In this document: piece after piece, positions 1 to 64,000 of the stretch
Layout of the letters: every line of letters starts with the position of its first letter
Numbering within the stretch: position 1 is the first letter of the stretch
From: Pseudooceanicola nanhaiensis
Lineage (GTDB): Bacteria; Pseudomonadota; Alphaproteobacteria; Rhodobacterales; Rhodobacteraceae
Length of the DNA stretch: 64,000 nt
Direction of reading: 5' to 3'
Assembly: GCF_020171315.1 (NCBI RefSeq)
Contig: NZ_JAIUZP010000017.1
Location: 1 to 64,000 of the forward strand
Made by a program: the position numbers and the translations under genes
The notes under the pieces: generated by a model
What the model saw: the letters and a program-made list of their open reading frames with translations, nothing else
Told to the model about the DNA's origin: nothing
The model's database searches: none

Positions 1-347
1 CCGCCCCCACACGAGCCTCGACGGGCTTACCCCGTGGGAGTATCACCAACGGTCAATAGAGGACCAAATCCTGAACAGAGCGAACTAAAAAACGCGGACA
101 CTACGGGGAGCAGGTCACGCGCTGCAGCATCGTGAACTGGAACTGAAGGACAGCTCTGGGCCGTTCACGTCGGCTCGAACGCAGGGCAAGGGCGGGAAGC
201 GGAAGTTCGCTGCGCGAAGTACGAGCGTCGGCAATGCGCAGAAGCAGCCTTTCACTGTCGGGCCCAGCGAGCCAAATGCCGCACACGAGCCTGCATTCTA
301 CGAAATCCCCAAGAACTGTGGAAACCGTTTCGCTCGTCCACGAGTTG
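1..347. other. Noncoding left edge with intergenic repeat
   Basis: I see no convincing gene here. The short open frames lack a plausible ribosome binding site and have no recognisable domain. The stretch holds one copy of an intergenic repeat (190-213) that recurs near 58.8-58.9 kb. The 3' end of the LysR gene lies at its right border. Confidence 0.5.
190..213 (+). repeat. Dispersed intergenic repeat, copy 1
   Basis: The 24 bases begin GGGCGG and end GTTCGCTGC. They match 58921-58944 at 20 of 24 positions, and 58813-58837 is a third copy with one extra base. All copies lie outside genes. Short GTTCGCTGC-type elements between genes are common in Rhodobacterales in my recollection; their function is unknown to me. 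Confidence 0.45.
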
Positions 348-1211
348 CTACGCCAGACCCTCAAGCCACTTGATAAAGGCAGCGGTTGCCGGGCGCGGCT
401 TCCAGGGAGGTGTCACGATGAAGAACTGATTGGTATAGTCGATCGGTATTGGCGCAACCTTGAGCGTTCCGCGTTGCACCTGAGCCCTTACGTCGCATTC
501 AGCCTCCAGGACCAGCCCCACTCCCTCTTCCCCGGCTCGGACTTTCAGCGAAGGATTGCCCAAGTCCAACGTGCGGATGTGACTGGTATCAATGCCGCAG
601 TGCTCAAGCACTGCTCTTTCCCAGAGCGCGTCTTCGGGGAACAACCAAGGCACAATGTTCCAATCAGTTGTGGGATCATCAACGAGGGAAGGCGACGCAT
701 AGGCTCGAATGGCCGTGTCCAGAAGAAGTCGTGATCTCAATCCCGGCCAATTTCCACGCCCCGCTCGGACTGCCAGATCGAGACCTTCCGCCACCAGGTC
801 CACTGCAGCATCTGACGGCATGAACGAGACCTCGATTTGCGGATGCTCGCTCCAGAACGAAGCGATTTCTGGAAAGATTACGGCCTCGGCAAAGAGGGCC
901 GTAGTCGTGACGCGAACTGGTCGGTTCGCGCCCTTTTCCTGAAGGAATTCCACCCCTTCCGCTATTGCCGCGAAGCCGACAGTCAGTGCCCGCGCCAGTT
1001 CGTGTCCCTCGAGCGTCAGGCTCACGCCACGTGGAGATCGATCCACGAGCTTCAAACCAATGTGCTCTTCGAGGGCCCGCACCTGCTGCGCTATAGCGGC
1101 ATGGGTCACGTTCAGTGACCGAGCGGCTTCCGAGAAGCTCTTGGACTGGGCGACAGCCTCGAATGCCTTCAGAGCCGTCAGTGACGGGAGTTTGGTCCAG
1201 TCAAGCACCAT
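348..1211 (-). CDS. LysR-family transcriptional regulator (GcvA-like)
   Basis: A 287-residue DNA-binding regulator. The N-terminal winged helix-turn-helix (about residues 8-66) reads LPSLTALKAFEAVAQSKSFS and then AARSLNVTHAAIAQQVRALE. The C-terminal two-lobed effector domain fills the rest. The start LPSLTALKAFE and the late AAFIKWLE segment resemble the GcvA/AmpR branch of LysR proteins. The gene is alone on its strand, with no obvious divergent target: 508 bases separate it from the methyltransferase gene on the right. The effector and target are unknown. A start at 1211 gives the usual length. Confidence 0.88.
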   Translation of the reverse strand: MVLDWTKLPSLTALKAFEAVAQSKSFSEAARSLNVTHAAIAQQVRALEEHIGLKLVDRSPRGVSLTLEGHELARALTVGFAAIAEGVEFLQEKGANRPVRVTTTALFAEAVIFPEIASFWSEHPQIEVSFMPSDAAVDLVAEGLDLAVRAGRGNWPGLRSRLLLDTAIRAYASPSLVDDPTTDWNIVPWLFPEDALWERAVLEHCGIDTSHIRTLDLGNPSLKVRAGEEGVGLVLEAECDVRAQVQRGTLKVAPIPIDYTNQFFIVTPPWKPRPATAAFIKWLEGLA

Positions 1212-1719
1212 GCTGATACCTCAGCTTTCAGCATTATAGAATTCCAGACTCAGAGTGTCGCAAGCAATATGCGACATATCCACTGAACATTAGACTTTCA
1301 GGGGACAAAAATGATATCCGTGAATACAGACCTGTTACGTGCAATGTCAGCTTTTGATGCGAGCGGACGCCCGCGACCCGGCCAGCGCGACACTCTTCGC
1401 CCGCCGCGCACGCTGCGGCGCCGGGAGCGTGCCTCTTCAGTTTCATTTGTCTTTCTGTCCTGGTGTAGTCTGCGCGCGCTTCATCTTTCCATGCCCGGGC
1501 CAAGGATCGCCAGAGACTGATGAGCCTCCATTGGGCCAAGAGCTGAATTTCAGGGCGATAGGTCCAACGGCCGCAATTCGCCGGGACCGACGGCGCATCT
1601 TGGGGGGCTCGCGTGCGCACCGAGCCGTAGCGCCGCATGTCCGGTTCGCACCCCATCTACGAGATGCTGCTTTTGGCATGAATACCTGCTATCCTGACCG
1701 AAAAAAGGGACAGCGTGTC
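1212..1719. other. 508-base intergenic stretch, unresolved
   Basis: This lies between the LysR gene and the methyltransferase gene and presumably holds both promoters. An open frame on the minus strand (1234-1656, about 140 codons) and one on the plus strand (1339-1719, upstream of and in frame with the methyltransferase) have no ribosome binding site and an arginine-rich, low-information composition. The part from about 1500 to 1660 could be a decayed mobile-element or gene fragment, but I cannot name it. Confidence 0.4.
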
Positions 1720-2562
1720 ATGGAAGCTAACAAGGCACAGGCTGACTACTGGACCTCACCCGCCGGCCTCAAGTGGATTGAACATGAACATGCTCTGGAT
1801 ACCGCGATGGCCGGTATGCTGGGCATGATGCTCGATACCGCAGACATTTCCTCAACGGATCGCATCATCGACATAGGGTGCGGAACTGGAGCGAGCACCC
1901 TCGAAGCGGCCCGACGGGTTCCAACCGGCAAGGTACTCGGGGTGGATATCTCTGAACCGCTTCTTGCGCGCGCTGCCCGCAGGGCAAAGGCGGAAGGCAT
2001 GCAAAATGCGTCGTTCCTATTGGCCGATGCTCAAACGCATGACTTTTCGGCCCAACCTTTCGATCTTCTCGTGTCCCGATTGGGCATGAGCTTCTTTTCC
2101 GACACGGTCGCGGCGCTGAAGAATCTATCCAATTCACTGAGCGATGGCGGGGCAATGATCTTCGTTTGCTGGGCTTCGGTGGGGATGAACCCTTGGTTTG
2201 AGATTCCGAAACAAGCGGCAGAGGAAAGGCTGGGGCCACAGCCCAAAGGGGACCCCACCGCCCCAGGACCGACGGCCTTTCAGGATTGTGATCGTGTCGC
2301 CGAGCTGATGGTACGTGCAGGCGTCTCCAATATCGAAGCACGTCCAGTGGACGTTGTCCTCACACCTCCGGGCGGGGTTGCGGGCGCGGCGCGCGCAGCA
2401 AGCAAGGTCGGTCCCGCGGCGCGGATCATGAAAGCCTATGACGGGACGAAAGCGGATGAGGATGCCATTGAAGGCGCCGTCAGAGACGCCTTCGAGGAAT
2501 TCGCAGCGGGCGATGTGGCACGGGTTCCCGCGGTGGTCAATTTATTCAGCTGCTCGCGCTGA
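1720..2562 (+). CDS. Class I SAM-dependent methyltransferase
   Basis: A 280-residue cytoplasmic methyltransferase of unknown substrate. The SAM-binding motif I is IIDIGCGTGAST (about residues 48-59), followed by VLGVDISEPLL (motif II region) and LLVSRLGMSFFSDTVAAL, the arrangement of UbiE/Methyltransf_25-type enzymes. I chose the ATG at 1720 because AAAAAAGGGA lies just upstream and because the SAM fold begins soon after. The frame is open much further upstream, but that extension is not protein-like. The C-terminus (PAVVNLFSCSR) is less typical than the common AAWIVTAR ending. It stands alone between a LysR gene and a convergent second methyltransferase. Confidence 0.85.
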   Translation: MEANKAQADYWTSPAGLKWIEHEHALDTAMAGMLGMMLDTADISSTDRIIDIGCGTGASTLEAARRVPTGKVLGVDISEPLLARAARRAKAEGMQNASFLLADAQTHDFSAQPFDLLVSRLGMSFFSDTVAALKNLSNSLSDGGAMIFVCWASVGMNPWFEIPKQAAEERLGPQPKGDPTAPGPTAFQDCDRVAELMVRAGVSNIEARPVDVVLTPPGGVAGAARAASKVGPAARIMKAYDGTKADEDAIEGAVRDAFEEFAAGDVARVPAVVNLFSCSR

Positions 2563-2674
2563 CTTGGCGACCGAAAATCTGCCGCTTAGCACCCCTCACT
2601 CCTCAAAGGGGCCAGCATCGCAGCACCGTCGCCAGACACTCATGGGTAACGGCATGCCGCTCCGGAGGCGTACG

Positions 2675-3466
2675 TTACCTGTGTCCGAGCGCGACATGCA
2701 CCGCATCCGGGTAGACCAGCCTGTCGCCCCGCTCGTAGGGGGCCATCTCGGTCTCAACATCTTCGATCAGGGCAGCTTTCCGGTCGTCGGGAAGGGCATC
2801 GAATGCATCCGCGATTGGCATCGAGCCGAGATGAAGTGGAACGAACACGCGCGCCGCAGGTACGTCGATGCTAAGTTCCTGCCTGACGATCCGCACCTCC
2901 GAGAAGCCGGCCTCGCCGAGCTGGGCCGACAGCTCGTCCGCGGAAGGGGTCTGCCTCTGCGCCCGCTGCTTGCTTGCGATCTCTGGAGAGATATGGCGCT
3001 CCACGGCCTTGCACACGGCCCTGGTATAGGGGCTGTGCCCATCCCAGATAGAGAGGCCCATGCGTCCGCCCGGAGCCAAAACGCGCCGGGATTCGGCTAG
3101 AGCAGCAGGTTTGTCGGGGAAATAGTGGTAGCCGTGTTGCGACATGACGACGTCAACCGACCCGCTTGGCAGACCGCTGTCGGATGCGTCCCGTTCAAGC
3201 CATTCGATATCCTGCCCAACCGCGAGGCTTTTTGCCTTGGCAATCATGGCGGCGTTGACGTCGAGGCCTGTGACGGTTCCGCCGGGTGCCACCATGTCCC
3301 GGGACATCCTGGTCGTCACGCCCGTGCCGCAGGCGACGTCAAGCACGTTCTCGCCCGGCCGGAGCGCAAGCAGTTCCATCAGGGCTTCGGCCCAGCGTCC
3401 GAACCAGAGAGGCACCATGACCGTTTCATAGATTTCGGGCGCAGAGCCGGCCAATTGAAACGCCAT
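2675..3466 (-). CDS. Class I SAM-dependent methyltransferase (UbiE-like)
   Basis: A 263-residue methyltransferase. Motif I is NVLDVACGTGVTTR (about residues 40-53), motif II VTGLDVNAAMI, and the post-motif strand is VDVVMSQHGYHYFPDKPAAL followed by RVLAPGGRMGLSIW, typical of Methyltransf_11/UbiE-like proteins. The ATG at 3466 has GGAGG seven bases upstream on the minus strand. It converges with the other methyltransferase gene and is not closely related to it in the visible sequence. The substrate cannot be deduced; small-molecule or quinone-like acceptors are typical of this family. Confidence 0.87.
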   Translation of the reverse strand: MAFQLAGSAPEIYETVMVPLWFGRWAEALMELLALRPGENVLDVACGTGVTTRMSRDMVAPGGTVTGLDVNAAMIAKAKSLAVGQDIEWLERDASDSGLPSGSVDVVMSQHGYHYFPDKPAALAESRRVLAPGGRMGLSIWDGHSPYTRAVCKAVERHISPEIASKQRAQRQTPSADELSAQLGEAGFSEVRIVRQELSIDVPAARVFVPLHLGSMPIADAFDALPDDRKAALIEDVETEMAPYERGDRLVYPDAVHVALGHR

Positions 3467-3831
3467 TCGCCTTCCTCCCGATCAAGTGGCAGCTCAGCAT
3501 CGCCGAGGCCGATCTTCCTTCCCGAATACCACAGGATGTCTGCATTGTCCGCATCAGCCACATTCGGCCCCGATTTTGCTGCGCCAGGCCTTGAACGTCC
3601 GTTTCGGGAAAGCCGCGCTGCGGCGGTGGATGCCTTGGGAATTGTCCGGCGGGGGCCGAAACGCGCCCTACGCTGCGCCTTGGGCTTGCGTCAGCAGAAC
3701 GCGAAAAGCAGCCGGTTGCCCCGCGGGCAAGTGGGCGAGGGACACGGATGCTAAGGCGGAAGAGGCAGCGGGGCCCCCGGCCCGGGCTTCATCGGTGCAG
3801 CCTGCGCGGAGCGGCGGAGTGCCGACAATGC
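3467..3831. other. 365-base noncoding stretch
   Basis: This lies between two minus-strand genes. A short minus-strand frame (starting 3561, beginning MADADNADILWYSGRKIG) looks protein-like for about 30 residues and then runs into the methyltransferase start in another frame. It may be a gene remnant. The rest is GC-rich and gives no recognisable domain. Confidence 0.35.
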
Positions 3832-4521
3832 CTAAGACGCCAGCTTCCGTTCCTTGGCGAAGGGGCTCAGCCCCAGCCAACTCTGCATGGCGGTGGCGAC
3901 CGCTTTGGGCCCGGTAAGCTCCAGCTTGTCGGCAGACTGAGAGACCGTTGTCAGCCCCATCCAGATCGCGGTCATGGTCCGCAGATCGGTTTCCACGTAG
4001 AGATCGACATCGAACCCCGGATCGGCCAGGCAGAGGTCCACCTCGCCGGTTTCCTCGACGATCAGCCACCAGGATCTCTTGCCGGCGGAGAGCTCGGGGA
4101 AGCGGAAGTTCAGCACGGTGCGCCCGGGCGGCAGCGGGGATGGGTCGAGATTGCGGCGCATGTCCCACATCAGGAGAGAGACATCGAGCCGTTCAAGGGA
4201 GGGTTCGGACTCGACCCACTTCTGGCCCCAGATCCCGAAGGCTTCGACGATCGGCAGCAAGTCCCGTCCTGCCGGTGTCAGAAGGTAGTCGACCGCTTGG
4301 GACCGCGGCACCGGCTGCCTCTCGACGATGCCGGCCGCCTCCAGTTCCCGCAGGCGCTGTGCCAGAAGGGACCGCGACATCCGCGGCACGCCGCGCCGGA
4401 TGTCGTTGAACCGGGTCGAGCCCGCCACCAGTTCCCGGACGACGACCATGGTCCATCGCGTACAGAGCACTTCGGCGGCCATGGCGACGGGACAGAACTG
4501 GAAATAGCTGGCGTTGGACAT
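3832..4521 (-). CDS. HxlR-type winged-helix transcriptional regulator
   Basis: A 229-residue regulator. The HxlR domain fills residues 1-110: the opening FCPVAMAAEVLCTRWTMVVV and then ELVAGSTRFNDIRRGVPRMS followed by LLAQRLRELEAAGIVERQPV are the family core. The C-terminal half (about 120-229) resembles SCP2-like ligand-binding extensions found in longer HxlR proteins. The start is the ATG at 4521, which has GAGGAGG seven bases upstream. A GTG at 4536 overlaps that ribosome binding site and is rejected. It is divergent from the FAD oxidase gene, which it probably controls through the inverted repeat at 4588-4605. Confidence 0.87.
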   Translation of the reverse strand: MSNASYFQFCPVAMAAEVLCTRWTMVVVRELVAGSTRFNDIRRGVPRMSRSLLAQRLRELEAAGIVERQPVPRSQAVDYLLTPAGRDLLPIVEAFGIWGQKWVESEPSLERLDVSLLMWDMRRNLDPSPLPPGRTVLNFRFPELSAGKRSWWLIVEETGEVDLCLADPGFDVDLYVETDLRTMTAIWMGLTTVSQSADKLELTGPKAVATAMQSWLGLSPFAKERKLAS

Positions 4522-4587
4522 TGCTGACCTCCTCACTGGCTTGTCTCAGAATAGCAGGTTTCCCCTGAAAAGTCGCAAGTCCAGTTT

Positions 4588-4605
4588 CTGGACCGGCTGG
4601 TCCAG
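4588..4605. promoter_or_regulatory. Candidate HxlR operator (inverted repeat)
   Basis: CTGGACC-GGCT-GGTCCAG is a perfect 7-base inverted repeat in the divergent promoter region between the HxlR gene and the FAD oxidase gene. HxlR-type regulators bind as dimers to such symmetric sites next to their own gene. The assignment is inference from position and symmetry. Confidence 0.5.
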
Positions 4606-4728
4606 TCCCGACACTGGTTCTGAAAGAGAGCCACCCGCATCCTCTTCCCGAGCGGTCGGACTAGGCTGATCGACGAAGGGTCTGCCCTGTCCGAAAGGGC
4701 CGTTCCAACACCAGAGTCGGAGGTAGTG

Positions 4729-6174
4729 ATGAAAGACCAAATTCAAATGAACGACCTGAGCGGGGGACAGACGGTGATCGGCGCGGAGGCGTTGGAGCCG
4801 CTGGCGGCCGCATTGCGCGGTACCCTCCTGCAAGAGGGTGATCCGGGGTTCGATCCTGCACGCGCCATCTGGAACGGGATGATCGACCGGAAGCCGTCCC
4901 TGATCGTGCAGGCCGCCGGACCTGCCGACATCCGTGCCGCGGTGGATTTCGCGCGGACCAACGGGTTGCGCATGGCCATCCGCGCCGGCGGGCACCAGAT
5001 CGCGGGGCTTGCCGTCGAAGAAGGCTCCATGATGCTGGATCTGTCCGCCATGCGGTCGGTCCGGGTGGACGCCAAGGCCGGCACCGTGAGGGTGGAGCCG
5101 GGCGCGACCCTTGGCGATCTCGATCACGAGACGCAGGCCTTCGGTCTGGCCGTACCGGTCGGGGTGAATTCGACGACCGGCATCGCCGGGCTGACCCTTG
5201 GCGGCGGCTTCGGCTGGATCACGCGCAAGTACGGCATGACGATCGACAACCTGATCTCCGCCGATGTGGTCCTGGCCAACGGGGAATGTGTCCGGGCCTC
5301 CGCGCAGGAGAACCCCGATCTGTTCTGGGCCCTGCGCGGCGGTGGCGGCAACTTCGGTGTCGTCAGCTCGTTCGAGTTCCGTGCCCATCCTGTCGGGCCA
5401 GAGGTCCTGTCCGGCCTTGTCATCCACCCGTTCGAGGCGGCGGCAGACCTGCTGCCGAAGTTCCAGGAGCTGTGCGACCGGGCCCCGGATGACCTGACGA
5501 TCTGGTCGGTGCTGCGCAAGGCGCCCCCGCTGCCGTTCCTTCCGGAGGACTGGCATGGGCGCGAGGTCCTGATCTTTGCCGCCTGCTATGCGGGCGACAT
5601 GGCGGAGGGCGAGGCCGCCATGCGTGAGCTGCGGGCCCTCGGCACGCCGATCGTGGACGTCATCGGCCCGCATCCGTTCACCGGCTGGCAAGCCGCCTTC
5701 GATCCGCTGCTGGCGCCCGGGGCGCGCAACTACTGGAAAAGCCGCGACTTCCTGCGCCTCGGCGCCGGGACGATCGGGGCCATCCTCGACGCGGTCGGCG
5801 ATCTGCCGGATCCACAGAGCGAGGTGTTCATCGCGCATGTCGGCGGCGCCATGGCCCGCGTGGCGGCGGATGCGACGGCCTACCCGCAACGGGCGGGGCA
5901 CTTCGTCATGAATGTCCACACCCGCTGGGACGACCCTGTGAAGGACACCGCCTGCATCGACTGGGCGCGGCAGCTGTTCCGTGACACCGCCGCCGATGCG
6001 GCCCCCAGCGTCTATGTGAACTTCATGCCCGAGGATGAACCCGACCGTCTCGGCGAGGCCTATGGCGGCAACATGCAGCGCCTGCAGGAGATCAAGGCGC
6101 GGTACGACCCGGGCAACCTGCTCCGGGTCAACCACAACATCCGGCCCATGCTCGCGCAACAGGCGGCCCAGTGA
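4729..6174 (+). CDS. FAD-binding oxidoreductase, berberine bridge enzyme type
   Basis: A 481-residue flavin-dependent oxidase. The FAD-binding PCMH-type domain spans about residues 45-225: RAGGHQIAGLAV carries the His that usually binds the flavin 8-alpha position covalently, and GIAGLTLGGGFGWITRKYGM and ALRGGGGNFGVVSSFEF are family signatures. The C-terminus has the BBE domain (VYVNFMPEDEPDR, YGGNMQRLQEIKARYDP). The Cys that makes the second flavin link in bicovalent members is replaced (VNSTTGIAGL), so single covalent attachment is expected. GGAGG lies five bases before ATG 4729. It is divergent from an HxlR regulator and followed by a globin gene 95 bases downstream. Confidence 0.9.
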   Translation: MKDQIQMNDLSGGQTVIGAEALEPLAAALRGTLLQEGDPGFDPARAIWNGMIDRKPSLIVQAAGPADIRAAVDFARTNGLRMAIRAGGHQIAGLAVEEGSMMLDLSAMRSVRVDAKAGTVRVEPGATLGDLDHETQAFGLAVPVGVNSTTGIAGLTLGGGFGWITRKYGMTIDNLISADVVLANGECVRASAQENPDLFWALRGGGGNFGVVSSFEFRAHPVGPEVLSGLVIHPFEAAADLLPKFQELCDRAPDDLTIWSVLRKAPPLPFLPEDWHGREVLIFAACYAGDMAEGEAAMRELRALGTPIVDVIGPHPFTGWQAAFDPLLAPGARNYWKSRDFLRLGAGTIGAILDAVGDLPDPQSEVFIAHVGGAMARVAADATAYPQRAGHFVMNVHTRWDDPVKDTACIDWARQLFRDTAADAAPSVYVNFMPEDEPDRLGEAYGGNMQRLQEIKARYDPGNLLRVNHNIRPMLAQQAAQ

Positions 6175-6268
6175 TCGCGGCGTGATCCCAGTGTGATCCC
6201 GGCGCGGGCCTGCTGTCAGGCCTGCGTCTCCTCCCCAAGCGACGATCCTCAGCCAGGAGGCAAGACAG

Positions 6269-6643
6269 ATGGAACAGACACTCTACACCCGTCTCGGTGG
6301 TCAGCCGGGCATCAAAGCCCTGGTCGACGACATCATCGAGGCCCACATGACCAACCCCACGCTTGGTCCGCGCTTCCTGCCCTATCGGGAAAGACCCGGC
6401 GATCTGGACGCAGCCAAGGCGCATCTTTGCGAATTTCTGGGGGCGGGGTCCGGGGGGCCGGAGGCCTACACCGGGCTGGACATGGTGGCGGCGCATCGTG
6501 GCATGAACATCAGTGCGGCCGAATACATGGCGGCCTTGGACGATATCATGGCCACCCTGGCCAATCATGAGATTGATGACCAGACCTGCAAGGATGTCCT
6601 GATGATCAGCTTCACGCTGAAGTCCGACATCATCGGGCAGTAA
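6269..6643 (+). CDS. Group I truncated hemoglobin
   Basis: A 124-residue globin of the 2-over-2 fold. It begins LYTRLGGQPGIKALVDDIIE, the usual opening of group I truncated globins. FLPYRERP and KAHLCEFLGAGSGGPEAYTG lead to MVAAHRGMNISAAEY, where the His of AAHRGM is the expected proximal haem ligand. The ATG has AGGAGG ten bases upstream. It lies 95 bases behind the FAD oxidase gene on the same strand and may be co-transcribed with it. An oxygen or nitric oxide role beside an oxygen-using flavoenzyme is plausible but unproven. Confidence 0.9.
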   Translation: MEQTLYTRLGGQPGIKALVDDIIEAHMTNPTLGPRFLPYRERPGDLDAAKAHLCEFLGAGSGGPEAYTGLDMVAAHRGMNISAAEYMAALDDIMATLANHEIDDQTCKDVLMISFTLKSDIIGQ

Positions 6644-6984
6644 CCAGACCGCACTCCTGCGGTCGTTCGGGCTGCCTGGATCGCCACGCTGCGCCTCGCT
6701 CGAGTGGCAGCGATGGGTTGGCCCCTTCATCCGCCGCATCAGGCGCGAAGGTCGGCTCTGGGCCAGGAGCGTCGTGACGTGCTTCCTGACTGGTCAGGCG
6801 ACCTGCCCCAGAGCCTCATGATTTCTTAGAGCCCGCTATAGCCAATGATTGCCGAAGCCGATGCACCGCGCGAAGCGAACCTGTTGGCGCGTACGTTAGG
6901 GATGATCATCACGCAAACTGCGATCGGCCCCGGCGGAGGAAGGGCTCGCCTCATAGGCGGGCACTTCCTCCGCCGCACTTGCGG
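6644..6984. other. 341-base noncoding stretch between convergent genes
   Basis: It separates the globin gene (plus) from the cupin gene (minus). It contains a small stem at 6648-6663 (ACCGCA-CTCC-TGCGGT) just after the globin stop, and a large stem-loop at 6931-6975 just after the cupin stop. Nothing else is recognisable. Confidence 0.5.
6931..6975 (-). terminator. Large stem-loop behind the cupin gene
   Basis: CGGCGGAGGAAG (6931-6942) pairs perfectly with CTTCCTCCGCCG (6964-6975), and the loop itself contains a second near-perfect stem. It starts ten bases after the cupin stop codon on the minus strand. No T-run follows, so it may act as a 3' mRNA stabiliser or part of a factor-dependent end. 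Confidence 0.5.
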
Positions 6985-8106
6985 TCAGTCGTGAACCACC
7001 AGAACATTCAGATCCAGTTCGTCCATATGCGCCATGACCCGATCGAACCGGAACGCAGGCGGCTCTACCGGGAAGACGTGGATATCCGTCGGGTCCCCGA
7101 TGTAGCGGAAAAATGGCTCGAAGACCGCAGGGACAAGCCAGCCGAAGAACTTGGTGTAGGGGGTGTCCAGGCGGTAGCTGTGAACCGTGCCCGCCGTCAC
7201 CTGGCAAAAGTCACCGGGGTGCAGGGTCAGCTCCTGACCGTTGACCCATAGCGTCATCCGGCCTTCGAGACAGAAGAAGTTCTCGGTATGGTGCTTGTGG
7301 TAGTGCCACGGGATCGGGTGTCCGGCGGGGCCTTCGGTCATCACCGAGAAGAATGAACCGTCCGTCGAGGCGGATGTCTGCAGGAAAGAGAAGAGCTGAT
7401 CGGCCGCCACCAGACGTTCCCCTTCGCCTTCCATGAGCACGTAGGGGCGGCGCTCTCCCGGTACGCCACGCTCGGTCACCAGGACGGGCTCGGCCGCAGG
7501 CAGGTCTCCCGCCCAAGTCACATCTGCGACCTGCGCGGCCGCGTCCAGGCGGTCCTGTCCGATCGTCAGGTCAGGCGCGTCAGGCTGGACCGGACGGGAA
7601 AACGGCGCACCGAGCGCCTCGTAGAACCCAGCGAGACCTGACCCGATGGACCAGGTGAGGACGCGCGTGCGCCAACTCTTCATGCGATAGCCGTGGACGG
7701 TCCCGGCAGGGACATAGGCGTAGTCCCCGGCCGTCAACAGGTGGACCTTGCCATCGAGATGGAGTTCCAGCCGACCGGCCATGACATAGAGCGCTTCCTC
7801 CGTTTCGTCATGGCGATGCAGCGGCAGGCCCGCCTCCATGGATCCCGTCAGAACTGCGGCCTGGCAATCGCCACCGGTGTCCTGGGGCCGCGCGATCAGC
7901 GTCGCGACATGACCGCCGATCAGGTGGTGCTCGCCCTCTCCGTCACGGAGCGCGTAAAGTTCAGGCCTGCCAGGCAGTTGACCATTGGCCTGCGCAAAGG
8001 GGATCTGCCCCAGCGGTGCATCCGCAAGGGCGACGTCGCCCGTGATCGCGGCGGCAGCCCCGCCGATCGCTGCGTTTCGAAAGAAGGTCCTGCGTGTCAG
8101 TTTCAT
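6985..8106 (-). CDS. Tat-exported bicupin, quercetin 2,3-dioxygenase-like
   Basis: A 373-residue exported protein with two cupin domains. The N-terminus MKLTRRTFFRNAAIGGAAAA has the twin-arginine pattern, so it should be folded before export. Cupin 1 shows HRHDETEEALYVMAGRLELH with PAGTVHGYR; cupin 2 shows HYHKHHTENFFCLEGRMTLW with TAGTVHSYR. Both retain His-x-His, Glu and His metal ligands, as in YxaG-type quercetin dioxygenases. Start at 8106 fits AGGA upstream and the Tat motif. It is divergent from a LysR regulator that probably controls it. A substrate other than a flavonoid is quite possible. Confidence 0.87.
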   Translation of the reverse strand: MKLTRRTFFRNAAIGGAAAAITGDVALADAPLGQIPFAQANGQLPGRPELYALRDGEGEHHLIGGHVATLIARPQDTGGDCQAAVLTGSMEAGLPLHRHDETEEALYVMAGRLELHLDGKVHLLTAGDYAYVPAGTVHGYRMKSWRTRVLTWSIGSGLAGFYEALGAPFSRPVQPDAPDLTIGQDRLDAAAQVADVTWAGDLPAAEPVLVTERGVPGERRPYVLMEGEGERLVAADQLFSFLQTSASTDGSFFSVMTEGPAGHPIPWHYHKHHTENFFCLEGRMTLWVNGQELTLHPGDFCQVTAGTVHSYRLDTPYTKFFGWLVPAVFEPFFRYIGDPTDIHVFPVEPPAFRFDRVMAHMDELDLNVLVVHD

Positions 8107-8206
8107 GCCGTGTCCTAAGCATTTGATCGTTTCGAGCCGTGGGTATCGCGCAAGACAAATAAGGTATAATAGGTATTTCTGACCCAATGATCACGGATAC
8201 TGATTT
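8107..8206. promoter_or_regulatory. Divergent promoter region, cupin / LysR
   Basis: One hundred bases shared by two divergent genes. A consensus -10 hexamer TATAAT (8165-8170) sits inside a direct repeat AGGTAT-AAT-AGGTAT, about 40 bases before the LysR start. No clear -35 is visible at the right distance. The repeat could be part of the LysR binding site; this is inference. Confidence 0.4.
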
Positions 8207-9085
8207 ATGGAGCTTCGCCAGCTACGCTATTTCACGGTTCTCGCTGAAACCCTGCATTTCGGGCTGGCAGCCGAACGGCTGAACATCGTTCAGCCGGCCC
8301 TGTCGATGCAGATCAAGAAGCTCGAAGAGGAACTGGGGGTGGCGCTGTTTGCCAGATCAAAGCGCAAGGTCGCGCTCACCCACGCCGGCGACCTGTTTCG
8401 ACAGGAGGCCCGCCGCTGTCTGCACCACGCCGAGCAGGCCCAATCCATTGCCCGTGCGGCACATCAGGGGATGGTCGGCACGCTTCGGCTTGGCATATCG
8501 TCGGGCGCGGTTGACTCCGGTGTCCTCAGAACGGTGATGCAGTCGTTTCGCGCGACCAGTCCAAAGCTCTTGGTTGAACCGGTCGAGATCCATCCGGCAC
8601 AAGCCCCTGCCGCAGTGCTGGGGGGTGATCTCGACGCGGCCCTGGCCACGGTCGCCTCACTGACCGTACCTGACGGACTGTCGATGCAGGAGATGATCGC
8701 ACAGTCAGCGGTCGTGGTTCTGCCCGACAATCACCCCCTCGCTGCGGGAGAGGACATCTCGCCCGATGACTTGCGGGGCGAAACCTTCATTGGGTTTGCC
8801 GGACCGGATGATATGTCCGGCCTCTCACTGACAGCGGGCGTCTTGGGGTATTGGCCGGCATCCTACCGGACCGTCAGCAACCCCTCGATGACCGTGGGCC
8901 TTGTTGCTGCGGGGCTTGGGGTTGCCATCATTCCTGAGGTCATGGCGCGTTCGGAAGCCGGCGCGGTCTTTCGAACGCTCAGGGACAGGACCTACGATCT
9001 CGACGTCACCTTGATATGGGCGCAGGATCAAAATCCCAGCGCAGCGGCCGCAATCAGGCGCATGCTGGATGGCGTTCCAAGCTGA
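8207..9085 (+). CDS. LysR-family transcriptional regulator
   Basis: A 292-residue regulator with the canonical LysR opening MELRQLRYFTVLAETLHFGL and the recognition helix region ERLNIVQPALSMQIKKLEEE. The effector domain runs from about residue 90, including GTLRLGISSGAVDSG and the conserved VAAGLGVAIIPEVMA near residue 255. It is divergent from the bicupin gene with a 100-base shared promoter, the classic arrangement in which a LysR protein activates its neighbour. No clear ribosome binding site precedes the ATG. Confidence 0.9.
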   Translation: MELRQLRYFTVLAETLHFGLAAERLNIVQPALSMQIKKLEEELGVALFARSKRKVALTHAGDLFRQEARRCLHHAEQAQSIARAAHQGMVGTLRLGISSGAVDSGVLRTVMQSFRATSPKLLVEPVEIHPAQAPAAVLGGDLDAALATVASLTVPDGLSMQEMIAQSAVVVLPDNHPLAAGEDISPDDLRGETFIGFAGPDDMSGLSLTAGVLGYWPASYRTVSNPSMTVGLVAAGLGVAIIPEVMARSEAGAVFRTLRDRTYDLDVTLIWAQDQNPSAAAAIRRMLDGVPS

Positions 9086-9272
9086 GAGAGGCTCGCCGCA
9101 CGTTCGGCATGTCGAAGGTCGTTGCTATTCCAATCGTCTCCACCAGTAGGCATCGTATCGTCATGCCTCGACCAGAGACCTCGGCGAAGATGCGCCGCCC
9201 TTTAAGCGCTTGCACATGGCTGCCACGTGGTTGAAGCTGAAGAGGAAATTTAACTCTCAATGGATACCAGGA

Positions 9273-9728
9273 ATGCCGCGCCTCGCCATTCGACGCGCAA
9301 CGCCGGCAGACGCCGATGTCGTTGCTGAACTCGTTTTCTCGCTGCTCGATGAGTTGTCCGGTGGGAAGGCTCCCGAAAAGGACGAAGTGCTGCGGCGAAC
9401 GCGCATTGTTCTCGACTCTGATCGAGTGACTGCGCTTCTGGCCATTGAGGAGGATGTTCCGATCGGGGTGATCACTCTGAATGACTGCATGGCGATCTAT
9501 GCGGGTGGCCCGTTCGGCCAGATTTCCGAATTTTACGTCGCTCCCGACAAGAGATCCCAAGGTGTCGCGCCACAACTCCTGCGCGCCGCCAAGGATGAGG
9601 GGCGGACCCGCGAATGGACGCGTCTCGAGGTTGGGGCCCCCTCTCAGCCGAAATGGAGCAGGTCCCTCGCATTCTACCTCGCCAATGGCTTCGAGGAGGT
9701 GGGCCCACGACTGCGGATTTCCATCTAG
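9273..9728 (+). CDS. GNAT-family N-acetyltransferase
   Basis: A 151-residue acetyltransferase. It starts LAIRRATPADADVVAELVFS, the usual first strand and helix of GNAT proteins. ISEFYVAPDKRSQGVAPQLL is the acetyl-CoA pyrophosphate-binding segment, here with RSQGVA in place of the common R-G-x-G-x-G/A. ARSLAFYLANGFEE-like C-terminal residues (SLAFYLANGFEEVGPRL) complete the fold. The start is uncertain: AGGA lies only one base before ATG 9273, and an ATG at 9216 is in frame, but the domain begins at 9273. The substrate is unknown. Confidence 0.75.
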   Translation: MPRLAIRRATPADADVVAELVFSLLDELSGGKAPEKDEVLRRTRIVLDSDRVTALLAIEEDVPIGVITLNDCMAIYAGGPFGQISEFYVAPDKRSQGVAPQLLRAAKDEGRTREWTRLEVGAPSQPKWSRSLAFYLANGFEEVGPRLRISI

Positions 9729-9917
9729 GGACCAGCGGGCACTGGAACCTGTTCGTTGTGGCCCGCATGCGAGACTTCTCTCCTCCTGACAGGAGAGCCG
9801 ACTGATCAACGCGACAGAGGCGTCCTGAGGTCACAGCGCCACCCTGCGAGAAGACACGCTGGCGTCACCCGCCATGACCGGCGTGTCGCGATGACACGTG
9901 CTTCGCGGGTCCCCGCT

Positions 9918-9935
9918 CCTTGACATGGGTCAAGG
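9918..9935. promoter_or_regulatory. Inverted repeat with -35 TTGACA upstream of arsR-type gene
   Basis: CCTTGAC-ATGG-GTCAAGG is a perfect 7-base inverted repeat that contains the -35-like TTGACA (9920-9925). It lies 33 bases before the ArsR-type start codon and directly left of a second, larger palindrome. Confidence 0.5.
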
Positions 9936-9938
9936 AAT

Positions 9939-9958
9939 ATATGCGCGATCGCGCATAT
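9939..9958. promoter_or_regulatory. Perfect 20-base palindrome, probable ArsR-family operator
   Basis: ATATGCGCGATCGCGCATAT reads the same on both strands and ends nine bases before the ArsR-type start codon. ArsR/SmtB repressors bind such AT-flanked dyads over their own promoter. The two adjacent dyads suggest two dimers or two regulators. Confidence 0.65.
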
Positions 9959-9967
9959 GATGTTTTC

Positions 9968-10255
9968 ATGCAAGCTGTTCTGAACGCCATCTCTGATCCG
10001 ACGCGCCGTGCCGCACTGGCCCTGTTGCAGGGCGGTGAAGAGTGCTGCGTTTGCGAACTCATGACACGGTTGAACGCGAGCCAAAGCCGGATGTCCCGCC
10101 ACATGAAAATGCTTCAGGACGCCGGGCTCGTCATCGGCCGGAGAGATGCGAAATGGGTTCGCTATCGCAGGAACCGGGATCTGGCGCCGGAATTTGCAGC
10201 CGTCATCGACGCGGTATTGGCCGCCGAAAGACCCCTTGAGGAGGACATGGCATGA
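9968..10255 (+). CDS. ArsR/SmtB-family repressor
   Basis: A 95-residue winged-helix repressor. The domain starts AVLNAISDPTRRAALALLQG, then EECCVCELMTRLNASQSRMS and HMKMLQDAGLVIGRRDAKWV. The cysteines in ECCVCELM occupy the position of the arsenite-sensing ELCVCDL box of classical ArsR, so a soft metal or metalloid effector is likely. The start at 9968 matches the domain; an earlier GTG-rich extension would read through the operator palindrome. It overlaps the permease gene by four bases (ATGA) and leads a three-gene operon. Confidence 0.92.
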   Translation: MQAVLNAISDPTRRAALALLQGGEECCVCELMTRLNASQSRMSRHMKMLQDAGLVIGRRDAKWVRYRRNRDLAPEFAAVIDAVLAAERPLEEDMA

Positions 10256-11310
10256 GTGCTGAAACACATGGCAGCATTGCCCGGCACGGCGTTCCCGAGT
10301 GGGTCTGGTATGTTGGCCTACCGGTGGCCGCAGGCGTATGGTGGCTGCTCTACAACCAGCTGATCCCGTTCTCCGAATGGGTAACGTCGCTCTTCCCGGT
10401 CGCTCCGGACAGTCACACCGGCGAGGCCATCGCCTTTTTCGTCTACGATGTGCCCAAGGTCCTGCTGCTGCTCACCGGCATCGTCTTTGTCACGGGTGTC
10501 CTGCGCAGCTGGTTCAGCCCGGAAAAGACCCGCGCTATCCTCGCCGGGAAACGGGAGTTCGCGGGCTATCCGCTCGCCGCGCTGCTGGGTGTCTTTACAC
10601 CGTTTTGCTCGTGCTCTTCGGTGCCTCTCTTCATCGGCTTCGTCTCTGCCGGGATCCCGCTTGGCGTCACCTTCTCCTTTCTGATCGCGGGGCCGATGGT
10701 GGGTCCCGTAGGGCTGGGCCTGCTCTATGCGCTCGTTGGCTGGAAGATCGCCACCATCTACCTGGTGTTCGGCTTCAGCATCGCCACGGTCGCAGGCTTC
10801 GTCCTTGGTCGGATGGGGCTGGAACGCTACTTGCAGGACTGGGTGCGCGAGCTGAACGCGGGCCCGCCTGCCGACCTGCCGGACGAACGACTGACACTGG
10901 TCGACCGGTTGAAGATCGGGCTGGAACAGGTGCGCGAGATCGTCGGAAAGGTCTGGTTCTGGGTGCTGGCCGGCATCGGCATCGGCGCGGCGATCCACGG
11001 CTACGTTCCCGAGGAGATGATGCTGAGGGTCATGGGCGGCGAAGCGTGGTGGTCCGTGCCGGCCGCCGTGATCGTGGGGGTGCCGATGTACACCAACGCG
11101 GCAGGTGTCATCCCCATCGTCGAGGCGCTGTTGGGCAAGGGGGCCGCCCTGGGCACGACGCTTGCCTTCATGATGTCGGTGATCGCCCTGTCCCTGCCCG
11201 AGATGATCATCCTCAAGCAGGTGCTGACCTTTCGCCTGATCGGGATCTTTCTCGCCGTGGTCGCGGCCGGGATCCTTGCCACGGGCTACCTGTTCAACCT
11301 TATCCTCTGA
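10252..11310 (+). CDS. Permease of the UPF0718/ArsP type
   Basis: A 352-residue integral membrane protein with about eight hydrophobic segments in two halves and a cytoplasmic charged linker (about 185-235). The diagnostic motif is LLGVFTPFCSCSSVPLFIGF (about residues 107-126), the double Cys found in this permease family, which includes the organoarsenical exporter ArsP. The second half has VPMYTNAAGVIPIVEALLGK. It is translationally coupled to the ArsR-type repressor upstream and followed after 12 bases by a CxxC protein. Export of a metalloid or organometalloid is the likeliest role. Confidence 0.87.
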   Translation: MSAETHGSIARHGVPEWVWYVGLPVAAGVWWLLYNQLIPFSEWVTSLFPVAPDSHTGEAIAFFVYDVPKVLLLLTGIVFVTGVLRSWFSPEKTRAILAGKREFAGYPLAALLGVFTPFCSCSSVPLFIGFVSAGIPLGVTFSFLIAGPMVGPVGLGLLYALVGWKIATIYLVFGFSIATVAGFVLGRMGLERYLQDWVRELNAGPPADLPDERLTLVDRLKIGLEQVREIVGKVWFWVLAGIGIGAAIHGYVPEEMMLRVMGGEAWWSVPAAVIVGVPMYTNAAGVIPIVEALLGKGAALGTTLAFMMSVIALSLPEMIILKQVLTFRLIGIFLAVVAAGILATGYLFNLIL

Positions 11311-11322
11311 AAGGCAAAAGCC

Positions 11323-11559
11323 ATGAAAACCGTCAAGGTCTACGGCCCCGGCTGCAAGCGCTGCGAAGCCACCGAAACGCTGGTGCGAGACACCGCATTG
11401 AAGCTCGGAATCGAGGTCGACGTGGAGAAAGTGACAGACGCGAAGTCCATCGCCATGGCAGGCGTCATGTCCACGCCCGGCCTGAGCGTCGACGGCAAGC
11501 TGGTCCATGCCGGAGGGGTGCCGGATGCCGCGAAGCTTGAGGACTGGCTGAGCGCCTGA
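11323..11559 (+). CDS. Small thioredoxin-fold CxxC protein
   Basis: A 78-residue cytoplasmic thioredoxin-like protein beginning MKTVKVYGPGCKRCEATETL, with the active-site pair Cys-Lys-Arg-Cys, and a cis-Pro region MSTPGLSVDGKLVHAG. Proteins of this size and pattern (often named redox-active disulfide protein 2) are regularly encoded behind UPF0718-type permeases and ArsR regulators. It lies 12 bases after the permease gene, so it belongs to the same operon. It may supply electrons or bind the metalloid for the permease; that role is inferred. Confidence 0.87.
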   Translation: MKTVKVYGPGCKRCEATETLVRDTALKLGIEVDVEKVTDAKSIAMAGVMSTPGLSVDGKLVHAGGVPDAAKLEDWLSA

Positions 11560-11709
11560 GGGGGCTGCCGCGACGTGTCCGGGGATGGGCCTCTTTCACT
11601 GCATCCTGACGGGCCGACAGCTGGCGATTGGGTCTCTATCGAGAAAGACGGATGATCAGCACTGCCGTGGCCGGTATCAGGCCAGCCCAAGCCCCGCTTT
11701 GCACCAGGC

Positions 11710-12291
11710 TCAGCCGCCGAAGCTGCTGCGCCCGCTCCCGGACGATCCGAAGCCGCCGCGCGACGAGGCGGTGGCGCGCGACATCGGGGCCTTGCCCACC
11801 GTCGACGTCGGCCGGACGAATTGCGAGGTGTTCAGCTTCGCCGAACCGGAGTTGGTCGAGAAGGTGGTCGAGCGCGACGCATTGGTGAAACGCCCGTCCG
11901 GCGTTTTGTAGAGCGGCTGTGCCGCCGCCATGCCCGAACGGCCCCCCAGCATGTTGCCCATCAGGTAGCCCGCGAGCAGCGGCATGAAGATGCTGCCCGA
12001 CCCGCCGGAGGTGGCTTGCGCCTCGCTGCCGCAGGCGCCCTGGCCATGCTGTTCCTCGCAGACGGCGAGGCTGTCATAGCGCGGTGCGGCCTCGACATGC
12101 AGGGCCTCCGCCTCGCTGAAGGCGGTCTCGCAATCCTGCTGCGAGAACATGCCGCCGGACCGCGACTGGTCCACGCAGCTTTGCAGGTCGGGGAAGGCCG
12201 AGGCATCCACCTGCTCCTCGCGGCAGCCCGCGAGGGTGAAGGCAGCGGCGCCGACGATCGCGATGGCCACGTGTTTCGAGCGTTTGGTCAT
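11710..12291 (-). CDS. DUF1190 lipoprotein (YgiB-like)
   Basis: A 193-residue predicted lipoprotein. AAAFTLAGC gives a lipobox with the Cys near residue 23. The body contains FPDLQSCVDQSRSGGMFSQQ and ETAFSEAEALHVEAAPRYDS, the DUF1190 core, with paired cysteines, followed by a membrane-like MPLLAGYLMGNMLGG and a Gly/Ser/Arg-rich tail. AGGAGG lies seven bases before ATG 12291. In E. coli ygiB is next to ygiC, an ATP-grasp gene of the glutathionylspermidine synthase family; the same pairing occurs here. Its biochemical role is not known. Confidence 0.88.
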   Translation of the reverse strand: MTKRSKHVAIAIVGAAAFTLAGCREEQVDASAFPDLQSCVDQSRSGGMFSQQDCETAFSEAEALHVEAAPRYDSLAVCEEQHGQGACGSEAQATSGGSGSIFMPLLAGYLMGNMLGGRSGMAAAQPLYKTPDGRFTNASRSTTFSTNSGSAKLNTSQFVRPTSTVGKAPMSRATASSRGGFGSSGSGRSSFGG

Positions 12292-12331
12292 TTTACTCCT
12301 CCTTCTGCCGACAGATCGGCGGGGGCGCGGA

Positions 12332-13546
12332 TCAGGCGGTGATGAAATGGGGTTTGAAGCGCGACAGGTCCTGCGTGATCCGCGACCGGTCCTCGCGGAG
12401 GCCGATGCCCGCACAGCTCTGCCCGACGATCCAGGCGCCCACCACGGGGCGGAAGCCGTCGAATTCAGGCAGCGGGGCATAGGCCTGCAGCACGCGGGGC
12501 TGCTCCGCGTAATCGGTGTTCTGGGAGGCCTCGATCACCTCGCCGCCCCGGTGGATCGAGACAGAGGCGCCTTCGCGCGACAGGATCGGTTTCAGGACAT
12601 GCCCGGCCTCCAGCTGGGCTGCTGCCCGGGCAAAGGCCTCGGCCTGCGGGCCGCGACCGGCCTCTGCCTCGGCGACATCGGCCTCGAAGAAGGCGGGCAG
12701 CAGGTTGGGATGGCCCTCGAACATCTGCCAGAGCACCGGCAGGAGCCCCTTGTTCGACAGCAGCGCCTTCCATGCGGGTTCGAGGAACAGGCAGCCGGAG
12801 CCCATGATATCCGCGGCATAGTCGTCGCGCAGCAGGTCTTCCCACGGGTAGAGCTTGAAGAGCACCCCGATCCGTCGATCCTCGTCATCGACGAAATGCC
12901 CCTCGGCGCTGATCCCGATCTTGTCGAGGTCGCAGTAATGCGCCCCCAGACCGGCCTCGCGCGCGGCCCAGCCCATGGCCTCGACCGTGCCGTAGTCCTC
13001 GGGATTGCCCGCGGCGGCGGTGAAATGCAGGTCGCTGCCGGGCGCGAAGACCTCGCCGAAACGGGCCACAAGCGCCTCGTGGAGGCCGTTGAACTGGTCC
13101 GTCCCCTCGGGCAGGACACCGGCAGCCAGCTGATCCTCCAGCCACTGCCACTGAAACGCCGCGCTCTCATAGAGCGAGGTGGGCGTGTCGGCGTTGTACT
13201 CCAGCAGCTTGGCCGGGGACTGCCCGTCATAGGCGAAGTCGAAACGGCCATAGATCTCGGGATCGCCGTCGCGCCAGCTGGCCGCGATCAGGTCGCGGTG
13301 CGCCTCGGGAATGGCCAGTCGGTCCATCAGCTCTTCGCTGGCGACGATCTCGGCCACGGCCTCGCGGCACAGGCCGTGCAGTTCGGTGGCCGGGTCCTCC
13401 AGATCCTGCTCGATCTGGTCGAGCGAGAATTCATAGGCGGATGTCTCGTCCCAATAGGGTTCCCCATGCATATCGGCAAAGGTGAACCCGACCTCCCGGG
13501 CGTGGTCCCGCCAGTGGGGTCGTTCGGGCAGGATGATCTTTTGCAT
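12332..13546 (-). CDS. Glutathionylspermidine synthase-family ATP-grasp ligase (YgiC-like)
   Basis: A 404-residue ATP-grasp protein related to the synthetase half of glutathionylspermidine synthase/amidase; the amidase half is absent. Signatures include DFAYDGQSPAKLLEYNADTP, SLYESAAFQWQWLED, GCLFLEPAWKALLSNKGLLP and the ATP-binding KPILSREGASVSI. YgiC/YjfC relatives ligate unknown partners, and true glutathionylspermidine synthesis has not been shown for most of them. It starts at 13546 (GGGAG upstream), lies 40 bases before the DUF1190 gene and 99 bases behind ggt, all on one strand. Confidence 0.87.
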   Translation of the reverse strand: MQKIILPERPHWRDHAREVGFTFADMHGEPYWDETSAYEFSLDQIEQDLEDPATELHGLCREAVAEIVASEELMDRLAIPEAHRDLIAASWRDGDPEIYGRFDFAYDGQSPAKLLEYNADTPTSLYESAAFQWQWLEDQLAAGVLPEGTDQFNGLHEALVARFGEVFAPGSDLHFTAAAGNPEDYGTVEAMGWAAREAGLGAHYCDLDKIGISAEGHFVDDEDRRIGVLFKLYPWEDLLRDDYAADIMGSGCLFLEPAWKALLSNKGLLPVLWQMFEGHPNLLPAFFEADVAEAEAGRGPQAEAFARAAAQLEAGHVLKPILSREGASVSIHRGGEVIEASQNTDYAEQPRVLQAYAPLPEFDGFRPVVGAWIVGQSCAGIGLREDRSRITQDLSRFKPHFITA

Positions 13547-13645
13547 TGGTGGCTCCCCGGTCCTCCGGGGCGATATAGGCGGTCCGGGCCCCGACAACCA
13601 GACGCGATGGTGAATTCCGAACCGGGGCGTGGCGCAACAGCCCCC

Positions 13646-15433
13646 CTACTCCCCAAGCGCGATCCCCTCGCGCCGGGGATCGGCCCCGCCGGTCAGCCCC
13701 CCCTGCCCTATCGCGATCAGGTGCAGCCCACTGGTCAGCGCCCGGACCGAGGTCTTGTAGCCAGCCGCCTGCAGGGGTGCCTCCAGCGCGGCAGCGGCGG
13801 TCCCCTCCTCCAGCTCGAAGGTTCCGAAGCGGTTCAGCAGGTGCGGCGCGGCCACCGCCTGCTGCGGGTCCATGCCGAAATCGAGCGTGTTGATGATCGC
13901 CTGCGCGACATAGCCGATGATCTGGCTGCCCCCGGGCGAGCCCACCACGAGGCGCGGCGCGCCGTCCTGCATCACGATGGTCGGCGCCATGGAGGACCGC
14001 GGGCGCTTGCCCGGCTCCAGCCGGTTGGCGATGGGGCGGCCCGCGTCATGGGTGCGGAAGGAGAAATCCGTCAGCTCGTTGTTCAGCAGGAAGCCCCGCA
14101 CGAAGAGCCGCGAACCGAAGGCATTCTCGATCGTCGTGGTCATGGAGAGCGCATTGCCCGCGCTGTCCACGATGGAGATATGCGAGGTCGAGGGCAGCTC
14201 CAGCGCCGCGTCATCGCCCCAGAGCATGGCGTGATCCCATCCCGGTTCGCCGGGCAGGGCCTCCTCCAGCGCCCGGTCGGGCGAAAGCTGCCCTGCCCGC
14301 TCCGCAAGGTAGGGCGCCGCGACCAACCCTTTCAGCGGCAGGGGCACGAAATCGCTGTCGGCGATGTAGCGGCCGCGATCCGCGAAGGCGAGGCGCGAGG
14401 CATCCCCGATCAGCGTCCACGCGGCCGGGCTTTCGGGCCCCAGTGCCGCAAGGTCCGTGCCCTCCAGCATACCGAGGATCTGCCCCACGGTCAGCGCGCC
14501 CGAGGAGGGCGGCCCCATGCCGCAGACCTCCGCCGCGCGATAGGGCACGCAGACCGGCGGTCGTTCGATCACCCGGTAGGTATCGAAATCCTGAGCCGAG
14601 AGCAGGCCGCCCTCCGCCTGCACCCGTTCCACGATCGCCTGCGCGATGGGGCCGTCGTAGAAGGCCGCACTGCCGCGCTGCGCAAGGGCACGCAGCACCT
14701 GCGCGTAGTCGGGATTTCGCAGCACATCGCCCGCCGCAATCGCCGTGCCGCCAGGGTAGAAGTACTCCGCCGTCTCCGGGAAGCGGCGCAGCCTGTCCTC
14801 CGGCTCCTCCGCGACGAGGGAGGCCAGCCGCGGCGTGACGGTGAACCCCTCCTCCGCGAGCCGGATCGCGGGATCGAAGAGCCCGGCCCAGTCCTGCGTG
14901 CCCCAGCGATCATGTGCCGCCTGCAACAGCGCGGGAGTGCCGGGCGTGCCGACGGAGCGCCCCCCCACGACCGCGTCGTAGAAGCCGAGCGGCGCGCCGG
15001 TGTCATCGAGGAAATGCGTGGGCCGTGCCGCCAGCGGTGCCGTCTCGCGCCCGTCGAGCGTGGTCAACGCGCCGGATGCGGCATCGTACCAGACGAGGAA
15101 AGCCCCGCCGCCGAGGCCCGAGGATTGCGGCTCCACCAGCCCGAGGACCGCCTGCACCGCGATCATCGCATCTGCCGCACTGCCCCCCCGGCGCAGCACA
15201 TCTGCGCCCGCTTCCACGGCCAACGGATGCGCGGCAGCGACCATCCAATCGTCTGCGGTGACCGGCAGCCCCTGCCCCTTGAGGTCCAAGGCCTCCTGCG
15301 CGGCGGGGCTGAGCCTGACGAAGGCGGTCTCCTCGGTGGCCGCCTCGGGCGCCACCGCGTCGGCGGATTGCTGGGCGAGTGCCGGCGCGGCCAACAGTCC
15401 CGCAATCACCAGTGCCATAAACCGTGTCGTCAT
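13646..15433 (-). CDS. ggt: Gamma-glutamyltransferase (glutathione hydrolase)
   Basis: A 595-residue periplasmic enzyme with signal peptide MTTRFMALVIAGLLAAPALA. It is made as a precursor and cuts itself before the Thr of LPSTSHISIVD, which becomes the catalytic residue of the small subunit. The large subunit carries AAAHPLAVEAGADVLRRGGS and SSGLGGGAFLVWYD; the small subunit has RPRSSMAPTIV and VGSPGGSQIIGYVAQAI, all family landmarks. It removes gamma-glutamyl groups from glutathione and similar compounds. GAGGAGGG precedes ATG 15433. It heads a minus-strand series with a glutathionylspermidine-synthase-like gene and a DUF1190 gene. Confidence 0.93.
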   Translation of the reverse strand: MTTRFMALVIAGLLAAPALAQQSADAVAPEAATEETAFVRLSPAAQEALDLKGQGLPVTADDWMVAAAHPLAVEAGADVLRRGGSAADAMIAVQAVLGLVEPQSSGLGGGAFLVWYDAASGALTTLDGRETAPLAARPTHFLDDTGAPLGFYDAVVGGRSVGTPGTPALLQAAHDRWGTQDWAGLFDPAIRLAEEGFTVTPRLASLVAEEPEDRLRRFPETAEYFYPGGTAIAAGDVLRNPDYAQVLRALAQRGSAAFYDGPIAQAIVERVQAEGGLLSAQDFDTYRVIERPPVCVPYRAAEVCGMGPPSSGALTVGQILGMLEGTDLAALGPESPAAWTLIGDASRLAFADRGRYIADSDFVPLPLKGLVAAPYLAERAGQLSPDRALEEALPGEPGWDHAMLWGDDAALELPSTSHISIVDSAGNALSMTTTIENAFGSRLFVRGFLLNNELTDFSFRTHDAGRPIANRLEPGKRPRSSMAPTIVMQDGAPRLVVGSPGGSQIIGYVAQAIINTLDFGMDPQQAVAAPHLLNRFGTFELEEGTAAAALEAPLQAAGYKTSVRALTSGLHLIAIGQGGLTGGADPRREGIALGE

Positions 15434-15669
15434 ACCGCCCTCCTCGCCTCTGCGTTCTGACATCAGCTTGCGGTGTCCCGGCGCATCGGGCAACCACCGA
15501 TGCTCTCCTGCGGCGGAGCCATGCCGCTGGCCCGGGGCCCCTCATATGTCACGGAACAGGTACCGGCCGATGAGGCAGGAGAAGCCCGAGGCGCAATGAG
15601 GCGATTGAACCATCCTATTCGCATCAAAAAAACTTGATTTATGAGGCGAAAAAGCGGATCAATCCCCTC
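15434..15669. promoter_or_regulatory. Divergent promoter region, ggt / Fic
   Basis: The 236 bases between divergent ggt and the Fic gene. Just before the Fic start, TTCGC (about 15619-15623) and GCGAA (15646-15650) form the ends of an imperfect dyad that also contains ATCAA-N6-TTGAT. It could be the target of the winged-helix tail of the Fic protein; that is inference. Confidence 0.35.
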
Positions 15670-16740
15670 ATGCAGATCTGGAACACCTCCGCCTGGCCCC
15701 ACTTCCGACACGACCCGGCCGCGACCGAGGCCCCCCTGGCCCGCGTCATGGGGCGGCTTGGCGCGATTGACGGGCTGCATGCGGGCCTTGCCCCCGACGA
15801 CCGCGCAGAGATCTTCTTGCGCGCTGTCACCGGCGAGGCGCTCGCCAGTTTCGCGATTGAAGGGGCCCCCCTGTCCTCGGCCGAGATCGAGGCCTCCGTC
15901 GTGGCCTCGCTCGCCCATCGGCAGGCCCTGCCCCAGCGACGCAGCGACGCGATTGCAGAGCTGATGCTGGAGGCCCGCGCCGGTGATCCCCCGCTGACGG
16001 CCGCTATCCTGCATCACTGGCATGACCTGCTGTTTCACGGGATCGAGGTCGAGGACCGCGGCCAATGGCGCAGCTTCCCCATGGAAATCGTACGCGGCCC
16101 CAGTGGCCGGCGCGAGGATGTGCTCTACACCGCGCCCCCGCCCGAGCGCGTGGCTGACGAGATGTCCCAATTCTTCGACTGGCTTGAGACGGATCGCCAC
16201 CCCCTGCCCCTGCGCGCGGCCATCGCGCATCTGTGGTTTGAATCGATCCACCCCTTCTCTGACGGCAACGGCCGGATCGGCCGGGCGATCATGGAGCATG
16301 TCTTTGCCCGCGAAGGCGCCCTGCCCTTCTCCCTGTCCCGGCAGATCGAAGCCGACAAGCGCGGCTATTACGCGGCGCTGCAGGCCGGGCGGCAGGTCTC
16401 GGGCGCGATCATCGATGCGACGCCCTTCGTGGTCTGGCTGCTGGAAAGGCTCGACGCTGGCGTGACGGAGGCCGAGCGCGAGGCGCGGTTTCTGGTGCGT
16501 CGCAATGCGTTCTTTGCGGCCCAAACGGATTTGCCGGATCGGGCGCTGGCGGTGGTGCGGCGTCTCTTTCAGGAAGGCGAGGAGCGGATCGCCCTTGGGC
16601 TTTCTGCTGGTCCCTACGGCAAGATCGCCCGCGTCTCACCCGCCACAGCGACGCGCGATCTGGCGGAGTTGGAGCGGCGCGGGATCATCACCCGGGCGCC
16701 GGAAGGCGGGCGTTCGACGCGCTACTTCCTGAACTGGTAA
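15670..16740 (+). CDS. Fic-family AMP transferase with winged-helix C-terminus
   Basis: A 356-residue protein. Residues 1-25 (MQIWNTSAWPHF) match the DUF4172 start seen in many Fic proteins. SFAIEG (60-65) fits the class II N-terminal inhibitory motif S/T-x-x-x-E-G/N, so the enzyme should be autoinhibited. The catalytic Fic motif HPFSDGNGRIGR (194-205) is intact, so it should transfer AMP from ATP to a Ser/Thr/Tyr of a target. The last 80 residues (KIARVSPATATRDLAELERR) form a winged helix. I chose ATG 15670 over the in-frame TTG at 15634 because of the DUF4172 start. It lies 110 bases from the repC end. Confidence 0.92.
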   Translation: MQIWNTSAWPHFRHDPAATEAPLARVMGRLGAIDGLHAGLAPDDRAEIFLRAVTGEALASFAIEGAPLSSAEIEASVVASLAHRQALPQRRSDAIAELMLEARAGDPPLTAAILHHWHDLLFHGIEVEDRGQWRSFPMEIVRGPSGRREDVLYTAPPPERVADEMSQFFDWLETDRHPLPLRAAIAHLWFESIHPFSDGNGRIGRAIMEHVFAREGALPFSLSRQIEADKRGYYAALQAGRQVSGAIIDATPFVVWLLERLDAGVTEAEREARFLVRRNAFFAAQTDLPDRALAVVRRLFQEGEERIALGLSAGPYGKIARVSPATATRDLAELERRGIITRAPEGGRSTRYFLNW

Positions 16741-16781
16741 GAGCGTTGCGGTGGTAGTCCCCGACATGAGGGCTTCAGGAA

Positions 16782-16797
16782 GTTGGCCATGGCCAAC
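16782..16797. other. Candidate parS centromere site 1
   Basis: GTTGGCCATGGCCAAC is a perfect 16-base palindrome in the Fic-repC intergenic gap. The same 16 bases occur 77 bases to the right, and a one-base variant occurs in the repB-repC gap. The GTT-N10-AAC frame matches the general form of repABC parS sites bound by RepB. Confidence 0.8.
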
Positions 16798-16850
16798 AAG
16801 ACTCTGCCCCGACCGACGACGTTACCTGAACCATGGTCTTCGACCGGCTT

Positions 16851-17987
16851 TCAGCACAGTTGGCCATGGCCAACTCGCTCACTTCTTTCGCCCCGCAGCA
16901 TGGCCTGAAGATATCCGTCCGGCCGTTCGATCTCGTGTGCCTTCGATGCAAGCTGATCGAGCGACCGAAGCGTCGCAAAAAGCCCGTGAGAGCGAAGAGC
17001 GGCGATGAGGGTGCCTTGCCCTATTCTCAGCATGGCTGCGAAGTCGTGCAGGATGGTCCTGAGAGCCTGTGGCGTTTTCGGCGGTTCCGGGTAAAACATC
17101 GAAAGTGTCGGCAGATCGGGCCAGACATCGACTGCGGTGACATCGCCCCTTTTTTCAGGATCTGAATTTTCTGGTTCTTTGTGCCGGTCATTTCGTCCGT
17201 CCGTGGCGGTCATCTTAGCTGTCTTGACGGCACTCTGAGGCTCGACCGCGTCCTGCATTGCTTGCTCGGCGGGTGGCGTCTCCACGGGGTCCAGAAGCGC
17301 GGCCAGGTCATCCATCATCCGGATCGCTTCCTGCCGGGTCAGGCCGACGCGGCGCAGGCTGTTGCGCAGCCCCTCAACGAAGGCCGCCGTGGCCTGATCG
17401 AGGTCCAGCGCAAGGCACCGCGCGCGCAGCTTGTGAATGCAGGCCTTCAGGCCCTTCAGTTCCTCTGCTTCGCGGCGGCGGGACTCTGCGCGGGCCAGAA
17501 GCTCTTCCGACCGGGCGAGGAGGGGGGACAGATCCAGCCCGAAGGCGCCGATGGTCTTGCCGCCGCGCTGGACCGGGAACCGCTTGCCATTCGCGCTGTC
17601 GCGCCGGGCCAGCAGGCCGATCTCCTCGAAGCGTTCCAGGTGACGGCGCAGCTGGCGCTCGGTGATGCCCTTGGCGCGGAAGCACAGCGTCTCGTTGGCC
17701 GCGTAGACCGTCAGCAGGGTGAGCGGCGTGATCGGCAGCTCGGCCCCCGTCTTGGGCTCCTTGCAGGGCAGGCAGCTGAGCAGCGCATCCAGCACCATGA
17801 CACCCGAGGCGCGGAGGCCCAGGTCTCGGGCCAGCGTATTGACCGCGGCCATCAGGTCACGTCGCCGGACGGCCTTGAAGTAGGGTTGCTGCGCAATCGT
17901 TCCAAGCCCCGCGAAGGCAGCGCCCTGCGGGTGAGCACAGTGCGACTGTGCCTCGGCCGAGATGGCCGAACCTCTGATCTCTTCCAT
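16851..17987 (-). CDS. repC: RepC replication initiator of a repABC replicon
   Basis: A 378-residue initiator that drives replication of this replicon; in studied repABC plasmids the origin lies inside repC itself. The N-terminal DNA-binding half contains RRRDLMAAVNTLARDLGLRA, LTLLTVYAANETLCFRAKGI and ERQLRRHLERFEEIGLLARR, typical of RepC. A charged linker (about 240-285) precedes the C-terminal region LRTILHDFAAMLRIGQGTLI. The final codons of repC (VGHGQL) are encoded by a parS palindrome. No clear ribosome binding site precedes the start, in line with control by an antisense RNA. It follows repB after a 223-base gap. Confidence 0.93.
   Translation of the reverse strand: MEEIRGSAISAEAQSHCAHPQGAAFAGLGTIAQQPYFKAVRRRDLMAAVNTLARDLGLRASGVMVLDALLSCLPCKEPKTGAELPITPLTLLTVYAANETLCFRAKGITERQLRRHLERFEEIGLLARRDSANGKRFPVQRGGKTIGAFGLDLSPLLARSEELLARAESRRREAEELKGLKACIHKLRARCLALDLDQATAAFVEGLRNSLRRVGLTRQEAIRMMDDLAALLDPVETPPAEQAMQDAVEPQSAVKTAKMTATDGRNDRHKEPENSDPEKRGDVTAVDVWPDLPTLSMFYPEPPKTPQALRTILHDFAAMLRIGQGTLIAALRSHGLFATLRSLDQLASKAHEIERPDGYLQAMLRGERSERVGHGQLC
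16859..16874. other. Candidate parS centromere site 2, inside the repC 3' end
   Basis: This is a second perfect GTTGGCCATGGCCAAC, extended to an 18-base palindrome by flanking A and T (16858-16875). It lies within the coding sequence of repC, starting five bases from the stop codon. Confidence 0.8.
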
Positions 17988-18064
17988 GTGATTTCAGCAG
18001 GCAAAGCGTCGCCGTTCACCGAAATGGTGTTGCAGGATCCAAGCTTTGGGGGTACCAAGATAGT

Positions 18065-18119
18065 GCTAGTAAATCGGGACCCTCTGGAGTGCTTAACCGC
18101 CTTCGGGGGGTTTCTTTTT
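18065..18119 (+). ncRNA. Probable antisense counter-transcribed RNA of repABC
   Basis: repABC plasmids encode a short RNA (roughly 50-60 bases) antisense to the repB-repC leader that limits RepC synthesis. Here the plus strand, opposite to rep transcription, has a stem AACCGCC-TTC-GGGGGGTT (18095-18112, one mismatch) followed by TTTCTTTTT (18111-18119), a good intrinsic terminator. TAGTAA at 18068 could be a weak -10. The 5' end is not determined. Confidence 0.5.
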
Positions 18120-18168
18120 GCCTGTATCTGCCTCCTGGTTGCTCTGTCTTGCCTCTGTTTTTGACCGG

Positions 18169-18184
18169 GTTGGCCGTGGCCAAC
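18169..18184. other. Candidate parS centromere site 3
   Basis: GTTGGCCGTGGCCAAC differs from the two other sites only at one central base (A to G). Flanking G and C extend the dyad to 18 bases. It lies 26 bases downstream of the repB stop codon in the repB-repC gap. Confidence 0.75.
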
Positions 18185-18210
18185 CAAGCCTTTTCAATGC
18201 GTTACGCGAT

Positions 18211-19146
18211 CTATCTCTGTGACGACTTCCATTCGTCGTACAGGGCCTGAAGCCGCGCTTCCACAAAGCCAATGAACTCTCGCTCCGCCTCTGCCGCGAC
18301 CTCGATGGTCATGCGGCGGCCGCGGGCCTTGCTGGTGACCGGACCGGGGGCCGTCGCGGCCAGCGGGGCAGGGGAGGGGGCCGGGCGCCGCTCACCGGCC
18401 TGCAGCGCCGTGATCAGCTTCGACAGCTTCTCCGCCGGCTCACCCGCCTCGGGCACGAGGTCGCACAGGGCAGCACCGTCCGGCGCGCCCTCCAGCTTCA
18501 CCAGACGGCGCAGCTCCAGCCACGGCCTCCGGCCTGCGTCATGGGCGGCCCCGATGCGGTAGATCACGGCGTCGGGCACATCGCGGGCGACGCCCACGAG
18601 CTTGCTCAGCGTGCCCTTGTCCACCGCGAGGACCTCGCCGATCTCGGCCCGGGTGAACCCCTGGTCCTCGAGCCGCGTGGCAAAGATCGCCTGTTCGATG
18701 AAGCTGCGTTCCAGCCGGGCCGAGTTCTCCAGCGCCTGCGAGACGAGGGCCTCGCGCTGGTCCATCTCCTTGACGTAGGCCTTCACCTTGAGGCCCAGTG
18801 CGCGGCAGGCCGCGATCCGGCGGCGGCCATAGACCACCTCGTACCGCGGTCCCGATCCGCGGCGGTACCGCAGCAGGGCAGGGAGTTGCTGGCCAGAGGT
18901 CCGGATCGACTCCATCAGGTCCTCAAGCCCCACCGTCACGTCGAACCGGTCGGCGATCTCGCTGTCCGCGATCTCGGCCGGGTCGATTTCTTGCGCGGCC
19001 TGCGCGGAGACCTGCGAAAGAACGTCCGACATGCTCTTGAGAGACCGCGGCGCCGTCTCGGGCGCCTTCGCCGGGCCGGACGGTCCGTCCTCGGTCTTGC
19101 GGGTGCCCATCTGCGACAGGCTCTTGGACAGCAAATCACGCTTCAT
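18211..19146 (-). CDS. repB: RepB, ParB-like centromere-binding protein
   Basis: A 311-residue partition protein that binds parS and works with RepA. The N-terminal tail (MKRDLLSKSLSQMG) is the usual RepA-contact segment. The ParB nuclease-like domain spans about residues 55-150: GLEDLMESIRTSGQQLPALL, then YEVVYGRRRIAACRALG. The helix-turn-helix follows in SFIEQAIFATRLEDQGFTRA, EIGEVLAVDKGTLSKLVGVA. It overlaps the end of repA by 11 bases, so the two are translationally coupled. The palindromes at 16782, 16859 and 18169 are its expected binding sites. Confidence 0.95.
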   Translation of the reverse strand: MKRDLLSKSLSQMGTRKTEDGPSGPAKAPETAPRSLKSMSDVLSQVSAQAAQEIDPAEIADSEIADRFDVTVGLEDLMESIRTSGQQLPALLRYRRGSGPRYEVVYGRRRIAACRALGLKVKAYVKEMDQREALVSQALENSARLERSFIEQAIFATRLEDQGFTRAEIGEVLAVDKGTLSKLVGVARDVPDAVIYRIGAAHDAGRRPWLELRRLVKLEGAPDGAALCDLVPEAGEPAEKLSKLITALQAGERRPAPSPAPLAATAPGPVTSKARGRRMTIEVAAEAEREFIGFVEARLQALYDEWKSSQR

Positions 19147-20338
19147 GGCTGGCTCCGCGGTTCCATGCGGCCTGGATCATCTTCTCGATGTCGTTGGAAA
19201 ACCCGATGACGGACTCGAGCGCCCGATCGTAGGTCTTGCGGTTCTTCGACCCGCTCAATTCCACCTCGAAGATCGTCTTCTGGGCCAGACCGGCCTCGCT
19301 GACGGCCGAGGATTTTACGAAGGGGGTCGGGATCACGCTGTCGCCCAGCAACTCGCGTATCCACTCGGACAGATCCTGCTGCGTGCTGATCGCGGTGTCG
19401 AAGCGGGTCAGCAGATAGGCGAAATTGTCGTAGGTCCCGACAGCGCCATTGGAATGGAGCACCTCGAGGATGCCCGACGCCATGGTCAGGAACTGGCTGG
19501 CCGAGGCGAGGTCGACCCGCTCGGGGATGATCGTCATCAGGAGCGAGGTCGAGGCGCAGACCGCAGACATCGTCAGGTAGCCAAGCTGCGGCGGGCAGTC
19601 AATCAGGACGATATCGTAATCGTCCTCGACTTGTCGCAGGGGCTCCCGGATCCGGTTGAAGAACACCGGCTGCTCGCCCCGGCTGAGGGCTGTGGGGGTC
19701 TCTGTCTCGAACTCGGACAGCATGATGCCCCCCGGTACGAGATCGAGATTGGGAAAATAGGTCGACTTGAGCACGTCGATCAGGGGCACGCGGGTGGTGT
19801 CACCCTCGTTGTAGCGGATCGCGTCATAGAGCGTGCCGCCCTCGCGGAAATCAATCTCGGGCTGGTAGCCGAAGAAGGTCGTCAGCGAGGCCTGCGGATC
19901 CGCGTCGATCAGCAGCACGCGGTAGCCCCGCAGCGCCAGCCGCATCCCCAGCGTGACCGTCGTCGTCGTCTTGCTCGACCCGCCCTTGAAGTTCACCGTC
20001 GACCAGATCTGCAGTTTGTCGCCCGGCTTGCGCCCGGGAAGGAACTGGTAAGGGTCCTTCGCCGTCTGGGACAGGATCTGGCGGATGTTCAGGATGTCAT
20101 CGCCGGTATAGAGCCGCTTGTTGCCCGGCCCCTGGAAGACCTCCGGCAGCTTGCCATCGAAATGGGCCTTGCGCAGGTAGCCGTCGGACACACGCAGCAG
20201 TTCCGCCACCTCGGAGGTGCTGAAGCTGCGCAGGGTCTTTTCCTCCTTGGGGGCAAGGAAGAGTTTCGACATGTGTTCGAGCGCCTCGGAGAGACGCTCT
20301 GCATCGGCCTTCAGCTTGTCGTGCAGCACCGGGTGCAT
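19136..20338 (-). CDS. repA: RepA, ParA-like partition ATPase
   Basis: A 400-residue ParA-type ATPase of the repABC family, which segregates the plasmid and represses the rep operon. Residues 1-110 contain the MerR-like DNA-binding region (SFSTSEVAELLRVSDGYLRK, then KRLYTGDDILNIRQIL). The deviant Walker A is FKGGSSKTTTTV (about residues 126-137), followed by VLLIDADPQASLTTFFGY and VLIDCPPQLGYLT. The C-terminus EKMIQAAW is typical. It overlaps repB by 11 bases and is the first gene of the operon; the promoter must lie to the right of 20338. Confidence 0.95.
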   Translation of the reverse strand: MHPVLHDKLKADAERLSEALEHMSKLFLAPKEEKTLRSFSTSEVAELLRVSDGYLRKAHFDGKLPEVFQGPGNKRLYTGDDILNIRQILSQTAKDPYQFLPGRKPGDKLQIWSTVNFKGGSSKTTTTVTLGMRLALRGYRVLLIDADPQASLTTFFGYQPEIDFREGGTLYDAIRYNEGDTTRVPLIDVLKSTYFPNLDLVPGGIMLSEFETETPTALSRGEQPVFFNRIREPLRQVEDDYDIVLIDCPPQLGYLTMSAVCASTSLLMTIIPERVDLASASQFLTMASGILEVLHSNGAVGTYDNFAYLLTRFDTAISTQQDLSEWIRELLGDSVIPTPFVKSSAVSEAGLAQKTIFEVELSGSKNRKTYDRALESVIGFSNDIEKMIQAAWNRGASHEA

Positions 20339-20915
20339 GGAATTCCGCCTGTCGCTTGCCGCTTCTTTCTGCGTTACTTTGACGAGGAGGCTGCTCAGGC
20401 CGCTCAGGAAACGCGTTGGTCGGCGTTAGTATGGTTTTCGCGTTACTAGGTATGACGGGCACGTGATGAGATCTCAAGTATATTCGTGTCTATGCTTGAA
20501 GGACCATCTCCAATACAGGCTCTAACAAAGGATTTCCGGCTTCATTCTCTGCGACAGGCCCTGCGCGGAAGCCTTTGAAATACGGTGGTTTTGCCTGAAT
20601 TAGAGACACATGCTGAGGCCGGTCTCGCAGGGCAGGGGCGGTATGGCGACGGGTGACCTGAGGGTCATGGTAACGCTCTTTCGCCGGATTGTCCGCCACG
20701 CTGTCCCCCTTGCTACCCGCGTGCGATTCTGGTTCGGGGACAGCTCCGACAGTTGCGGGCCTCTTCTGCGTTACCCGACCTGAGACCCGCCACCGATGGC
20801 GGATCCGCGAGGCAGCCCGCGCCTGCCCGCAGGGGCGGGCTGCGCGCCGGATCAATCTGACCCGACCTGCCAGCGTCCGCTTGCCAGCGGCCCGGGGCGG
20901 GCGAATACTCGGGCC
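20339..20915. other. 577-base region upstream of repA
   Basis: It should hold the repABC promoter and the operator of RepA, and the promoter of the rightward Na/Pi transporter gene. The heptamer GCGTTAC occurs near 20370, 20440 and 20769, and once more near 18198 before the repB end. A minus-strand open frame (20490-20855) has a poor composition and no recognisable domain, so I do not call it a gene. Confidence 0.4.
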
Positions 20916-22535
20916 ATGGTCACGACGACTCTCAACGCCCTGGGCGGGATCGGCCTGTTTCTCTTCGGCATGATTTGGCTGACCGATGGCCTACAGGCCT
21001 TGGCCGGGCGGCGGATGCGCGTGGCCCTCGCGCACTTCACCAACACGCCGGTGAGCGGGGCCGCGACCGGGGCCGTGGTGACGGCGCTGATCCAGTCCTC
21101 CAGTGCCACGACGGTGATGGCCGTGGGGTTCGTCGGGGCAGGGCTTCTCACCTTTCCTCAGGCGCTCGGGGTCATCTTCGGGGCCAACATCGGGACCACC
21201 ATGACCGGCTGGATCGCCGCGATCCTCGGGTTCAAGCTCGACCTCGGCGAGGTGACGCTGCCGCTGGTCTTCGTCGGGGCCATGGCGCATCTCTTCGGGA
21301 ACGGGCGGCTGGCACAGGCGGGCACGATGCTCGCGGGCTTCTCCCTGATCTTTCTCGGCATCGAGGTGCTGAAGACGAGCCTATCCGGCCTTGAAGGTGT
21401 GCTGACGCCCTCGGACTTTCCGGCAGATGACCTGATCGGGCGGCTGCAACTCGTCGGCATCGGCGCGGCCATTACGCTGGTCACGCAGTCCTCCAGCGCC
21501 GGGGTGGCGACGGCGCTCGCCCTGATCGGGGCCGGGGTGATCAGCCTGCCTCAGGGCATGGCCCTCGTGATCGGCATGGATGTGGGCACCACGGGCACGG
21601 CGGCGCTTGCCACGCTGGGCGGGTCAACGGCCGCGCGGCGCACGGGGCTGTCCCATGTGATCTACAACTCGCTGACCGGCGTCATGGCCTTTGCGCTTCT
21701 TGGCCCGTTCCAGCGAATCGTCGGGCCGGAGGGGCTGAACCTCGACAGCCAGATCGCCCTCGTCGCCTTCCACTCCGGGTTCAATATCCTCGGGGTCGTG
21801 CTGATCCTGCCCTTCACCGGGGCCTTTGCCCGTCTCGTGACGGTCCTTGTGCGGGACAGGGGGCTGGGCCTGACGCGGCGCTTGGGCAAGGAATTGCTGC
21901 GCGATACCCATTTGGCCGTGGAGGCCGCGGTGGGGACGCTGGACGCCATCGTGGCGGCGCAATTCGGCCTGCTGTCAGGCTGTCTCTGCGAAGGAGAAAC
22001 GCCGCGCGTGAGGCGGGAGGAACTGAAGGAGATCGACCTCGCCCTGTCCGAGCTTCATCGCTTCGTCGACCAGATCCCGCCCATGGGCGCGGATACTGCC
22101 GAGGCACAGCGCCTCGCTTCGCTGCTCCATGCATCGGACCATGCCCGGCGGCTCTATGTGCGGCTGACTGAAGAGGCCCGGATCGCGGCGCTGCCCGGAG
22201 ACAGGCGCCTGCACCGCTATGGCCGAATTCTGGGTGGGTTGGCGCAACAGGTGCTGTCGACGGGCGATCCGGTGGCGATGGAGCCGCGTCTCAACAAGGC
22301 GCGGCGCCGGATCCGCGTCTATCGCGAGCGCTACAGGACCAGCCTCCTCGCCGGTGTGGCGCAGAGCCATCCCCCGGCCGAGCTTCTCGCACTCCGGCTC
22401 GACGCCATGCGATGGCTGCAACGGGTTTCCTACCACATGTGGCGGATCGAGGTGCACATGGCGAAGATCCACGCCGGGGCCGCGCCGACGACGCAGCGGC
22501 TCGAAACGGCGATGGACGTGCTTGAGGGAGGGTAG
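20916..22535 (+). CDS. Na/Pi cotransporter family protein
   Basis: A 539-residue membrane protein of the PNaS family. Two inverted repeat halves each carry the QSSS signature: VVTALIQSSSATTVMAVGFV (about residues 50-69) and TLVTQSSSAGVATALALIGA (about 188-207). GVIFGANIGTTMTGWIAAIL is also typical. The C-terminal 220 residues are soluble, with PhoU-like helices (LHRFVDQIP, RLASLLHASDHARRLYVRL). It likely imports phosphate or senses it through the helical tail. Start at ATG 20916 is set by the first transmembrane helix. It converges with the next gene. Confidence 0.9.
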   Translation: MVTTTLNALGGIGLFLFGMIWLTDGLQALAGRRMRVALAHFTNTPVSGAATGAVVTALIQSSSATTVMAVGFVGAGLLTFPQALGVIFGANIGTTMTGWIAAILGFKLDLGEVTLPLVFVGAMAHLFGNGRLAQAGTMLAGFSLIFLGIEVLKTSLSGLEGVLTPSDFPADDLIGRLQLVGIGAAITLVTQSSSAGVATALALIGAGVISLPQGMALVIGMDVGTTGTAALATLGGSTAARRTGLSHVIYNSLTGVMAFALLGPFQRIVGPEGLNLDSQIALVAFHSGFNILGVVLILPFTGAFARLVTVLVRDRGLGLTRRLGKELLRDTHLAVEAAVGTLDAIVAAQFGLLSGCLCEGETPRVRREELKEIDLALSELHRFVDQIPPMGADTAEAQRLASLLHASDHARRLYVRLTEEARIAALPGDRRLHRYGRILGGLAQQVLSTGDPVAMEPRLNKARRRIRVYRERYRTSLLAGVAQSHPPAELLALRLDAMRWLQRVSYHMWRIEVHMAKIHAGAAPTTQRLETAMDVLEGG

Positions 22536-22585
22536 GGGCCGCGCATCCGATATTCGGCTGCGCGACCCGGAGGGCAATCCCTCGG

Positions 22586-23797
22586 TCAGACGGTCCAGAG
22601 CTGGAGCGGCAGGTCGCTGAACGTCTCGACGCCGCGGCCCTCCTCTCCGATGGCAAAGGTCTGGCCGACGCCGGCGACGAGGCCGGTTTCGGTGTCGGGG
22701 ATCATGATGTGGACGAAGAACACCATGCCCGGGGTCAGCACCAGCGGGTTGCCGGTGTAGATCATCGGCGGCACGTCCATCCATGTCGGCTTGAAGGTAC
22801 AGCCGAGCGCATAGCCGCAGGCGGCATAGCGCGCCTTGGCAAAGCCCGCGCCGTCCAGCACGCTGCGGTGGATGTCGTCCAAAGTGCCCAGCCGTTCACC
22901 GGGCACGGCGGCCTCCTTGATCCGTTCCAGCGCCTCGATGGCGACGCCCATCTGGCTGACCTGCCGCGGGTCGGTCTTGCCGACCGAGACGGTGTGTTCG
23001 ATCACCACGTGGTAGCGGCAGGCAGAGCCCGCCAGCTCGATGAGGACCTGATCGTCCTCCTCGATCCGCCGGGGCCCGCCAATGCCGCGCCCGAAAAGCG
23101 CGCGGGGACCCACGTTCACCAGCGGCCCGCCCGAGGGCATGTCGGCCCCCGCGCCAAGCATCGCCGTGACGGCGGCGCCGGAGAGGGCGGAGTCAAAGGC
23201 GCCCGGGCGGGCGGCCTCGATCGCGGCCATGGTCGCGGTATCCGCAAGGCGCCCGGCGGCGCGCGTATAGTCGAGCTCCATCGGCGATTTCACCAGACGC
23301 TGCCCGCGCACGATATCGGAGGCATCCTCCAGCGTGCAGAAGCCTGCCATCGCCGCCTCGACCGAGCGGCCATTGGCGGCGGTCAGGCCGTAGGTGGCGA
23401 ATTCCACGCCCACCTTGGCCCCGCGCAGGCCCATCTCGTCCATGAGGTTGCGCAGGTCGATGGCGGGGTTCGCATCCTCGGCATTGAGCCAGATGCGCAC
23501 ATCATCATAGAGCGAATTGACCTCGGCCTGACGCTTGTCGGGCGTGCGGGTCAGCAGGGTGAGGGGGCCATCGGCGGCGGTCAGTATGCCGACCTGAAAG
23601 AAGACATACCCCGCCGTATCGAACCCGGTGAGGTAGAAGTGGCTTTCCTGCGCAAAGACCAGCAGCGCGTCGATGCCGCGCGCAGCCATCAGGGCACGGG
23701 TGCGGGCGATGCGGGCGCGGTACTCTGCTTCGGGAAAGCGCAGCGAGACGGCGCCATTGGCGCTCTGGCCGGTGTATTCGAGGGCGAGGTCGGTCAT
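22586..23797 (-). CDS. Metal-ligand-deficient M24 homologue A (creatinase/DoeA-like)
   Basis: A 403-residue protein with the creatinase N-domain (about 20-165, with FAQESHFYLTGFDTAGYVFF) and the pita-bread M24 domain (about 175-400). The metal ligands of aminopeptidase P/prolidase are gone: the Asp-containing strand reads VLIELAGSACRYHVVIEHTV (251-270), the GHG His site reads CGYALG (328-332), and the last Glu site is GVGQTF (Q379). Creatinase and ectoine hydrolase DoeA are known metal-free members, so hydrolysis of a small C-N bond rather than peptidase action is likely. It is the last gene of the seven-gene operon and overlaps the M20 gene by four bases. Confidence 0.88.
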   Translation of the reverse strand: MTDLALEYTGQSANGAVSLRFPEAEYRARIARTRALMAARGIDALLVFAQESHFYLTGFDTAGYVFFQVGILTAADGPLTLLTRTPDKRQAEVNSLYDDVRIWLNAEDANPAIDLRNLMDEMGLRGAKVGVEFATYGLTAANGRSVEAAMAGFCTLEDASDIVRGQRLVKSPMELDYTRAAGRLADTATMAAIEAARPGAFDSALSGAAVTAMLGAGADMPSGGPLVNVGPRALFGRGIGGPRRIEEDDQVLIELAGSACRYHVVIEHTVSVGKTDPRQVSQMGVAIEALERIKEAAVPGERLGTLDDIHRSVLDGAGFAKARYAACGYALGCTFKPTWMDVPPMIYTGNPLVLTPGMVFFVHIMIPDTETGLVAGVGQTFAIGEEGRGVETFSDLPLQLWTV

Positions 23798-25029
23798 GCC
23801 AGCTCACAGATATCGCAGAGGGTCATCAGGTAGATGCGGATGCAGTCGAGGTAATCGGTGATCTCGACCCGCTCGTCGGGCATGGTGTTGAACTTGCCGC
23901 CCGGCCCGCAGACGATCCCCTCCATGCCGCCATGTTCATAGAGGTGGCCTGCATCGGTGCCGAAATAGCCCGGGGGCGTGATCGCCCCGGTGGGTTGGGG
24001 CACGCCGCGCACCGCCTCGTAGGCCGCGTTGATCGCGGTGACGATGCGGCTGTCGCGGGCGACCTCGAAGGCGGGCATGATCGGGCGCCCTTCCTTGGCC
24101 TCGGAACGCACGGTGGCCTTGAGGCCCGGCATCCGCGCCACCAGCCCGTCCAGCACGCGCTGGATGTCGGCGAGGGCATTCGCCTCCGTCTGGCCCGGTC
24201 CGTAGCGGCCCGAGCCCTTGAGCCGCACGAAATCGGCCACCTGCGGAGGGCGCCATTCATGCAGGTCGCGGCCAAGCGCCCCGTGCATCACGCCGACGTG
24301 GACGCGGTTGATCGAGCGGTGTTCCTCGCTCGGCGCGTCGGAGAAGGTCATCTCCGTCAGTTCGGGGATCAGGGTGCAGGCCGCGAGGATCGCATCCACC
24401 GCCGCTTCGCGTTTCGAGAGGTGACGGGTGACGCCCTCCAGCTCGATCACGAAGGTGAAGGCGGCGGCATGCATCGTCACGGCCTGAAGGTCCGAAGGCT
24501 CGGAGTTGATGAAGTAATCCGCGCGCAGCCCCGCGTTCACGGCGGCCAGCGTGCCGACGCCGCCCTGAAGCTCGCCGATGACGAAGGTCAGGATCACGTC
24601 GCCCTTGAGGCGCACGCCGTTGCGGATCAGCGTTTCGACGGCCGAGAGGTATGCCGCATCGCCCGCCTTCATGTTCGACACGCCGATGCCGTAGATGAAT
24701 TCCTCGTCGATCTTCCCTTCCCAGGGATCGACCGTCCAGCCCTCGGTGACGGGGTTGGTGTCGAGGTGGCCGTTGAACAACAGGCTCTTGCCGCCGCCTG
24801 TCCCGCGCCAGATGCCGATGGCGTTCACGCGCTCGCCCTCGACCGGCATCAGGTAGGCCTCGTCGAGGCCGATCTCCTGCATCACCGCGACCATTCGCTC
24901 GGCCAGCACGCGCTCGCCCGGGGTTTCCGAGTAGCTCTTGTGCTGGACCATGTCGGCGAGGCGCGACAGGCAGGCGGGGGCGTCGATGCTGTCGGCAAGC
25001 GCCTTGGGGTCGATCTGGGGGGCAGTCAT
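23794..25029 (-). CDS. M20-family hydrolase homologue with altered metal site
   Basis: A 411-residue protein of the ArgE/DapE/CPG2 family. FNGHLDTNPV keeps the first ligand His88 and Asp90, and NSEPSD keeps Glu177. The bridging Asp is Asn119 (GIGVSNMKAG), the catalytic/metal Glu-Glu pair is Glu153-Leu154 (IGELQGG), and the last His position before PDE is Thr382 (KFNTMPDERVEI). The dimerisation domain (about 185-305) retains its conserved His (RHLSKREAAVDA). A normal two-zinc mechanism seems impossible; it could bind one metal, act as a partner subunit or use another mechanism. It overlaps its operon neighbours on both sides by four bases. Confidence 0.87.
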   Translation of the reverse strand: MTAPQIDPKALADSIDAPACLSRLADMVQHKSYSETPGERVLAERMVAVMQEIGLDEAYLMPVEGERVNAIGIWRGTGGGKSLLFNGHLDTNPVTEGWTVDPWEGKIDEEFIYGIGVSNMKAGDAAYLSAVETLIRNGVRLKGDVILTFVIGELQGGVGTLAAVNAGLRADYFINSEPSDLQAVTMHAAAFTFVIELEGVTRHLSKREAAVDAILAACTLIPELTEMTFSDAPSEEHRSINRVHVGVMHGALGRDLHEWRPPQVADFVRLKGSGRYGPGQTEANALADIQRVLDGLVARMPGLKATVRSEAKEGRPIMPAFEVARDSRIVTAINAAYEAVRGVPQPTGAITPPGYFGTDAGHLYEHGGMEGIVCGPGGKFNTMPDERVEITDYLDCIRIYLMTLCDICELA

Positions 25030-26714
25030 GCTTGGGGCTCCATCAGGTCCGGCTGGTCTTCGGGACGGTGCGGTACCGGCACCGCGTTCAGCAGCGCCTG
25101 CGTGTATGGGTGCCGCTCGGGCGATCCGGCGTCGGCCACGTCGAAGGCATCCACCAGCGCGCCGCGCTGGAAGACGACGATGCGGTGGGCCAGCTGGCGG
25201 ATCAGGTTCAGGTCATGGGTGATGAAGATGCAGGCCGCTCCGGACCGCTTTTGCAGGTCCACCAGCAGGCGCGCGACCGCCGCCTGCACCGAAACGTCAA
25301 GCGCGGCGGTGATCTCGTCGCAGATCACCAGCCGGGGTTCGGCGGCAAAGGCGCGGGCAATCGCCACGCGCTGCTTCTCTCCACCGGACAGCTGGTGCGG
25401 ATAGCGGCTGGCATAGTCCGCCGGCAGCAGCACCATCTCCAGCAGTTCGCGCACCCGTTGGCGCACCTCGCCCGCGGGGCAGAGCTTGTAGAGTTTCAGC
25501 GGGCGCGAGAGGATGCCGCCGATGGTTTCACGCGGATTCAGGCTCGAATCCGGGTGCTGGAAGATGATCTGCACATCGCGGCGATACTTGCGGTCGAAGG
25601 CGTCGCGGGAGGCGAAGCTGCGCCCGACGAAGCGGATTTCGCCCTCGAAGGGGTTCAGCCCGGTTGCCGCCTTGGCGATGGTCGACTTGCCCGATCCGCT
25701 TTCGCCCACGATGCCCAGCAACTCGCCCGGACGGACGTCCAGCGTGATGTTGCGCGCCCCCCAGTGGGCGGCGGCACTCTTGTCCAGCAGGCGGGTCAGC
25801 CAGCCGGGGGCGTTGTATTGCACGCCCACGTCGCGCGCCTCGAAGAGCGGCGTGTCCTCGGTGGGGGCGGGCAGGGCCAGCCGGTCCTCGGGACGGGGCA
25901 GGGCGGCCAGCAGCTTGCGCGTGTAGGGATGTTCCGGCGCGCCGAAGACGGTTTCCAGATCGCCCTGTTCGACGATCTTGCCCTTGTGGATGACCGACAC
26001 CTTCGAGGCGATCCGCGCCACCAGCCCCAGATCGTGAGTGATGTAGAGCGCGGCCACCCCGGTCTCTTCCCGCAGGCGGATGAAGAGGTCGAGGATCTGG
26101 TTCGCCGTCAGGATGTCGAGCGCGGTGGTCGGCTCGTCAAAGATGATCAGTTCGGGATTGCAGGCGAATGCCGTGGCGATCACGACGCGCTGCTTTTCCC
26201 CGCCCGAGCATTCGTGCGGATAGCGCATCATCATCTCGGCGGGCTTGACGATGCCGGTGCGAGCCAGGGCGGCCTCGCCCTCGACCCAGGCTTCGGTCTT
26301 GGTCATGCCGCGGTGCCGGATCAGCACCTCGGTCAGCTGTTCCCCCAGCCGCATGGTCGGGTTCAGCGACGACGAGGGGTCCTGATAAACCATGGCGATG
26401 CGGCGGCCGCGCAGGGCCTCCAGCTCGGCCCGGCCCTTGCCGATCATGTCCTCGCCCGACAGCAGGATCGCCCCGCCGGTGTCGCGGGCGTTTTCGGCCA
26501 TGTAGCGGGTGATGGCCCAGGCGAGCGTCGACTTGCCCGAGCCGCTTTCGCCGACGAGGGCGTGGGTCTCGCCCCGCCAGATCATCAGCGACACGTCGTC
26601 GAGCGCGGTGGTGGTCCCGGCCTCGGTGTCATAGGCCATCGAGTAGTGGCGCACGTCAAGGACGGGGGCCTCGGACTGCGGTTTGCCCCGGTCGGTGCGG
26701 ATACGGCTGCCCAT
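25026..26714 (-). CDS. Fused double ABC ATPase of a family 5 (dipeptide-type) importer
   Basis: A 562-residue protein with two complete nucleotide-binding domains, equivalent to DppD plus DppF. Domain 1 (about 18-270) has GESGSGKSTLAW, ECSGGEKQRVVIA and LIIFDEPTTALD; domain 2 (about 300-550) has GESGSGKSTIAK, QLSGGEKQRVAIA and ICDEITAALD. In domain 2 the Walker B tail reads DEITAALD instead of DEPTSALD, a common variant. The usual C-terminal oligopeptide motif (EHPYTRKLLAALP) follows domain 1. It powers uptake with the two permeases; start ATG overlaps the permease stop by one base. Confidence 0.93.
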   Translation of the reverse strand: MGSRIRTDRGKPQSEAPVLDVRHYSMAYDTEAGTTTALDDVSLMIWRGETHALVGESGSGKSTLAWAITRYMAENARDTGGAILLSGEDMIGKGRAELEALRGRRIAMVYQDPSSSLNPTMRLGEQLTEVLIRHRGMTKTEAWVEGEAALARTGIVKPAEMMMRYPHECSGGEKQRVVIATAFACNPELIIFDEPTTALDILTANQILDLFIRLREETGVAALYITHDLGLVARIASKVSVIHKGKIVEQGDLETVFGAPEHPYTRKLLAALPRPEDRLALPAPTEDTPLFEARDVGVQYNAPGWLTRLLDKSAAAHWGARNITLDVRPGELLGIVGESGSGKSTIAKAATGLNPFEGEIRFVGRSFASRDAFDRKYRRDVQIIFQHPDSSLNPRETIGGILSRPLKLYKLCPAGEVRQRVRELLEMVLLPADYASRYPHQLSGGEKQRVAIARAFAAEPRLVICDEITAALDVSVQAAVARLLVDLQKRSGAACIFITHDLNLIRQLAHRIVVFQRGALVDAFDVADAGSPERHPYTQALLNAVPVPHRPEDQPDLMEPQA

Positions 26715-27532
26715 CAGTGGCCCCTCTTCGGATCGAAGGCGTCACGCAGGGCGTCGCCGAACAGGTTGAACCCCAGCGCGGTGATCGCGATGGCGAGGCC
26801 CGGCACGGCCACGCACCAGGGGTTGCGGAACATGAACTGCCGCGCCTCGGCGACCATCAGGCCCCATTCGGTCGAAGGCGGCTGCGCGCCGAGGCCGAGG
26901 AAGCCGAGCGTCGCGCCGATCATGATGGCAAAGCTGACGCGGATCGTCGCCTCGACGATGATCGGGCCGAGGGCGTTTGGCAGCACCTCGCGGCCCACGA
27001 TCCAGGCGCGGCTTTCGCCACGGGCCTGGGCGGCGAGGACGTATTCGCGGGTCCGGACGGACAGGACGGCGCTGCGGGCGATCCGGGCCATGCCGGGGGT
27101 GAAGGTGACGGCCACGGCCAGCATCGCCTGCGTGGTGCCGCCGCCCAAGAAGGTGACGATCAGCAGGGTGAAGAGCAGCTCGGGCATGGCCAGCATGCCA
27201 TCGAGGATGCGCATGATGATGCTGTCGGTGCGCCCGCCCGCGACACCGGCGATAACCCCGATGACGGAACCGACGCCGACACCGAGGATCGTGGCGCCGA
27301 GGCCGAAGGCCACGGTGGAGGGCGCGCCGCTGAGGATGCGCGAGAGAAGGTCACGGCCATATTGGTCGGTGCCCAGCCAATGCGCCATGGAGGGTCCCTG
27401 AAGACGGGCGCGGGCGTCGAAGGCCTGCGGGTCATAGGGCGCGATCCACGGGCCAAAGACGGTGGCGAACAGGACGATGGTCAGCAGGATCACCCCGATG
27501 ATCCCGGTGGGAGACTTCAAAATCTTACGCAT
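26714..27532 (-). CDS. ABC importer permease, DppC type
   Basis: A 272-residue inner-membrane permease with six predicted helices. The N-terminal GPWIAPYDPQAFDARARLQG and HWLGTDQYGRDLLSRILSGA are diagnostic for DppC/OppC proteins. The cytoplasmic EAA loop reads EYVLAAQARGESRAWIVGRE followed by LPNALGPIIV. It overlaps the DppB-type gene by eight bases and the ATPase gene by one. It forms the translocation pore with the DppB-type partner. Confidence 0.93.
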   Translation of the reverse strand: MRKILKSPTGIIGVILLTIVLFATVFGPWIAPYDPQAFDARARLQGPSMAHWLGTDQYGRDLLSRILSGAPSTVAFGLGATILGVGVGSVIGVIAGVAGGRTDSIIMRILDGMLAMPELLFTLLIVTFLGGGTTQAMLAVAVTFTPGMARIARSAVLSVRTREYVLAAQARGESRAWIVGREVLPNALGPIIVEATIRVSFAIMIGATLGFLGLGAQPPSTEWGLMVAEARQFMFRNPWCVAVPGLAIAITALGFNLFGDALRDAFDPKRGH

Positions 27533-28475
27533 AGCGCACCCGCGGATCGAGCTTGGCGATGATCAGGTCCGCAATCAGGTTGGTGATGGCATAGACCACC
27601 GCCAGCAGAAGGGTGACGGCCTGAATGACGGGCAGGTCGCGGTTTTGCAGCGCGTAGATCAGCAGCCGGCCGAGGCCGGGCCAAGCAAAAATCTCCTCCA
27701 CCACGATGATGCCGCCCAGCAGGTAGCCGATGTCGAGAGAGATCACCGCGACGGCCGGGGCCAGCGAGTTCGGCAGCGCGTGGCGGCGGATGACGCGGCC
27801 CTCGGGCACGCCCTTGAGGCGCGCGGCGCGGACGTAGTCGGAGGTCAGCACCTCGGACAGCTCGGAACGGACCTGCCGCGAGATATGCGCCATCAGGATC
27901 AGCCCCAGCGTTGCCGAGGGCAGGATGGCATGTTTGATGAAGCCACCGAAATCCTCCGCCGGGGCGACGAATCCGCCCGCGGGCAGCAGTTGGCGTACCG
28001 GATCGGCGAAGAAGACCAGCAGCAGCGTGGCGGTCACGAATTCAGGCAGCGCAGTGCCGACGTAGGAGATCAGGCCGATGCCAAGATCCCAGATCGTGCC
28101 CCGCTTCAGCGCCGCGAAGGTGCCAAGCGGGATCGCGATGACGGTGACGCCCACAAGGGCGATCGCCGCAAGGGCCATGGAGTTCCAGAAAGCCTCGCCC
28201 ACGATCTGGGCGACTGGCAATTGCAGCCTCAGGGAGGTGCCGAAATCGCCGTGCAGGACACCGCCGACCCAGTGCAGGTATTGCACGAGAACCGGCTGGT
28301 CGAGCCCGAGCTGGCGTTCCATCGCGGCGAGGTTCTCGGCAGAGGCGTTCTCTCCGAGGATCATCAGCGCGGCGTTGCCCGGCAGGATGGTGGTAATGGC
28401 GAAGACGGCAACACTGACGATGCAAAGCACCGCCAGCACTGCGCCGAGTCGTCTGAGGAAGTAGGCGAGACTCAC
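27525..28475 (-). CDS. ABC importer permease, DppB type
   Basis: A 316-residue inner-membrane permease. The N-terminus MSLAYFLRRLGAVLAVLCIV and the periplasmic region with ERQLGLDQPVLVQYLHWVGG, LHGDFGTSLR are typical of DppB/OppB. The EAA loop is DYVRAARLKGVPEGRVIRRH followed by ALPNSLAP. It starts 10 bases after the solute-binding protein gene ends, inside the seven-gene minus-strand operon. Confidence 0.93.
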   Translation of the reverse strand: MSLAYFLRRLGAVLAVLCIVSVAVFAITTILPGNAALMILGENASAENLAAMERQLGLDQPVLVQYLHWVGGVLHGDFGTSLRLQLPVAQIVGEAFWNSMALAAIALVGVTVIAIPLGTFAALKRGTIWDLGIGLISYVGTALPEFVTATLLLVFFADPVRQLLPAGGFVAPAEDFGGFIKHAILPSATLGLILMAHISRQVRSELSEVLTSDYVRAARLKGVPEGRVIRRHALPNSLAPAVAVISLDIGYLLGGIIVVEEIFAWPGLGRLLIYALQNRDLPVIQAVTLLLAVVYAITNLIADLIIAKLDPRVRYA

Positions 28476-28485
28476 TGGTGTTTCC

Positions 28486-30027
28486 TCAGGCCTTGTTCAT
28501 CCAGACATCCTCGATGAAGAAGAACCGCGAGATCGGCGCGATGTGCCAATCGACGGTGGTCTCCCGCGAGGCGGTCAGCACGTCTTCGTAGAAGGGAACG
28601 ATGTAGGGGCTTTCGTCCAGTTCCAGCGCCTGCGCCTTGGCATAGATCTCGGCCCGCTTCTCGGGATCGACGGTCGAACGGCCCTCGGCGACCAGCGCGT
28701 CGAACTCTGCGTTCTTCCACTCGGTGTCCTGATAGGAGGCGTCCGAGGTCAGCAGCAGGTTGTAGGTCGCGTCGATGGTGGGCTGCATGCCCCAGTAGCC
28801 GATGTAGAAATCGCCCTTCATCCATTCCTCGGCGAGGTAGGTGTCGTGCGGCATCGTCTTGATCTCGACGTCAAAGCCCGCGGCGCCGGCGGTCTGCTGG
28901 ATCGCGATCGCGGTCTGGGCGCGGATCGCCGGACGGTCGGAGGCGACGAGGGTCACCTTCAGGCCATCGGGGTAGCCGGCCTCGGCCAGCAGGGCGCGGG
29001 CGGCCTCGGGATCATAGGGGATCACGGGCTTGTCGGTGGCATATTCCAGCTCGGGCGCGACGATCGAGTCGTAGGCCGGACGGCCGAGGCCTTCGAGGAT
29101 GACATCGACGAGCAGTTCGCGGTCCACGGCCATGCCGAAGGCCTTGCGGACGCGGACGTCGTTCCACGGTTCCTGATCCTGACGCATGACGACGCAGACA
29201 TAGCGGCCCGAGCCGACCTGCTGCGCATCGACACCCGCGCTGTCCGAGATGCGCTGGAAATCTGCCTGCTGCACGGTCAGCATCACGTCGGTCGCGCCGG
29301 ACAGGAAGTTGGCGGTTTCGGCGGCGAGGTCGGGGAAGAGCATCATCTCCACCGCGTCCAGATAGGGCTGGCCGGGCTTGTAGTAGTTCTCGTTTTTCAC
29401 GAGGCGGACCATGCGGGCGCTGTCATAGGTTTCCAGCTTGAACGGGCCGGTGCCGTTCGCGGTGGTGTCCAGCTTGGTCAGGTCGCCATCGAGCGCCGCG
29501 CGCGAGACGATGCGGGCGTTTGCATGGGCGGTGGAGTAGGGCAGGTCGGCGAAGGGTGCGCTGAGGGTGAATTTAACCGTCAGGTCATCCACGGCCTCGA
29601 CTTTCTCGACCATCTTCAGGACCGAACGGGCGGCCGAGGGGATGTCGGGGTTCAGGATCGCCTCGTAGGTGGCGACCACGTCATCGGCGGTGAAGGGCGT
29701 GCCGTCGTGGAAGGTGACGCCTTCGCGCAGGATGAACGTGAATTCGGTTGCGTCGTCGTTCGCGCTCCACTCGGTGGCGAGATCGGGGTGCGGCTGGTTG
29801 TCCAGACCCGTGCGGGTCAGGCCGGAATAGAGCATGTCGATGCAGGGGTATTCCGCCGGGCCCGACAGGCTGAGGACGTTCAGCGTGGCAATCCGGGTCG
29901 AGTGGCTGATCTTCAGCGTGCCGCCCGAGACGGGCGTGGCCCCTTGGGCAAAGCTCATGCCGGGCAGGGCGGTGCTGGCCGCGAGTCCCATCAGGACGTG
30001 ACGGCGGGAGAGGGTGAAGTGGCTCAT
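28486..30027 (-). CDS. Family 5 extracellular solute-binding protein
   Basis: A 513-residue periplasmic binding protein of the DppA/OppA class. The N-terminus MSHFTLSRRHVLMGLAASTA has a twin-arginine motif, so Tat export is likely. Core motifs include LATEWSANDDATEFTFILRE and GVTFHDGTPFTADDVVATYE, then NGTGPFKLETYDSARMVRLV, all typical of family 5. It decides the substrate of the importer: family 5 proteins carry peptides but also opines, nickel, glutathione and other small amides. It follows the M24 homologue B by 62 bases and precedes the permease genes. Confidence 0.93.
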   Translation of the reverse strand: MSHFTLSRRHVLMGLAASTALPGMSFAQGATPVSGGTLKISHSTRIATLNVLSLSGPAEYPCIDMLYSGLTRTGLDNQPHPDLATEWSANDDATEFTFILREGVTFHDGTPFTADDVVATYEAILNPDIPSAARSVLKMVEKVEAVDDLTVKFTLSAPFADLPYSTAHANARIVSRAALDGDLTKLDTTANGTGPFKLETYDSARMVRLVKNENYYKPGQPYLDAVEMMLFPDLAAETANFLSGATDVMLTVQQADFQRISDSAGVDAQQVGSGRYVCVVMRQDQEPWNDVRVRKAFGMAVDRELLVDVILEGLGRPAYDSIVAPELEYATDKPVIPYDPEAARALLAEAGYPDGLKVTLVASDRPAIRAQTAIAIQQTAGAAGFDVEIKTMPHDTYLAEEWMKGDFYIGYWGMQPTIDATYNLLLTSDASYQDTEWKNAEFDALVAEGRSTVDPEKRAEIYAKAQALELDESPYIVPFYEDVLTASRETTVDWHIAPISRFFFIEDVWMNKA

Positions 30028-30089
30028 GGTGGTCTCCGTGCTGGTGTGCCCTCGCGGGCGCTTTTGTTGTTAGAGAGGGGTCTTCGGGA

Positions 30090-31268
30090 TCACGTGATGA
30101 CGGTGAGGTCGTCCGGCAGGCCGGTCAGGACCTCCGGCGCGCCCTCGGTGACGAGCAGAGTGTGCCCGACGCCCATGGCGAGGCCGGTGTCCCCGTCGCC
30201 GTTCATCACGTGGTAGAAGAGGGTCATGCCCGGCTCGCAGCGCATGGCGGCGCCCGGGTAGATCATCGGCGGCACGTCCATCGAGGTGGGCGCATAGGAG
30301 ATGCCCACCGAATAGCCCGTGGCGCCATAGCGCGCGCGGCCATAGCCCGCGGCATCGAGGCCATTGGCATAGGCATCGAAAATCTCGCCCAGCGTGGTGC
30401 CGGGGCGGGCGAGGTCGGTCATCTTGGTCAGCACCTCGCGGCCCACGTCGTACATGTGGCGCTGCTTGTCAGGGACTTGGCCGAAGAGGATCGTCCACTC
30501 GGTCTTCACGTTGTAGTGGCGGTAGGCCACCGGGTACTCGACGAGGATCTGGTCCTGCGCCTCCAGCTTGCGGGGCTTGGTGACGCCCCGGCCAAAGACC
30601 GCGCGTTCGCCCGAGTTGAAGAGCGGCGCGTTCGGCGGCATGTCCGCCCCGTCGCCGAGGATCGAGGCGAGGTAGGCCGCCTTCAGGTCGCTGTCGAGCA
30701 GGCCGGGGCGCGCCGTTTCGATCACCGCATCGAGGGCGCGGTCGCAGATCTGACCCGCGGTGCGCATGATCTCGATCTCGGCGGGGCTCTTCACCAGCCT
30801 CAGGAAGCGCAGCATCTGTTCGTCATGTTCCAGCCGGCACCAGTCGCCGAAGGTCTGCTGGCAGCGCCAGAGGTTCCAGCCCGTCAGCCCGTGGGTGTTG
30901 AGCTCGATCAGCACGCGGCCGCCCTGCAGCCCCAGCTCGCCCAGAATGTCCTTCAGGTCGGCGGCGGGATTGGCGTCGTCCGCGTCCTGCCAGATGCGGA
31001 TGTCCTCGATGGTCGAGGTCATCTTGGCCTGCAGCAGGTCGGGCCGCCGGGTCAGCAGGGTGATGGGCCGGTCATCGGCCGTCACAACCGCGCACTGGAA
31101 AAAGACAAAGCCGCCCGAATCATAGCCGGTGAGCCAGAACAGGCTCTCCTGACTGAAGACGAGCATCGCATCTGCCCCCCGCTCGCGCAGCTTGGCGCGC
31201 AGCCTGTCTTGCCGGGCAAGCAGGTCTGTCTTGGGGAAGGGCAGCATGGATTGGGGCGTCACGGACAC
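30090..31268 (-). CDS. Metal-ligand-deficient M24 homologue B (creatinase/DoeA-like)
   Basis: A 392-residue relative of homologue A. The N-domain has LVFSQESLFWLTGYDSGGFV; the C-domain has FNSGERAVFGRGVTKPRKLE, QILVEYPVAYRHYNVKTEWT in place of the Asp strand, GYSVGISYAPTSMDVPPMIY in place of the GHG His site, and GVGHTLLV (His) where the last Glu should be. It is therefore expected to be metal-free like creatinase. I chose GTG 31268, eight bases after AAGGAG; the open frame extends to 31436 but that part covers the promoter. First gene of the minus-strand operon, divergent from the GntR gene. Confidence 0.87.
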   Translation of the reverse strand: MSVTPQSMLPFPKTDLLARQDRLRAKLRERGADAMLVFSQESLFWLTGYDSGGFVFFQCAVVTADDRPITLLTRRPDLLQAKMTSTIEDIRIWQDADDANPAADLKDILGELGLQGGRVLIELNTHGLTGWNLWRCQQTFGDWCRLEHDEQMLRFLRLVKSPAEIEIMRTAGQICDRALDAVIETARPGLLDSDLKAAYLASILGDGADMPPNAPLFNSGERAVFGRGVTKPRKLEAQDQILVEYPVAYRHYNVKTEWTILFGQVPDKQRHMYDVGREVLTKMTDLARPGTTLGEIFDAYANGLDAAGYGRARYGATGYSVGISYAPTSMDVPPMIYPGAAMRCEPGMTLFYHVMNGDGDTGLAMGVGHTLLVTEGAPEVLTGLPDDLTVIT

Positions 31269-31334
31269 GGGGCAGGCTCCTTCAGGCGCTTTGGCCTTCA
31301 CCTCGGAAAGTCTTTGCACTGACGTTATGCGCTC

Positions 31335-31342
31335 GGTATACC
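31335..31342. promoter_or_regulatory. Candidate GntR operator 1 (GGTATACC)
   Basis: The 8-base palindrome GGTATACC lies within TCGGTATACCAG between the divergent M24 B and gntR genes. Read leftward, it sits between a -35-like TTGACC and a -10-like CATAAC about 16 bases apart, a position that would block transcription of the transport operon. The 11-base match TCGGTATACCA recurs at the second promoter of the locus. Confidence 0.65.
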
Positions 31343-31450
31343 AGTGGTCAACCGACGGAATACATTTCGAAGACCGAGATCGCGCAACTTGCCCGATATG
31401 GGGCATTTCGGGCAGAAGGCTGCAACGCGCGCACAATCGGAGACCGCCTG

Positions 31451-32101
31451 ATGCTGACCACGCCCGACAAACGACTCGCCCTGCAGGCCTATGACCGGCT
31501 GCTCGAACTGATTCAGAGCGGCGAGTTGAAACCCGGCGACGTCATCAACGAGCGTCGCATGGCCGAGGTGCTGGACATGTCGCGGACGCCCGTGCGCGAT
31601 GCGCTCCTCATGCTGGAAGGCGAGGGGCTGCTGATCCGCTACGGCCGGGCGCTGCAGGTCAAGCAGATGCGGATCGAAGACTTCATGGACACGCTCCAGA
31701 TCCGGATGCTGTTGGAGCCCGCGACCGCGCGCATGGCGGCGGGCAATATGGCGGCGGAAGAGATCGCGGCGCTGCGCGCGGATCTGGAACAGGTTCTGGC
31801 CTCCGAAGTGGACGGCCGCGCGGACCGGTCCCTCGTGCGCGGGATCGACGAGCGGCTGCACGGCGGGATCGCCGACGCGGCGGGGAACCCTCAGCTGGGC
31901 CAGCTGATCCGCACGCTGCGGCGCCAGACCCAGATGTTCGACCTGCGCGCCGTCCCCGAACGGCTGACGGACACCTGCCGCGAACACGGTGACATCCTCG
32001 ACGCCATCGCGCGTGGCGACGGCGAGGCGGCGGCGGTCGAGATGAGCGCCCATCTTCAGGGCGTCCGAGACAGTATTATCAAGAGATTGAGCAAAGCATG
32101 A
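31451..32101 (+). CDS. GntR-family regulator, FadR/FCD subfamily
   Basis: A 216-residue regulator. The winged helix (about 5-75) contains LLELIQSGELKPGDVINERR and MAEVLDMSRTPVRDALLMLE, followed by the FCD effector domain (about 78-210). The FCD metal-binding pattern is visible: IDERLHGGIADAAGNP (Asp and His), EHGDILDAIARGD and EMSAHLQGVRDSI. Such regulators usually release DNA when a carboxylate-type effector binds. It overlaps the amidohydrolase gene by four bases and is divergent from the transport operon. The GGTATACC sites at 31335 and 33501 are its likely operators. Confidence 0.92.
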   Translation: MLTTPDKRLALQAYDRLLELIQSGELKPGDVINERRMAEVLDMSRTPVRDALLMLEGEGLLIRYGRALQVKQMRIEDFMDTLQIRMLLEPATARMAAGNMAAEEIAALRADLEQVLASEVDGRADRSLVRGIDERLHGGIADAAGNPQLGQLIRTLRRQTQMFDLRAVPERLTDTCREHGDILDAIARGDGEAAAVEMSAHLQGVRDSIIKRLSKA

Positions 32102-33399
32102 CAGTGACTGCCGCACCGGCGCAGCTTTCCCCGACCCAGACGGCCATCGTACCGGACATCGCCCTCGCCGCGCGGCTCTTTGACGAGTTGCGCGCCCGCA
32201 CCGGCGGAACGAACGGCATCAACCGGGTGTCCTACGGGCTGGGGGAGCAGATCGCCCATGACATGGTGCGGCGCGAGGCGCTGAAGCTCGGCATGCGGGC
32301 CGAGATGGACGCGGCCTGCAATCTCTACCTGACCATGGAGGGCGCGGGCGACGGCCCCGCAATCATGATCGGCTCGCACCTCGATTCGGTGCCGTCGGGC
32401 GGAAACTTTGACGGGGCAGCTGGCGTGCTGGCTGGCCTTGCCGTGGCGGCGGGCTTCCACGCGGCGGGTCGCAAACCCCCGGTGGATCTGGTCATCATGG
32501 CGGTCCGGGCCGAGGAAAGCACGTGGTTCGGCGCGTCCTATATCGGCAGCCGCGCGGCCTTCGGCAAGCTGACGGGCAAGGAGCTGGACGAGGTGCGTCG
32601 CGCCGGGGACGGCATCGCACTGGGCGTTGCGATCGACGCGGCGGGCGGCGACAGTCAGACGCTCAAGGCGGGCACGCCTCATCTGGACGCCAAGCGCATC
32701 GGTCTCTTCCTTGAGCCGCATATCGAACAGGGCCCGGTCCTCGTGGCCGAAGACCTGCCCATCGGCATCGTGACAGGGATTCGCGGCAGCTTCCGCCATC
32801 GCCATGCCTCCTGCCGGGGGGAATATGCCCATTCCGGCGCCACCCCGAAGCGCGTGCGGCAGGATGCGGTGCTGGCGACCAGCCAGCTGATCGTCGCCAT
32901 GGACGAGGCCTGGCAGCGGCTGGAGGCCGAGGGCCGCGATCTGGCCGTCACCTTCGGGCAGAACGCCACCGTCGCGGGCGAGGCTGCCTTTTCCAAGGTC
33001 GCCGGACGCACCGATTTCGCCCTCGACACCCGCAGCGCCGAGCCCGAAACGCTGGACCTGATGCGGGGTGAGCTGAAGCGCATCGTGCAGGGCATCGAAC
33101 AGCGGCAGGGCGTGCGCTTTGAGCTGGGCGCCGAAACCGGCAGCACGCCCGCCCGGATGGATGAGGCCGTCATCACTCGGCTGGAAACCATTGCCGAGGC
33201 CAAGGGCATTCCCGCCAAGGTCATGGCCTGCGGCGCCGGGCACGATGCCGCGGTCTTTGCCGCGCAGGGCGTGCCCACGGCGATGGTTTTCATCCGCAAC
33301 CGCAACGGCTCGCACAATCCGCATGAGGCGATGGAGATCGCAGACTTCGCCGCCGCAGCGCAGGTGATCGCCGGGCTCTGCGAAAGCTGGTCCGCCTGA
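32098..33399 (+). CDS. Zn-dependent amidohydrolase, allantoate/N-carbamoyl-L-amino acid hydrolase family
   Basis: A 433-residue M20-type hydrolase of the HyuC/AllC/beta-ureidopropionase group. The two-metal site is complete: IGSHLDSVPSGGNFDGAAGV (about 92-111), RAEESTWFGASYIGS, EPHIEQGPVL and NGSHNPHEAMEI near the C-terminus. This group cleaves ureido or amide groups from linear compounds such as allantoate, N-carbamoyl amino acids or N-formyl/N-acyl amino acids. It is translationally coupled to the GntR gene. Within this locus it is the only hydrolase with an intact classical metal centre, so it may perform the final amide cleavage. Confidence 0.92.
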   Translation: MTVTAAPAQLSPTQTAIVPDIALAARLFDELRARTGGTNGINRVSYGLGEQIAHDMVRREALKLGMRAEMDAACNLYLTMEGAGDGPAIMIGSHLDSVPSGGNFDGAAGVLAGLAVAAGFHAAGRKPPVDLVIMAVRAEESTWFGASYIGSRAAFGKLTGKELDEVRRAGDGIALGVAIDAAGGDSQTLKAGTPHLDAKRIGLFLEPHIEQGPVLVAEDLPIGIVTGIRGSFRHRHASCRGEYAHSGATPKRVRQDAVLATSQLIVAMDEAWQRLEAEGRDLAVTFGQNATVAGEAAFSKVAGRTDFALDTRSAEPETLDLMRGELKRIVQGIEQRQGVRFELGAETGSTPARMDEAVITRLETIAEAKGIPAKVMACGAGHDAAVFAAQGVPTAMVFIRNRNGSHNPHEAMEIADFAAAAQVIAGLCESWSA

Positions 33400-33500
33400 C
33401 GGCGCGCACCCGTCCCTGATCGAAAATCAAGCAACGCCGCCCTTGCCCCAGCGTGGCAGGGGCCCCGCGACCGGTTTCGGTTGCCGACCGGAATTCCCTT

Positions 33501-33508
33501 GGTATACC
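33501..33508. promoter_or_regulatory. Candidate GntR operator 2 (GGTATACC)
   Basis: The second GGTATACC palindrome, read on the minus strand as TTCGGTATACCAAG, lies 31 bases before the amidotransferase start. TATACC (33503-33508) would be the -10 of a promoter with -35 TTGCCG (33481-33486), spacing 16, so the operator overlaps the -10. It shares 11 bases with operator 1. Confidence 0.65.
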
Positions 33509-33539
33509 GAATTTGACGCCTGAATCGAGAGGACCCGAC

Positions 33540-34244
33540 ATGGCCAAGAAACGCCTGCTTTACCTGGGCAATGGACGCTCGCTGCAATCCGTGGCGAAGC
33601 TCGACGACCGCTTCGAGAGCTGGGGCCTCGCCGTGGATCGCTACTGGGCCTACAACGGCGAATTTCCCGCCGCGCTCGACGGCTATGACGGCATCTTCCT
33701 CTCCGGCAGCCCGCACGGCGCCTACGAGGAGATCGACTGGATCGATCGCGAACACGACCTGATCCGCGATGCCGCCGAGAAGGACATCCCGCAGCTTGGT
33801 ATCTGCTTCGGCAGCCAGATCCTCGCCTCGGCGCTCTGCGGCAAGGACCAGGTCTTCCGCCGCGATTTCTGCGAGGTCGGCTACAAGGACCTGACCGTGC
33901 ATCCCGCGGCCAAGGACGATCCGCTGGCCGCCGACTGGCGCGAGACCGTGAACATGTTCGTCTGGCACAACGACGAGGTCCGGCACGGGCATGAGGACAT
34001 GGTGATCCTCGCCAGTTCCGATCTCTGCCCGAACCAGGTCTGGCGCCACCGCACCGCCCCCGCCTGGGGCATCCAGGGCCACCCCGAAGTCACGCAGGCG
34101 CAGGCGCCCGAGTGGTTCGAGGGCAACCGCGCCCGCATGGTGCAGGACGGCGGCGACGTCGACGATTTCATCGCCTCCGCCCATGATGCGGCCGAGGCCA
34201 AGACAATGATCACGCGGTTCGTCGAACTGGTGGAACGGGGCTGA
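33540..34244 (+). CDS. Class I glutamine amidotransferase-like hydrolase
   Basis: A 234-residue single-domain GATase1 protein. The catalytic Cys is in LGICFGSQILASALCG (about residue 85), and the His-Glu pair is in WGIQGHPEVTQAQ near residue 180. HNDEV is also typical. Free-standing members of this family include gamma-glutamyl hydrolases of catabolic pathways (PuuD-like and GMP synthase-like forms). GAGAGGA lies upstream of ATG 33540. It has its own promoter with the shared operator and is followed after three bases by the third M24 homologue. Removal of a gamma-glutamyl or amide group from an intermediate is the inferred role. Confidence 0.88.
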   Translation: MAKKRLLYLGNGRSLQSVAKLDDRFESWGLAVDRYWAYNGEFPAALDGYDGIFLSGSPHGAYEEIDWIDREHDLIRDAAEKDIPQLGICFGSQILASALCGKDQVFRRDFCEVGYKDLTVHPAAKDDPLAADWRETVNMFVWHNDEVRHGHEDMVILASSDLCPNQVWRHRTAPAWGIQGHPEVTQAQAPEWFEGNRARMVQDGGDVDDFIASAHDAAEAKTMITRFVELVERG

Positions 34245-34247
34245 GAC

Positions 34248-35384
34248 ATGGTCGAGACGAATTACTGGTTCGAACCCGCCGAATACCACGCGCGCCTTGC
34301 CCGCGTGCAGGCCGCGCTGAAGGAAAAGGGGCAGGACGCCCTCCTCGCCTTCCTGCCCGAAACGGTGACATGGCTGACCGGCTATTTCACCCGCGCCTAC
34401 GGCACCTTCCAGTTCGCCATCATCCCCGCCGAAGGGCAGCCCACGCTTTTCGCCCGCGATGTGGAGGAATACTACCTCGACAGCACCTGCGTCTTCCCCG
34501 ACCGCGTCCTCTGGACCGACAGCGATGACCGCACCGCCGTCGCGGTCGAGGCGATCCGCAGCCGGATCGGCGCCACGGCCCGGATCGGGGTCGAGATGGA
34601 CGCCTGGGTGCTGAACGCCAGCCGCTGGGAGGCGATCCGCGCCGCAATGCCCTCGGCCGAGTTCGTGAACGAGTCGGCCCTCGTGCCGACGATGAAGCTG
34701 ATCAAGTCCGAGGCCGAGATCGCCTATCAGCGCCGCGCCGCCCACGCGGCTGAGGCCGGGATGCAGGCCGGGATCGACACCGCCGGCACCGGCGTGACCG
34801 AACGCGAAATGGCCGCCGCGATCTGTGCCGCCATGATCCGCGAAGGCTCCGACCTGCCCGGGCCGGGCGTGCTCTCCTCGGGGGAGCGGGCCTATCACCT
34901 GCACGGTGGCTACTCCGACCGGGTGATGCAGCGCGGCGATATCGTGCAGCTGGAGGTAACGCCGAACAACCACCACTACCACGCCCGCTTCATGCGCCCG
35001 ATCCGCGTGGCAGAGGCAAGCGACGCTGACCACCGCCTCGCCGAGCAGCTGATCGCGATTCAGGACGCGGCGCTTGCCGCCGTTGCCCCCGGCGTCGCGG
35101 CCACCGTGCCCGACAGCATCTACCGGGACGGCATCCTCTCGGCCGGCCTGCGCGAGACCTACACGAACAAGACCTTCTACTCGGTCGGTCTCCTGCTGCA
35201 GCCCAATGGCGGCGAACCGATGGAAGCGCATCCCGGCGCAGAGTGGAGCTTTGCCGAGGGCATGGTGTTCCACAGCTACGTTCTGGCAAAGGGCTTCGGC
35301 ATGTCCGAGACCATCGTGGTGCGCAAGGACGGGGCCGAACGGCTGACGAACTTCCCGCGTCAGCTCTTTGTCACCAAGACCTGA
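34248..35384 (+). CDS. Metal-ligand-deficient M24 homologue C
   Basis: A 378-residue creatinase-fold protein (PAEYHARLARVQAALKEKGQ at the start, ETVTWLTGYFTRAYGTFQFA in the N-domain). It keeps the His of the PHG-type loop (AYHLHGGYSDRVMQRGDI) and the final Glu (GMSETIVV), but the metal Asp strand reads IVQLEVTPNNHHYHARFMRP, and the GHG His site reads FYSVGLLL. It is thus a different variant from homologues A and B, closer to creatinase/DoeA in keeping catalytic His and Glu. It starts three bases after the amidotransferase stop. Confidence 0.87.
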   Translation: MVETNYWFEPAEYHARLARVQAALKEKGQDALLAFLPETVTWLTGYFTRAYGTFQFAIIPAEGQPTLFARDVEEYYLDSTCVFPDRVLWTDSDDRTAVAVEAIRSRIGATARIGVEMDAWVLNASRWEAIRAAMPSAEFVNESALVPTMKLIKSEAEIAYQRRAAHAAEAGMQAGIDTAGTGVTEREMAAAICAAMIREGSDLPGPGVLSSGERAYHLHGGYSDRVMQRGDIVQLEVTPNNHHYHARFMRPIRVAEASDADHRLAEQLIAIQDAALAAVAPGVAATVPDSIYRDGILSAGLRETYTNKTFYSVGLLLQPNGGEPMEAHPGAEWSFAEGMVFHSYVLAKGFGMSETIVVRKDGAERLTNFPRQLFVTKT

Positions 35385-35393
35385 GATCGTCCC

Positions 35394-35424
35394 GCGGGCG
35401 CAAGGCTCTTTCGCCTGCGCCCGC
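35394..35424. terminator. Stem-loop between convergent genes
   Basis: GCGGGCGCAAGGC pairs with GCCTGCGCCCGC around a TCTTTC loop, with one bulged A. It starts ten bases behind the M24 C stop codon and lies 60 bases from the stop of the convergent M81 gene, so it may end transcripts from both sides. No strong T-run follows. Confidence 0.5.
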
Positions 35425-35485
35425 ATCCTTTGCCCCCTCGGGCTCGCGCATCAGGTAAGGCGCCTGTCGCCGTTACGCGGGTCCG

Positions 35486-36979
35486 TCAGGCGGTGCTTCC
35501 GGCCGGTTTGCGCAGGGCCAGCTTGTAGTCCAGCAGCGTCAGATCAGACACGACGCAGCCGGGTGCCACGCCCATGACGATGGCCCGCGCCATGTCCTGA
35601 TACGCCCCCCGGAAATGGACCGAGCTTTTCAGCACGAGGATCGCCTGCTCTTCGGGCACCAGCCCCAGATGCATCAGCAGCCCGGGCTCCGAGGCCTGCA
35701 TCTTGCGCGGCGCAACGATGACGCGGACACCGTCCCGTTCCAGCAGAGCGACCGGCCCAAGGGCAATCGGGTTGCCGCGGTACATCGGGCCGACACCGGT
35801 GAAGGACCCGTCCCCCAGCGCCACCACCGTCCAGGGGCCGGGCACGGGATCGCCATACTCCCGCGACAGGCCCGCACCGATGGCGAGATCGACCACGCCG
35901 CCCAGACCGGCCGCATGGGCAGCGAGGCTGGCAGGTTCATCCGCGATATGCACCATGACGGCACCCACGGCCTTGCCCGCCAGCAGCGCGTGCAGCATCC
36001 CCGTGGTGTCGCCGGAGCCGCCCCCGCCCGGATTGTCCTGCGTGTCCGAGATCACGACAGGCCCCGTGCCGGGACCGGCGGCCAGGGCCACCGCCTCGGC
36101 CACCGCCTGGGCGGCGGGGACACGGCGGGTGTGGAACGCGCTCTCGGCCCGGCACCAGAGGTTCAGCATATGCTCGGCCGCGGCCTCGACCGCGGCCGGG
36201 TCCTGGCCCTGCACGATCATCGCGGGGCCGGAGTCCGGCACATCCGCCAGCGGGAAGCCAAAGAACTGGCTGATCTCCTCGATCCCCGGTGTCGCGGCAA
36301 TCAGCGCGTCGGCCGCCGCCAGTAGGCCCTTGGTCGGCTCGAGGAAGGTGCATTGCTCGGGCGCGGGCACGAGGAAGGGCACGGCGCGGTAGGCCAGCAC
36401 CGGCGCGGGCGCCCCATCAAGATGCGCGATCAGCCGCTCCATCGTGCGGGCGCCGGTGTCCTTGAGATCGGTGTGCGGATAGGTGCGGTAGCAGTCCAGC
36501 AGCGTCAGGTCGCGCACCATCGCCTCGGAGATGTTGCCATGCAGGTCGAAGGAGGCCACGATCGGGAAGGGCGCGGGCGCGATCTTGCGCAGTCGGCGGA
36601 TCAGTTCGCCCTCGGCATCAGGCCAGCTGACGGCGGCCATGGCACCATGGAGATCGAGGTAGAGCGCCTCGGCGCCTGCCGTGAGGGCCGCTTCGAAACC
36701 GCGGCAAATGTCGCACGCGATGTCGTCGAAGGCCGCATCCTCGACCGGCCCGGACGGCAGGCCGATGCACCACAGGATCGGCACCACCTCGACGCCCGCC
36801 GCGTCCGCGACCCGCAGGGCCCCCGCCATCGGTGTGCCGGTCCCGCGCATGATGCGCCCCATCTCCTCCCCGCGGCAGAAGGCCGGCCAGCCGCCCGGGC
36901 GGTCGAACTCCGACCGCGGCGTCCTTCGGCCGGCAAAGCTGTTGGTTTCATGCTGAAATCCGGCGGCGGCGATCTTCAT
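35486..36979 (-). CDS. M81-family metallopeptidase, MlrC (microcystinase C)-like
   Basis: A 497-residue protein. It begins KIAAAGFQHETNSFAGRRTP, with the HETN signature of MlrC. DLHGAMAAV, SFDLHGNISEAMV and YRTYPHTDLKDTGART supply the Asp and His zinc ligands, and ISDTQDNPGGGGSGDTTGML opens the conserved C-terminal region. MlrC was described in microcystin breakdown, but most homologues sit in unrelated catabolic clusters and probably cleave other peptides or amides. Start ATG 36979. It is convergent to the M24 locus and not clearly part of its operons. Confidence 0.88.
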   Translation of the reverse strand: MKIAAAGFQHETNSFAGRRTPRSEFDRPGGWPAFCRGEEMGRIMRGTGTPMAGALRVADAAGVEVVPILWCIGLPSGPVEDAAFDDIACDICRGFEAALTAGAEALYLDLHGAMAAVSWPDAEGELIRRLRKIAPAPFPIVASFDLHGNISEAMVRDLTLLDCYRTYPHTDLKDTGARTMERLIAHLDGAPAPVLAYRAVPFLVPAPEQCTFLEPTKGLLAAADALIAATPGIEEISQFFGFPLADVPDSGPAMIVQGQDPAAVEAAAEHMLNLWCRAESAFHTRRVPAAQAVAEAVALAAGPGTGPVVISDTQDNPGGGGSGDTTGMLHALLAGKAVGAVMVHIADEPASLAAHAAGLGGVVDLAIGAGLSREYGDPVPGPWTVVALGDGSFTGVGPMYRGNPIALGPVALLERDGVRVIVAPRKMQASEPGLLMHLGLVPEEQAILVLKSSVHFRGAYQDMARAIVMGVAPGCVVSDLTLLDYKLALRKPAGSTA

Positions 36980-37079
36980 TTCGGGTCCATCCCTGCACAA
37001 GGTCGAGGCACCCTAGCGCAGCCCGCCCGGCGTCGGGAACACGGGCAGAAGGAATTGCCCGCCGAACGGGCAGGCGGCT

Positions 37080-37100
37080 GGCCCCGGGGGGCCGTTTTTT
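37080..37100 (+). terminator. Intrinsic terminator-like hairpin on the plus strand
   Basis: GGCCCC-GG-GGGGCC followed by G and six T (37095-37100) fits a rho-independent terminator for rightward transcription. There is no rightward gene to its left here: the M81 gene and the phosphatase gene both run leftward. Confidence 0.5.
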
Positions 37101-37123
37101 GGGCAGACGCCGGGCGCTTCAGA

Positions 37124-37936
37124 TCACGGCAGAGCCGCGCGCGCTTTCCCCGCCAGGCGTGCAAGGGCTGCGGCATGTAGCGCAGGCGTTGCGGCGGCCA
37201 GGACCTGTCCGCTGGACTGCAAGGTCAGCGCCCGCCCCTGCCAGTCGGTGATGACACCGCCTGCGCCTTCGACCACCGGAACCAGCGCGAGATAGTCGTA
37301 GGGCTGAAGCTCTGCTTCGAGGATCAGGTCTATGTGCCCCGAGGCCAGCAGCCCGTAGCTGTAGCAATCCCCGCCGAAGCGCCGCGCAGCACAGGCCGCA
37401 CTGAGCGTCTCGAAGACGCGGGTTTCCTGCGCGGTGAACTGGTCGGGCGAGGTTGCGAACAGGATCGCTTCTGACAGCTCTGTGCAGCGCCCGGCGTGGC
37501 AGGACGCACCGTTGAAACGGGTGGAGACCCGGCCCGCCCCGTCCCGCTGACCGATCCAGGTTTCCCCCAGCATCGGCATGTCGATGACCCCCAGCACCGG
37601 CACACCGTCCTCAAGTAGCGCGATCAGCGTGCCGAACAGCGGCACGCCCGAGATGAAGCTCTTCGTCCCGTCGATCGGGTCCAGCACCCAGATGTAGCGC
37701 GCCTCGGCGCCGCTCAGACCGAATTCCTCGCCGAGGATGCCATGCCCGGGCACCTCCGCCTGCAGCACGGCCTTCATGGCCTGCTCGATGGCGCGGTCTG
37801 CCTCGGTCACCGGGCTGCAATCGGCCTTGCGGGTGACGGCGAGCGGCGTGCGGAAATGCTGCCGGGCAACGGGGCGCGACGCGGCGAGCAGTTGCTCGAC
37901 AATCTCGACGACGCGGGCGTAGCCTGCGCCGCTCAA
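37124..37936 (-). CDS. Inositol monophosphatase-family phosphatase (HisN-like)
   Basis: A 270-residue Mg-dependent phosphatase. The metal-binding motifs are ILGEEFGL (Glu) and WVLDPIDGTKSFISGVPLFG (Asp-Pro-Ile-Asp-Gly-Thr), with the C-terminal PYDYLALVPVVEGAGGVITD in place of the WD motif. The length and GDCYSYGLLASGHIDL segment resemble HisN-type histidinol phosphatases, but in this context, behind a DeoR regulator and an ugp-type importer, a sugar, glycerol or inositol phosphate is a likelier substrate. It overlaps the DeoR gene by four bases. Confidence 0.88.
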   Translation of the reverse strand: MSGAGYARVVEIVEQLLAASRPVARQHFRTPLAVTRKADCSPVTEADRAIEQAMKAVLQAEVPGHGILGEEFGLSGAEARYIWVLDPIDGTKSFISGVPLFGTLIALLEDGVPVLGVIDMPMLGETWIGQRDGAGRVSTRFNGASCHAGRCTELSEAILFATSPDQFTAQETRVFETLSAACAARRFGGDCYSYGLLASGHIDLILEAELQPYDYLALVPVVEGAGGVITDWQGRALTLQSSGQVLAAATPALHAAALARLAGKARAALP

Positions 37937-38706
37937 GGGGTCACCTGTGCCGCGGCTGCAGGGGTCAGTAGGTGGCCGTGGTCGATCTGTTCGGCGATCT
38001 CGGGCGGGGCTGCATCGGTGACCAGCACGTCGACCTCGGACCAGTCGCAGACATGGATCAGCCCGGACTTGGAGAACTTGCCGCTGTCCATCATCACGAT
38101 GGTCTCGTCGGCCCGTGCGAGCATGGCGCGCTTGAATTCCACCTCGAAGAGGTCGAAATCCTGCACCCCGCGCGGTGACCCGGAGACGACGGACATCACG
38201 AAGTAGCTGGGCGTGAAGCCCGAAAGATAGCTGATGGTGCCCGCGCCGGTCAGCGTCCGGTCCGCCTTGCGCAGCTCGCCGCCCGGCAGGATCACGCGGT
38301 GCTGCCCGCCGCCCGCGTTCAGGATCTGCGCGATCTCCAGCGAGATCGTGAGGATCGTCATCGGCTCGCGCCGGGTCAGCTCCTGTGCGAGGAAACAGGC
38401 CGTGGTGGAATTGTCGAGGAGCAGCGTGGCGCCCTCGCGGATGTGGTCCGCGGTACGGGCCGCGATGGCGGCCTTGGCGGCCGCGTTCTCGTGCAGGCGA
38501 CGCTCGAAGGGGGGTTCGGTACGGGGCAGGGACAGGCGCACGCCGCCGTGGAATTTCTCCACCAGCCCCTCGGCCGAGAGGGATTTGAGATCACGCCGGA
38601 TCGTTTCGTCCGAGACCTCGAACTCCTCGGCGAGGAAGTTGATGGCGGCCTTTCCCCGCGCACCGAGATGCGCGAGGATCTGTTCCTGCCTGTGACTGCG
38701 TGCCAT
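37933..38706 (-). CDS. DeoR/GlpR-family transcriptional regulator
   Basis: A 257-residue regulator. The N-terminal HTH reads RQEQILAHLGARGKAAINFL and EFEVSDETIRRDLKSLSAEG, with the family motif LVEKFHGGVRLS. The sugar-phosphate-binding DeoRC domain has GATLLLDNSTTACFLAQEL, the phosphate-gripping loop, and MDSGKFSKSGLI. DeoR proteins typically respond to phosphorylated sugars or glycerol phosphate. It lies 12 bases after the ugpC-type ATPase gene and overlaps the phosphatase gene. The ACACAAA half-sites upstream of the importer are candidate binding sites. Confidence 0.91.
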   Translation of the reverse strand: MARSHRQEQILAHLGARGKAAINFLAEEFEVSDETIRRDLKSLSAEGLVEKFHGGVRLSLPRTEPPFERRLHENAAAKAAIAARTADHIREGATLLLDNSTTACFLAQELTRREPMTILTISLEIAQILNAGGGQHRVILPGGELRKADRTLTGAGTISYLSGFTPSYFVMSVVSGSPRGVQDFDLFEVEFKRAMLARADETIVMMDSGKFSKSGLIHVCDWSEVDVLVTDAAPPEIAEQIDHGHLLTPAAAAQVTP

Positions 38707-38718
38707 GTCCCCTCCCTG

Positions 38719-39780
<1,062 letters not shown>

Positions 39781-39802
39781 TGCGCGTCTCCGGTCTGTGG
39801 CG

Positions 39803-40687
39803 TCACTTGACGCCGGTATGCATGAAGCTGTCGATGAAGCGGCGCTGGAAGATCACGAAGAGGATCAGCAGCGGCGACACGACGATGGTGGTGCCCGCCA
39901 TCAGGCGCGGCCAGTCGGCCCCGCTGTCGGCCTTGGCCAGCAGCCCCAGCCCGATCGGCAGCGTGCGGATGCCTTCGGAGTTCGTCACCAGCAGCGGCCA
40001 CATGTAATCGTTCCAGTGCGTCACGACCGAGATGATGCCAAAGGCGATCAGCGTCGGCTTCACCAGCGGCAGGTAGACATGCCAGAGGATCGCCATATGC
40101 CCGCAGCCATCCAGCCGCGCGGCGTCGGACAATTCCGAGGGCACCTGCCGGAAGCTCTGGCGCAGCATGAAGGTGCCGTATCCCGAGGCGACGAAGGGCA
40201 CGATCATCGCGGGAATGGTGTTCACCAGCCCCATCTCGCGCAGCGTGACGAAGTTCGTGAGGAAGATCGCGTAGATCGGGAACATCACCTGCAGCAGGAA
40301 CAGCGTGAACAGCAGGCCCTTGCCGGGAAACGTCAGTCGCGCAAAGGCATAGGCCGCCAGCGTGATCGTCACCAGCTGGCAGGCCAGGATCGTGGCGGTC
40401 ACGATGACCGAATTGATCAGGTAGGTGCCGAAAGGCGCCACCGACAGCGTGCTGGGATAGTTCGAGAACTTGGGGCTGGCCGGCAGGAAACCGGCCGCCT
40501 GATCGAAGACCTCTGTATTGGTCTTGAGCGAGGTGACGAGGATCCAGATCAGCGGGCTGAGCCAGAGCAGCGCCAGCGGCGCCATCAGCAGGTGCAGCGC
40601 GTTCTGGCGCGCCAGCTTGCGCCAGCGGGGCCGCGGGGCAGGGCGCGACACGGCGGGGACAGGGGCGGGATGGGTGGCGTCGCTCAT
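39803..40687 (-). CDS. ugpE: ABC importer permease, UgpE type
   Basis: A 294-residue permease with six helices (first at about 35-55: LMAPLALLWLSPLIWILVTS). TEVFDQAAGFLPASPKFSNY is the typical periplasmic segment of MalG/UgpE proteins, and the EAA loop is ELSDAARLDGCGHMAILWHV followed by YLPLVKPTLIAF. Its start overlaps the end of the UgpA-type gene by one base. Confidence 0.87.
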   Translation of the reverse strand: MSDATHPAPVPAVSRPAPRPRWRKLARQNALHLLMAPLALLWLSPLIWILVTSLKTNTEVFDQAAGFLPASPKFSNYPSTLSVAPFGTYLINSVIVTATILACQLVTITLAAYAFARLTFPGKGLLFTLFLLQVMFPIYAIFLTNFVTLREMGLVNTIPAMIVPFVASGYGTFMLRQSFRQVPSELSDAARLDGCGHMAILWHVYLPLVKPTLIAFGIISVVTHWNDYMWPLLVTNSEGIRTLPIGLGLLAKADSGADWPRLMAGTTIVVSPLLILFVIFQRRFIDSFMHTGVK

Positions 40688-41589
40688 CAGCGCTCTCCCA
40701 GGTAGTGGACCTTGCGGCCCAGCGTCATGGCAACCAGCCCGATGAGGCCCAGAACGAAGACCAGCAGCACGTTGGCCAGCGCCGAGGCATAGCCGATGTC
40801 CTGATACTGGAACCCGTTCTGGTAGATGTAGAAGGTCAGCACGTTGGTACTGTCGGCGGGGCCGCCCTGCGTCATTACGTAGACGTAGTCGAAGATCTGG
40901 TAGCTGTGCAGCGTGCCGATGATGATGACGAAGTAGAGCGTGGGCGAGACCAGCGGGATCGTGATGTGCAGCAGGCGCTGCCAGCCGCTGACACCATCCA
41001 GCCGCGCGGCCTCGTAAAGGTCCGAGGGCACCAGCTTCAGCGCGGCCAGCAGGATCAGCATGAAGTAGCCCGAGTATTTCCAGACCGCCATGATCATGAT
41101 CGCGGGCAGTGCCCAGGTGCTGTCATAGAGCCAGTCGAGGCGCGGCAGGCCGACGGCGGTCAGCGCCTCGTTGATCGGGCCATAGCCGGGCGCGTAGAGG
41201 AAGACCCAGACCATGCCGGCCGCGACCGAGGGGATCATCACCGGGTAGAAGAAGGCCGACCGGTAGATCGCCATCCCGCGCAGCTTGCTGTCCAGTGCCA
41301 CCGCCAGCAGCAGTGCCACGACGATCGACAGCGGAATGGTGATCATCGTGTAGAACGCCGTATTGCCCAGCACCTTCCAGAACAGCCGGTCCTCCAGAAG
41401 CCGCAGATAGTTCTCGGCCCCCAGCCAGTAGATATCCGGGTCGCCCAGCAACACGTCGTGCAGGCTGAACCAGATCGACCGCAGGATCGGCCAGTAGGTG
41501 AAGGCGGCCAGGAAGATCAGAGAGGGCAGCAGCAGCGCGTAGGCCAGCCACATCTCTTTCCGGCGCGCGCGGGCAAAGGAAGGCGACAT
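40687..41589 (-). CDS. ugpA: ABC importer permease, UgpA type
   Basis: A 300-residue permease of the MalF/UgpA class. The N-terminus MWLAYALLLPSLIFLAAFTY and YWPILRSIWFSLHDVLLGDP are diagnostic. The EAA loop reads DLYEAARLDGVSGWQRLLHI, followed by TIPLVSPTLYFV. It lies 68 bases behind the binding-protein gene; that gap holds a terminator-like hairpin. Confidence 0.87.
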   Translation of the reverse strand: MSPSFARARRKEMWLAYALLLPSLIFLAAFTYWPILRSIWFSLHDVLLGDPDIYWLGAENYLRLLEDRLFWKVLGNTAFYTMITIPLSIVVALLLAVALDSKLRGMAIYRSAFFYPVMIPSVAAGMVWVFLYAPGYGPINEALTAVGLPRLDWLYDSTWALPAIMIMAVWKYSGYFMLILLAALKLVPSDLYEAARLDGVSGWQRLLHITIPLVSPTLYFVIIIGTLHSYQIFDYVYVMTQGGPADSTNVLTFYIYQNGFQYQDIGYASALANVLLVFVLGLIGLVAMTLGRKVHYLGER

Positions 41590-41605
41590 CAGGGTTCCCC
41601 GGAGA

Positions 41606-41641
41606 AACGAAAAAGAGGACGCGGGCCGATGACCCGCGTCC
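41606..41641 (-). terminator. Terminator-like hairpin between ugpB and ugpA
   Basis: On the minus strand the arms GGACGCGGG and CCCGCGTCC form a perfect nine-base stem (41617-41641) followed by TCTTTTTC. It is placed 17 bases after the ugpB stop codon and 28 bases before the ugpA start. Partial termination here would give more binding protein than permease, as is known for other binding-protein operons. Confidence 0.7.
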
Positions 41642-41657
41642 CCGATGCGTGGCGTGA

Positions 41658-42959
41658 TCAGCCGCGGCGGCGCATGACGCGGGCGATCTCGCGGTTGACC
41701 TCGGCGGTGGCGTCCTTCAGCGCGGCCTCGGGGGCCACTTCACCGGCCAGCGTGCGGTCGATCGCGCTTTTCAGCGTGTCGCGGGCGCGCGAATAGGCCG
41801 GCACCTGCAGGAAGGCGCCCGAGAATTCGGACTGCTTCATCGCCACTTCGGCCTGCGGCACCTCTTTCAGGTACTCGACCATCTCGGGCTGTTCCCAGGA
41901 CGACTTGCGCACGGCCAGATAGCCGGTTGCGCGGCTCCAGGCGGCCTGGTTTTCCGTGTTGGTCATCCAGCGCGCGAAGGTCCAGGAGGCCTCTTTCTTG
42001 GCGTCCGACTGGTTCTTGGCGATCATGATCGGGCCACCGCCTTGCGAGGCGCCGAACTGCTTGCGCTTGGGCATGAAGGCCACGCCGACCTCGAAGGGCG
42101 AGGAGGTGCGCAGGTTCGTCAGCGACCCGGTCGAGTGGTAGAGCATCGCGGTGGAGCCAGCCATGAAGTCGTTGGCCGAGCCCTGCCAGGTCGAGGCCGG
42201 TGCCATGCAGCCCGCGTCGACCATAGCTTTCCAGAATTCCAGCGCCTCGACGGATTCCGGACGATCCCACAGGACCTTGTCCGCTTCCCACGGCACCAGG
42301 CCGTTCTGGCGGCAATAGCCTTCGAACATCCAGTCATGCCAGCCGCCGCCGATGATCAGGCCCCAGCGTTTCAGCGCGTCGCCGTCGCGCACGGTCAGCG
42401 CCTTGGCCGCCTGGAAGAGCTCGTCCCAGGTTTCCGGCGCCTTTTCGATACCTGCCTCGGCATAGGCGTCCTTGTTGTAGTAGAGCACGGGGGTCGAGGG
42501 CTGGAACGACAGGCCATAGAGGCGATCCTCGGACACGGCCGTATCCAGGAACCCACCGATGAAATCGTCATAGATGTCGTCGGCCTTGGCCTGCTCGGTG
42601 ATGTCTTCCAACGCGTCTAGACCCAGGAAGGTCTGCAGCGAGGAGTTGATCGGCAGCCACAGCGCCGGCGGCTCACCCACGCCGAGCGCGGTGATCACCT
42701 TCTGCTCGGTGTTGTCGTAGGAGCCGGCATAAATCGCCTCGACCTCGATACCGTCGTGGGTCGCGTTGAACTCGGCGATCATGTTGGAAATGATCGTGTT
42801 GATGTCGCCCGAGACGCCGACGGGATACATGAACTGGAGCTTCACGGTCTCGTTCGCGCGCGCAGGCGTCAGGACACCGGGCATCGCGCTGACGAAGGGG
42901 GCTGCAAGGCCCGACGCCAGCAGACGGCGGCGCGTAAGGTTGGAAATTGTGGATTTCAT
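41658..42959 (-). CDS. ugpB: Family 1 solute-binding protein, UgpB type
   Basis: A 433-residue periplasmic binding protein. The N-terminus LTRRRLLASGLAAPFVSAMP has a twin-arginine pattern and cleavage after ARA. Motifs such as AEFNATHDGIEVEAIYAGSY, LYGLSFQPSTPVLYYNKDAY, GSTAMLYHSTGSLTNLRTSS and ATGYLAVRKSSWEQPEM follow the UgpB pattern. It likely binds glycerol-3-phosphate, a glycerophosphodiester or a related polyol phosphate. First gene of the minus-strand importer operon and divergent from the phosphodiesterase gene. Confidence 0.87.
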   Translation of the reverse strand: MKSTISNLTRRRLLASGLAAPFVSAMPGVLTPARANETVKLQFMYPVGVSGDINTIISNMIAEFNATHDGIEVEAIYAGSYDNTEQKVITALGVGEPPALWLPINSSLQTFLGLDALEDITEQAKADDIYDDFIGGFLDTAVSEDRLYGLSFQPSTPVLYYNKDAYAEAGIEKAPETWDELFQAAKALTVRDGDALKRWGLIIGGGWHDWMFEGYCRQNGLVPWEADKVLWDRPESVEALEFWKAMVDAGCMAPASTWQGSANDFMAGSTAMLYHSTGSLTNLRTSSPFEVGVAFMPKRKQFGASQGGGPIMIAKNQSDAKKEASWTFARWMTNTENQAAWSRATGYLAVRKSSWEQPEMVEYLKEVPQAEVAMKQSEFSGAFLQVPAYSRARDTLKSAIDRTLAGEVAPEAALKDATAEVNREIARVMRRRG

Positions 42960-43283
42960 GTCGGTCTATCTCACAGATGTGGGTTTTGATCGCATTCAAT
43001 TCACCAGGGCACACAAAAACGACGCGATGCCCGGGCCGTGATCTTGGGATAAACGCGAAATGTCACAGGATTATGAAGCAATCCCCGAGCCATACAGCGT
43101 CTATCTGGCCGTACATTACAGAGTCATCTTTTGTGTATATTGTGGCTTTGATAAGCGGAAACACAAATTTCCACGCGTCTTTCTGGCCTCTGCACAGAAT
43201 CGTTGCATTTGTCTGGCAGGGTTCCGGGCTAGGATCGGCTCGTATTCGCCGCGAAACTCTCAAATACCTCAGGAGACCCCCAC
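42960..43283. promoter_or_regulatory. Divergent control region, ugp operon / phosphodiesterase
   Basis: A 324-base AT-richer gap with both promoters. It contains three copies of the heptamer ACACAAA: direct at 43011-43017, inverted as TTTGTGT at 43130-43136, and direct at 43161-43167. The last two form an inverted pair 31 bases apart, about three helical turns. They are candidate DeoR half-sites; no binding evidence is available. Confidence 0.5.
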
Positions 43284-44054
43284 ATGCTCATCGCGCATCT
43301 GAGTGATTCCCACGTCCTGACCGGCGGGCGCAGGCTGGCTGATCGCTTCGACACCGGGGCCGCCTTCGACCGGCTGGTCGCCAGCCTTGCCGCCCTGACC
43401 GTCCGGCCGGATGTGATCCTCTTCTCCGGTGACCTGGGAGAGGACGCGACGGAAGAGGAATACGCCCACGTCGGCGCCGGGCTGCGCAGCCTCGGTCTGC
43501 CCGTCCTGGCCGTTCCCGGCAACCACGATGCCCGCGCGCCGATGCTGGCCCAGCTGCCCGACATGGTACGTGAGACCGGCAGCGGGCACCTCTGCCTGTG
43601 CGAAGACCTGGGTCCGCTGGTGGTGATCGGCCTCGACACTCTGGTGCCCGGCACGCCCCACGGCGAACTCTGCGCAGACCGGCTGGCGTGGCTCGACACC
43701 CAGCTGAAGACACATCAGGACCGGGACGTGCTGATCATCATGCACCACCCGCCGCTCGAGACCGGACTGCAGGACATGGATTCCATGGGGCTGCTGTCCG
43801 GGCGCGATGCCCTGGCTGCGCAGGTGGCCGCCCATGGCCGTGTGCGGGCGATCCTGTGCGGGCACATGCACCGCGCGATCCAGGGCAGCTTTGGCGGGGC
43901 GCCCGTGCGGGTGTCACCCTCGGCCTCGCACCAGATCGCTTTCGATCTGCGCCCGGGCGTGCCCTATGCCTTCAGCGACGAACCCGCGCAGTTCATGATG
44001 CACCGTTTCGGCGCCGACGGCAGCCTGGTCTCGCACGTCGTATCCGTGGGCTGA
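43284..44054 (+). CDS. Class III metallophosphoesterase, GpdQ/CpdA-like
   Basis: A 256-residue phosphodiesterase with a two-metal site. The ligands are visible in order: D8-S-H10 (AHLSDSH), D50 (FSGDLGED), N80-H81 (PGNHDARA), H154-H155 (IMHHPPLET) and H194/H196 (CGHMHRAIQG). Close relatives are the glycerophosphodiesterase GpdQ and the cAMP phosphodiesterase CpdA. AGGAG lies eight bases before ATG 43284. Because it is divergent from an ugp-type importer, cleavage of a glycerophosphodiester to glycerol phosphate is the best reading. Confidence 0.9.
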   Translation: MLIAHLSDSHVLTGGRRLADRFDTGAAFDRLVASLAALTVRPDVILFSGDLGEDATEEEYAHVGAGLRSLGLPVLAVPGNHDARAPMLAQLPDMVRETGSGHLCLCEDLGPLVVIGLDTLVPGTPHGELCADRLAWLDTQLKTHQDRDVLIIMHHPPLETGLQDMDSMGLLSGRDALAAQVAAHGRVRAILCGHMHRAIQGSFGGAPVRVSPSASHQIAFDLRPGVPYAFSDEPAQFMMHRFGADGSLVSHVVSVG

Positions 44055-44081
44055 TCCGGCACGCTCCGCGAAGACGCGGCC

Positions 44082-44870
44082 TCAGCCGGCAGTTGAGGCC
44101 ACGACCAGCAGCACCGCCCCGAAGATCAGCCGGTAGATCGCGAAGGCCGTGAACCGGTGCGTCCGGATGAAGCCGAGCAGCCATTTGACCGCGATGAACG
44201 CCGTCACGGTCGAGAAGGCAAGCGCCACGCCGAGGGCCGTCCAGTCTTCGCTCACTCCGCCGTCCTTCATCTGGGACAGCAGTTCATAGCCCGACGCGGC
44301 GTACATCGTCGGGATACCGACGAGGAAGGCGAACTCCGTCGCAGCAGAGCGGTTGGAGGTTCCCAGCAGCATCGCAACGAAGATCGTCGTGGCAGAGCGC
44401 GAGGTACCGGGGAAGACGCCCGCCACGATCTGGGCCACGCCAACCGCGATGGCCACGGACCAGGTGATCCGGGCGCTGTCGGGCAGCCCCGCCGCGCGTT
44501 TCTCGGCCAGCAGCATCCAGACACCGCCGATGATCAGGGCCCAGGCCACCGGGGTGATCTCGGTCGGAAGCTCAAAGCCCATCTTCTTGACGATCAGCCC
44601 CAGCACGCAGGTGATCAGGAAGGCAACGACGATCTTCAGCAGATAGTCCCGCGCCTCGGGATCGGACCAGCCGGTCAGCAGGCTGACGATCCGCTTCCAG
44701 TAGATCAGCGTGACAGCGAGGATAGCCCCGGCCTGGATCACGACGTTGAACAGCTCCGACCGGGCGCCCAACCAATGCTCGGCGATGATGAGGTGCCCGG
44801 TGGAGGAAATCGGGAGGAACTCGGTGATCCCCTCGAGGATGCCCAGCAGGGCGGCGTTGATCAAATCCAT
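44082..44870 (-). CDS. uppP: Undecaprenyl-diphosphatase UppP (BacA family)
   Basis: A 262-residue inner-membrane enzyme that dephosphorylates undecaprenyl diphosphate for reuse as the lipid carrier of wall and glycan synthesis. The two signature loops are present: LEGITEFLPISSTGHLIIAE (about 11-30) and VFPGTSRSATTIFVAMLLG (about 150-168). Six to eight hydrophobic segments fill the rest. I chose ATG 44870, where the family sequence begins (MDLINAALLGILEG); the frame extends 14 codons upstream. It lies 97 bases downstream of a DedA-PAP2 fusion gene. Extra copies can raise bacitracin tolerance. Confidence 0.92.
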   Translation of the reverse strand: MDLINAALLGILEGITEFLPISSTGHLIIAEHWLGARSELFNVVIQAGAILAVTLIYWKRIVSLLTGWSDPEARDYLLKIVVAFLITCVLGLIVKKMGFELPTEITPVAWALIIGGVWMLLAEKRAAGLPDSARITWSVAIAVGVAQIVAGVFPGTSRSATTIFVAMLLGTSNRSAATEFAFLVGIPTMYAASGYELLSQMKDGGVSEDWTALGVALAFSTVTAFIAVKWLLGFIRTHRFTAFAIYRLIFGAVLLVVASTAG

Positions 44871-44967
44871 CTGAAGTCTCTTTCGTGGTCTGTCCCGGGC
44901 GGGACAGGACACCCCGGGCCACTTCGATCTCGGGGCAGGACAGCCCGCGGGGACACGGGGCCGACGG

Positions 44968-47001
44968 TCAGGGTTTTTTCGTCGCGGGTGGGGACTGCGG
45001 CAGTTTCAGCAGCGCAAGCTGGCCGTCGGTGCTCCATGGCGTGCCATGCAGGTCGGTCTTGCCCTTCAGCGGCTTGGTCGGAACCCGCTGCACCGTGCCG
45101 GGCAGGAGCGAGAGCACATCGCGACGGACCTCCGCCTCCGACCACTCCGCTAAATCGCCCTCGGGAGAGAGCGCCACGGCGACGATCTCCGCGCCCGTCT
45201 CGCTCTGCCCCGCGGGCCAGAGCCGCAGGATGCTGTGCCCCGAGGGCGCGCGCAGGGTGAGGGCGGCCGGCAGCGCGTCCCGGAAGGCGGGCAGCGCGGT
45301 CGCATCGGCACGGGCCTGGTCGGCAAACTCGCCCCGCAGCGCCGCGACGACAGAGGTCACGCCCGGCGCAGGCACCGGCGTCCAGCCGCCGGCGCTCAGG
45401 TGAGCGGCAAGCGCCTCGGGCGTCGCGCCCTGAACGATCAAGGTGACCGGGGGCAGCGCTTCGCCGGTCAACGTCACGACGTCCAGCGGAAGCGTCCCGT
45501 CCGTCGCCGCCTGCTCCAAGTCGGCCACGATGGTCTGGGGCGCGGTCTGTGCGTGTTTCAGCACCGGGCGCTTTTCCACCGCCAGCCAGCCCGCCACGCC
45601 CAGAGAGAGCGCGGCAACGCCGAGGGCCAGGGCCGGGCGCGCCGCACGGGCGGGCAGGGACGTCCGACGCAGCCTCTCCGCCACACCGAAGCCGACCACC
45701 AGCCAGATGCCCCCGATGATCCATCCGTTCAGCACGTCCGAAAGGTAATGCTCGACGAGGTATATCCGCGTCAGCCCGATCGCTGCCGCCACGGTCATCC
45801 CGCCGACAAGGGCAACCGTCGGCCCGATGAAGCGCTCACGCCACAGCATCACGAAGAGGCAGGCATAGAGCGCAACGGAAATCGCCGCGTGGCCCGAGGG
45901 GAAACTGTGACTGGTTTCGAGGAAATACCCCAGTTCCGGGCGCGCCCGACCGAAGGCGAGCTTCAGCACTGTCACCGTCACCGCATCGCCCGCGACCGAG
46001 ACCGCGAGGCCAATGGCCGCCGCCGGCCGCCCCCAGAGCGCAAAGAAGGCAACAGCCCCGGCGGCCACGGTCGTCGCGACGGGCACGTGCCCCAGCTGCG
46101 TCAGCCAGCCCGCGATCGTCAGGCCCGTATCGCTCCAATAGGCGTGGGCGAGGTTCGCGATCCGCGCATCCAGCGCCGCCGTCTCGGGCAGGAACGTCAG
46201 GTCGAAGGCATTGTCGACAAAGACCCCCACCAGATAGATCAGCAGCACCACGATTGCCGTGGTCAACAGCCCTCCGCCGTGGGTCAGGTGAAGGCGCTTG
46301 GCCAGCACCGCCGTGATTCGGGGATGCCGTGCGCTCAGCCGCTTCATCGGCGGCCACTCCGACAGGTGCCGTGCCAGCCCCTCCAGCGTCACGACGATCA
46401 GCGGCCAGCCGCGCCGGATGTGACGGACCAGCAGCCAGGTGATCGCCACGATGACGGCGAAGAGGCCCAGCGGCAGGACGATCCGCGGCAGGTAGGGCGT
46501 GATCCGGGCGAGGATGTCACCCGCGATATAGCCCATGGACACATGGGCCAGTGCATAGAGGATGCCGCCGACGATGTTCCAGACGACGAACTGACGGCGG
46601 CTCAGGCCGGAAAGCGCCGCGGCAAGGGCCGCAAGACCGGCGACCGGGCCGAGGAACCGGCCCATCACCACCGCGACAGGCCCGCGCCGCCGCACGAGGT
46701 CCTGCGCGCGCTCGAAGGTCTTGCCCTGCGGCAGGCGCAGCCGCCCGCCGAGCCACCGCCCCGTGTGCCAGCTGACCTCGCCGCCCAGAATGGCGCCGAT
46801 GGCGACGAACCACACGAGGTCGAAGAAATCGAGATACCCCAGCCGCACCAGCGCGCCCCCGGCATCGACCACCAGCGTGCCGGGCGCGATGACGCCGGTG
46901 ACCCACCACCCCTCAAGGAAGGAGAACAGGCCGACGATCCAGTAGGACCAGACCCCAAGGGATTCGAGCGTCGGCAGGATGTGGGAGAGGAAGCTGTGCA
47001 T
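44968..47001 (-). CDS. DedA - PAP2 phosphatase - LssY_C fusion protein
   Basis: A 677-residue membrane protein with three parts. Residues 1-200 are DedA/VTT-like (WWVTGVIAPGTLVVDAGGAL, VVMGRFLGPVAGLAALAAAL). Residues 245-450 are a PAP2 lipid phosphatase with all motifs: KLAFGRARP (347-355), SFPSGH (366-371) and R412-x5-H418-x3-D422. The tail (about 470-677) is a soluble domain resembling LssY_C. DedA proteins move undecaprenyl phosphate or phosphatidylserine across the membrane, so fusion to a lipid phosphatase suggests flipping and dephosphorylation by one protein. It lies 97 bases upstream of uppP on the same strand. Confidence 0.9.
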   Translation of the reverse strand: MHSFLSHILPTLESLGVWSYWIVGLFSFLEGWWVTGVIAPGTLVVDAGGALVRLGYLDFFDLVWFVAIGAILGGEVSWHTGRWLGGRLRLPQGKTFERAQDLVRRRGPVAVVMGRFLGPVAGLAALAAALSGLSRRQFVVWNIVGGILYALAHVSMGYIAGDILARITPYLPRIVLPLGLFAVIVAITWLLVRHIRRGWPLIVVTLEGLARHLSEWPPMKRLSARHPRITAVLAKRLHLTHGGGLLTTAIVVLLIYLVGVFVDNAFDLTFLPETAALDARIANLAHAYWSDTGLTIAGWLTQLGHVPVATTVAAGAVAFFALWGRPAAAIGLAVSVAGDAVTVTVLKLAFGRARPELGYFLETSHSFPSGHAAISVALYACLFVMLWRERFIGPTVALVGGMTVAAAIGLTRIYLVEHYLSDVLNGWIIGGIWLVVGFGVAERLRRTSLPARAARPALALGVAALSLGVAGWLAVEKRPVLKHAQTAPQTIVADLEQAATDGTLPLDVVTLTGEALPPVTLIVQGATPEALAAHLSAGGWTPVPAPGVTSVVAALRGEFADQARADATALPAFRDALPAALTLRAPSGHSILRLWPAGQSETGAEIVAVALSPEGDLAEWSEAEVRRDVLSLLPGTVQRVPTKPLKGKTDLHGTPWSTDGQLALLKLPQSPPATKKP

Positions 47002-47178
47002 GGGCGTCCGGCGCGGCAGGCGAGGCAGAGGAATCCCCGGTCCGGCAGGCGCGCACCGGGAAAGAGGCTGAGGCACCCAACCTCGCGATTTTCCTCGGCC
47101 GATCAAGGCCCGTCCGGTCACGATTGCGAGGATCGCAGCCCGCCCGCCTTGCACGACAGCATGCTCAGGCACCGGGGA

Positions 47179-47207
47179 CGGTGTCGCCGTCGGTCACGGC
47201 GACACCG
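47179..47207 (-). terminator. Stem-loop behind the VOC gene
   Basis: CGGTGTCGCCG (47179-47189) and CGGCGACACCG (47197-47207) form a perfect 11-base stem starting eight bases after the VOC stop codon. There is no T-run downstream on the minus strand, so it may be a 3' stabiliser or a factor-aided terminator. Confidence 0.5.
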
Positions 47208-47214
47208 CAAAAGG

Positions 47215-48081
47215 TCAGGAGATCCGGATCGTGGTGCCCCAGTCGTCCTCGTAGACGCTGGCCTTCGCGGCGACTCGGCTGCGCAAGGCGACGAAGTCGA
47301 GGCCAGTCTCGCGGTCCGGTCGCCGCCCGGCACCGGCGCTCAGCCATTCGTTGACCGCCACGTGGTGGTGATAGCCCCCGGTCGACAGGAACACGGCATC
47401 GTCCCGTGTGCTCGCCGCGTCGAAGCCCAGCGTTTCGCGCCACCAGTTCCCCGCCCGGGTCGCATCGCCCACCTTCAGGTGCACATGCCCCACGCAGGTG
47501 CCCGCGGGCGCGCCGCGCCAGCTCGGCGGCAACAGGCCCAGCGTGCCCATGATCCCCTCGACGTCGAGGGGATAGGTGCCCATCTGCACCTCGCCCTGGA
47601 CCCACTCCCAACTGTCCTGCGGACGGTCGGCATAGATCTCGACGCCATTGCCCTCGGGATCGGTCAGATAGATCGCCTCGCTCACCCGATGATCCGCGGT
47701 GCCGGACACGGGAAGCTGCCGCTCGATCGCCATGGCGATCCACTGCGCCAGGTCCCGGCGCGAGGGCAGCAGGAAGGCGGTGTGGAACAGCCCGGCCTCC
47801 CGTTGGCCCGCCAGCGACAGCCCGGCCTGTTCGGTCAGCGCCAGCAGGCGCTCCCCGCCGGCGCCCATCCAGATCGTCGTATCCTCGCGGGCGACCTCCT
47901 GCAGGCCGACGGCCGCGCGGTACCAAGCCGCGAGGGCTTCGGCGTCGCGAGTGCGCAGGCCGACGGCGCCCACGTGCACCGGCGCCTGCACCGGAAGGCT
48001 GTTCGCGGCCCGCACCGCCTGCGGCAGGGTGGAGGCGAGCGCCATGGCGCCCACCCCCTTCAGCATGCTCCGCCGCCGCAT
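47215..48081 (-). CDS. VOC-family protein with Tat-like signal (extradiol dioxygenase-like)
   Basis: A 288-residue protein with two VOC (glyoxalase/bleomycin/dioxygenase) modules. MRRRSMLKGVGAMALASTLP is a probable twin-arginine signal. Module 1 (about 38-165) starts VHVGAVGLRTRDAEALAAWY and ends with ATGNGVEIYAD-like LTDPEGNGVEIYADRPQDSW; module 2 starts CVGHVHLKVGDATRAGNWWR. The His and Glu of these strands could bind a metal as in CatE-type catechol dioxygenases. It overlaps the DoxX-type gene upstream (ATGA), so the two are coupled. Confidence 0.85.
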   Translation of the reverse strand: MRRRSMLKGVGAMALASTLPQAVRAANSLPVQAPVHVGAVGLRTRDAEALAAWYRAAVGLQEVAREDTTIWMGAGGERLLALTEQAGLSLAGQREAGLFHTAFLLPSRRDLAQWIAMAIERQLPVSGTADHRVSEAIYLTDPEGNGVEIYADRPQDSWEWVQGEVQMGTYPLDVEGIMGTLGLLPPSWRGAPAGTCVGHVHLKVGDATRAGNWWRETLGFDAASTRDDAVFLSTGGYHHHVAVNEWLSAGAGRRPDRETGLDFVALRSRVAAKASVYEDDWGTTIRIS

Positions 48082-48530
48082 CACAGTTCGCGCCCGATCA
48101 GGCGGTCGACCGAGAAGCGTCCGCCGCCCTTGGCCAGGAAGGTCAGCGTCACCGCGGACCAGATCAGCGACAGCTCCGCCCCCCGGTAGCCCTGTTCGAG
48201 CACGACCCAGTGGAAGTAGACCGTCACCAGCAGGATGACGGTGGTGCCGCCTGCGGCGATGCGGGTCAGAAGGCCGAGGGCCAGCAGCAGCCCGCCGGTG
48301 AATTCCGTCACCGAGAGCAGGATCGACCAGAGCCAGCCCGGCGCAAAGCCAAGGCCCGAGACCATGTCGGCCGCGCCGGTGGGGTTCTGGATCTTGGGCC
48401 AGCCGTGGACCATCAGCGCAACGCCGCTGATGACGCGAAGCCAAAGCTCCGTCAGGGGGGCGGCCACGCGGTAGAGCGGGCCGAATACCGGCAGCAGCAG
48501 CGCCGGGCGGTCAGATGTGGATGTAATCAT
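48081..48530 (-). CDS. DoxX-family membrane protein
   Basis: A 149-residue protein with four hydrophobic helices. LWLRVISGVALMVHGWPKIQ (about 27-46) and GFAPGWLWSILLSVTEFTGG with LLLALGLLTRIAAGGTTVIL are the DoxX/DoxD pattern, including the conserved HG...K. GGAG lies eight bases before ATG 48530. DoxX proteins are linked to thiosulfate:quinone reductase or to respiratory and redox defence complexes; here the partner is a VOC protein. Confidence 0.88.
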   Translation of the reverse strand: MITSTSDRPALLLPVFGPLYRVAAPLTELWLRVISGVALMVHGWPKIQNPTGAADMVSGLGFAPGWLWSILLSVTEFTGGLLLALGLLTRIAAGGTTVILLVTVYFHWVVLEQGYRGAELSLIWSAVTLTFLAKGGGRFSVDRLIGREL

Positions 48531-48610
48531 GTCGTATCTCCATAGCATGCGAGCGCCGTCTGGCGTCGCGAAAACGGGGCACCGGGGTGCCGATACAGCT
48601 GTGATGGAGA

Positions 48611-48922
48611 TCAGGCGCGCGGTGGCCTGCGATCTGGGCGGATGGTCCGGCCCGGCGTTTGGGACATGTCGGGAAGGCGGTGCAGCGATGCCGCCACGCG
48701 GGGCGCGAAGGTCAACTCGCTCCCCACCGGAACGGCGCAGGTGAAACAGGGTTTCTTGGCTGGCACCCGCTGGGAGAGCGAGACGCCCGGCGCGATGCAA
48801 ACGCCTTCGACCTCGACCCCGGAGCTGCTCGCGCAGCCGGTCGAGGATTGCGCCTGCACCGGCGTCAGCGCCGAGAGGAGCAGGATCGAAAGGGTCACGC
48901 AGAGAGTGGCGTAGCGCAGCAT
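48611..48922 (-). CDS. Small secreted cysteine-containing protein, unknown function
   Basis: A 103-residue open frame starting MLRYATLCVTLSILLLSALT with a signal peptide ending PVQAQ. The mature part carries four spaced cysteines (TGCASSSGVEVEGVCIAPG and KKPCFTCAVPVG), suited to disulfides in the periplasm, and an Arg/Pro-rich end. The ribosome binding site is weak. I do not recognise the family. The signal peptide and cysteine pattern make a real gene likely but not certain; it sits between the DoxX gene and the amidohydrolase gene on the same strand. Confidence 0.5.
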   Translation of the reverse strand: MLRYATLCVTLSILLLSALTPVQAQSSTGCASSSGVEVEGVCIAPGVSLSQRVPAKKPCFTCAVPVGSELTFAPRVAASLHRLPDMSQTPGRTIRPDRRPPRA

Positions 48923-49078
48923 TCGCGGTCCGTGAGGTGGGTTGCCCCGTGGTTGTCGCGTCAGGCGGCGGTCAGGGCAAGCCATGCGACATGTCGGTCA
49001 CGCAAACGTCAGCACGAAACGGGCGGAAGGACGCCCCGCCGCGCAGATGTGCAGCGGGGCGATGGCAGGGCGCGCGAC

Positions 49079-50953
49079 CTACAGGGGCGCCAGAACGCCC
49101 CCGGACGGCGCCGGGCAATGCGGGTCAGCCGACGGGCAGACCGGCGAGGACTCCACGCCCATCCCTTCGCTCATCGCGTGCAGCGCGTGGTGGGCCATGT
49201 CAGGATTGCCGAAGAAGGGGAAATTCCGCATCTCGGTCTTCTGCACACCCTCCGGCGCCTCGTAGACAACGGTGTCATCCTTGATCGTGACGCGTATCTG
49301 CAGTTCGGCCAGCGTCTCGGGGTCCACTGCGGTGGGGTCGTCGGACAGGATCACGAAATCCGCCAGCTTCCCGACCTCGATCGAGCCCTTGCTGTCCTCC
49401 TCGAAATGCTGCCACGCAGGCCAGAGAGTCAGCGCCTTGAGCGCGTCCATCACGCCGACACGCTGTGCCGGTCCGAGGATATCGCCCGAGCGGGTGCGCC
49501 GGGTCACGGTGGCGGACAGGATGCGCATGCTGTCGGGGAAGGCCACCGGCGCATCGTGGTGCGAGCCGAACATCATGCCCCGCTGCCGGACCCATCCAGT
49601 GGGCGAGATATTCTCGGCATTCACCGGGCCGACGGTGTGGTCCCGGTGCCAGTCGCCCCAGTAGAAGGTGTGCATCGGGAAGAGCGAGGGGAAGATACCC
49701 AGCTTCTGGATACTGTCCACCTGGTCTTCGCGCAGGAACTGGCCATGGACCAGCACGGGCCGGTTGGTCGGCGGGCCGTATTTCTCCTCTGCCGTGCCAA
49801 TCGCGGCGATCAGCATGTCGGACGCCCCTTCGCCATTGGCATGGGTGAGGATCTGGAAACCATGGCTGAAGCACCAGTCGACCGCATCGTTCGTCTGCGC
49901 CTCGGTGATTGCGGAATAGCCCTTGTAGCCCGGCGGGTAATCCCCCACCGGGTCGTAATAGGGCCGGTCCCGCAATGCGGTGAAGCCCTGCGGCGAGCCG
50001 TCGATCGTCAGCTTGCAGCCGCCGACCCGCACGTGGCCGTCGTAGTCCTGAGAGACGTTCGCCTCGATGAAGTCCCGCGCCTCCAGCACGTCAGGGAAGG
50101 CGACCACGTCGATCGGCAATTCGCCCCGGGCGTCCACTGCCTTGAGGGCAGCCACGTTGCCCGCGCTGGAACGGCCTTCCTGCGCGGTCGTATAGCCGAA
50201 GCGCGCCCACAACTCCGCCCCGGCCTTGGCAAAGGTCTCGAACCCCTCCGGACCAAGCTGGCCCAGCAGGGGCATCAGCGCTCCGAAGAAGGCGTATTCC
50301 TCTAGCACCCCGTTGGGCCGTCCATCCTCGCCCCGGCGGATCACCCCGCCGGCCGGGTTCTCGCTCTCATCGGTGATCCCGGCAATCTCCAGCGCCTTGG
50401 AGTTGGCGACACCCAGATGCCCCGACTGATGGATGATCATGATCGGCACCTCGGTGGAGACCGCGTCCAGCTCGTCCCGCGTCGGATGCCGGAGTTCGGC
50501 CAACTGCGCGTTGTCGTAGCCGAAGCCGATGATCAGGTTCACCGCGTCCACGGCCTCCTGATTGGCCGCGACCCAGTCGCGCAGCCCCTGTTGCAGGCCC
50601 GCGATATCGCGCACGTCGCCGTCCGGCGGCGCCAGCATGTTGGCCGACAGCGCCTGAATGCCGCCGAGTACGACATGACCGTGGCTGTCGACGAAGCCGG
50701 GCAGCATCGTGCGCCCGGCGAGATCGAACATCTGCGTGTCGCCGCCCTGAAGCTTGGAAATCTCCTCCAATGTGCCGACGGCAAGGATCGTGCCGTCCTT
50801 CACGGCCACAGCCTCGGCCGTGGGCGCGGCGTCGTTGATGGTGAGGATGGGGCCGCCCGAATAGATCGTGTCGGCGCTGTCCTGCGCCAAGGCGCCCCCA
50901 TGGGTCAGAATTGTTCCCAGCAGCAGCGCTGCGGGACCTGCAAGAACTCGCAT
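49079..50953 (-). CDS. Exported amidohydrolase of the YtcJ / amidohydrolase 3 family
   Basis: A 624-residue metal-dependent hydrolase with signal peptide MRVLAGPAALLLGTILTHGG (cleavage near ALAQ). The TIM-barrel metal ligands are visible: GFVDSHGHVVLGG (His-x-His), GGCKLTIDGSPQG, LTHANGEGASD, LVHGQFLR and FGSHHDAPVA (Asp). KGSIEVGKLADFVILSDDP is the usual C-terminal flap. Relatives cleave N-substituted formamides or other exocyclic amides. CAGGAG lies about nine bases before ATG 50953. The final 25 residues (with two Cys) extend beyond the domain. Confidence 0.88.
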   Translation of the reverse strand: MRVLAGPAALLLGTILTHGGALAQDSADTIYSGGPILTINDAAPTAEAVAVKDGTILAVGTLEEISKLQGGDTQMFDLAGRTMLPGFVDSHGHVVLGGIQALSANMLAPPDGDVRDIAGLQQGLRDWVAANQEAVDAVNLIIGFGYDNAQLAELRHPTRDELDAVSTEVPIMIIHQSGHLGVANSKALEIAGITDESENPAGGVIRRGEDGRPNGVLEEYAFFGALMPLLGQLGPEGFETFAKAGAELWARFGYTTAQEGRSSAGNVAALKAVDARGELPIDVVAFPDVLEARDFIEANVSQDYDGHVRVGGCKLTIDGSPQGFTALRDRPYYDPVGDYPPGYKGYSAITEAQTNDAVDWCFSHGFQILTHANGEGASDMLIAAIGTAEEKYGPPTNRPVLVHGQFLREDQVDSIQKLGIFPSLFPMHTFYWGDWHRDHTVGPVNAENISPTGWVRQRGMMFGSHHDAPVAFPDSMRILSATVTRRTRSGDILGPAQRVGVMDALKALTLWPAWQHFEEDSKGSIEVGKLADFVILSDDPTAVDPETLAELQIRVTIKDDTVVYEAPEGVQKTEMRNFPFFGNPDMAHHALHAMSEGMGVESSPVCPSADPHCPAPSGGVLAPL

Positions 50954-51205
50954 GGCAATACTCTCCTGAATCACTCGTATGATGCACAATCTAAACAAGA
51001 AAACGCGGCGCAATCTGCGCGTTTGAGGGAAGTCTAGCGCGGGGTCTCCCTCCCGTCATCAAAATTGGGCGGGCGTCGAAGCGACAAGATCACTCCAATC
51101 CGCATTCGGTCCCCGCTCCGCCGCTGCAAGCCCGACGCAGCATGTAGACAGCCATATGGGCGCAAGTTACGGTTCGGGGAATTTTGATTTTAGGCGCGTA
51201 ATACT

Positions 51206-51622
51206 ATGACGAGTGAAACGGATATTTCGCACGGAGACCCCTCCTGGTTCGCAGGCCCGGGTGAAACCGATCTTCTGGCGTGGGTTGCAATTCTTCTGCT
51301 GGTCCTTGCGATTTTCGGATTGGTCACCCTCTACGCGGCCTTCGACCGATGGGCGGAACACAGGGCCAAGGGCACGCCGCTGGCCAAGACCATTCCCACC
51401 CTGCTTGCCATCGCACTGATCTACGAGGTCTTCCCGATCGAGCACTTCAGCCTGTTGCTTCCGCTCAGTGCGATCCTGATCGCGCTCATGGCCGACTGGT
51501 CGCGGTTCCACTCGCTGATCGGCGTCAGCACCCCCGGCCACGATGAGACAGCGCATCCCGATGCGTCGATAGCCGCGGCGCCCGCCGATCCCGTGCCCTC
51601 CGACAAGGGGTCCGCGCTATGA
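51206..51622 (+). CDS. Small inner-membrane protein, partner of HlyD-like adaptor (DUF3302-like)
   Basis: A 138-residue protein with two or three hydrophobic segments (AWVAILLLVLAIFGLVTLYA at about 25-44, then TIPTLLAIALIYEVFPIEHF, SLLLPLSAILIALMADW) and a soluble tail rich in Ala, Asp and Pro. Size and position match the small DUF3302 proteins (YiaW/YibI) that precede YiaV/YibH-type HlyD proteins in enterobacteria, but the sequence match is not certain. It overlaps the HlyD-like gene by four bases (ATGA). Confidence 0.7.
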   Translation: MTSETDISHGDPSWFAGPGETDLLAWVAILLLVLAIFGLVTLYAAFDRWAEHRAKGTPLAKTIPTLLAIALIYEVFPIEHFSLLLPLSAILIALMADWSRFHSLIGVSTPGHDETAHPDASIAAAPADPVPSDKGSAL

Positions 51623-52812
51623 TCGAGCTTCTTCTGACGTCGTTCCCCGTCATCATCCGGTACTTCCAGCTCAAGCGCCGGGGCGAACCCATGTCCGTCT
51701 GGAACATGAGGGTGGCCGTCTTCATGTGGGCCGCGATGGCCTTTGCCCTGTTCGTGGTCATCTTCTACTTCCACCCCAAGTCCTACTCGGGCGTGCTGCC
51801 GTTCCGCACCGTCTCTGTCGTGTCGCAGGTCAATGGGCCGGTTACCGAGGTGGCGGTCACCAACGGCCAACACGTTTCGGCGGGCGATCTGCTCTTCCGT
51901 ATCGAGGACAGTGCCCAACGCGCCGATCTGAACCGCGCCGAGGCCGAGCTTGCCGCACTCTCCTCGGACGAAGCGAAGGTCCGGAACGAGTTGCTGGCCG
52001 CTGAGGCCTCCGTCATGGAGGCAACTGCCGCGCTCGACCTGGCCAAGGAGGACCTCGGCCAGGCGATGACATTGCTGGAGCGCAACGTGGGCACGCAGGA
52101 CGCGGTGCGCACCTTGCAGGCAGAGGTTGCCGTGGACGAGGCACGCCTTGCCGCGGCGCAGGCCAGTGTCACCCTCGCGCAGTCGGAGATCTCCGAGGGG
52201 CTTCCGGCCCGCCGCAGGATCGCCGAGGCCTCGCTCGAAAGCGCCCGCGCGGCATTGGACAAGACTTCGGTTCACACCGTGACCGACGGGGTGGTGACGC
52301 AGCTCGCGCTTGGTCCCGGCAGCCCGGCCTCGCAGCTCATCCTCAGCCCGGCGATGGTCATCATCCCGGATCGCGATCCGGAGATGCCAGTGCGGATCAC
52401 GGCGGGGTTCTCGCAGGTGGCGCGCTCCACGCTTCATGAAGGCATGGCTGCAGAGATCGCCTGCGATTCCAACATGGGCCTCTCGTTCCGGAACACCGTG
52501 CTGCCGGCGCATATCTCGTCGATCCAGCCCGCGGTGGCCGCAGGCCAGATCGTGCCGGGGGGGCGGCTTCTTGAACCTCAGAACCTCGTCGCCCGCGGCT
52601 CGCTCGTGGCGTATCTCGAGTTGGTGCACCCCGAGCATGAGGCCATCATGCTCAACGGCAGCGGCTGCCTCGTACAGACCTACACAACCACGCTGCCGGG
52701 CCTCACCGGCCATATCATCGCCGCGACCGGCGTCGTGAAAGCGGTGGGCCTGCGGCTGAAGGTCTGGGGCGCCTTGATCGCCGGGATCGGGCTGTCAGGC
52801 GGCGGACACTGA
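51619..52812 (+). CDS. HlyD-family periplasmic adaptor (YibH/YiaV-like)
   Basis: A 397-residue protein anchored by one helix (MRVAVFMWAAMAFALFVVIF, about 30-49). The biotinyl/lipoyl half SVVSQVNGPVTEVAVTNGQH and VSAGDLLFRIEDSAQRADL is followed by a long helical hairpin (about 100-205, LNRAEAELAALSSDEAKVRN) and the returning lipoyl half SVHTVTDGVVTQLALGPGSP. A second hydrophobic stretch lies near the C-terminus. No outer-membrane factor or inner pump is encoded nearby, as in yiaVW/yibHI pairs. It may work with a pump elsewhere or in envelope homeostasis. Confidence 0.87.
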   Translation: MIELLLTSFPVIIRYFQLKRRGEPMSVWNMRVAVFMWAAMAFALFVVIFYFHPKSYSGVLPFRTVSVVSQVNGPVTEVAVTNGQHVSAGDLLFRIEDSAQRADLNRAEAELAALSSDEAKVRNELLAAEASVMEATAALDLAKEDLGQAMTLLERNVGTQDAVRTLQAEVAVDEARLAAAQASVTLAQSEISEGLPARRRIAEASLESARAALDKTSVHTVTDGVVTQLALGPGSPASQLILSPAMVIIPDRDPEMPVRITAGFSQVARSTLHEGMAAEIACDSNMGLSFRNTVLPAHISSIQPAVAAGQIVPGGRLLEPQNLVARGSLVAYLELVHPEHEAIMLNGSGCLVQTYTTTLPGLTGHIIAATGVVKAVGLRLKVWGALIAGIGLSGGGH

Positions 52813-52914
52813 CGGACACGAGATTTAGCATAACTATGCTTCTGCGTCGTTTGGAAGGTCCCCCGGCTCGGCGCACCACCTGAACCGGCAGAACAGGCTG
52901 AGAAACCGTATTAC

Positions 52915-52946
52915 GCGGCACCGGGCGCTTTACGTTCCGGTGCCGC
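52915..52946 (+). terminator. Stem-loop behind the HlyD-like gene
   Basis: GCGGCACCGG and CCGGTGCCGC form a perfect ten-base stem around a 12-base loop, about 100 bases after the HlyD-like stop. Only a weak T content follows (ACTTGATAA). Confidence 0.5.
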
Positions 52947-53016
52947 ACTTGATAATCGGAGCAACGGTCATTTGTGATTGACCGACGTCTGCGAAAGTAA
53001 TTGCCGCGCCCGGGTT

Positions 53017-53289
53017 CTACTTTTGCGCGAATGTCTGAAGAGCTTCGGGCATCGGGCGGGCCCGCCGGCCGGCGTTGCGCCCCTTGGATACCGGGGCCGG
53101 AGCCGCTGCGGAGGTTTTCCAGCTACGGGCGCCTCTTACACAATTCCGGCCCTTGCAATTATCATGCGCGTTTGCATCATGATTGAGATTGACCTCCGGA
53201 ACCGCGATCGCCGTGGTTTGATTGCCCGCGAAAGCGGGAACGGCGAACAGCACGGCGGCCGACAATACGGCAACTTTGAATTCTTGCAT
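53017..53289 (-). CDS. Small exported protein, unknown function
   Basis: A 90-residue frame beginning MQEFKVAVLSAAVLFAVPAF with a signal peptide ending AFA. The mature part (NQTTAIAVPEVNLNHDANAH, two Cys, then an Arg-rich tail) shows no family I recognise. AAGGAGACC lies about eight bases before the ATG. It is divergent from an ArgP-like LysR gene with a 113-base gap. The start is convincing; the C-terminal part is less protein-like and could reflect a frameshift or decay. Confidence 0.5.
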   Translation of the reverse strand: MQEFKVAVLSAAVLFAVPAFAGNQTTAIAVPEVNLNHDANAHDNCKGRNCVRGARSWKTSAAAPAPVSKGRNAGRRARPMPEALQTFAQK

Positions 53290-53390
53290 TTGACTGGTCT
53301 CCTTCGGGACTGGCTATTGAATAATGACTATTCCAGCACCTTAGGAGACACGCCCCAGGCTTGGCGAACGCGCTTTCCTTAAGGCCCATT

Positions 53391-53402
53391 AGGAGCACGC
53401 GC
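53391..53402 (+). promoter_or_regulatory. Ribosome binding site that selects a TTG start
   Basis: AGGAG (53391-53395) lies seven bases before TTG 53403. A second similar stretch (TTAGGAGACACGCC) lies near 53341, 15 bases before another in-frame TTG at 53361. The family alignment favours 53403. Confidence 0.55.
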
Positions 53403-54290
53403 TTGCATCTGGACCTAAAGCATGTCGAAGCACTTGCCGCAGTCCTCGGGACAGGCAGTTTCGAAGCTGCGGCCAAGCAGCTCAACCTCAGCGCGTCGGC
53501 GCTCTCGCAAAGGGTCCGCTTGCTGGAAGACAGGATCGGTGCGGTGCTGTTGACGCGGGATACCCCCTGTGCACCGACCGATGCGGGGCGGCTTGTGTGG
53601 CAATATGCGCAGGAGATCATTTTGCGCGAACAAACCCTTGTCGCCAGCCTTGCCCTCGATGCAGGGAAGGCGCGTGCACCGGTCGCGATCGCGATTTCGC
53701 CGGACACGATGGCAACATGGCTGCTGGACGCGCTCAAGGACGTGCCCGACCGGCTCTTTGTCCTCAAGGTCGACAATTATGCGCAGGGCACGCGGCTCCT
53801 CGCGCGGGGCGAAGTGCTGGCTGCGGTCACATTCGGTCAACGCCAGGTGCAGGGCTGCGACGCTTTCATCTTGGGGGCCTTGCAGTACATCCCCGTCTGC
53901 AGCCCCGCCTTTTACACGCGATGGTTCTCGCAAGGCCTGACGGCGGATGCCTTACAGGCGGCGCCCTGCCTGACCTATAATCCTGACGACCGGCTCCAAA
54001 TCGACTTCGCGGAGAGGTCAACGGGGCAGAAACTGGTCCCACCGACACATTACATGCCGGACGCGAGAGGGCTTGCCGACGCGGCCGCCATGGGGTTCGG
54101 ATGGGTGATGTTGCCCCATTTGCTGGCGCAACCCTTGATGGCAAAGGGGCGCCTGACCTGTATCTCCGAGGACAATCACATCTTTTCGGAGCTGACATGG
54201 CAGGTGACGCGGGCATCACGAAGCATCATGCAGCCCCTGACGCGCGCCGTGCGCAAGTCCGCACGCGACCTGCTGGTGCAGGAGTACTGA
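53403..54290 (+). CDS. LysR-family regulator, ArgP/IciA-like
   Basis: A 295-residue regulator. HLDLKHVEALAAVLGTGSFE, AAAKQLNLSASALSQRVRLL and EDRIGAVLLTRDTPCAPTDA match the ArgP (IciA) branch, which controls export of arginine and lysine (argO/lysE). The effector domain contains GWVMLPHLLAQPLMAKGRL. No ArgP reading begins with Met; TTG 53403 behind AGGAG fits best. No lysE gene is adjacent here. The neighbours are a small exported protein (divergent) and a DUF3604 operon (downstream). Confidence 0.88.
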   Translation: MHLDLKHVEALAAVLGTGSFEAAAKQLNLSASALSQRVRLLEDRIGAVLLTRDTPCAPTDAGRLVWQYAQEIILREQTLVASLALDAGKARAPVAIAISPDTMATWLLDALKDVPDRLFVLKVDNYAQGTRLLARGEVLAAVTFGQRQVQGCDAFILGALQYIPVCSPAFYTRWFSQGLTADALQAAPCLTYNPDDRLQIDFAERSTGQKLVPPTHYMPDARGLADAAAMGFGWVMLPHLLAQPLMAKGRLTCISEDNHIFSELTWQVTRASRSIMQPLTRAVRKSARDLLVQEY

Positions 54291-54509
54291 CAGGCAGGAT
54301 GGGACGAATCTTTCCCTTTTGAAACTGCCAGTTTGCGCCTGCTTCGCCGCAGTTCCCCGCAAAGACATTCGAAAGAAATGATTGATTTGTATCCGGTTAT
54401 CGCATTGGCTGGATACACTTTAAGGTAGTTTACGAGTCGTCCCGAATGGGACCGACGGCCTATTGAAGACGTGAATTTCGATCTGCCACCCGCAGAGGAG
54501 AGAACTCTC

Positions 54510-56429
54510 ATGGCACGACGCATCTGTTTCATTGCATTCGCCGCTTCCCTATCCGCAACCCCGCTCGCCGCGCAGGTGACCACCGACGCGGGCACCATCA
54601 CCGCCGAGAAGATCGAGCGGTTCTTCAACCAGCCGGGCTACTCGCCCTATGCGGGCCGCAGCTACCCGACACAGCCGCTCTGGGGTGAGCAGCACCTGCA
54701 CACCTCATGGTCGCCCGATGCCTTTGGCGGCGGCACGCGCGTCGGGCCGGATGAGGCGCTTCAATATGCCAAAGGCGGCGAGATCACCTCAAGCACCGGC
54801 CAGCAGGTGAAGCTGTCCCGCCCCTATGACTGGATGGTCGTAGCCGATCACTCCGACGCGCTCGGCGTCGTGGCCAGTATCTACGAGGGCGATCCGGCCT
54901 TCATGTCCGATCCGACGCTGAAACGCTGGCACGATGACATGCGCAAGGGCGGCGAGGCCGCGACCGCCGTGGTCATGGAAATGATCACCCTTCAGGGCGA
55001 GGGGAAAGTTCCTGCCGCAATGACCGATCAGACCACGCAGATGGATATGTGGCAGAAGATGACCGAGATCGTCGAAGGCCATAACCAGCCCGGCGTGTTC
55101 ACCGCCCTGATCGGCTATGAATGGACGTCGAACTACGGCGGCGGGAACAACCTGCACCGCAACATCATCTACCGAGACGGCAAAACCCTGGCGGACATGG
55201 TCCGGCCCCTCACCACCTTCGACACCGAGATTCCGAACGAACTCTGGGATTGGATGGAAAACTATGAGGCTGAGACCGGCGGCCGCCTGCTGGCGATCCC
55301 TCACAACGGCAACCTCTCCAACGGGCTGATGTTCGCCACCGAGACCCCGGACGGCAAGCCGATCGACGCGGAATGGGCCAAGAACCGCGCCCGGTGGGAG
55401 CCGCTCTACGAGGTGACGCAGGGCAAGGGCACCTCGGAACAGCATCCGTCGCTGGCGCCCTCCGATGAATTCGCGGACTTCGAGATTTGGGACAAGGGCA
55501 ACCTGAACGTGGTGCCCAAGGAACCCGGCATGCTCGACTTCGAATACGCCCGCGAGGCCCTGAAGCGCGGGCTCAAGCTGGAGGACGAGTTAGGGACCAA
55601 CCCGTTCAAGTTCGGTCTGCTCGGCTCGACCGATGCGCACACCGGCATCTCCTCCACCGAGGAGAACAACTTCTTTGGCAAGTTTCCGGCCTCTGAGCCC
55701 GGCGTCGAACGCTCCACCGGCAACGCTTTCGATTTCGACGGGCGCACCGTGAAGGACTGGAAACTGGGCGCATCGGGTCTGACCGCCGTCTGGGCGGCCG
55801 AGAACACCCGCGCGGCGATCTGGGACGCGATGAAGCGCAAGGAGGTCTATGGCACCACCGGTACGCGGATCGGCGTGCGTTTCTTCGGCGGTTGGGACTT
55901 CGCGGAGGAGGACGCGCTTGGCCGCAACCCCGGCGCCATCGGCTATGGCAAGGGCGTGCCCATGGGCGCCGACATGCCCCCCGCCCCGGATGGGGCAGAG
56001 GCGCCCAGCTTCCTCGTGGCGGCGATCAAGGACCCCTACTCCGGCAACCTCGACCGCATCCAGATCATCAAGGGCTGGGTCGATGCCGCGGGCGAAATGC
56101 AGGAGAAGATCTTCGACGTGGTCTGGTCCGGTGACCGGACCCCCGGCGCGGAAGGCAAGCTGCCCTCCGTCGGCGATACGGTGGACGTCGAGAAGGCCAC
56201 ATGGACCAACACCATCGGCGCGCCGGAGCTGATCACCGTCTGGACCGACCCGGAGTTCGACCCGATGCTCGACGCCTTCTACTATGCCCGAGTGATCGAG
56301 ATCCCGACGCCGCGCTGGACCGCCTATGACGCAGCCTTTTTCGAGGAAAGCACCTTCACCGACGACGTTCCGATGACCGTGACGGAACGCGCCTATACCT
56401 CGCCGATCTGGTATTCGGCAGGGCAGTGA
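54510..56429 (+). CDS. Exported DUF3604 protein (PHP-like metal site)
   Basis: A 639-residue protein with signal peptide MARRICFIAFAASLSATPLA. DUF3604 sequences carry a PHP-type metal site, and its motifs are visible: WGEQHLHTSWSPDAFGGG (His-x-His), WMVVADHSDALG, LAIPHNGNLSNGLMF and LLGSTDAHTGISSTEENN. The catalytic function is not established. GAGGAG lies about ten bases upstream. It is the first gene of a compact plus-strand operon: only three bases separate it from the DUF302 gene, and PpiC- and HupE-type genes follow. Confidence 0.9.
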   Translation: MARRICFIAFAASLSATPLAAQVTTDAGTITAEKIERFFNQPGYSPYAGRSYPTQPLWGEQHLHTSWSPDAFGGGTRVGPDEALQYAKGGEITSSTGQQVKLSRPYDWMVVADHSDALGVVASIYEGDPAFMSDPTLKRWHDDMRKGGEAATAVVMEMITLQGEGKVPAAMTDQTTQMDMWQKMTEIVEGHNQPGVFTALIGYEWTSNYGGGNNLHRNIIYRDGKTLADMVRPLTTFDTEIPNELWDWMENYEAETGGRLLAIPHNGNLSNGLMFATETPDGKPIDAEWAKNRARWEPLYEVTQGKGTSEQHPSLAPSDEFADFEIWDKGNLNVVPKEPGMLDFEYAREALKRGLKLEDELGTNPFKFGLLGSTDAHTGISSTEENNFFGKFPASEPGVERSTGNAFDFDGRTVKDWKLGASGLTAVWAAENTRAAIWDAMKRKEVYGTTGTRIGVRFFGGWDFAEEDALGRNPGAIGYGKGVPMGADMPPAPDGAEAPSFLVAAIKDPYSGNLDRIQIIKGWVDAAGEMQEKIFDVVWSGDRTPGAEGKLPSVGDTVDVEKATWTNTIGAPELITVWTDPEFDPMLDAFYYARVIEIPTPRWTAYDAAFFEESTFTDDVPMTVTERAYTSPIWYSAGQ

Positions 56430-56432
56430 TCC

Positions 56433-56837
56433 ATGGCAGACTTCGGCACGACCATCCCGCTCGACGGTTCCTTCGATGAGGCCGTCGAGACGGTGACCGC
56501 GGCACTGGCGAAGGAAGGGTTCGGGATCATCTCCCGGATCGACCTCGACCGGGCTTTCGCCGAGAAGCTCGGCCAGAGCTTCCGGCGCTACACGATCCTC
56601 GGGGCCTGCAATCCGGGCCTCGCACATCGCGCTATCACGGCCCGGCCCGACGTTGGCCTGCTGCTGCCCTGCAACGTCACGGTCGAGGAGACCCCCGACG
56701 GAGCGCTCGTCCGGTTGGTGGATGCTGGGCAGATGATGGCCATGGGCGACCTGGGCGAGGCGCCCGAGATCGCGGAACTCGCGGAGGATGCGGGCGCGCG
56801 GCTCGGGCGTGTCGCCGCCGCGCTTCAGGGCCCGTAA
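56433..56837 (+). CDS. DUF302 protein
   Basis: A 134-residue single-domain protein. FDEAVETVTAALAKEGFGII, SRIDLDRAFAEKLGQSFRRY and TILGACNPGLAHRAITARPD are the DUF302 core, with the Cys of LGACNP conserved, followed by VGLLLPCNVTVEETPDG. The function of DUF302 is unknown; members occur with sulfur or redox genes. It starts three bases after the DUF3604 stop and ends 10 bases before the PpiC-type start. Confidence 0.9.
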   Translation: MADFGTTIPLDGSFDEAVETVTAALAKEGFGIISRIDLDRAFAEKLGQSFRRYTILGACNPGLAHRAITARPDVGLLLPCNVTVEETPDGALVRLVDAGQMMAMGDLGEAPEIAELAEDAGARLGRVAAALQGP

Positions 56838-56847
56838 GGGGGTGACG

Positions 56848-57699
56848 ATGTCTCTCCCCGCCCCTTTCTTGGCTACGCTGCGCTCGCCACTCGTGCATTT
56901 CTTTGTGCTCGGGGGGCTCATCTTCGGTCTCTATGGGCTGACCGCCGCGCCAGACGCCGCTCCGCCCCGCGACGACGTCATCACCCTGACCGAGGTCGAG
57001 GCCGACCGCCTTGCCGATGATTTTTATGCCGGGTGGGGTCGTGCGCCCACGCGGGAGGAGGCCCGCGCCCTGGTGCGAGACTGGGCCATTGAGGAAGCCA
57101 TGGTCCGCGAAGCGCGCGCCCTCGGCCTGGATCAGGGCGACGCGATGATCCGCAACCGCCTGCGCGCCAAGGTCGAATTCCTCGCCGAAGCCCCCGCCGC
57201 CACGCTGGAGCCCGACGACGCCACCCTTGCCGCCTACTACAAGGCCAACGCCGCCGATTATGCAGAACCTGCGCGGATCAGCCTGACGCAGGTGCTGCTG
57301 CCCGCCGCCGTCTCGCAGGCCGAGGCCGCTGCGCTTGTCGCGGAGCTGCGCAGCGGAGCCGATCCTGATGGGGTTGGCCGTGCCACGCAGCTTCCGCCCC
57401 GGATCGAGGCCATGGCCCTGCCCGCGCTCGACCGGGTCTTTGGCGCGGGGTTCGCCGCCGAAGTCGCCGGGCTGGCTCCCGGAACCTGGGCCGGCCCGCT
57501 CACCAGCGCCTATGGCCCACACCTGCTGCGGCTCGACTCCGTCACTCAGGGCGCCCTGCCGCAACTCGACACTCAGCGAGAGAAGGTCCTGGCGGACTGG
57601 CGCTATGACGAGGCCCGCCGGATGCGGGAGCGCTACACCGAGGAGCTGATGAGCCGCTATCGCCTCGTCCTGCCCGGGATGGCGGAGGAGGACGAGTGA
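56848..57699 (+). CDS. Membrane-anchored PpiC-type peptidyl-prolyl isomerase
   Basis: A 283-residue protein with an N-terminal anchor (LVHFFVLGGLIFGLYGLTAA) and a parvulin-like C-terminal domain. RISLTQVLLPAAVSQAEAAA and LAPGTWAGPLTSAYGPHLLR are the recognisable parvulin strands. It would assist folding of exported partners, perhaps of the DUF3604 or HupE-type neighbours. AAGGGGGTGACG precedes ATG 56848, and it overlaps the HupE-type gene by four bases. Confidence 0.86.
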   Translation: MSLPAPFLATLRSPLVHFFVLGGLIFGLYGLTAAPDAAPPRDDVITLTEVEADRLADDFYAGWGRAPTREEARALVRDWAIEEAMVREARALGLDQGDAMIRNRLRAKVEFLAEAPAATLEPDDATLAAYYKANAADYAEPARISLTQVLLPAAVSQAEAAALVAELRSGADPDGVGRATQLPPRIEAMALPALDRVFGAGFAAEVAGLAPGTWAGPLTSAYGPHLLRLDSVTQGALPQLDTQREKVLADWRYDEARRMRERYTEELMSRYRLVLPGMAEEDE

Positions 57700-58691
57700 G
57701 ACGCCTCGCCGTCCTGCTGCTGCTGCTCGTGTCGGTGCTGCCGCACGCGGCCACAGCCCACGCCCTCGACCCCGGCTATCTTGAGCTGTCTGCCATGGGC
57801 GAGAGCCGCTGGCGGGTGAGCTGGAGGATGCCAGACGTGAACGGCCGCCCGATGCCAATTGCGCCACGCCTGCCACCGGGCTGCGCGACCACGCCCGCTG
57901 CCGCGCCGGCCTTCGACGGGCGGGCGTGGGTCTCCTCCTTCCTGGCGCACTGCCCCGAGGGCCTTGCCGGGGGCGAGATCGCCATCGACGGGCTCGGTCG
58001 CACGCGGACCGACGTGCTGGTGCGCTACGAGTTGGAGCCCGGCGCGGCCCAGACCCGCAGGCTGACCGCAACCGCGCCCGCCTTCACCGTGCCCATGGCA
58101 CCGGGCCGGGGCGAGGTCTTCACCAGCTATGTCGCGCTCGGCTTCACCCATATCCTCGAAGGGCTCGACCACCTGCTCTTCGTGCTCGCGCTGCTGCTCC
58201 TCGTGCGCCACCCGCGTCGCCTTCTCTTCGCGATCACCGCCTTCACGCTGGCCCATAGCATCACTCTGGCGGCGGCGACCTTCGGCTGGCTCCACCTGCC
58301 CTCCGCGCCGGTCGAAGTGGTCATAGCCCTTTCCATCGTCTTCCTCGCCTTCGAACTGGCCAAGCCGCCCGCACGCCGCGACCCGGTGGCGGAACGTTTT
58401 CCTGCGGTGGTGTCCTTCGGCTTCGGACTGATCCACGGCCTCGGTTTCGCCGGCGCCCTGCACGAGATCGGCCTGCCGCAAGGCGACGTGCCACTGGCCC
58501 TGCTGGCCTTCAACGTCGGGGTGGAACTGGGGCAGCTGGCCTTCATCGCGGTGCTGTTGTCGCTCTGGGCCTTGGCGAAGAGGGCGCTGCCGGCGCTCAT
58601 GCGCCATGGTGCCCGGCTCAGCCATGCTAGCAGCTACGTGATCGGCGGGGTTGCGGCGTTCTGGGTGATCGAGCGTTTGTCCGGGTTCTAG
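57696..58691 (+). CDS. HupE/UreJ-family membrane protein
   Basis: A 331-residue protein with a signal peptide (MRRLAVLLLLLVSVLPHAAT), a soluble extracytoplasmic domain (about 22-150) and a C-terminal membrane half. The latter has GFTHILEGLDHLLFVLALLL, AFTLAHSITLAAATF and GFGLIHGLGFAGALHEIGLP with FNVGVELGQL, the signatures of HupE/UreJ nickel or metal permeases. Start is the GTG at 57696 overlapping the PpiC stop. Metal delivery to the DUF3604 protein is a testable idea. Confidence 0.9.
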   Translation: MRRLAVLLLLLVSVLPHAATAHALDPGYLELSAMGESRWRVSWRMPDVNGRPMPIAPRLPPGCATTPAAAPAFDGRAWVSSFLAHCPEGLAGGEIAIDGLGRTRTDVLVRYELEPGAAQTRRLTATAPAFTVPMAPGRGEVFTSYVALGFTHILEGLDHLLFVLALLLLVRHPRRLLFAITAFTLAHSITLAAATFGWLHLPSAPVEVVIALSIVFLAFELAKPPARRDPVAERFPAVVSFGFGLIHGLGFAGALHEIGLPQGDVPLALLAFNVGVELGQLAFIAVLLSLWALAKRALPALMRHGARLSHASSYVIGGVAAFWVIERLSGF

Positions 58692-58812
58692 GCGCCATGA
58701 GGTCTGATCTAAGTCAGCGTCATCAATGGATGCCTACGAGGATGATGGCCTCATCAATCTCCGCGCGATTTTCGGTATCTGGCGTTCTCCGCGCGGCGGG
58801 CATGTCTGGTTG

Positions 58813-58837
58813 GGGCGGGATAGTGGTCGTTCGCTGC
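58813..58837 (+). repeat. Dispersed intergenic repeat, copy 2
   Basis: The 25 bases start GGGCGG and end GGTCGTTCGCTGC. They differ from copy 3 by one inserted base and a few substitutions in the middle. Confidence 0.45.
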
Positions 58838-58920
58838 TCGCGCGAACGCAACGTTGCCACAACGTGGAAGCAGACATTCCGCGAGGATCAGGTCGGAAAA
58901 CCCGGCGTAACTTGCACAGA

Positions 58921-58944
58921 GGGCGGAGAGCGGTCGTTCGCTGC
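58921..58944 (+). repeat. Dispersed intergenic repeat, copy 3
   Basis: These 24 bases match copy 1 at 20 of 24 positions and share the terminal 13-mer with copy 2. Confidence 0.45.
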
Positions 58945-59055
58945 GACTTGCACGGACGGCCGCTGTAGTTCATTTGCGGAGGTTCGAGCGCCTGATAACC
59001 CTCAACACGTCATGTCGGCCGGGACCAAGGTATCGATCTGAGGAGCCCGCGCAGG

Positions 59056-59541
59056 TCACGCCACCGCCAATGCCAGAAGATACTGCGCCAGGGCGAACAC
59101 GATGTGGGCCACCAGCACGTAAGCGATCATCCCGCCCGCGTTCGGCAGCTTCCGGGCGAAGAGGCCCCCGCCCATGCCAGGCATCAGGATGATGAGGCCC
59201 GCAAGTGTGCTGATCACGACGCCGATCAGGATGAACGGGAACACCGTCGGGGCCGCGACGAAGCCCGCGCCCCAGAACAGCGGGAACATCACCGCATAGG
59301 CGAGGCCGATCAGGTAGTGAAAGATCCAGCCGGTGGCGGCCTCGGCGCCCGTATGCAGGCGGGTGTCGTTGCCGTCCAGGACCAGCCGTCCCGCCGGAAT
59401 GCCAAGCAACCAGCGCCCGACGGAAGGCCAGTGCGTCCCCGGCATCCAGCCGATTTTGGCGGTGAAGAAGCCCCAAAGGTCAAGTGCGATAGTGGACCCG
59501 ATCCCGACGACCAGGATGAAGGTGATGATGTCTGCGGTCAT
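59056..59541 (-). CDS. DUF2938 membrane protein
   Basis: A 161-residue protein with four hydrophobic segments. IITFILVVGIGSTIALDLWG, KIGWMPGTHWPSVGRWLLGI and EAATGWIFHYLIGLAYAVMF are typical of DUF2938. GGAGG lies eight bases before ATG 59541; a TTG two codons earlier is less likely. The function is unknown. It is the first gene to the left of the thiol redox block, on the same strand but 90 bases beyond the glutaredoxin end. Confidence 0.87.
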   Translation of the reverse strand: MTADIITFILVVGIGSTIALDLWGFFTAKIGWMPGTHWPSVGRWLLGIPAGRLVLDGNDTRLHTGAEAATGWIFHYLIGLAYAVMFPLFWGAGFVAAPTVFPFILIGVVISTLAGLIILMPGMGGGLFARKLPNAGGMIAYVLVAHIVFALAQYLLALAVA

Positions 59542-59631
59542 GTGCAACTCCTCCGATGTTGCCGTTGGCGTAGCGCCGCCGGAGCGCCGTGATAAATTCT
59601 TTCTCGTAGGCCGATTGATTTCGAAATCGGA

Positions 59632-59889
59632 TCAATCGAGGTCAAGCAGCTGGTCGAGCTGTCGTGAGCGCTCCAGCGCCATGAGGTCCGAACAGCCGCC
59701 GACGTGGATCTCGCCGATGAAGATCTGCGGCACCGTGTGGGCGCCACCTGCGCGCGACATCATGGCGCGACGGGCCGCGCCGTTCATCACGTCGATCTCG
59801 GTGAAGGCCGCGCCCTTCTGCGTCAGCAGCGCCTTGGCGCGCGAGCAGAAGCCGCAGAAGGGCGTGGTGTAGATGTCGATCTTGGCCAT
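59632..59889 (-). CDS. grxC: Glutaredoxin 3
   Basis: An 85-residue glutathione-dependent disulfide reductase. IYTTPFCGFCSRAKALLTQK holds the dithiol active site Cys-Gly-Phe-Cys (usual GrxC: CPYC). HTVPQIFIGEIHVGGCSDLM has the cis-Pro and the glutathione-binding GGCSDL. It is the fourth gene of the leftward block trxB - trx - osmC-like - grx. Confidence 0.93.
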   Translation of the reverse strand: MAKIDIYTTPFCGFCSRAKALLTQKGAAFTEIDVMNGAARRAMMSRAGGAHTVPQIFIGEIHVGGCSDLMALERSRQLDQLLDLD

Positions 59890-59953
59890 GTCTGTGTCCT
59901 TCTCTGGCGGCAGGGCGCCCGAAGACGCCCCGCCGGTTTCCGTTTCCGGCAGG

Positions 59954-60382
59954 TCAGCCGAGGGTGATCTCGGGCGTCACCTGGATCGTCACGCCAGCCT
60001 TCTTTGCGAGGTTGCCGACGACGCAGACCTTGTCGGCGGTGGCGATGGCGCCCTCGGCCGCCGCGCGGTCGGCCTCGCTCGCGCCTGCGCTCAGCACCAG
60101 TTTCGCGGTGTGGCGGATGGCAAAGGCGTCATCCGTCGCGGTCGCGTCCGTCTCCACGGACAGGCTGTCGACCGGGACCTTCTTGTTCGCGGTGATCGCG
60201 CGCAGGGTCGCGGTGAAGCAGGCCAGCGTCGCAGAGGTGAAGAGCGACTTGGGGTCAGCGCCCGCGCCGGAACCGCCGAACTCGGCAGGGATGCCGATGC
60301 CCACGTCCCAGCCTTCGCCAGTGATGCGGCCAGTGCCCTTGAAGCCACCGTCCCAGGTGGCGGTCATCTTGATATCAGCCAT
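59954..60382 (-). CDS. OsmC-family peroxiredoxin-like protein
   Basis: A 142-residue protein of the OsmC/Ohr superfamily. EGWDVGIGIPAEFGGSGAGA and DPKSLFTSATLACFTATLRA carry the first reactive Cys (about residue 57), and ATADKVCVVGNLAKKAG the second (about residue 122). These proteins reduce organic hydroperoxides, normally with a dihydrolipoyl partner. Start is ATG 60382, 14 bases after the thioredoxin stop; a longer reading to 60625 covers the thioredoxin gene in another frame. The thioredoxin partner genes next door could be its reductant. Confidence 0.9.
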   Translation of the reverse strand: MADIKMTATWDGGFKGTGRITGEGWDVGIGIPAEFGGSGAGADPKSLFTSATLACFTATLRAITANKKVPVDSLSVETDATATDDAFAIRHTAKLVLSAGASEADRAAAEGAIATADKVCVVGNLAKKAGVTIQVTPEITLG

Positions 60383-60396
60383 GATCTTCTCCTGCC

Positions 60397-60720
60397 TCAG
60401 GCCGCCTTCACGGCCTGCAGGTATTGCGCCTTGGGGTTCAGCCCGACGACCACGTTGACCGGCTGGCCGTCCTTCATCACCACCACGGTGGGGACGGAGC
60501 GGATGCCGAAGGCGCCGGCAATCTCGGGCGCCTTGTCGATGTCGACCTCGCCGAAGGCGGCGGTGTCGGCGAGTTCCGAGGCGACCTCGTTGTATGTCGG
60601 CTCCAGCGCGATGCAGGGGCGGCACCAGGTCGCCCAGAAGCGCAGGACCTTCACGCGGCCCTGGCCATTGATGAAACTGTCGAAGTTGCTGGCATCCAGC
60701 GTGGTGACGTCTGTCGTCAT
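60397..60720 (-). CDS. Thioredoxin with CRPC active site
   Basis: A 107-residue thioredoxin. The active site VLRFWATWCRPCIALEPTYN contains Cys-Arg-Pro-Cys in place of the usual Cys-Gly-Pro-Cys, which should change the redox potential. FGIRSVPTVVVMKDGQPVNV holds the cis-Pro. It lies 24 bases behind trxB and 14 before the OsmC-type gene, so it is probably reduced by the neighbouring TrxB. Confidence 0.92.
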   Translation of the reverse strand: MTTDVTTLDASNFDSFINGQGRVKVLRFWATWCRPCIALEPTYNEVASELADTAAFGEVDIDKAPEIAGAFGIRSVPTVVVMKDGQPVNVVVGLNPKAQYLQAVKAA

Positions 60721-60744
60721 GTCTTGTTCCTTGTCGTTGAGGTT

Positions 60745-61689
60745 TCAGGCCGGGACCGCGAGCGGCAGCCCGGCGAGGTAGCGTTCGGCCTCCAGCGCGG
60801 CCATGCAGCCCTGCCCTGCGGCGGTGACGGCCTGCCGGAACTGGTCGTCCGCCACGTCACCGGCCGCGAAGACACCGGGGATGGCGGTGGCCGTGCTGTC
60901 GGGCTTGGTCAGGATGGTGCCGCCGGGCCTCAAGGGCAGCTGCGTGCCAAAGATCTCCGTCGCTGGGTCATGGCCGATGGCGACGAACACGCCGTCGGTG
61001 GGCAGGTCGCGCAGGCTGCCGTCGCGAATATCGCGCAGGGTGACGCCAGTGACGATCTTGGGGCTGTCGGTGCCGGTGATCTCGGCCACTTCGGAATGCC
61101 ACTGCACCTCGATCTTGGGGTGTGCGAACAGGCGGTCCTGCATCACCTTCTCGGCCCGCAGGCTGTCGCGACGGTGGATCAGGATCACCTTCTCGGCGAT
61201 TCCCGCGAGGAAGAGCGCCTCTTCCACGGCGGTGTTGCCGCCGCCCACCACCACGACCGTCCGGCCGCGGTAGAAGAACCCGTCGCAGGTGGCGCAGGCG
61301 CTCACGCCGCCGCGCTGGAACGCCGTCTCGGACGGCAGGCCCAGCCAGCGGGCCTTGGCGCCTGTCGCGATGATCAGCGCATCCGCGCCGTAGTGCGTGC
61401 CGCTGTCACTGGTCAGGCAGATGCCGTATTCCAGCTGCGCGCCGAGAATGATGTCATTGATGACCTCGACCCCCATCCGCAGGGCCTGATCCCGCATCTG
61501 CTCCATCAGCCAGGGCCCCTGGATCGGGTCCGCGAAGCCGGGATAATTCTCCACGTCGGTGGTGATGGTCAGCTGCCCGCCAGGCTCCAACCCGGTCAGC
61601 AGCAGCGGCTCCAACCCGGCGCGGGCGGCATAGATCGCCGCCGTATAGCCCGCCGGACCGGAGCCGAGGATGATGAGTTTGCGGTGCAT
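60745..61689 (-). CDS. trxB: Thioredoxin reductase
   Basis: A 314-residue NADPH-dependent flavoenzyme of the low-molecular-weight type. The FAD motif is LIILGSGPAGYTAAIYAARA (about 5-24), the redox site ACATCDGFFYRG (Cys-Ala-Thr-Cys near 136), the NADPH motif VVVVGGGNTAVEEALFLAGI and the last FAD motif VFAAGDVADDQFRQAVTAAG. Start ATG 61689 gives the normal family length. It heads the redox operon and is divergent from a LysR gene. Confidence 0.94.
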   Translation of the reverse strand: MHRKLIILGSGPAGYTAAIYAARAGLEPLLLTGLEPGGQLTITTDVENYPGFADPIQGPWLMEQMRDQALRMGVEVINDIILGAQLEYGICLTSDSGTHYGADALIIATGAKARWLGLPSETAFQRGGVSACATCDGFFYRGRTVVVVGGGNTAVEEALFLAGIAEKVILIHRRDSLRAEKVMQDRLFAHPKIEVQWHSEVAEITGTDSPKIVTGVTLRDIRDGSLRDLPTDGVFVAIGHDPATEIFGTQLPLRPGGTILTKPDSTATAIPGVFAAGDVADDQFRQAVTAAGQGCMAALEAERYLAGLPLAVPA

Positions 61690-61809
61690 CGTCTTCGTGC
61701 CCCTTCGCTTGCCTTTGTCGTCGTGAGAGACATATATGCGGCGAAAGGCGGAGTTTAATTTCGCATTCGCTATCGCCATATATTCCCAATTCGCATCAAT
61801 GGGGCGCGC
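61690..61809. promoter_or_regulatory. Divergent promoter region, trxB / LysR
   Basis: The 120-base gap has an inverted repeat: ATATATGCGGCGA (61732-61744) and TCGCCATATAT (61773-61783), matching apart from one extra base. Within it, TTCGCAT recurs at 61760 and 61790. It is a good candidate for the LysR binding region that controls both genes. Confidence 0.5.
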
Positions 61810-62700
61810 ATGGAAATCAAGGAACTGCGGTGCTTCACCCGCGTGGCGGAGACGCTGAACTTCAACCGCGCCGCCGAGATGCTGAACATGAGCCAGCCGG
61901 TGGTCACCAAGACCATCGCCCAACTGGAGCACAAGCTGGGCGTCAAGCTCTTCGAGCGGACGACCCGGCGCGTGTCGCTGACGCCTGCGGGCGTGGTGCT
62001 GCGGCGCGAGGCGGACGGGCTCCTGGCGTATCTCGATCAGGTGCAGCGCGCCGTGCGCCATGCGATTGCCGAGGAAAGCGGGCGGTTTGCCATCGGGGTC
62101 ACGCCGCTGGCGATGCAGACGGTTTTCCCGGGCGTCATCCGCGGCTTCCGCGAGGCGCATCCGGAGATCGAGGTCTCGATCCACGAGCTACCCACCGACG
62201 CGCAGGTGAAGGACTTGCTGGCCGCCTCGATCGACGCGGCCTTCCTCCTGATGCCTGCCGAGGACCCGGCGCTTGAGGTGCGAGAAATCCACTCGGAGCA
62301 GATGCGCCTTGCCGTGCCGGTGTCGCATCCGCACCTGAAGGCGCTTGGCAATGCGCCTCTGCCGCTCTCGGCCTTCGCGGGGGAGACCTTCATCATCCCG
62401 GCGCGCGCGCAGAACCCCGGCGTGCATGACGAGATCATCCGCGCCTGCGCGGTTTCAGGCTTCCGGCCCAAGGTGAAGGATTGCACCGAGGGGCAGAGCT
62501 GCCTGTGCCTAGTCGAAGCCGGGATGGGGGTGAGTTTCGTCACCAACCGCATCGATTGCGCGGCCAGTGGCGACATGCGGATCGTCGATCTGGAAGACCC
62601 GGCGCCCTCGCTGTCGGTGGCGCTTGCCTGGCGGAAAGACGATCCCTCGCCGCTCCTCGACACCCTGCGCGATCTGGCGTTGGAGGGGGCCACCGCCTGA
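61810..62700 (+). CDS. LysR-family regulator with cysteine cluster
   Basis: A 296-residue regulator. MEIKELRCFTRVAETLNFNR and MLNMSQPVVTKTIAQLEHKL form the winged helix; RFAIGVTPLAMQTVFPGVIR opens the effector domain. Cysteines at 213, 225, 231, 233 and 250 (KVKDCTEGQSCLCLVEAG) lie in the region where OxyR has its redox pair, though spacing differs. Divergent from a thioredoxin/glutaredoxin block, so redox or peroxide sensing is plausible. It converges with the MFS gene, leaving only 15 bases. Confidence 0.9.
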   Translation: MEIKELRCFTRVAETLNFNRAAEMLNMSQPVVTKTIAQLEHKLGVKLFERTTRRVSLTPAGVVLRREADGLLAYLDQVQRAVRHAIAEESGRFAIGVTPLAMQTVFPGVIRGFREAHPEIEVSIHELPTDAQVKDLLAASIDAAFLLMPAEDPALEVREIHSEQMRLAVPVSHPHLKALGNAPLPLSAFAGETFIIPARAQNPGVHDEIIRACAVSGFRPKVKDCTEGQSCLCLVEAGMGVSFVTNRIDCAASGDMRIVDLEDPAPSLSVALAWRKDDPSPLLDTLRDLALEGATA

Positions 62701-62715
62701 CGGCCCCCTCTGGCT

Positions 62716-63924
62716 TTATGCCGCCTCGGGGCACTCGCCGCCGTTGCCCGCCCGCAGCGCGGCACAGTGCCTGCGGTCGATGCCTGCGCTGATCACGGCC
62801 AGCGCCAGACCTGCCAGCACGACGACACCTGCCACCGGCCCGGTCATCCCGAGGCCGAGGTGATCGACCACCCAGCCACCGCCGCCCGCGCCAAGCGCGA
62901 TGCCAAGGTTGAAGGCCGAGATGTTCATGCTCGACGTCGCGTTCACAAGCCGGGGCGCGATCAGCACGGCCTGGTTCACGGCATAGAGCTGAAGGATCGA
63001 CACGGAGCCGAAGGCCACGATGCCCCAGATAATCACCAGCGGCACGACCGTCATCAGGCTGCCTGCGAAGGGGATCAGCATGAGCAGCGCCACCGCCATC
63101 ACGCCATAGATCCACAGCAGCACGGGCATCGCGCCGACACGGTCGGCAATCCGCGCGCAGACAAGGTTCCCGATCGCCACTGCGACGCCATAGAAGAACA
63201 GCAGCGTGCCGATGCCGTTCGGGGTCATGCCGGTGAACTGTTCGAGGATCGGCGACAGGTAGGTGAAGGCCACGAAAGAGCCGCCATAGCCCACCAGCGT
63301 GATCGCGAAGAGCAGCGCGAGGCGCGGCTTCAGCACCACGGACATCTGCTCGAGGAACGACGAGGGCGCGGGCCGCTCGATGTTGCGCGGCAGGAGCCAC
63401 GCCAATGCCACGAAGGACAGCACGCCGATGCCGGTGACGGCGATGAAGGTCGCACGCCAGCCGAAGTAGTTGGCGATGAAGGTGCCCACCGGCACGCCCG
63501 AGATCAGCGACAAGGTGATGCCGGTGAACATGGTCGCGATGGCCTGCCCGGCCTTCTCCTTCGGCACCAGCTGCGCGGCGACGACGGTGGCGACCGAGTA
63601 GAAGACGCCTTGCACGACGCCCGACAGGATGCGGCCCAGCAGCAGCACCTCGAAGGTCGGCGCGAGGGCCGAGAGGGTATTGGCGATGACGAAGTGGACC
63701 ATGAGGCCCAGCACCAGTTTCTTGCGGTCGAACCGCCCCGTCAGGGCGGTCAGCAGCGGCGCGGCTATGGCCACGGCCAGCGCGTAGATACTGACGGTGA
63801 GGCCCGCGGTGGCGAGGCTCACCTGGGTATCACGGGCGATTTGGGGCAGGATGCCGACGATCACGAACTCGGCCATTCCAATGGCAAGCGCCGCCGCCGT
63901 CAGGGCCCAGACTCCGATAGGCAT
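62716..63924 (-). CDS. MFS transporter, DHA1 family (AraJ/YdhP-like)
   Basis: A 402-residue transporter with 12 predicted helices. ALAIGMAEFVIVGILPQIAR (helix 1) and the motif TALTGRFDRKKLVLG (motif A, between helices 2 and 3) are typical of drug:H+ antiporter family 1 proteins such as AraJ. Motif C-like GVPVGTFIANYFGWRATFIA follows. I chose ATG 63924, with GGAG seven bases upstream, over an ATG at 63978 that has no ribosome binding site. The substrate is unknown. Confidence 0.88.
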   Translation of the reverse strand: MPIGVWALTAAALAIGMAEFVIVGILPQIARDTQVSLATAGLTVSIYALAVAIAAPLLTALTGRFDRKKLVLGLMVHFVIANTLSALAPTFEVLLLGRILSGVVQGVFYSVATVVAAQLVPKEKAGQAIATMFTGITLSLISGVPVGTFIANYFGWRATFIAVTGIGVLSFVALAWLLPRNIERPAPSSFLEQMSVVLKPRLALLFAITLVGYGGSFVAFTYLSPILEQFTGMTPNGIGTLLFFYGVAVAIGNLVCARIADRVGAMPVLLWIYGVMAVALLMLIPFAGSLMTVVPLVIIWGIVAFGSVSILQLYAVNQAVLIAPRLVNATSSMNISAFNLGIALGAGGGGWVVDHLGLGMTGPVAGVVVLAGLALAVISAGIDRRHCAALRAGNGGECPEAA

Positions 63925-64000
63925 GAGGATCTCCGATAGCTTGAAGGGCCCGCCGGGAAGGGCGGGCGGGATGCTCATGGTCTAAGGAGGGCTGGGATAG

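Follow-up and report, generated by a model that had tools for sequence, protein, structure and literature searches.

A plasmid-borne locus with three metal-free M24 homologues as the probable partner of a chromosomal module in one GntR-controlled catabolic regulon

Introduction

Which pathway is served by a set of genes encoding an ABC importer, a GntR regulator, several hydrolases and three M24 homologues that lack the metal ligands of prolidase? The genes lie at 22586-35384 of the window, the 64,000-nucleotide stretch of DNA that was analysed. An original prediction made from the window described a catabolic cluster belonging to neither the ectoine nor the creatine pathway. Gene layout, active-site columns, gene neighbourhoods and a shared operator-like palindrome were examined.

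Organization of the locus

The open reading frames at 22586-35384 confirmed the predicted eleven contiguous genes in two divergent units. A family scan covered nine of the eleven, all of which fit their assigned families; the two permeases were identified through annotated permeases of Terrarubrum. As predicted, no doeB or creatinine gene was found among the nine genes scanned. Genes for RepC, RepB/ParB and ParA are consecutive at 16851-20338 of the window, the arrangement of a repABC plasmid; the locus is plasmid-borne. The features are as follows.

22586-23797, minus strand: M24B, metal-free Arg-clade M24 homologue (Pfam M24 and Creatinase_N; signature R-E-V-Y-H-G)
23794-25029, minus strand: M20 homologue (Pfam M20; best PDB match 5-nitroanthranilate aminohydrolase, 5e-13)
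25026-26714, minus strand: ABC importer ATPase, two fused domains (two ABC_tran stretches)
26714-27532, minus strand: ABC importer permease 2 (open frame; 73% to a Terrarubrum protein annotated as ABC permease)
27525-28475, minus strand: ABC importer permease 1 (open frame; 68% to a Terrarubrum protein annotated as ABC permease)
28486-30027, minus strand: family-5 solute-binding protein, SBP (SBP_bac_5, 306 bits; best PDB match AgaA 6hlx, 1.5e-48)
30090-31301, minus strand: M24A, metal-free Arg-clade M24 homologue (signature R-E-K-Y-H-G; start uncertain between 31301 and 31247)
31334-31343, no strand: predicted operator-like site CGGTATACCA between M24A and GntR (sequence match)
31451-32101, plus strand: GntR/FCD regulator (GntR and FCD domains)
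32098-33399, plus strand: HyuC, hydantoinase/carbamoylase-family amidohydrolase (family scan; metal-ligand motifs intact)
33500-33509, no strand: predicted operator-like site TGGTATACCG, 30 bp upstream of the GATase1 ATG (sequence match)
33540-34244, plus strand: GATase1, class-I glutamine-amidotransferase-fold hydrolase (PF00117; Cys-His-Glu triad intact)
34248-35384, plus strand: M24C, metal-free M24 homologue with the conserved His retained (signature H-E-R-Y-Y-S)

The start of GATase1 was best set at 33540 (234 aa), which corrects an earlier gene call. An M81 (MlrC) gene at 35486 and an IMPase gene at 37124 were set aside as members of the locus. Both run in the same direction as an ABC operon at 37.9-43 kb, and neither recurred as a partner in the gene-order strings of relatives, where a single 32% IMPase match was seen (L019).

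Active-site columns of the M24 proteins

At the five prolidase ligand columns of the alignment, the three metal-type rows read D-D-H-E-E (two rows) and T-D-H-E-E (one row). The same columns read E-K-Y-H-G in M24A (43/43 rows), E-C/V-Y-H-G in M24B (13/14, the remaining row being cut off) and E-R-Y-Y-S in M24C (82/83, the remaining row likewise cut off). The D-D-H-E-E set was altered in every M24A, M24B and M24C row covering these columns, so that none is of prolidase type, and the last ligand column is alignment-sensitive because M24C and DoeA carry Glu one column further on. The predicted absence of the prolidase metal ligands from all three proteins was thus borne out.

The His conserved in creatinase and ectoine hydrolase, which we take to be the catalytic residue of M24 enzymes of the creatinase/DoeA type, was present in 83/83 M24C rows. 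Its column holds Arg in M24A (43/43 rows) and M24B (14/14 rows), and in 88 of the 89 rows of the clade that contains both, the exception being a metal-type row. Judged by these columns, the M24 proteins are of two kinds, M24C with its His and a separate Arg clade with M24A and M24B. Creatinase and DoeA cleave C-N bonds without metal, and the original prediction had likened all three proteins to them. For M24A and M24B this likeness is not supported, since Arg replaces the conserved His in their whole clade.

The predicted model of M24A (pLDDT 88) was closest in fold to DoeA (TM 0.86); that of M24C (pLDDT 86) was closest to PepE, DoeA and creatinase. M24C had no match in the viral collection. 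Arg-clade members are labelled 'Xaa-Pro peptidase family protein' in the plasmid records examined, an unlikely function since the metal ligands are lost. The neighbourhoods of six wider Arg-clade members (L137-L142) differed and gave no clue to substrate; one of them is located near a sarcosine-oxidase/GcvT-type protein.

Relation to the ectoine and creatine pathways

Against NCBIfam DoeA, M24A-C scored 120-174 bits, under the cut-offs of 575 and 613. They branched apart from DoeA and creatinase, and outside the DoeA clade, in a quick tree with SH-aLRT support only (94 of 191 rows, with a long-branch warning that includes creatinase and the chromosomal metal M24). Elsewhere in the same genome are a creatinase, on contig C5 (9e-157 to 7yto), and a DoeA-like gene (559 bits, cut-off 613). 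M24C matched 1chm at 1.5e-15, compared with 1e-155 for the genome's own creatinase, and no creatinase occurred in the 32 PDB matches of M24B or the 60 listed of the 62 matches of M24A. An ectoine or creatine pathway was ruled out by the DoeA scores, the tree and the separate creatinase, in agreement with the original prediction.

DoeA is nonetheless a metal-free M24 protein of the same fold, the nearest solved sequence relative of M24A-C and the nearest fold for M24A. The locus differs from ectoine catabolism (doeABCD/eut) in that no DoeB was seen there and M24A and M24B lack the His of DoeA. Creatinase shares the M24 fold without the prolidase metal set, and its conserved His is kept in M24C, but the window M24 genes branch apart from the genome's creatinase. 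In Haematobacter, doeB comes after doeA.

Conservation of the gene neighbourhood

The best 80 of 116 relatives from the neighbourhood scan were compared, closely related strains not being thinned. They comprised 39 type-I loci, 31 type-II loci and 10 of neither type. Type I was defined by the presence of M24A or SBP5, so that M24A and SBP5 counts are true by construction. Nine extra loci (five from plasmid records; four on contigs of L027, L072, L073 and L100) were kept outside the type counts.

The neighbourhood recurred in many Alphaproteobacteria and also in Pantoea, Erwinia and Serratia. Among the 80 relatives, M24C lay too near the stretch end for adjacency to be tested in two; in 72 of the 78 testable loci GATase1 adjoined M24C or was one SBP gene away, which supports the predicted conserved pathway cluster. 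GATase1 was not adjacent in the other 6/78, of which one lies close to the end of a contig. HyuC was present in 33 of the 39 type-I loci, PxpC in 26, D2HDH in 25, PxpA in 23 and PxpB in 20. Twenty-eight records, namely L049, L019 and 26 of the 39 type-I loci, were examined for M24B, and 25 had an ortholog of at least 67%. When 385 genomes were sampled evenly across the class, GATase1 matched in two and M24C in the same two, where the genes are adjacent or 1.4 kb apart; one of the two is the window's own.

A co-marked chromosomal module

In the window's genus, the HyuC, D-2-hydroxyacid dehydrogenase (D2HDH) and PxpABC of the pathway sit on the chromosome; PxpABC belongs to a family of lactam hydrolases. 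The palindrome TGGTATACCA is present at both the plasmid and the chromosomal part. The chromosomal part so marked holds PxpA, PxpBC, a D-2-hydroxyacid dehydrogenase, a second HyuC, two GntR genes, a glyoxalase-fold protein, DUF1989, an agmatinase-family ureohydrolase and an amino-acid ABC importer with a metal-type M24. A role of this M24 as DMSP lyase was ruled out (39 bits against a cut-off of 600). The cluster lies beyond the window and was invisible to the original prediction. Given this second, co-marked part, the view of the locus as complete in itself was dropped.

Ten genomes were chosen because no PxpABC was seen beside their M24 locus; in nine, the best PxpA match was 69-85% identical to the chromosomal PxpA of Maritimibacter. 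In 5/9 other genomes read, all or some of the module adjoins the M24 locus. In the Cohaesibacter genomes (L041, L092), which were among those chosen as without local PxpABC, HyuC and PxpA lie just past the fetched stretch. One representative of each subunit was scored: PxpA and PxpB passed a model, and PxpC reached 230 bits against the cut-off of 500 for true 5-oxoprolinase PxpC, so the lactam need not be 5-oxoproline.

GGTATACC has only two copies in the window, at sites CGGTATACCA and TGGTATACCG, where 0.08 are expected. The position of CGGTATACCA, in the M24A/GntR gap, recurs in type-I loci, and that of TGGTATACCG recurs at the PxpA/GATase1 promoter of other type-I loci. Among the best 80 of 116 relatives, exact cores lay at pathway gene starts in 54 of 59 cases in the 39 type-I loci and 15 of 16 in the 31 type-II loci, although only 14/31 type-II loci have such a core. 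The core count expected by chance was 2.7 in 1.30 Mb, and seven control palindromes lay near pathway starts in 35/208 cases.

YGGTATACCR sites numbered seven in genome G000 and six in G005, in each of which two are at the M24 locus and two flank the chromosomal PxpA. Genome-wide, these counts were not clearly enriched over a reversed control (7 vs 5 and 6 vs 6, respectively) and several other genomes were at or below control, so that only the placement speaks for the site. Of the nine modules read, five (G456, G457, G460, G471, G487) showed no site at PxpA. TGGTATACCA presumably resembles FCD-family sites in general, and the chromosomal copies may for that reason serve chromosomal GntR proteins. 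As far as sequence can tell, the plasmid locus and the chromosomal module probably form a single catabolic regulon under GntR control, of which the window carries the plasmid portion.

Proposed pathway and substrate

In the proposed pathway, an FCD-type GntR protein would occupy TGGTATACCA and be released by the imported compound or by an intermediate. The compound would be taken in by the family-5 ABC importer. GATase1 would hydrolyse an amide, PxpABC would open a lactam with ATP, HyuC would cleave the resulting N-carbamoyl or amide group, and M24C would cleave a C-N bond without metal, like creatinase and DoeA. M24A and M24B would work as partners, probably joined in a single heteromeric enzyme.

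The Cys-His-Glu triad of GATase1 was intact in 80/80 rows used, as in a class-I GATase-fold hydrolase, and the metal-ligand motifs of HyuC in 43/43 (short rows were excluded from both alignments). HyuC scored 244 bits against TIGR01879 (cut-off 204), which places it in the N-carbamoylase family. The enzymes suggest a nitrogen compound with an amide and a lactam, a ureido or amidino group being less sure. The likeliest substrate, put forward tentatively, would be a small, amide-bearing, lactam-forming nitrogen compound that also carries a ureido or amidino group and supplies both nitrogen and carbon. The 'amidino-, ureido- or gamma-glutamyl-type' compound originally predicted is compatible with these findings.

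Among the papers listed, titles and the first lines of abstracts contained no description of this pathway, which is conserved but apparently undescribed. The pathway, which many Alphaproteobacteria and some Gammaproteobacteria share, now has a defined gene set, a regulator site and clear partner genes, and a knockout and a ligand screen could convert many misnamed genes into a named pathway.

Alternative readings

The compound may, on a tentative reading that falls short of even confidence, be an amino-acid derivative, cyclic or open, that bears a guanidino or ureido group. PxpABC would open the ring, M24C or the ureohydrolase would free urea and HyuC would remove a carbamoyl group. The solved metal-free M24 relatives, DoeA and creatinase, and the family membership of HyuC point this way, as do DUF1989 and the agmatinase-family protein in the co-marked module and the predicted site 108 bp before DUF1989 in R. 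lusitanum. Carboxyguanidine deiminase is assigned to the DUF1989 family in an excerpt of PMC11271267, but DUF1989 is also present in TMAO demethylase according to an excerpt of PMC12560246. Among the modules compared, moreover, the ureohydrolase was seen only in Maritimibacter and DUF1989 only in Maritimibacter and R. lusitanum, which weighs against a guanidino or ureido compound.

An N-substituted glutamine, or a gamma-glutamyl or 5-oxoprolyl conjugate (opine- or Amadori-like), is possible but doubtful. GATase1 would remove the side-chain amide and PxpABC would open the lactam, in keeping with the GATase1 fold and the PxpABC family; HyuC and the M24 proteins would have no clear role, and PxpC is under the 5-oxoprolinase cut-off. 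In L021, a gene of the C26 family, presumably that of gamma-glutamyl hydrolases, lies beside M24C, where no GATase1 was found, and a DapA-family aldolase occurs in 11/31 type-II loci (best 80 of 116 relatives). Such a conjugate would also suit the solute-binding proteins: among solved structures, AgaA (6hlx) was first for the window SBP, and MotA second and agropine permease sixth for the type-II SBP, the ligands of all three being assumed here. The likeness is at family level, however, as other SBP5 proteins were nearly equal to AgaA and the type-II SBP belongs to a large family, with 722 plasmid records.

It is unlikely that M24A, M24B and the M20 homologue are non-catalytic, binding the compound or stabilising a complex, with the chemistry left to M24C, GATase1, HyuC and PxpABC. 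In M24A and M24B, neither the conserved His nor any of the five metal positions is preserved. The M20 homologue, absent from some type-I loci, has VSNMKAG, GELQGG and NTMPDE conserved in the window copy and ten orthologs (five of these partial) and seems to have lost about three of the five positions that we take to bind metal in M20 proteins. Precedent exists in active/inactive cognate pairs, of which an excerpt of PMC11271267 gives metformin hydrolase MetCaCb, naming carboxyguanidine deiminase as a similar case. Against inactivity, Arg, Glu, Tyr and His occupy identical columns in 86/88 Arg-clade rows (one with Phe for His, one cut off), a constancy suggesting that an active or binding site is under selection. 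The Arg clade was also matched in 76/385 genomes of the even sample, compared with only 2/385 for M24C, and so does not depend on M24C. A further, speculative and rather unlikely, proposal makes M24A and M24B an obligate two-gene enzyme of a new pita-bread-fold mechanistic class, working without metal or catalytic His by means of Arg-Glu-Tyr-His and heading a pathway, widespread yet unrecognised, for some abundant nitrogen compound of lactam or ureide type.

Ordinary peptide scavenging by an oligopeptide importer and peptidases, suggested by the SBP_bac_5 importer and the peptidase families, is very improbable, as metal ligands are gone in the M24 proteins and partly in the M20 homologue, and PxpABC, HyuC and D2HDH are no peptidases.

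Comparison with other known systems

Compared with 5-oxoprolinase PxpABC, all three subunit families occur in one cluster, in relatives and on the chromosome and not in the window locus, but the representative PxpC is under the equivalog cut-off, and in most type-I loci the Pxp genes stand together with HyuC and D2HDH. Opine import (AgaA, MotA, agropine permease) provides the best or near-best solved relatives of both SBP types, at family level only. Hydantoin utilisation, by HyuABC and a racemase, likewise combines a HyuC-family amidohydrolase with an ATP-dependent ring opener; here the ring opener is PxpABC, not HyuAB, and the M24 proteins and GATase1 have no counterpart. A gene of the Asp/Glu/hydantoin racemase family was observed in two relatives.

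Conservation of the locus

The locus probably belongs to a catabolic regulon whose metal-free M24 proteins include a new branch; no description of the gene combination was found in open-licence full-text literature, judged by titles and the starts of abstracts. The eleven genes at 22586-35384 were confirmed, by gene and family checks, to have the identities listed in the original prediction. The complete block (94-99%) was also found in a genome of the same genus, and Maritimibacter alkaliphilus was the nearest named relative among the matches listed (M24C, 97%).

A genome collection was scanned with an alignment of M24C, the M24 homologue of the rightward unit, and the best 80 of 116 relatives were used. 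Gene order was read in 89 loci, comprising these 80 and nine fetched earlier (four on contigs recurring among the 80). In 72 of the 78 testable loci among the best 80, GATase1 (a class-I glutamine-amidotransferase-fold hydrolase) lay directly before M24C or was separated from it by one solute-binding protein (SBP) gene. Among 385 genomes sampled evenly across the class, matches to GATase1 and to M24C came from the identical two, the window's own being one, and the two genes were adjacent or 1.4 kb apart.

Within the same best 80 of 116, type I (39 loci, defined by M24A or a family-5 SBP) combined a family-5 importer and M24A, usually GntR and HyuC (33), and GATase1-M24C; partners included PxpC (26/39), the D-2-hydroxyacid dehydrogenase D2HDH (25), PxpA (23) and PxpB (20). 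Type II (31 loci) had the order GntR-GATase1-SBP-M24C and a polyamine-type importer; 11 of these loci also carried a DapA-family aldolase. Hosts included Bosea, Gluconobacter, Acetobacter, Pantoea, Erwinia and Serratia. Ten loci were of neither type. M24B was sought in 28 records picked for having no ortholog within the fetched stretch; one of at least 67% identity was present in 25 and not found in those of loci L072, L079 and L098. By eye, genes resembling a molybdenum hydroxylase pair and a nucleoside-type ABC ATPase were seen beside M24C in loci L016, L072 and L076 (two on the same contig).

An M81/MlrC-family metallopeptidase-like gene (35486-36976) is convergent with M24C and is followed by an IMPase and an ABC operon; it was absent from the recurring partners in the gene orders compared. 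A long DUF3604 protein is encoded at 54471-56429 (773 bits).

The three M24 proteins

The conserved-His column and five prolidase metal columns were read in an alignment of 191 distinct M24 rows, drawn from the window, from elsewhere in its genome and from relatives. Metal-type rows (n=3) had D-D-H-E-E or T-D-H-E-E. M24C orthologs had H / E-R-Y-Y-S in 82/83 rows, the remaining row being cut off, and DoeA rows (n=2) H / E-P-Y-M-T. M24A had R / E-K-Y-H-G in 43/43 rows. For M24B, 13/14 rows had R / E-C or V-Y-H-G, and the remaining one was cut off. Arg occupied the His column in 88 of 89 rows best-matching M24A or M24B; the 89th was metal-type. In a 94-row tree (quick method, long-branch warning), Arg rows were split off by a single branch (SH-aLRT 100), M24A and M24B were sister groups, and M24C was placed apart from DoeA and creatinase. 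AlphaFold models were fairly confident (pLDDT 88 for M24A, 86 for M24C); M24A matched the fold of DoeA best, M24C those of PepE, DoeA and creatinase. The prediction of three metal-free homologues therefore stands as to loss of the ligands, yet the trio is of two kinds, not one.

Adjacent metal-type and metal-free M24 pairs were seen at L152 6875-9107 (Salipiger plasmid; with an M20 gene and ABC importer) and L012 351-2604 (a second Maritimibacter genome), perhaps a sister system of like design.

Chromosomal module and shared palindromic site

D2HDH and PxpABC (a lactam-hydrolase family) are absent from the window locus. On contig C8 of the same genome, PxpA is divergent from PxpB-PxpC-GntR-D2HDH-HyuC-GntR-VOC-DUF1989-ureohydrolase (some family names taken from the second Maritimibacter), adjoined by an amino-acid ABC importer with a metal-type M24. 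This cluster is probably the other half of the pathway. The source contig has 64133 bases (the window being bases 1-64000) in a 4.8 Mb genome, and carries:

16851-20338: RepC, RepB/ParB and ParA genes

These genes mark the 64.1-kb contig as a probable repABC plasmid, and the pathway would therefore be split between plasmid and chromosome. A Fic/DOC family protein gene (15634-16740) adjoins the replication genes.

PxpA was followed up in ten genomes with an M24 locus and no PxpABC seen nearby. Nine have a PxpA whose best match reaches 69-85% identity to the chromosomal PxpA; the tenth reached only 44%. Nine module regions from this sample were read. In five of them the M24 locus is directly adjoined by the module or a portion of it: Rhizobium lusitanum, where the two parts run end to end, Allosediminivita, Falsirhodobacter and two Cohaesibacter. 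In Tropicimonas it lies ~15 kb away on the same contig, and in three cases it is on a different contig.

The palindrome TGGTATACCA occurs between M24A and GntR and before GATase1. Its core GGTATACC has two copies in the window (0.08 expected), at exactly these places. In type-I loci 54/59 cores were at pathway gene starts, with only 32/39 loci having one; in type-II loci 15/16, with only 14/31 having one. Across all 1.30 Mb of loci 2.7 cores were expected, and seven control palindromes gave 35/208 near pathway gene starts. Genome-wide, the window's genome has seven YGGTATACCR sites, two at the plasmid locus and two flanking chromosomal PxpA (one before PxpA/PxpB, one before the amino-acid ABC importer); the second Maritimibacter has six, four of them placed likewise. 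These totals are barely above those of the reversed control (5 and 6, respectively), so placement, not number, carries weight. In Falsirhodobacter and both Cohaesibacter PxpA is preceded by a site at a distance of 80-165 bp, and in Oceanicella, from coordinates, at 129 bp; in R. lusitanum a site falls between the DUF1989 and metal-type M24 genes. No site was found at PxpA in five other modules read (genomes G456, G457, G460, G471, G487).

Proposed pathway and candidate substrates

Catalytic residues are intact in all rows used for GATase1 (80/80) and HyuC, a hydantoinase/carbamoylase-family amidohydrolase (43/43); metal sites are degenerate in M24A-C and the M20 homologue. With the gene set, the M24C-GATase1 pairing and the shared site, these features are established at the sequence level. 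The compound would be imported, GATase1 would hydrolyse an amide, PxpABC would open a lactam at the expense of ATP, HyuC would cleave a carbamoyl or amide group, and M24C would break a C-N bond without metal; M24A and M24B may act jointly.

PxpABC and GATase1 hint at a glutamine or pyroglutamate conjugate as substrate, as do a C26 gene adjoining M24C in one locus without GATase1 and the fact that the solved SBPs nearest in similarity include opine-binding proteins. Kinship of the M24 proteins to DoeA and creatinase hints at a guanidino or ureido compound, as do DUF1989 and the ureohydrolase of the chromosomal module. Carboxyguanidine deiminase is a DUF1989 protein (PMC11271267), but a domain of TMAO demethylase is one as well (PMC12560246). 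The two readings are compatible and not mutually exclusive. An ectoine or creatine pathway, already disfavoured in the original prediction, was rejected: the same genome has a separate creatinase (9e-157 to 7yto) on a different contig and a DoeA-like gene just below the family cut-off (559 vs 613 bits), and the window M24 proteins score 120-174 bits against the two DoeA models. DoeA itself resembles creatinase and is required for growth on ectoine (PMC3187862).

At L137 1663-10522, an Arg-clade M24 (48% to M24A) was seen with an M20-family gene, a polyamine-type importer and a sarcosine-oxidase/GcvT-type protein, a possible substrate hint for the wider Arg clade.
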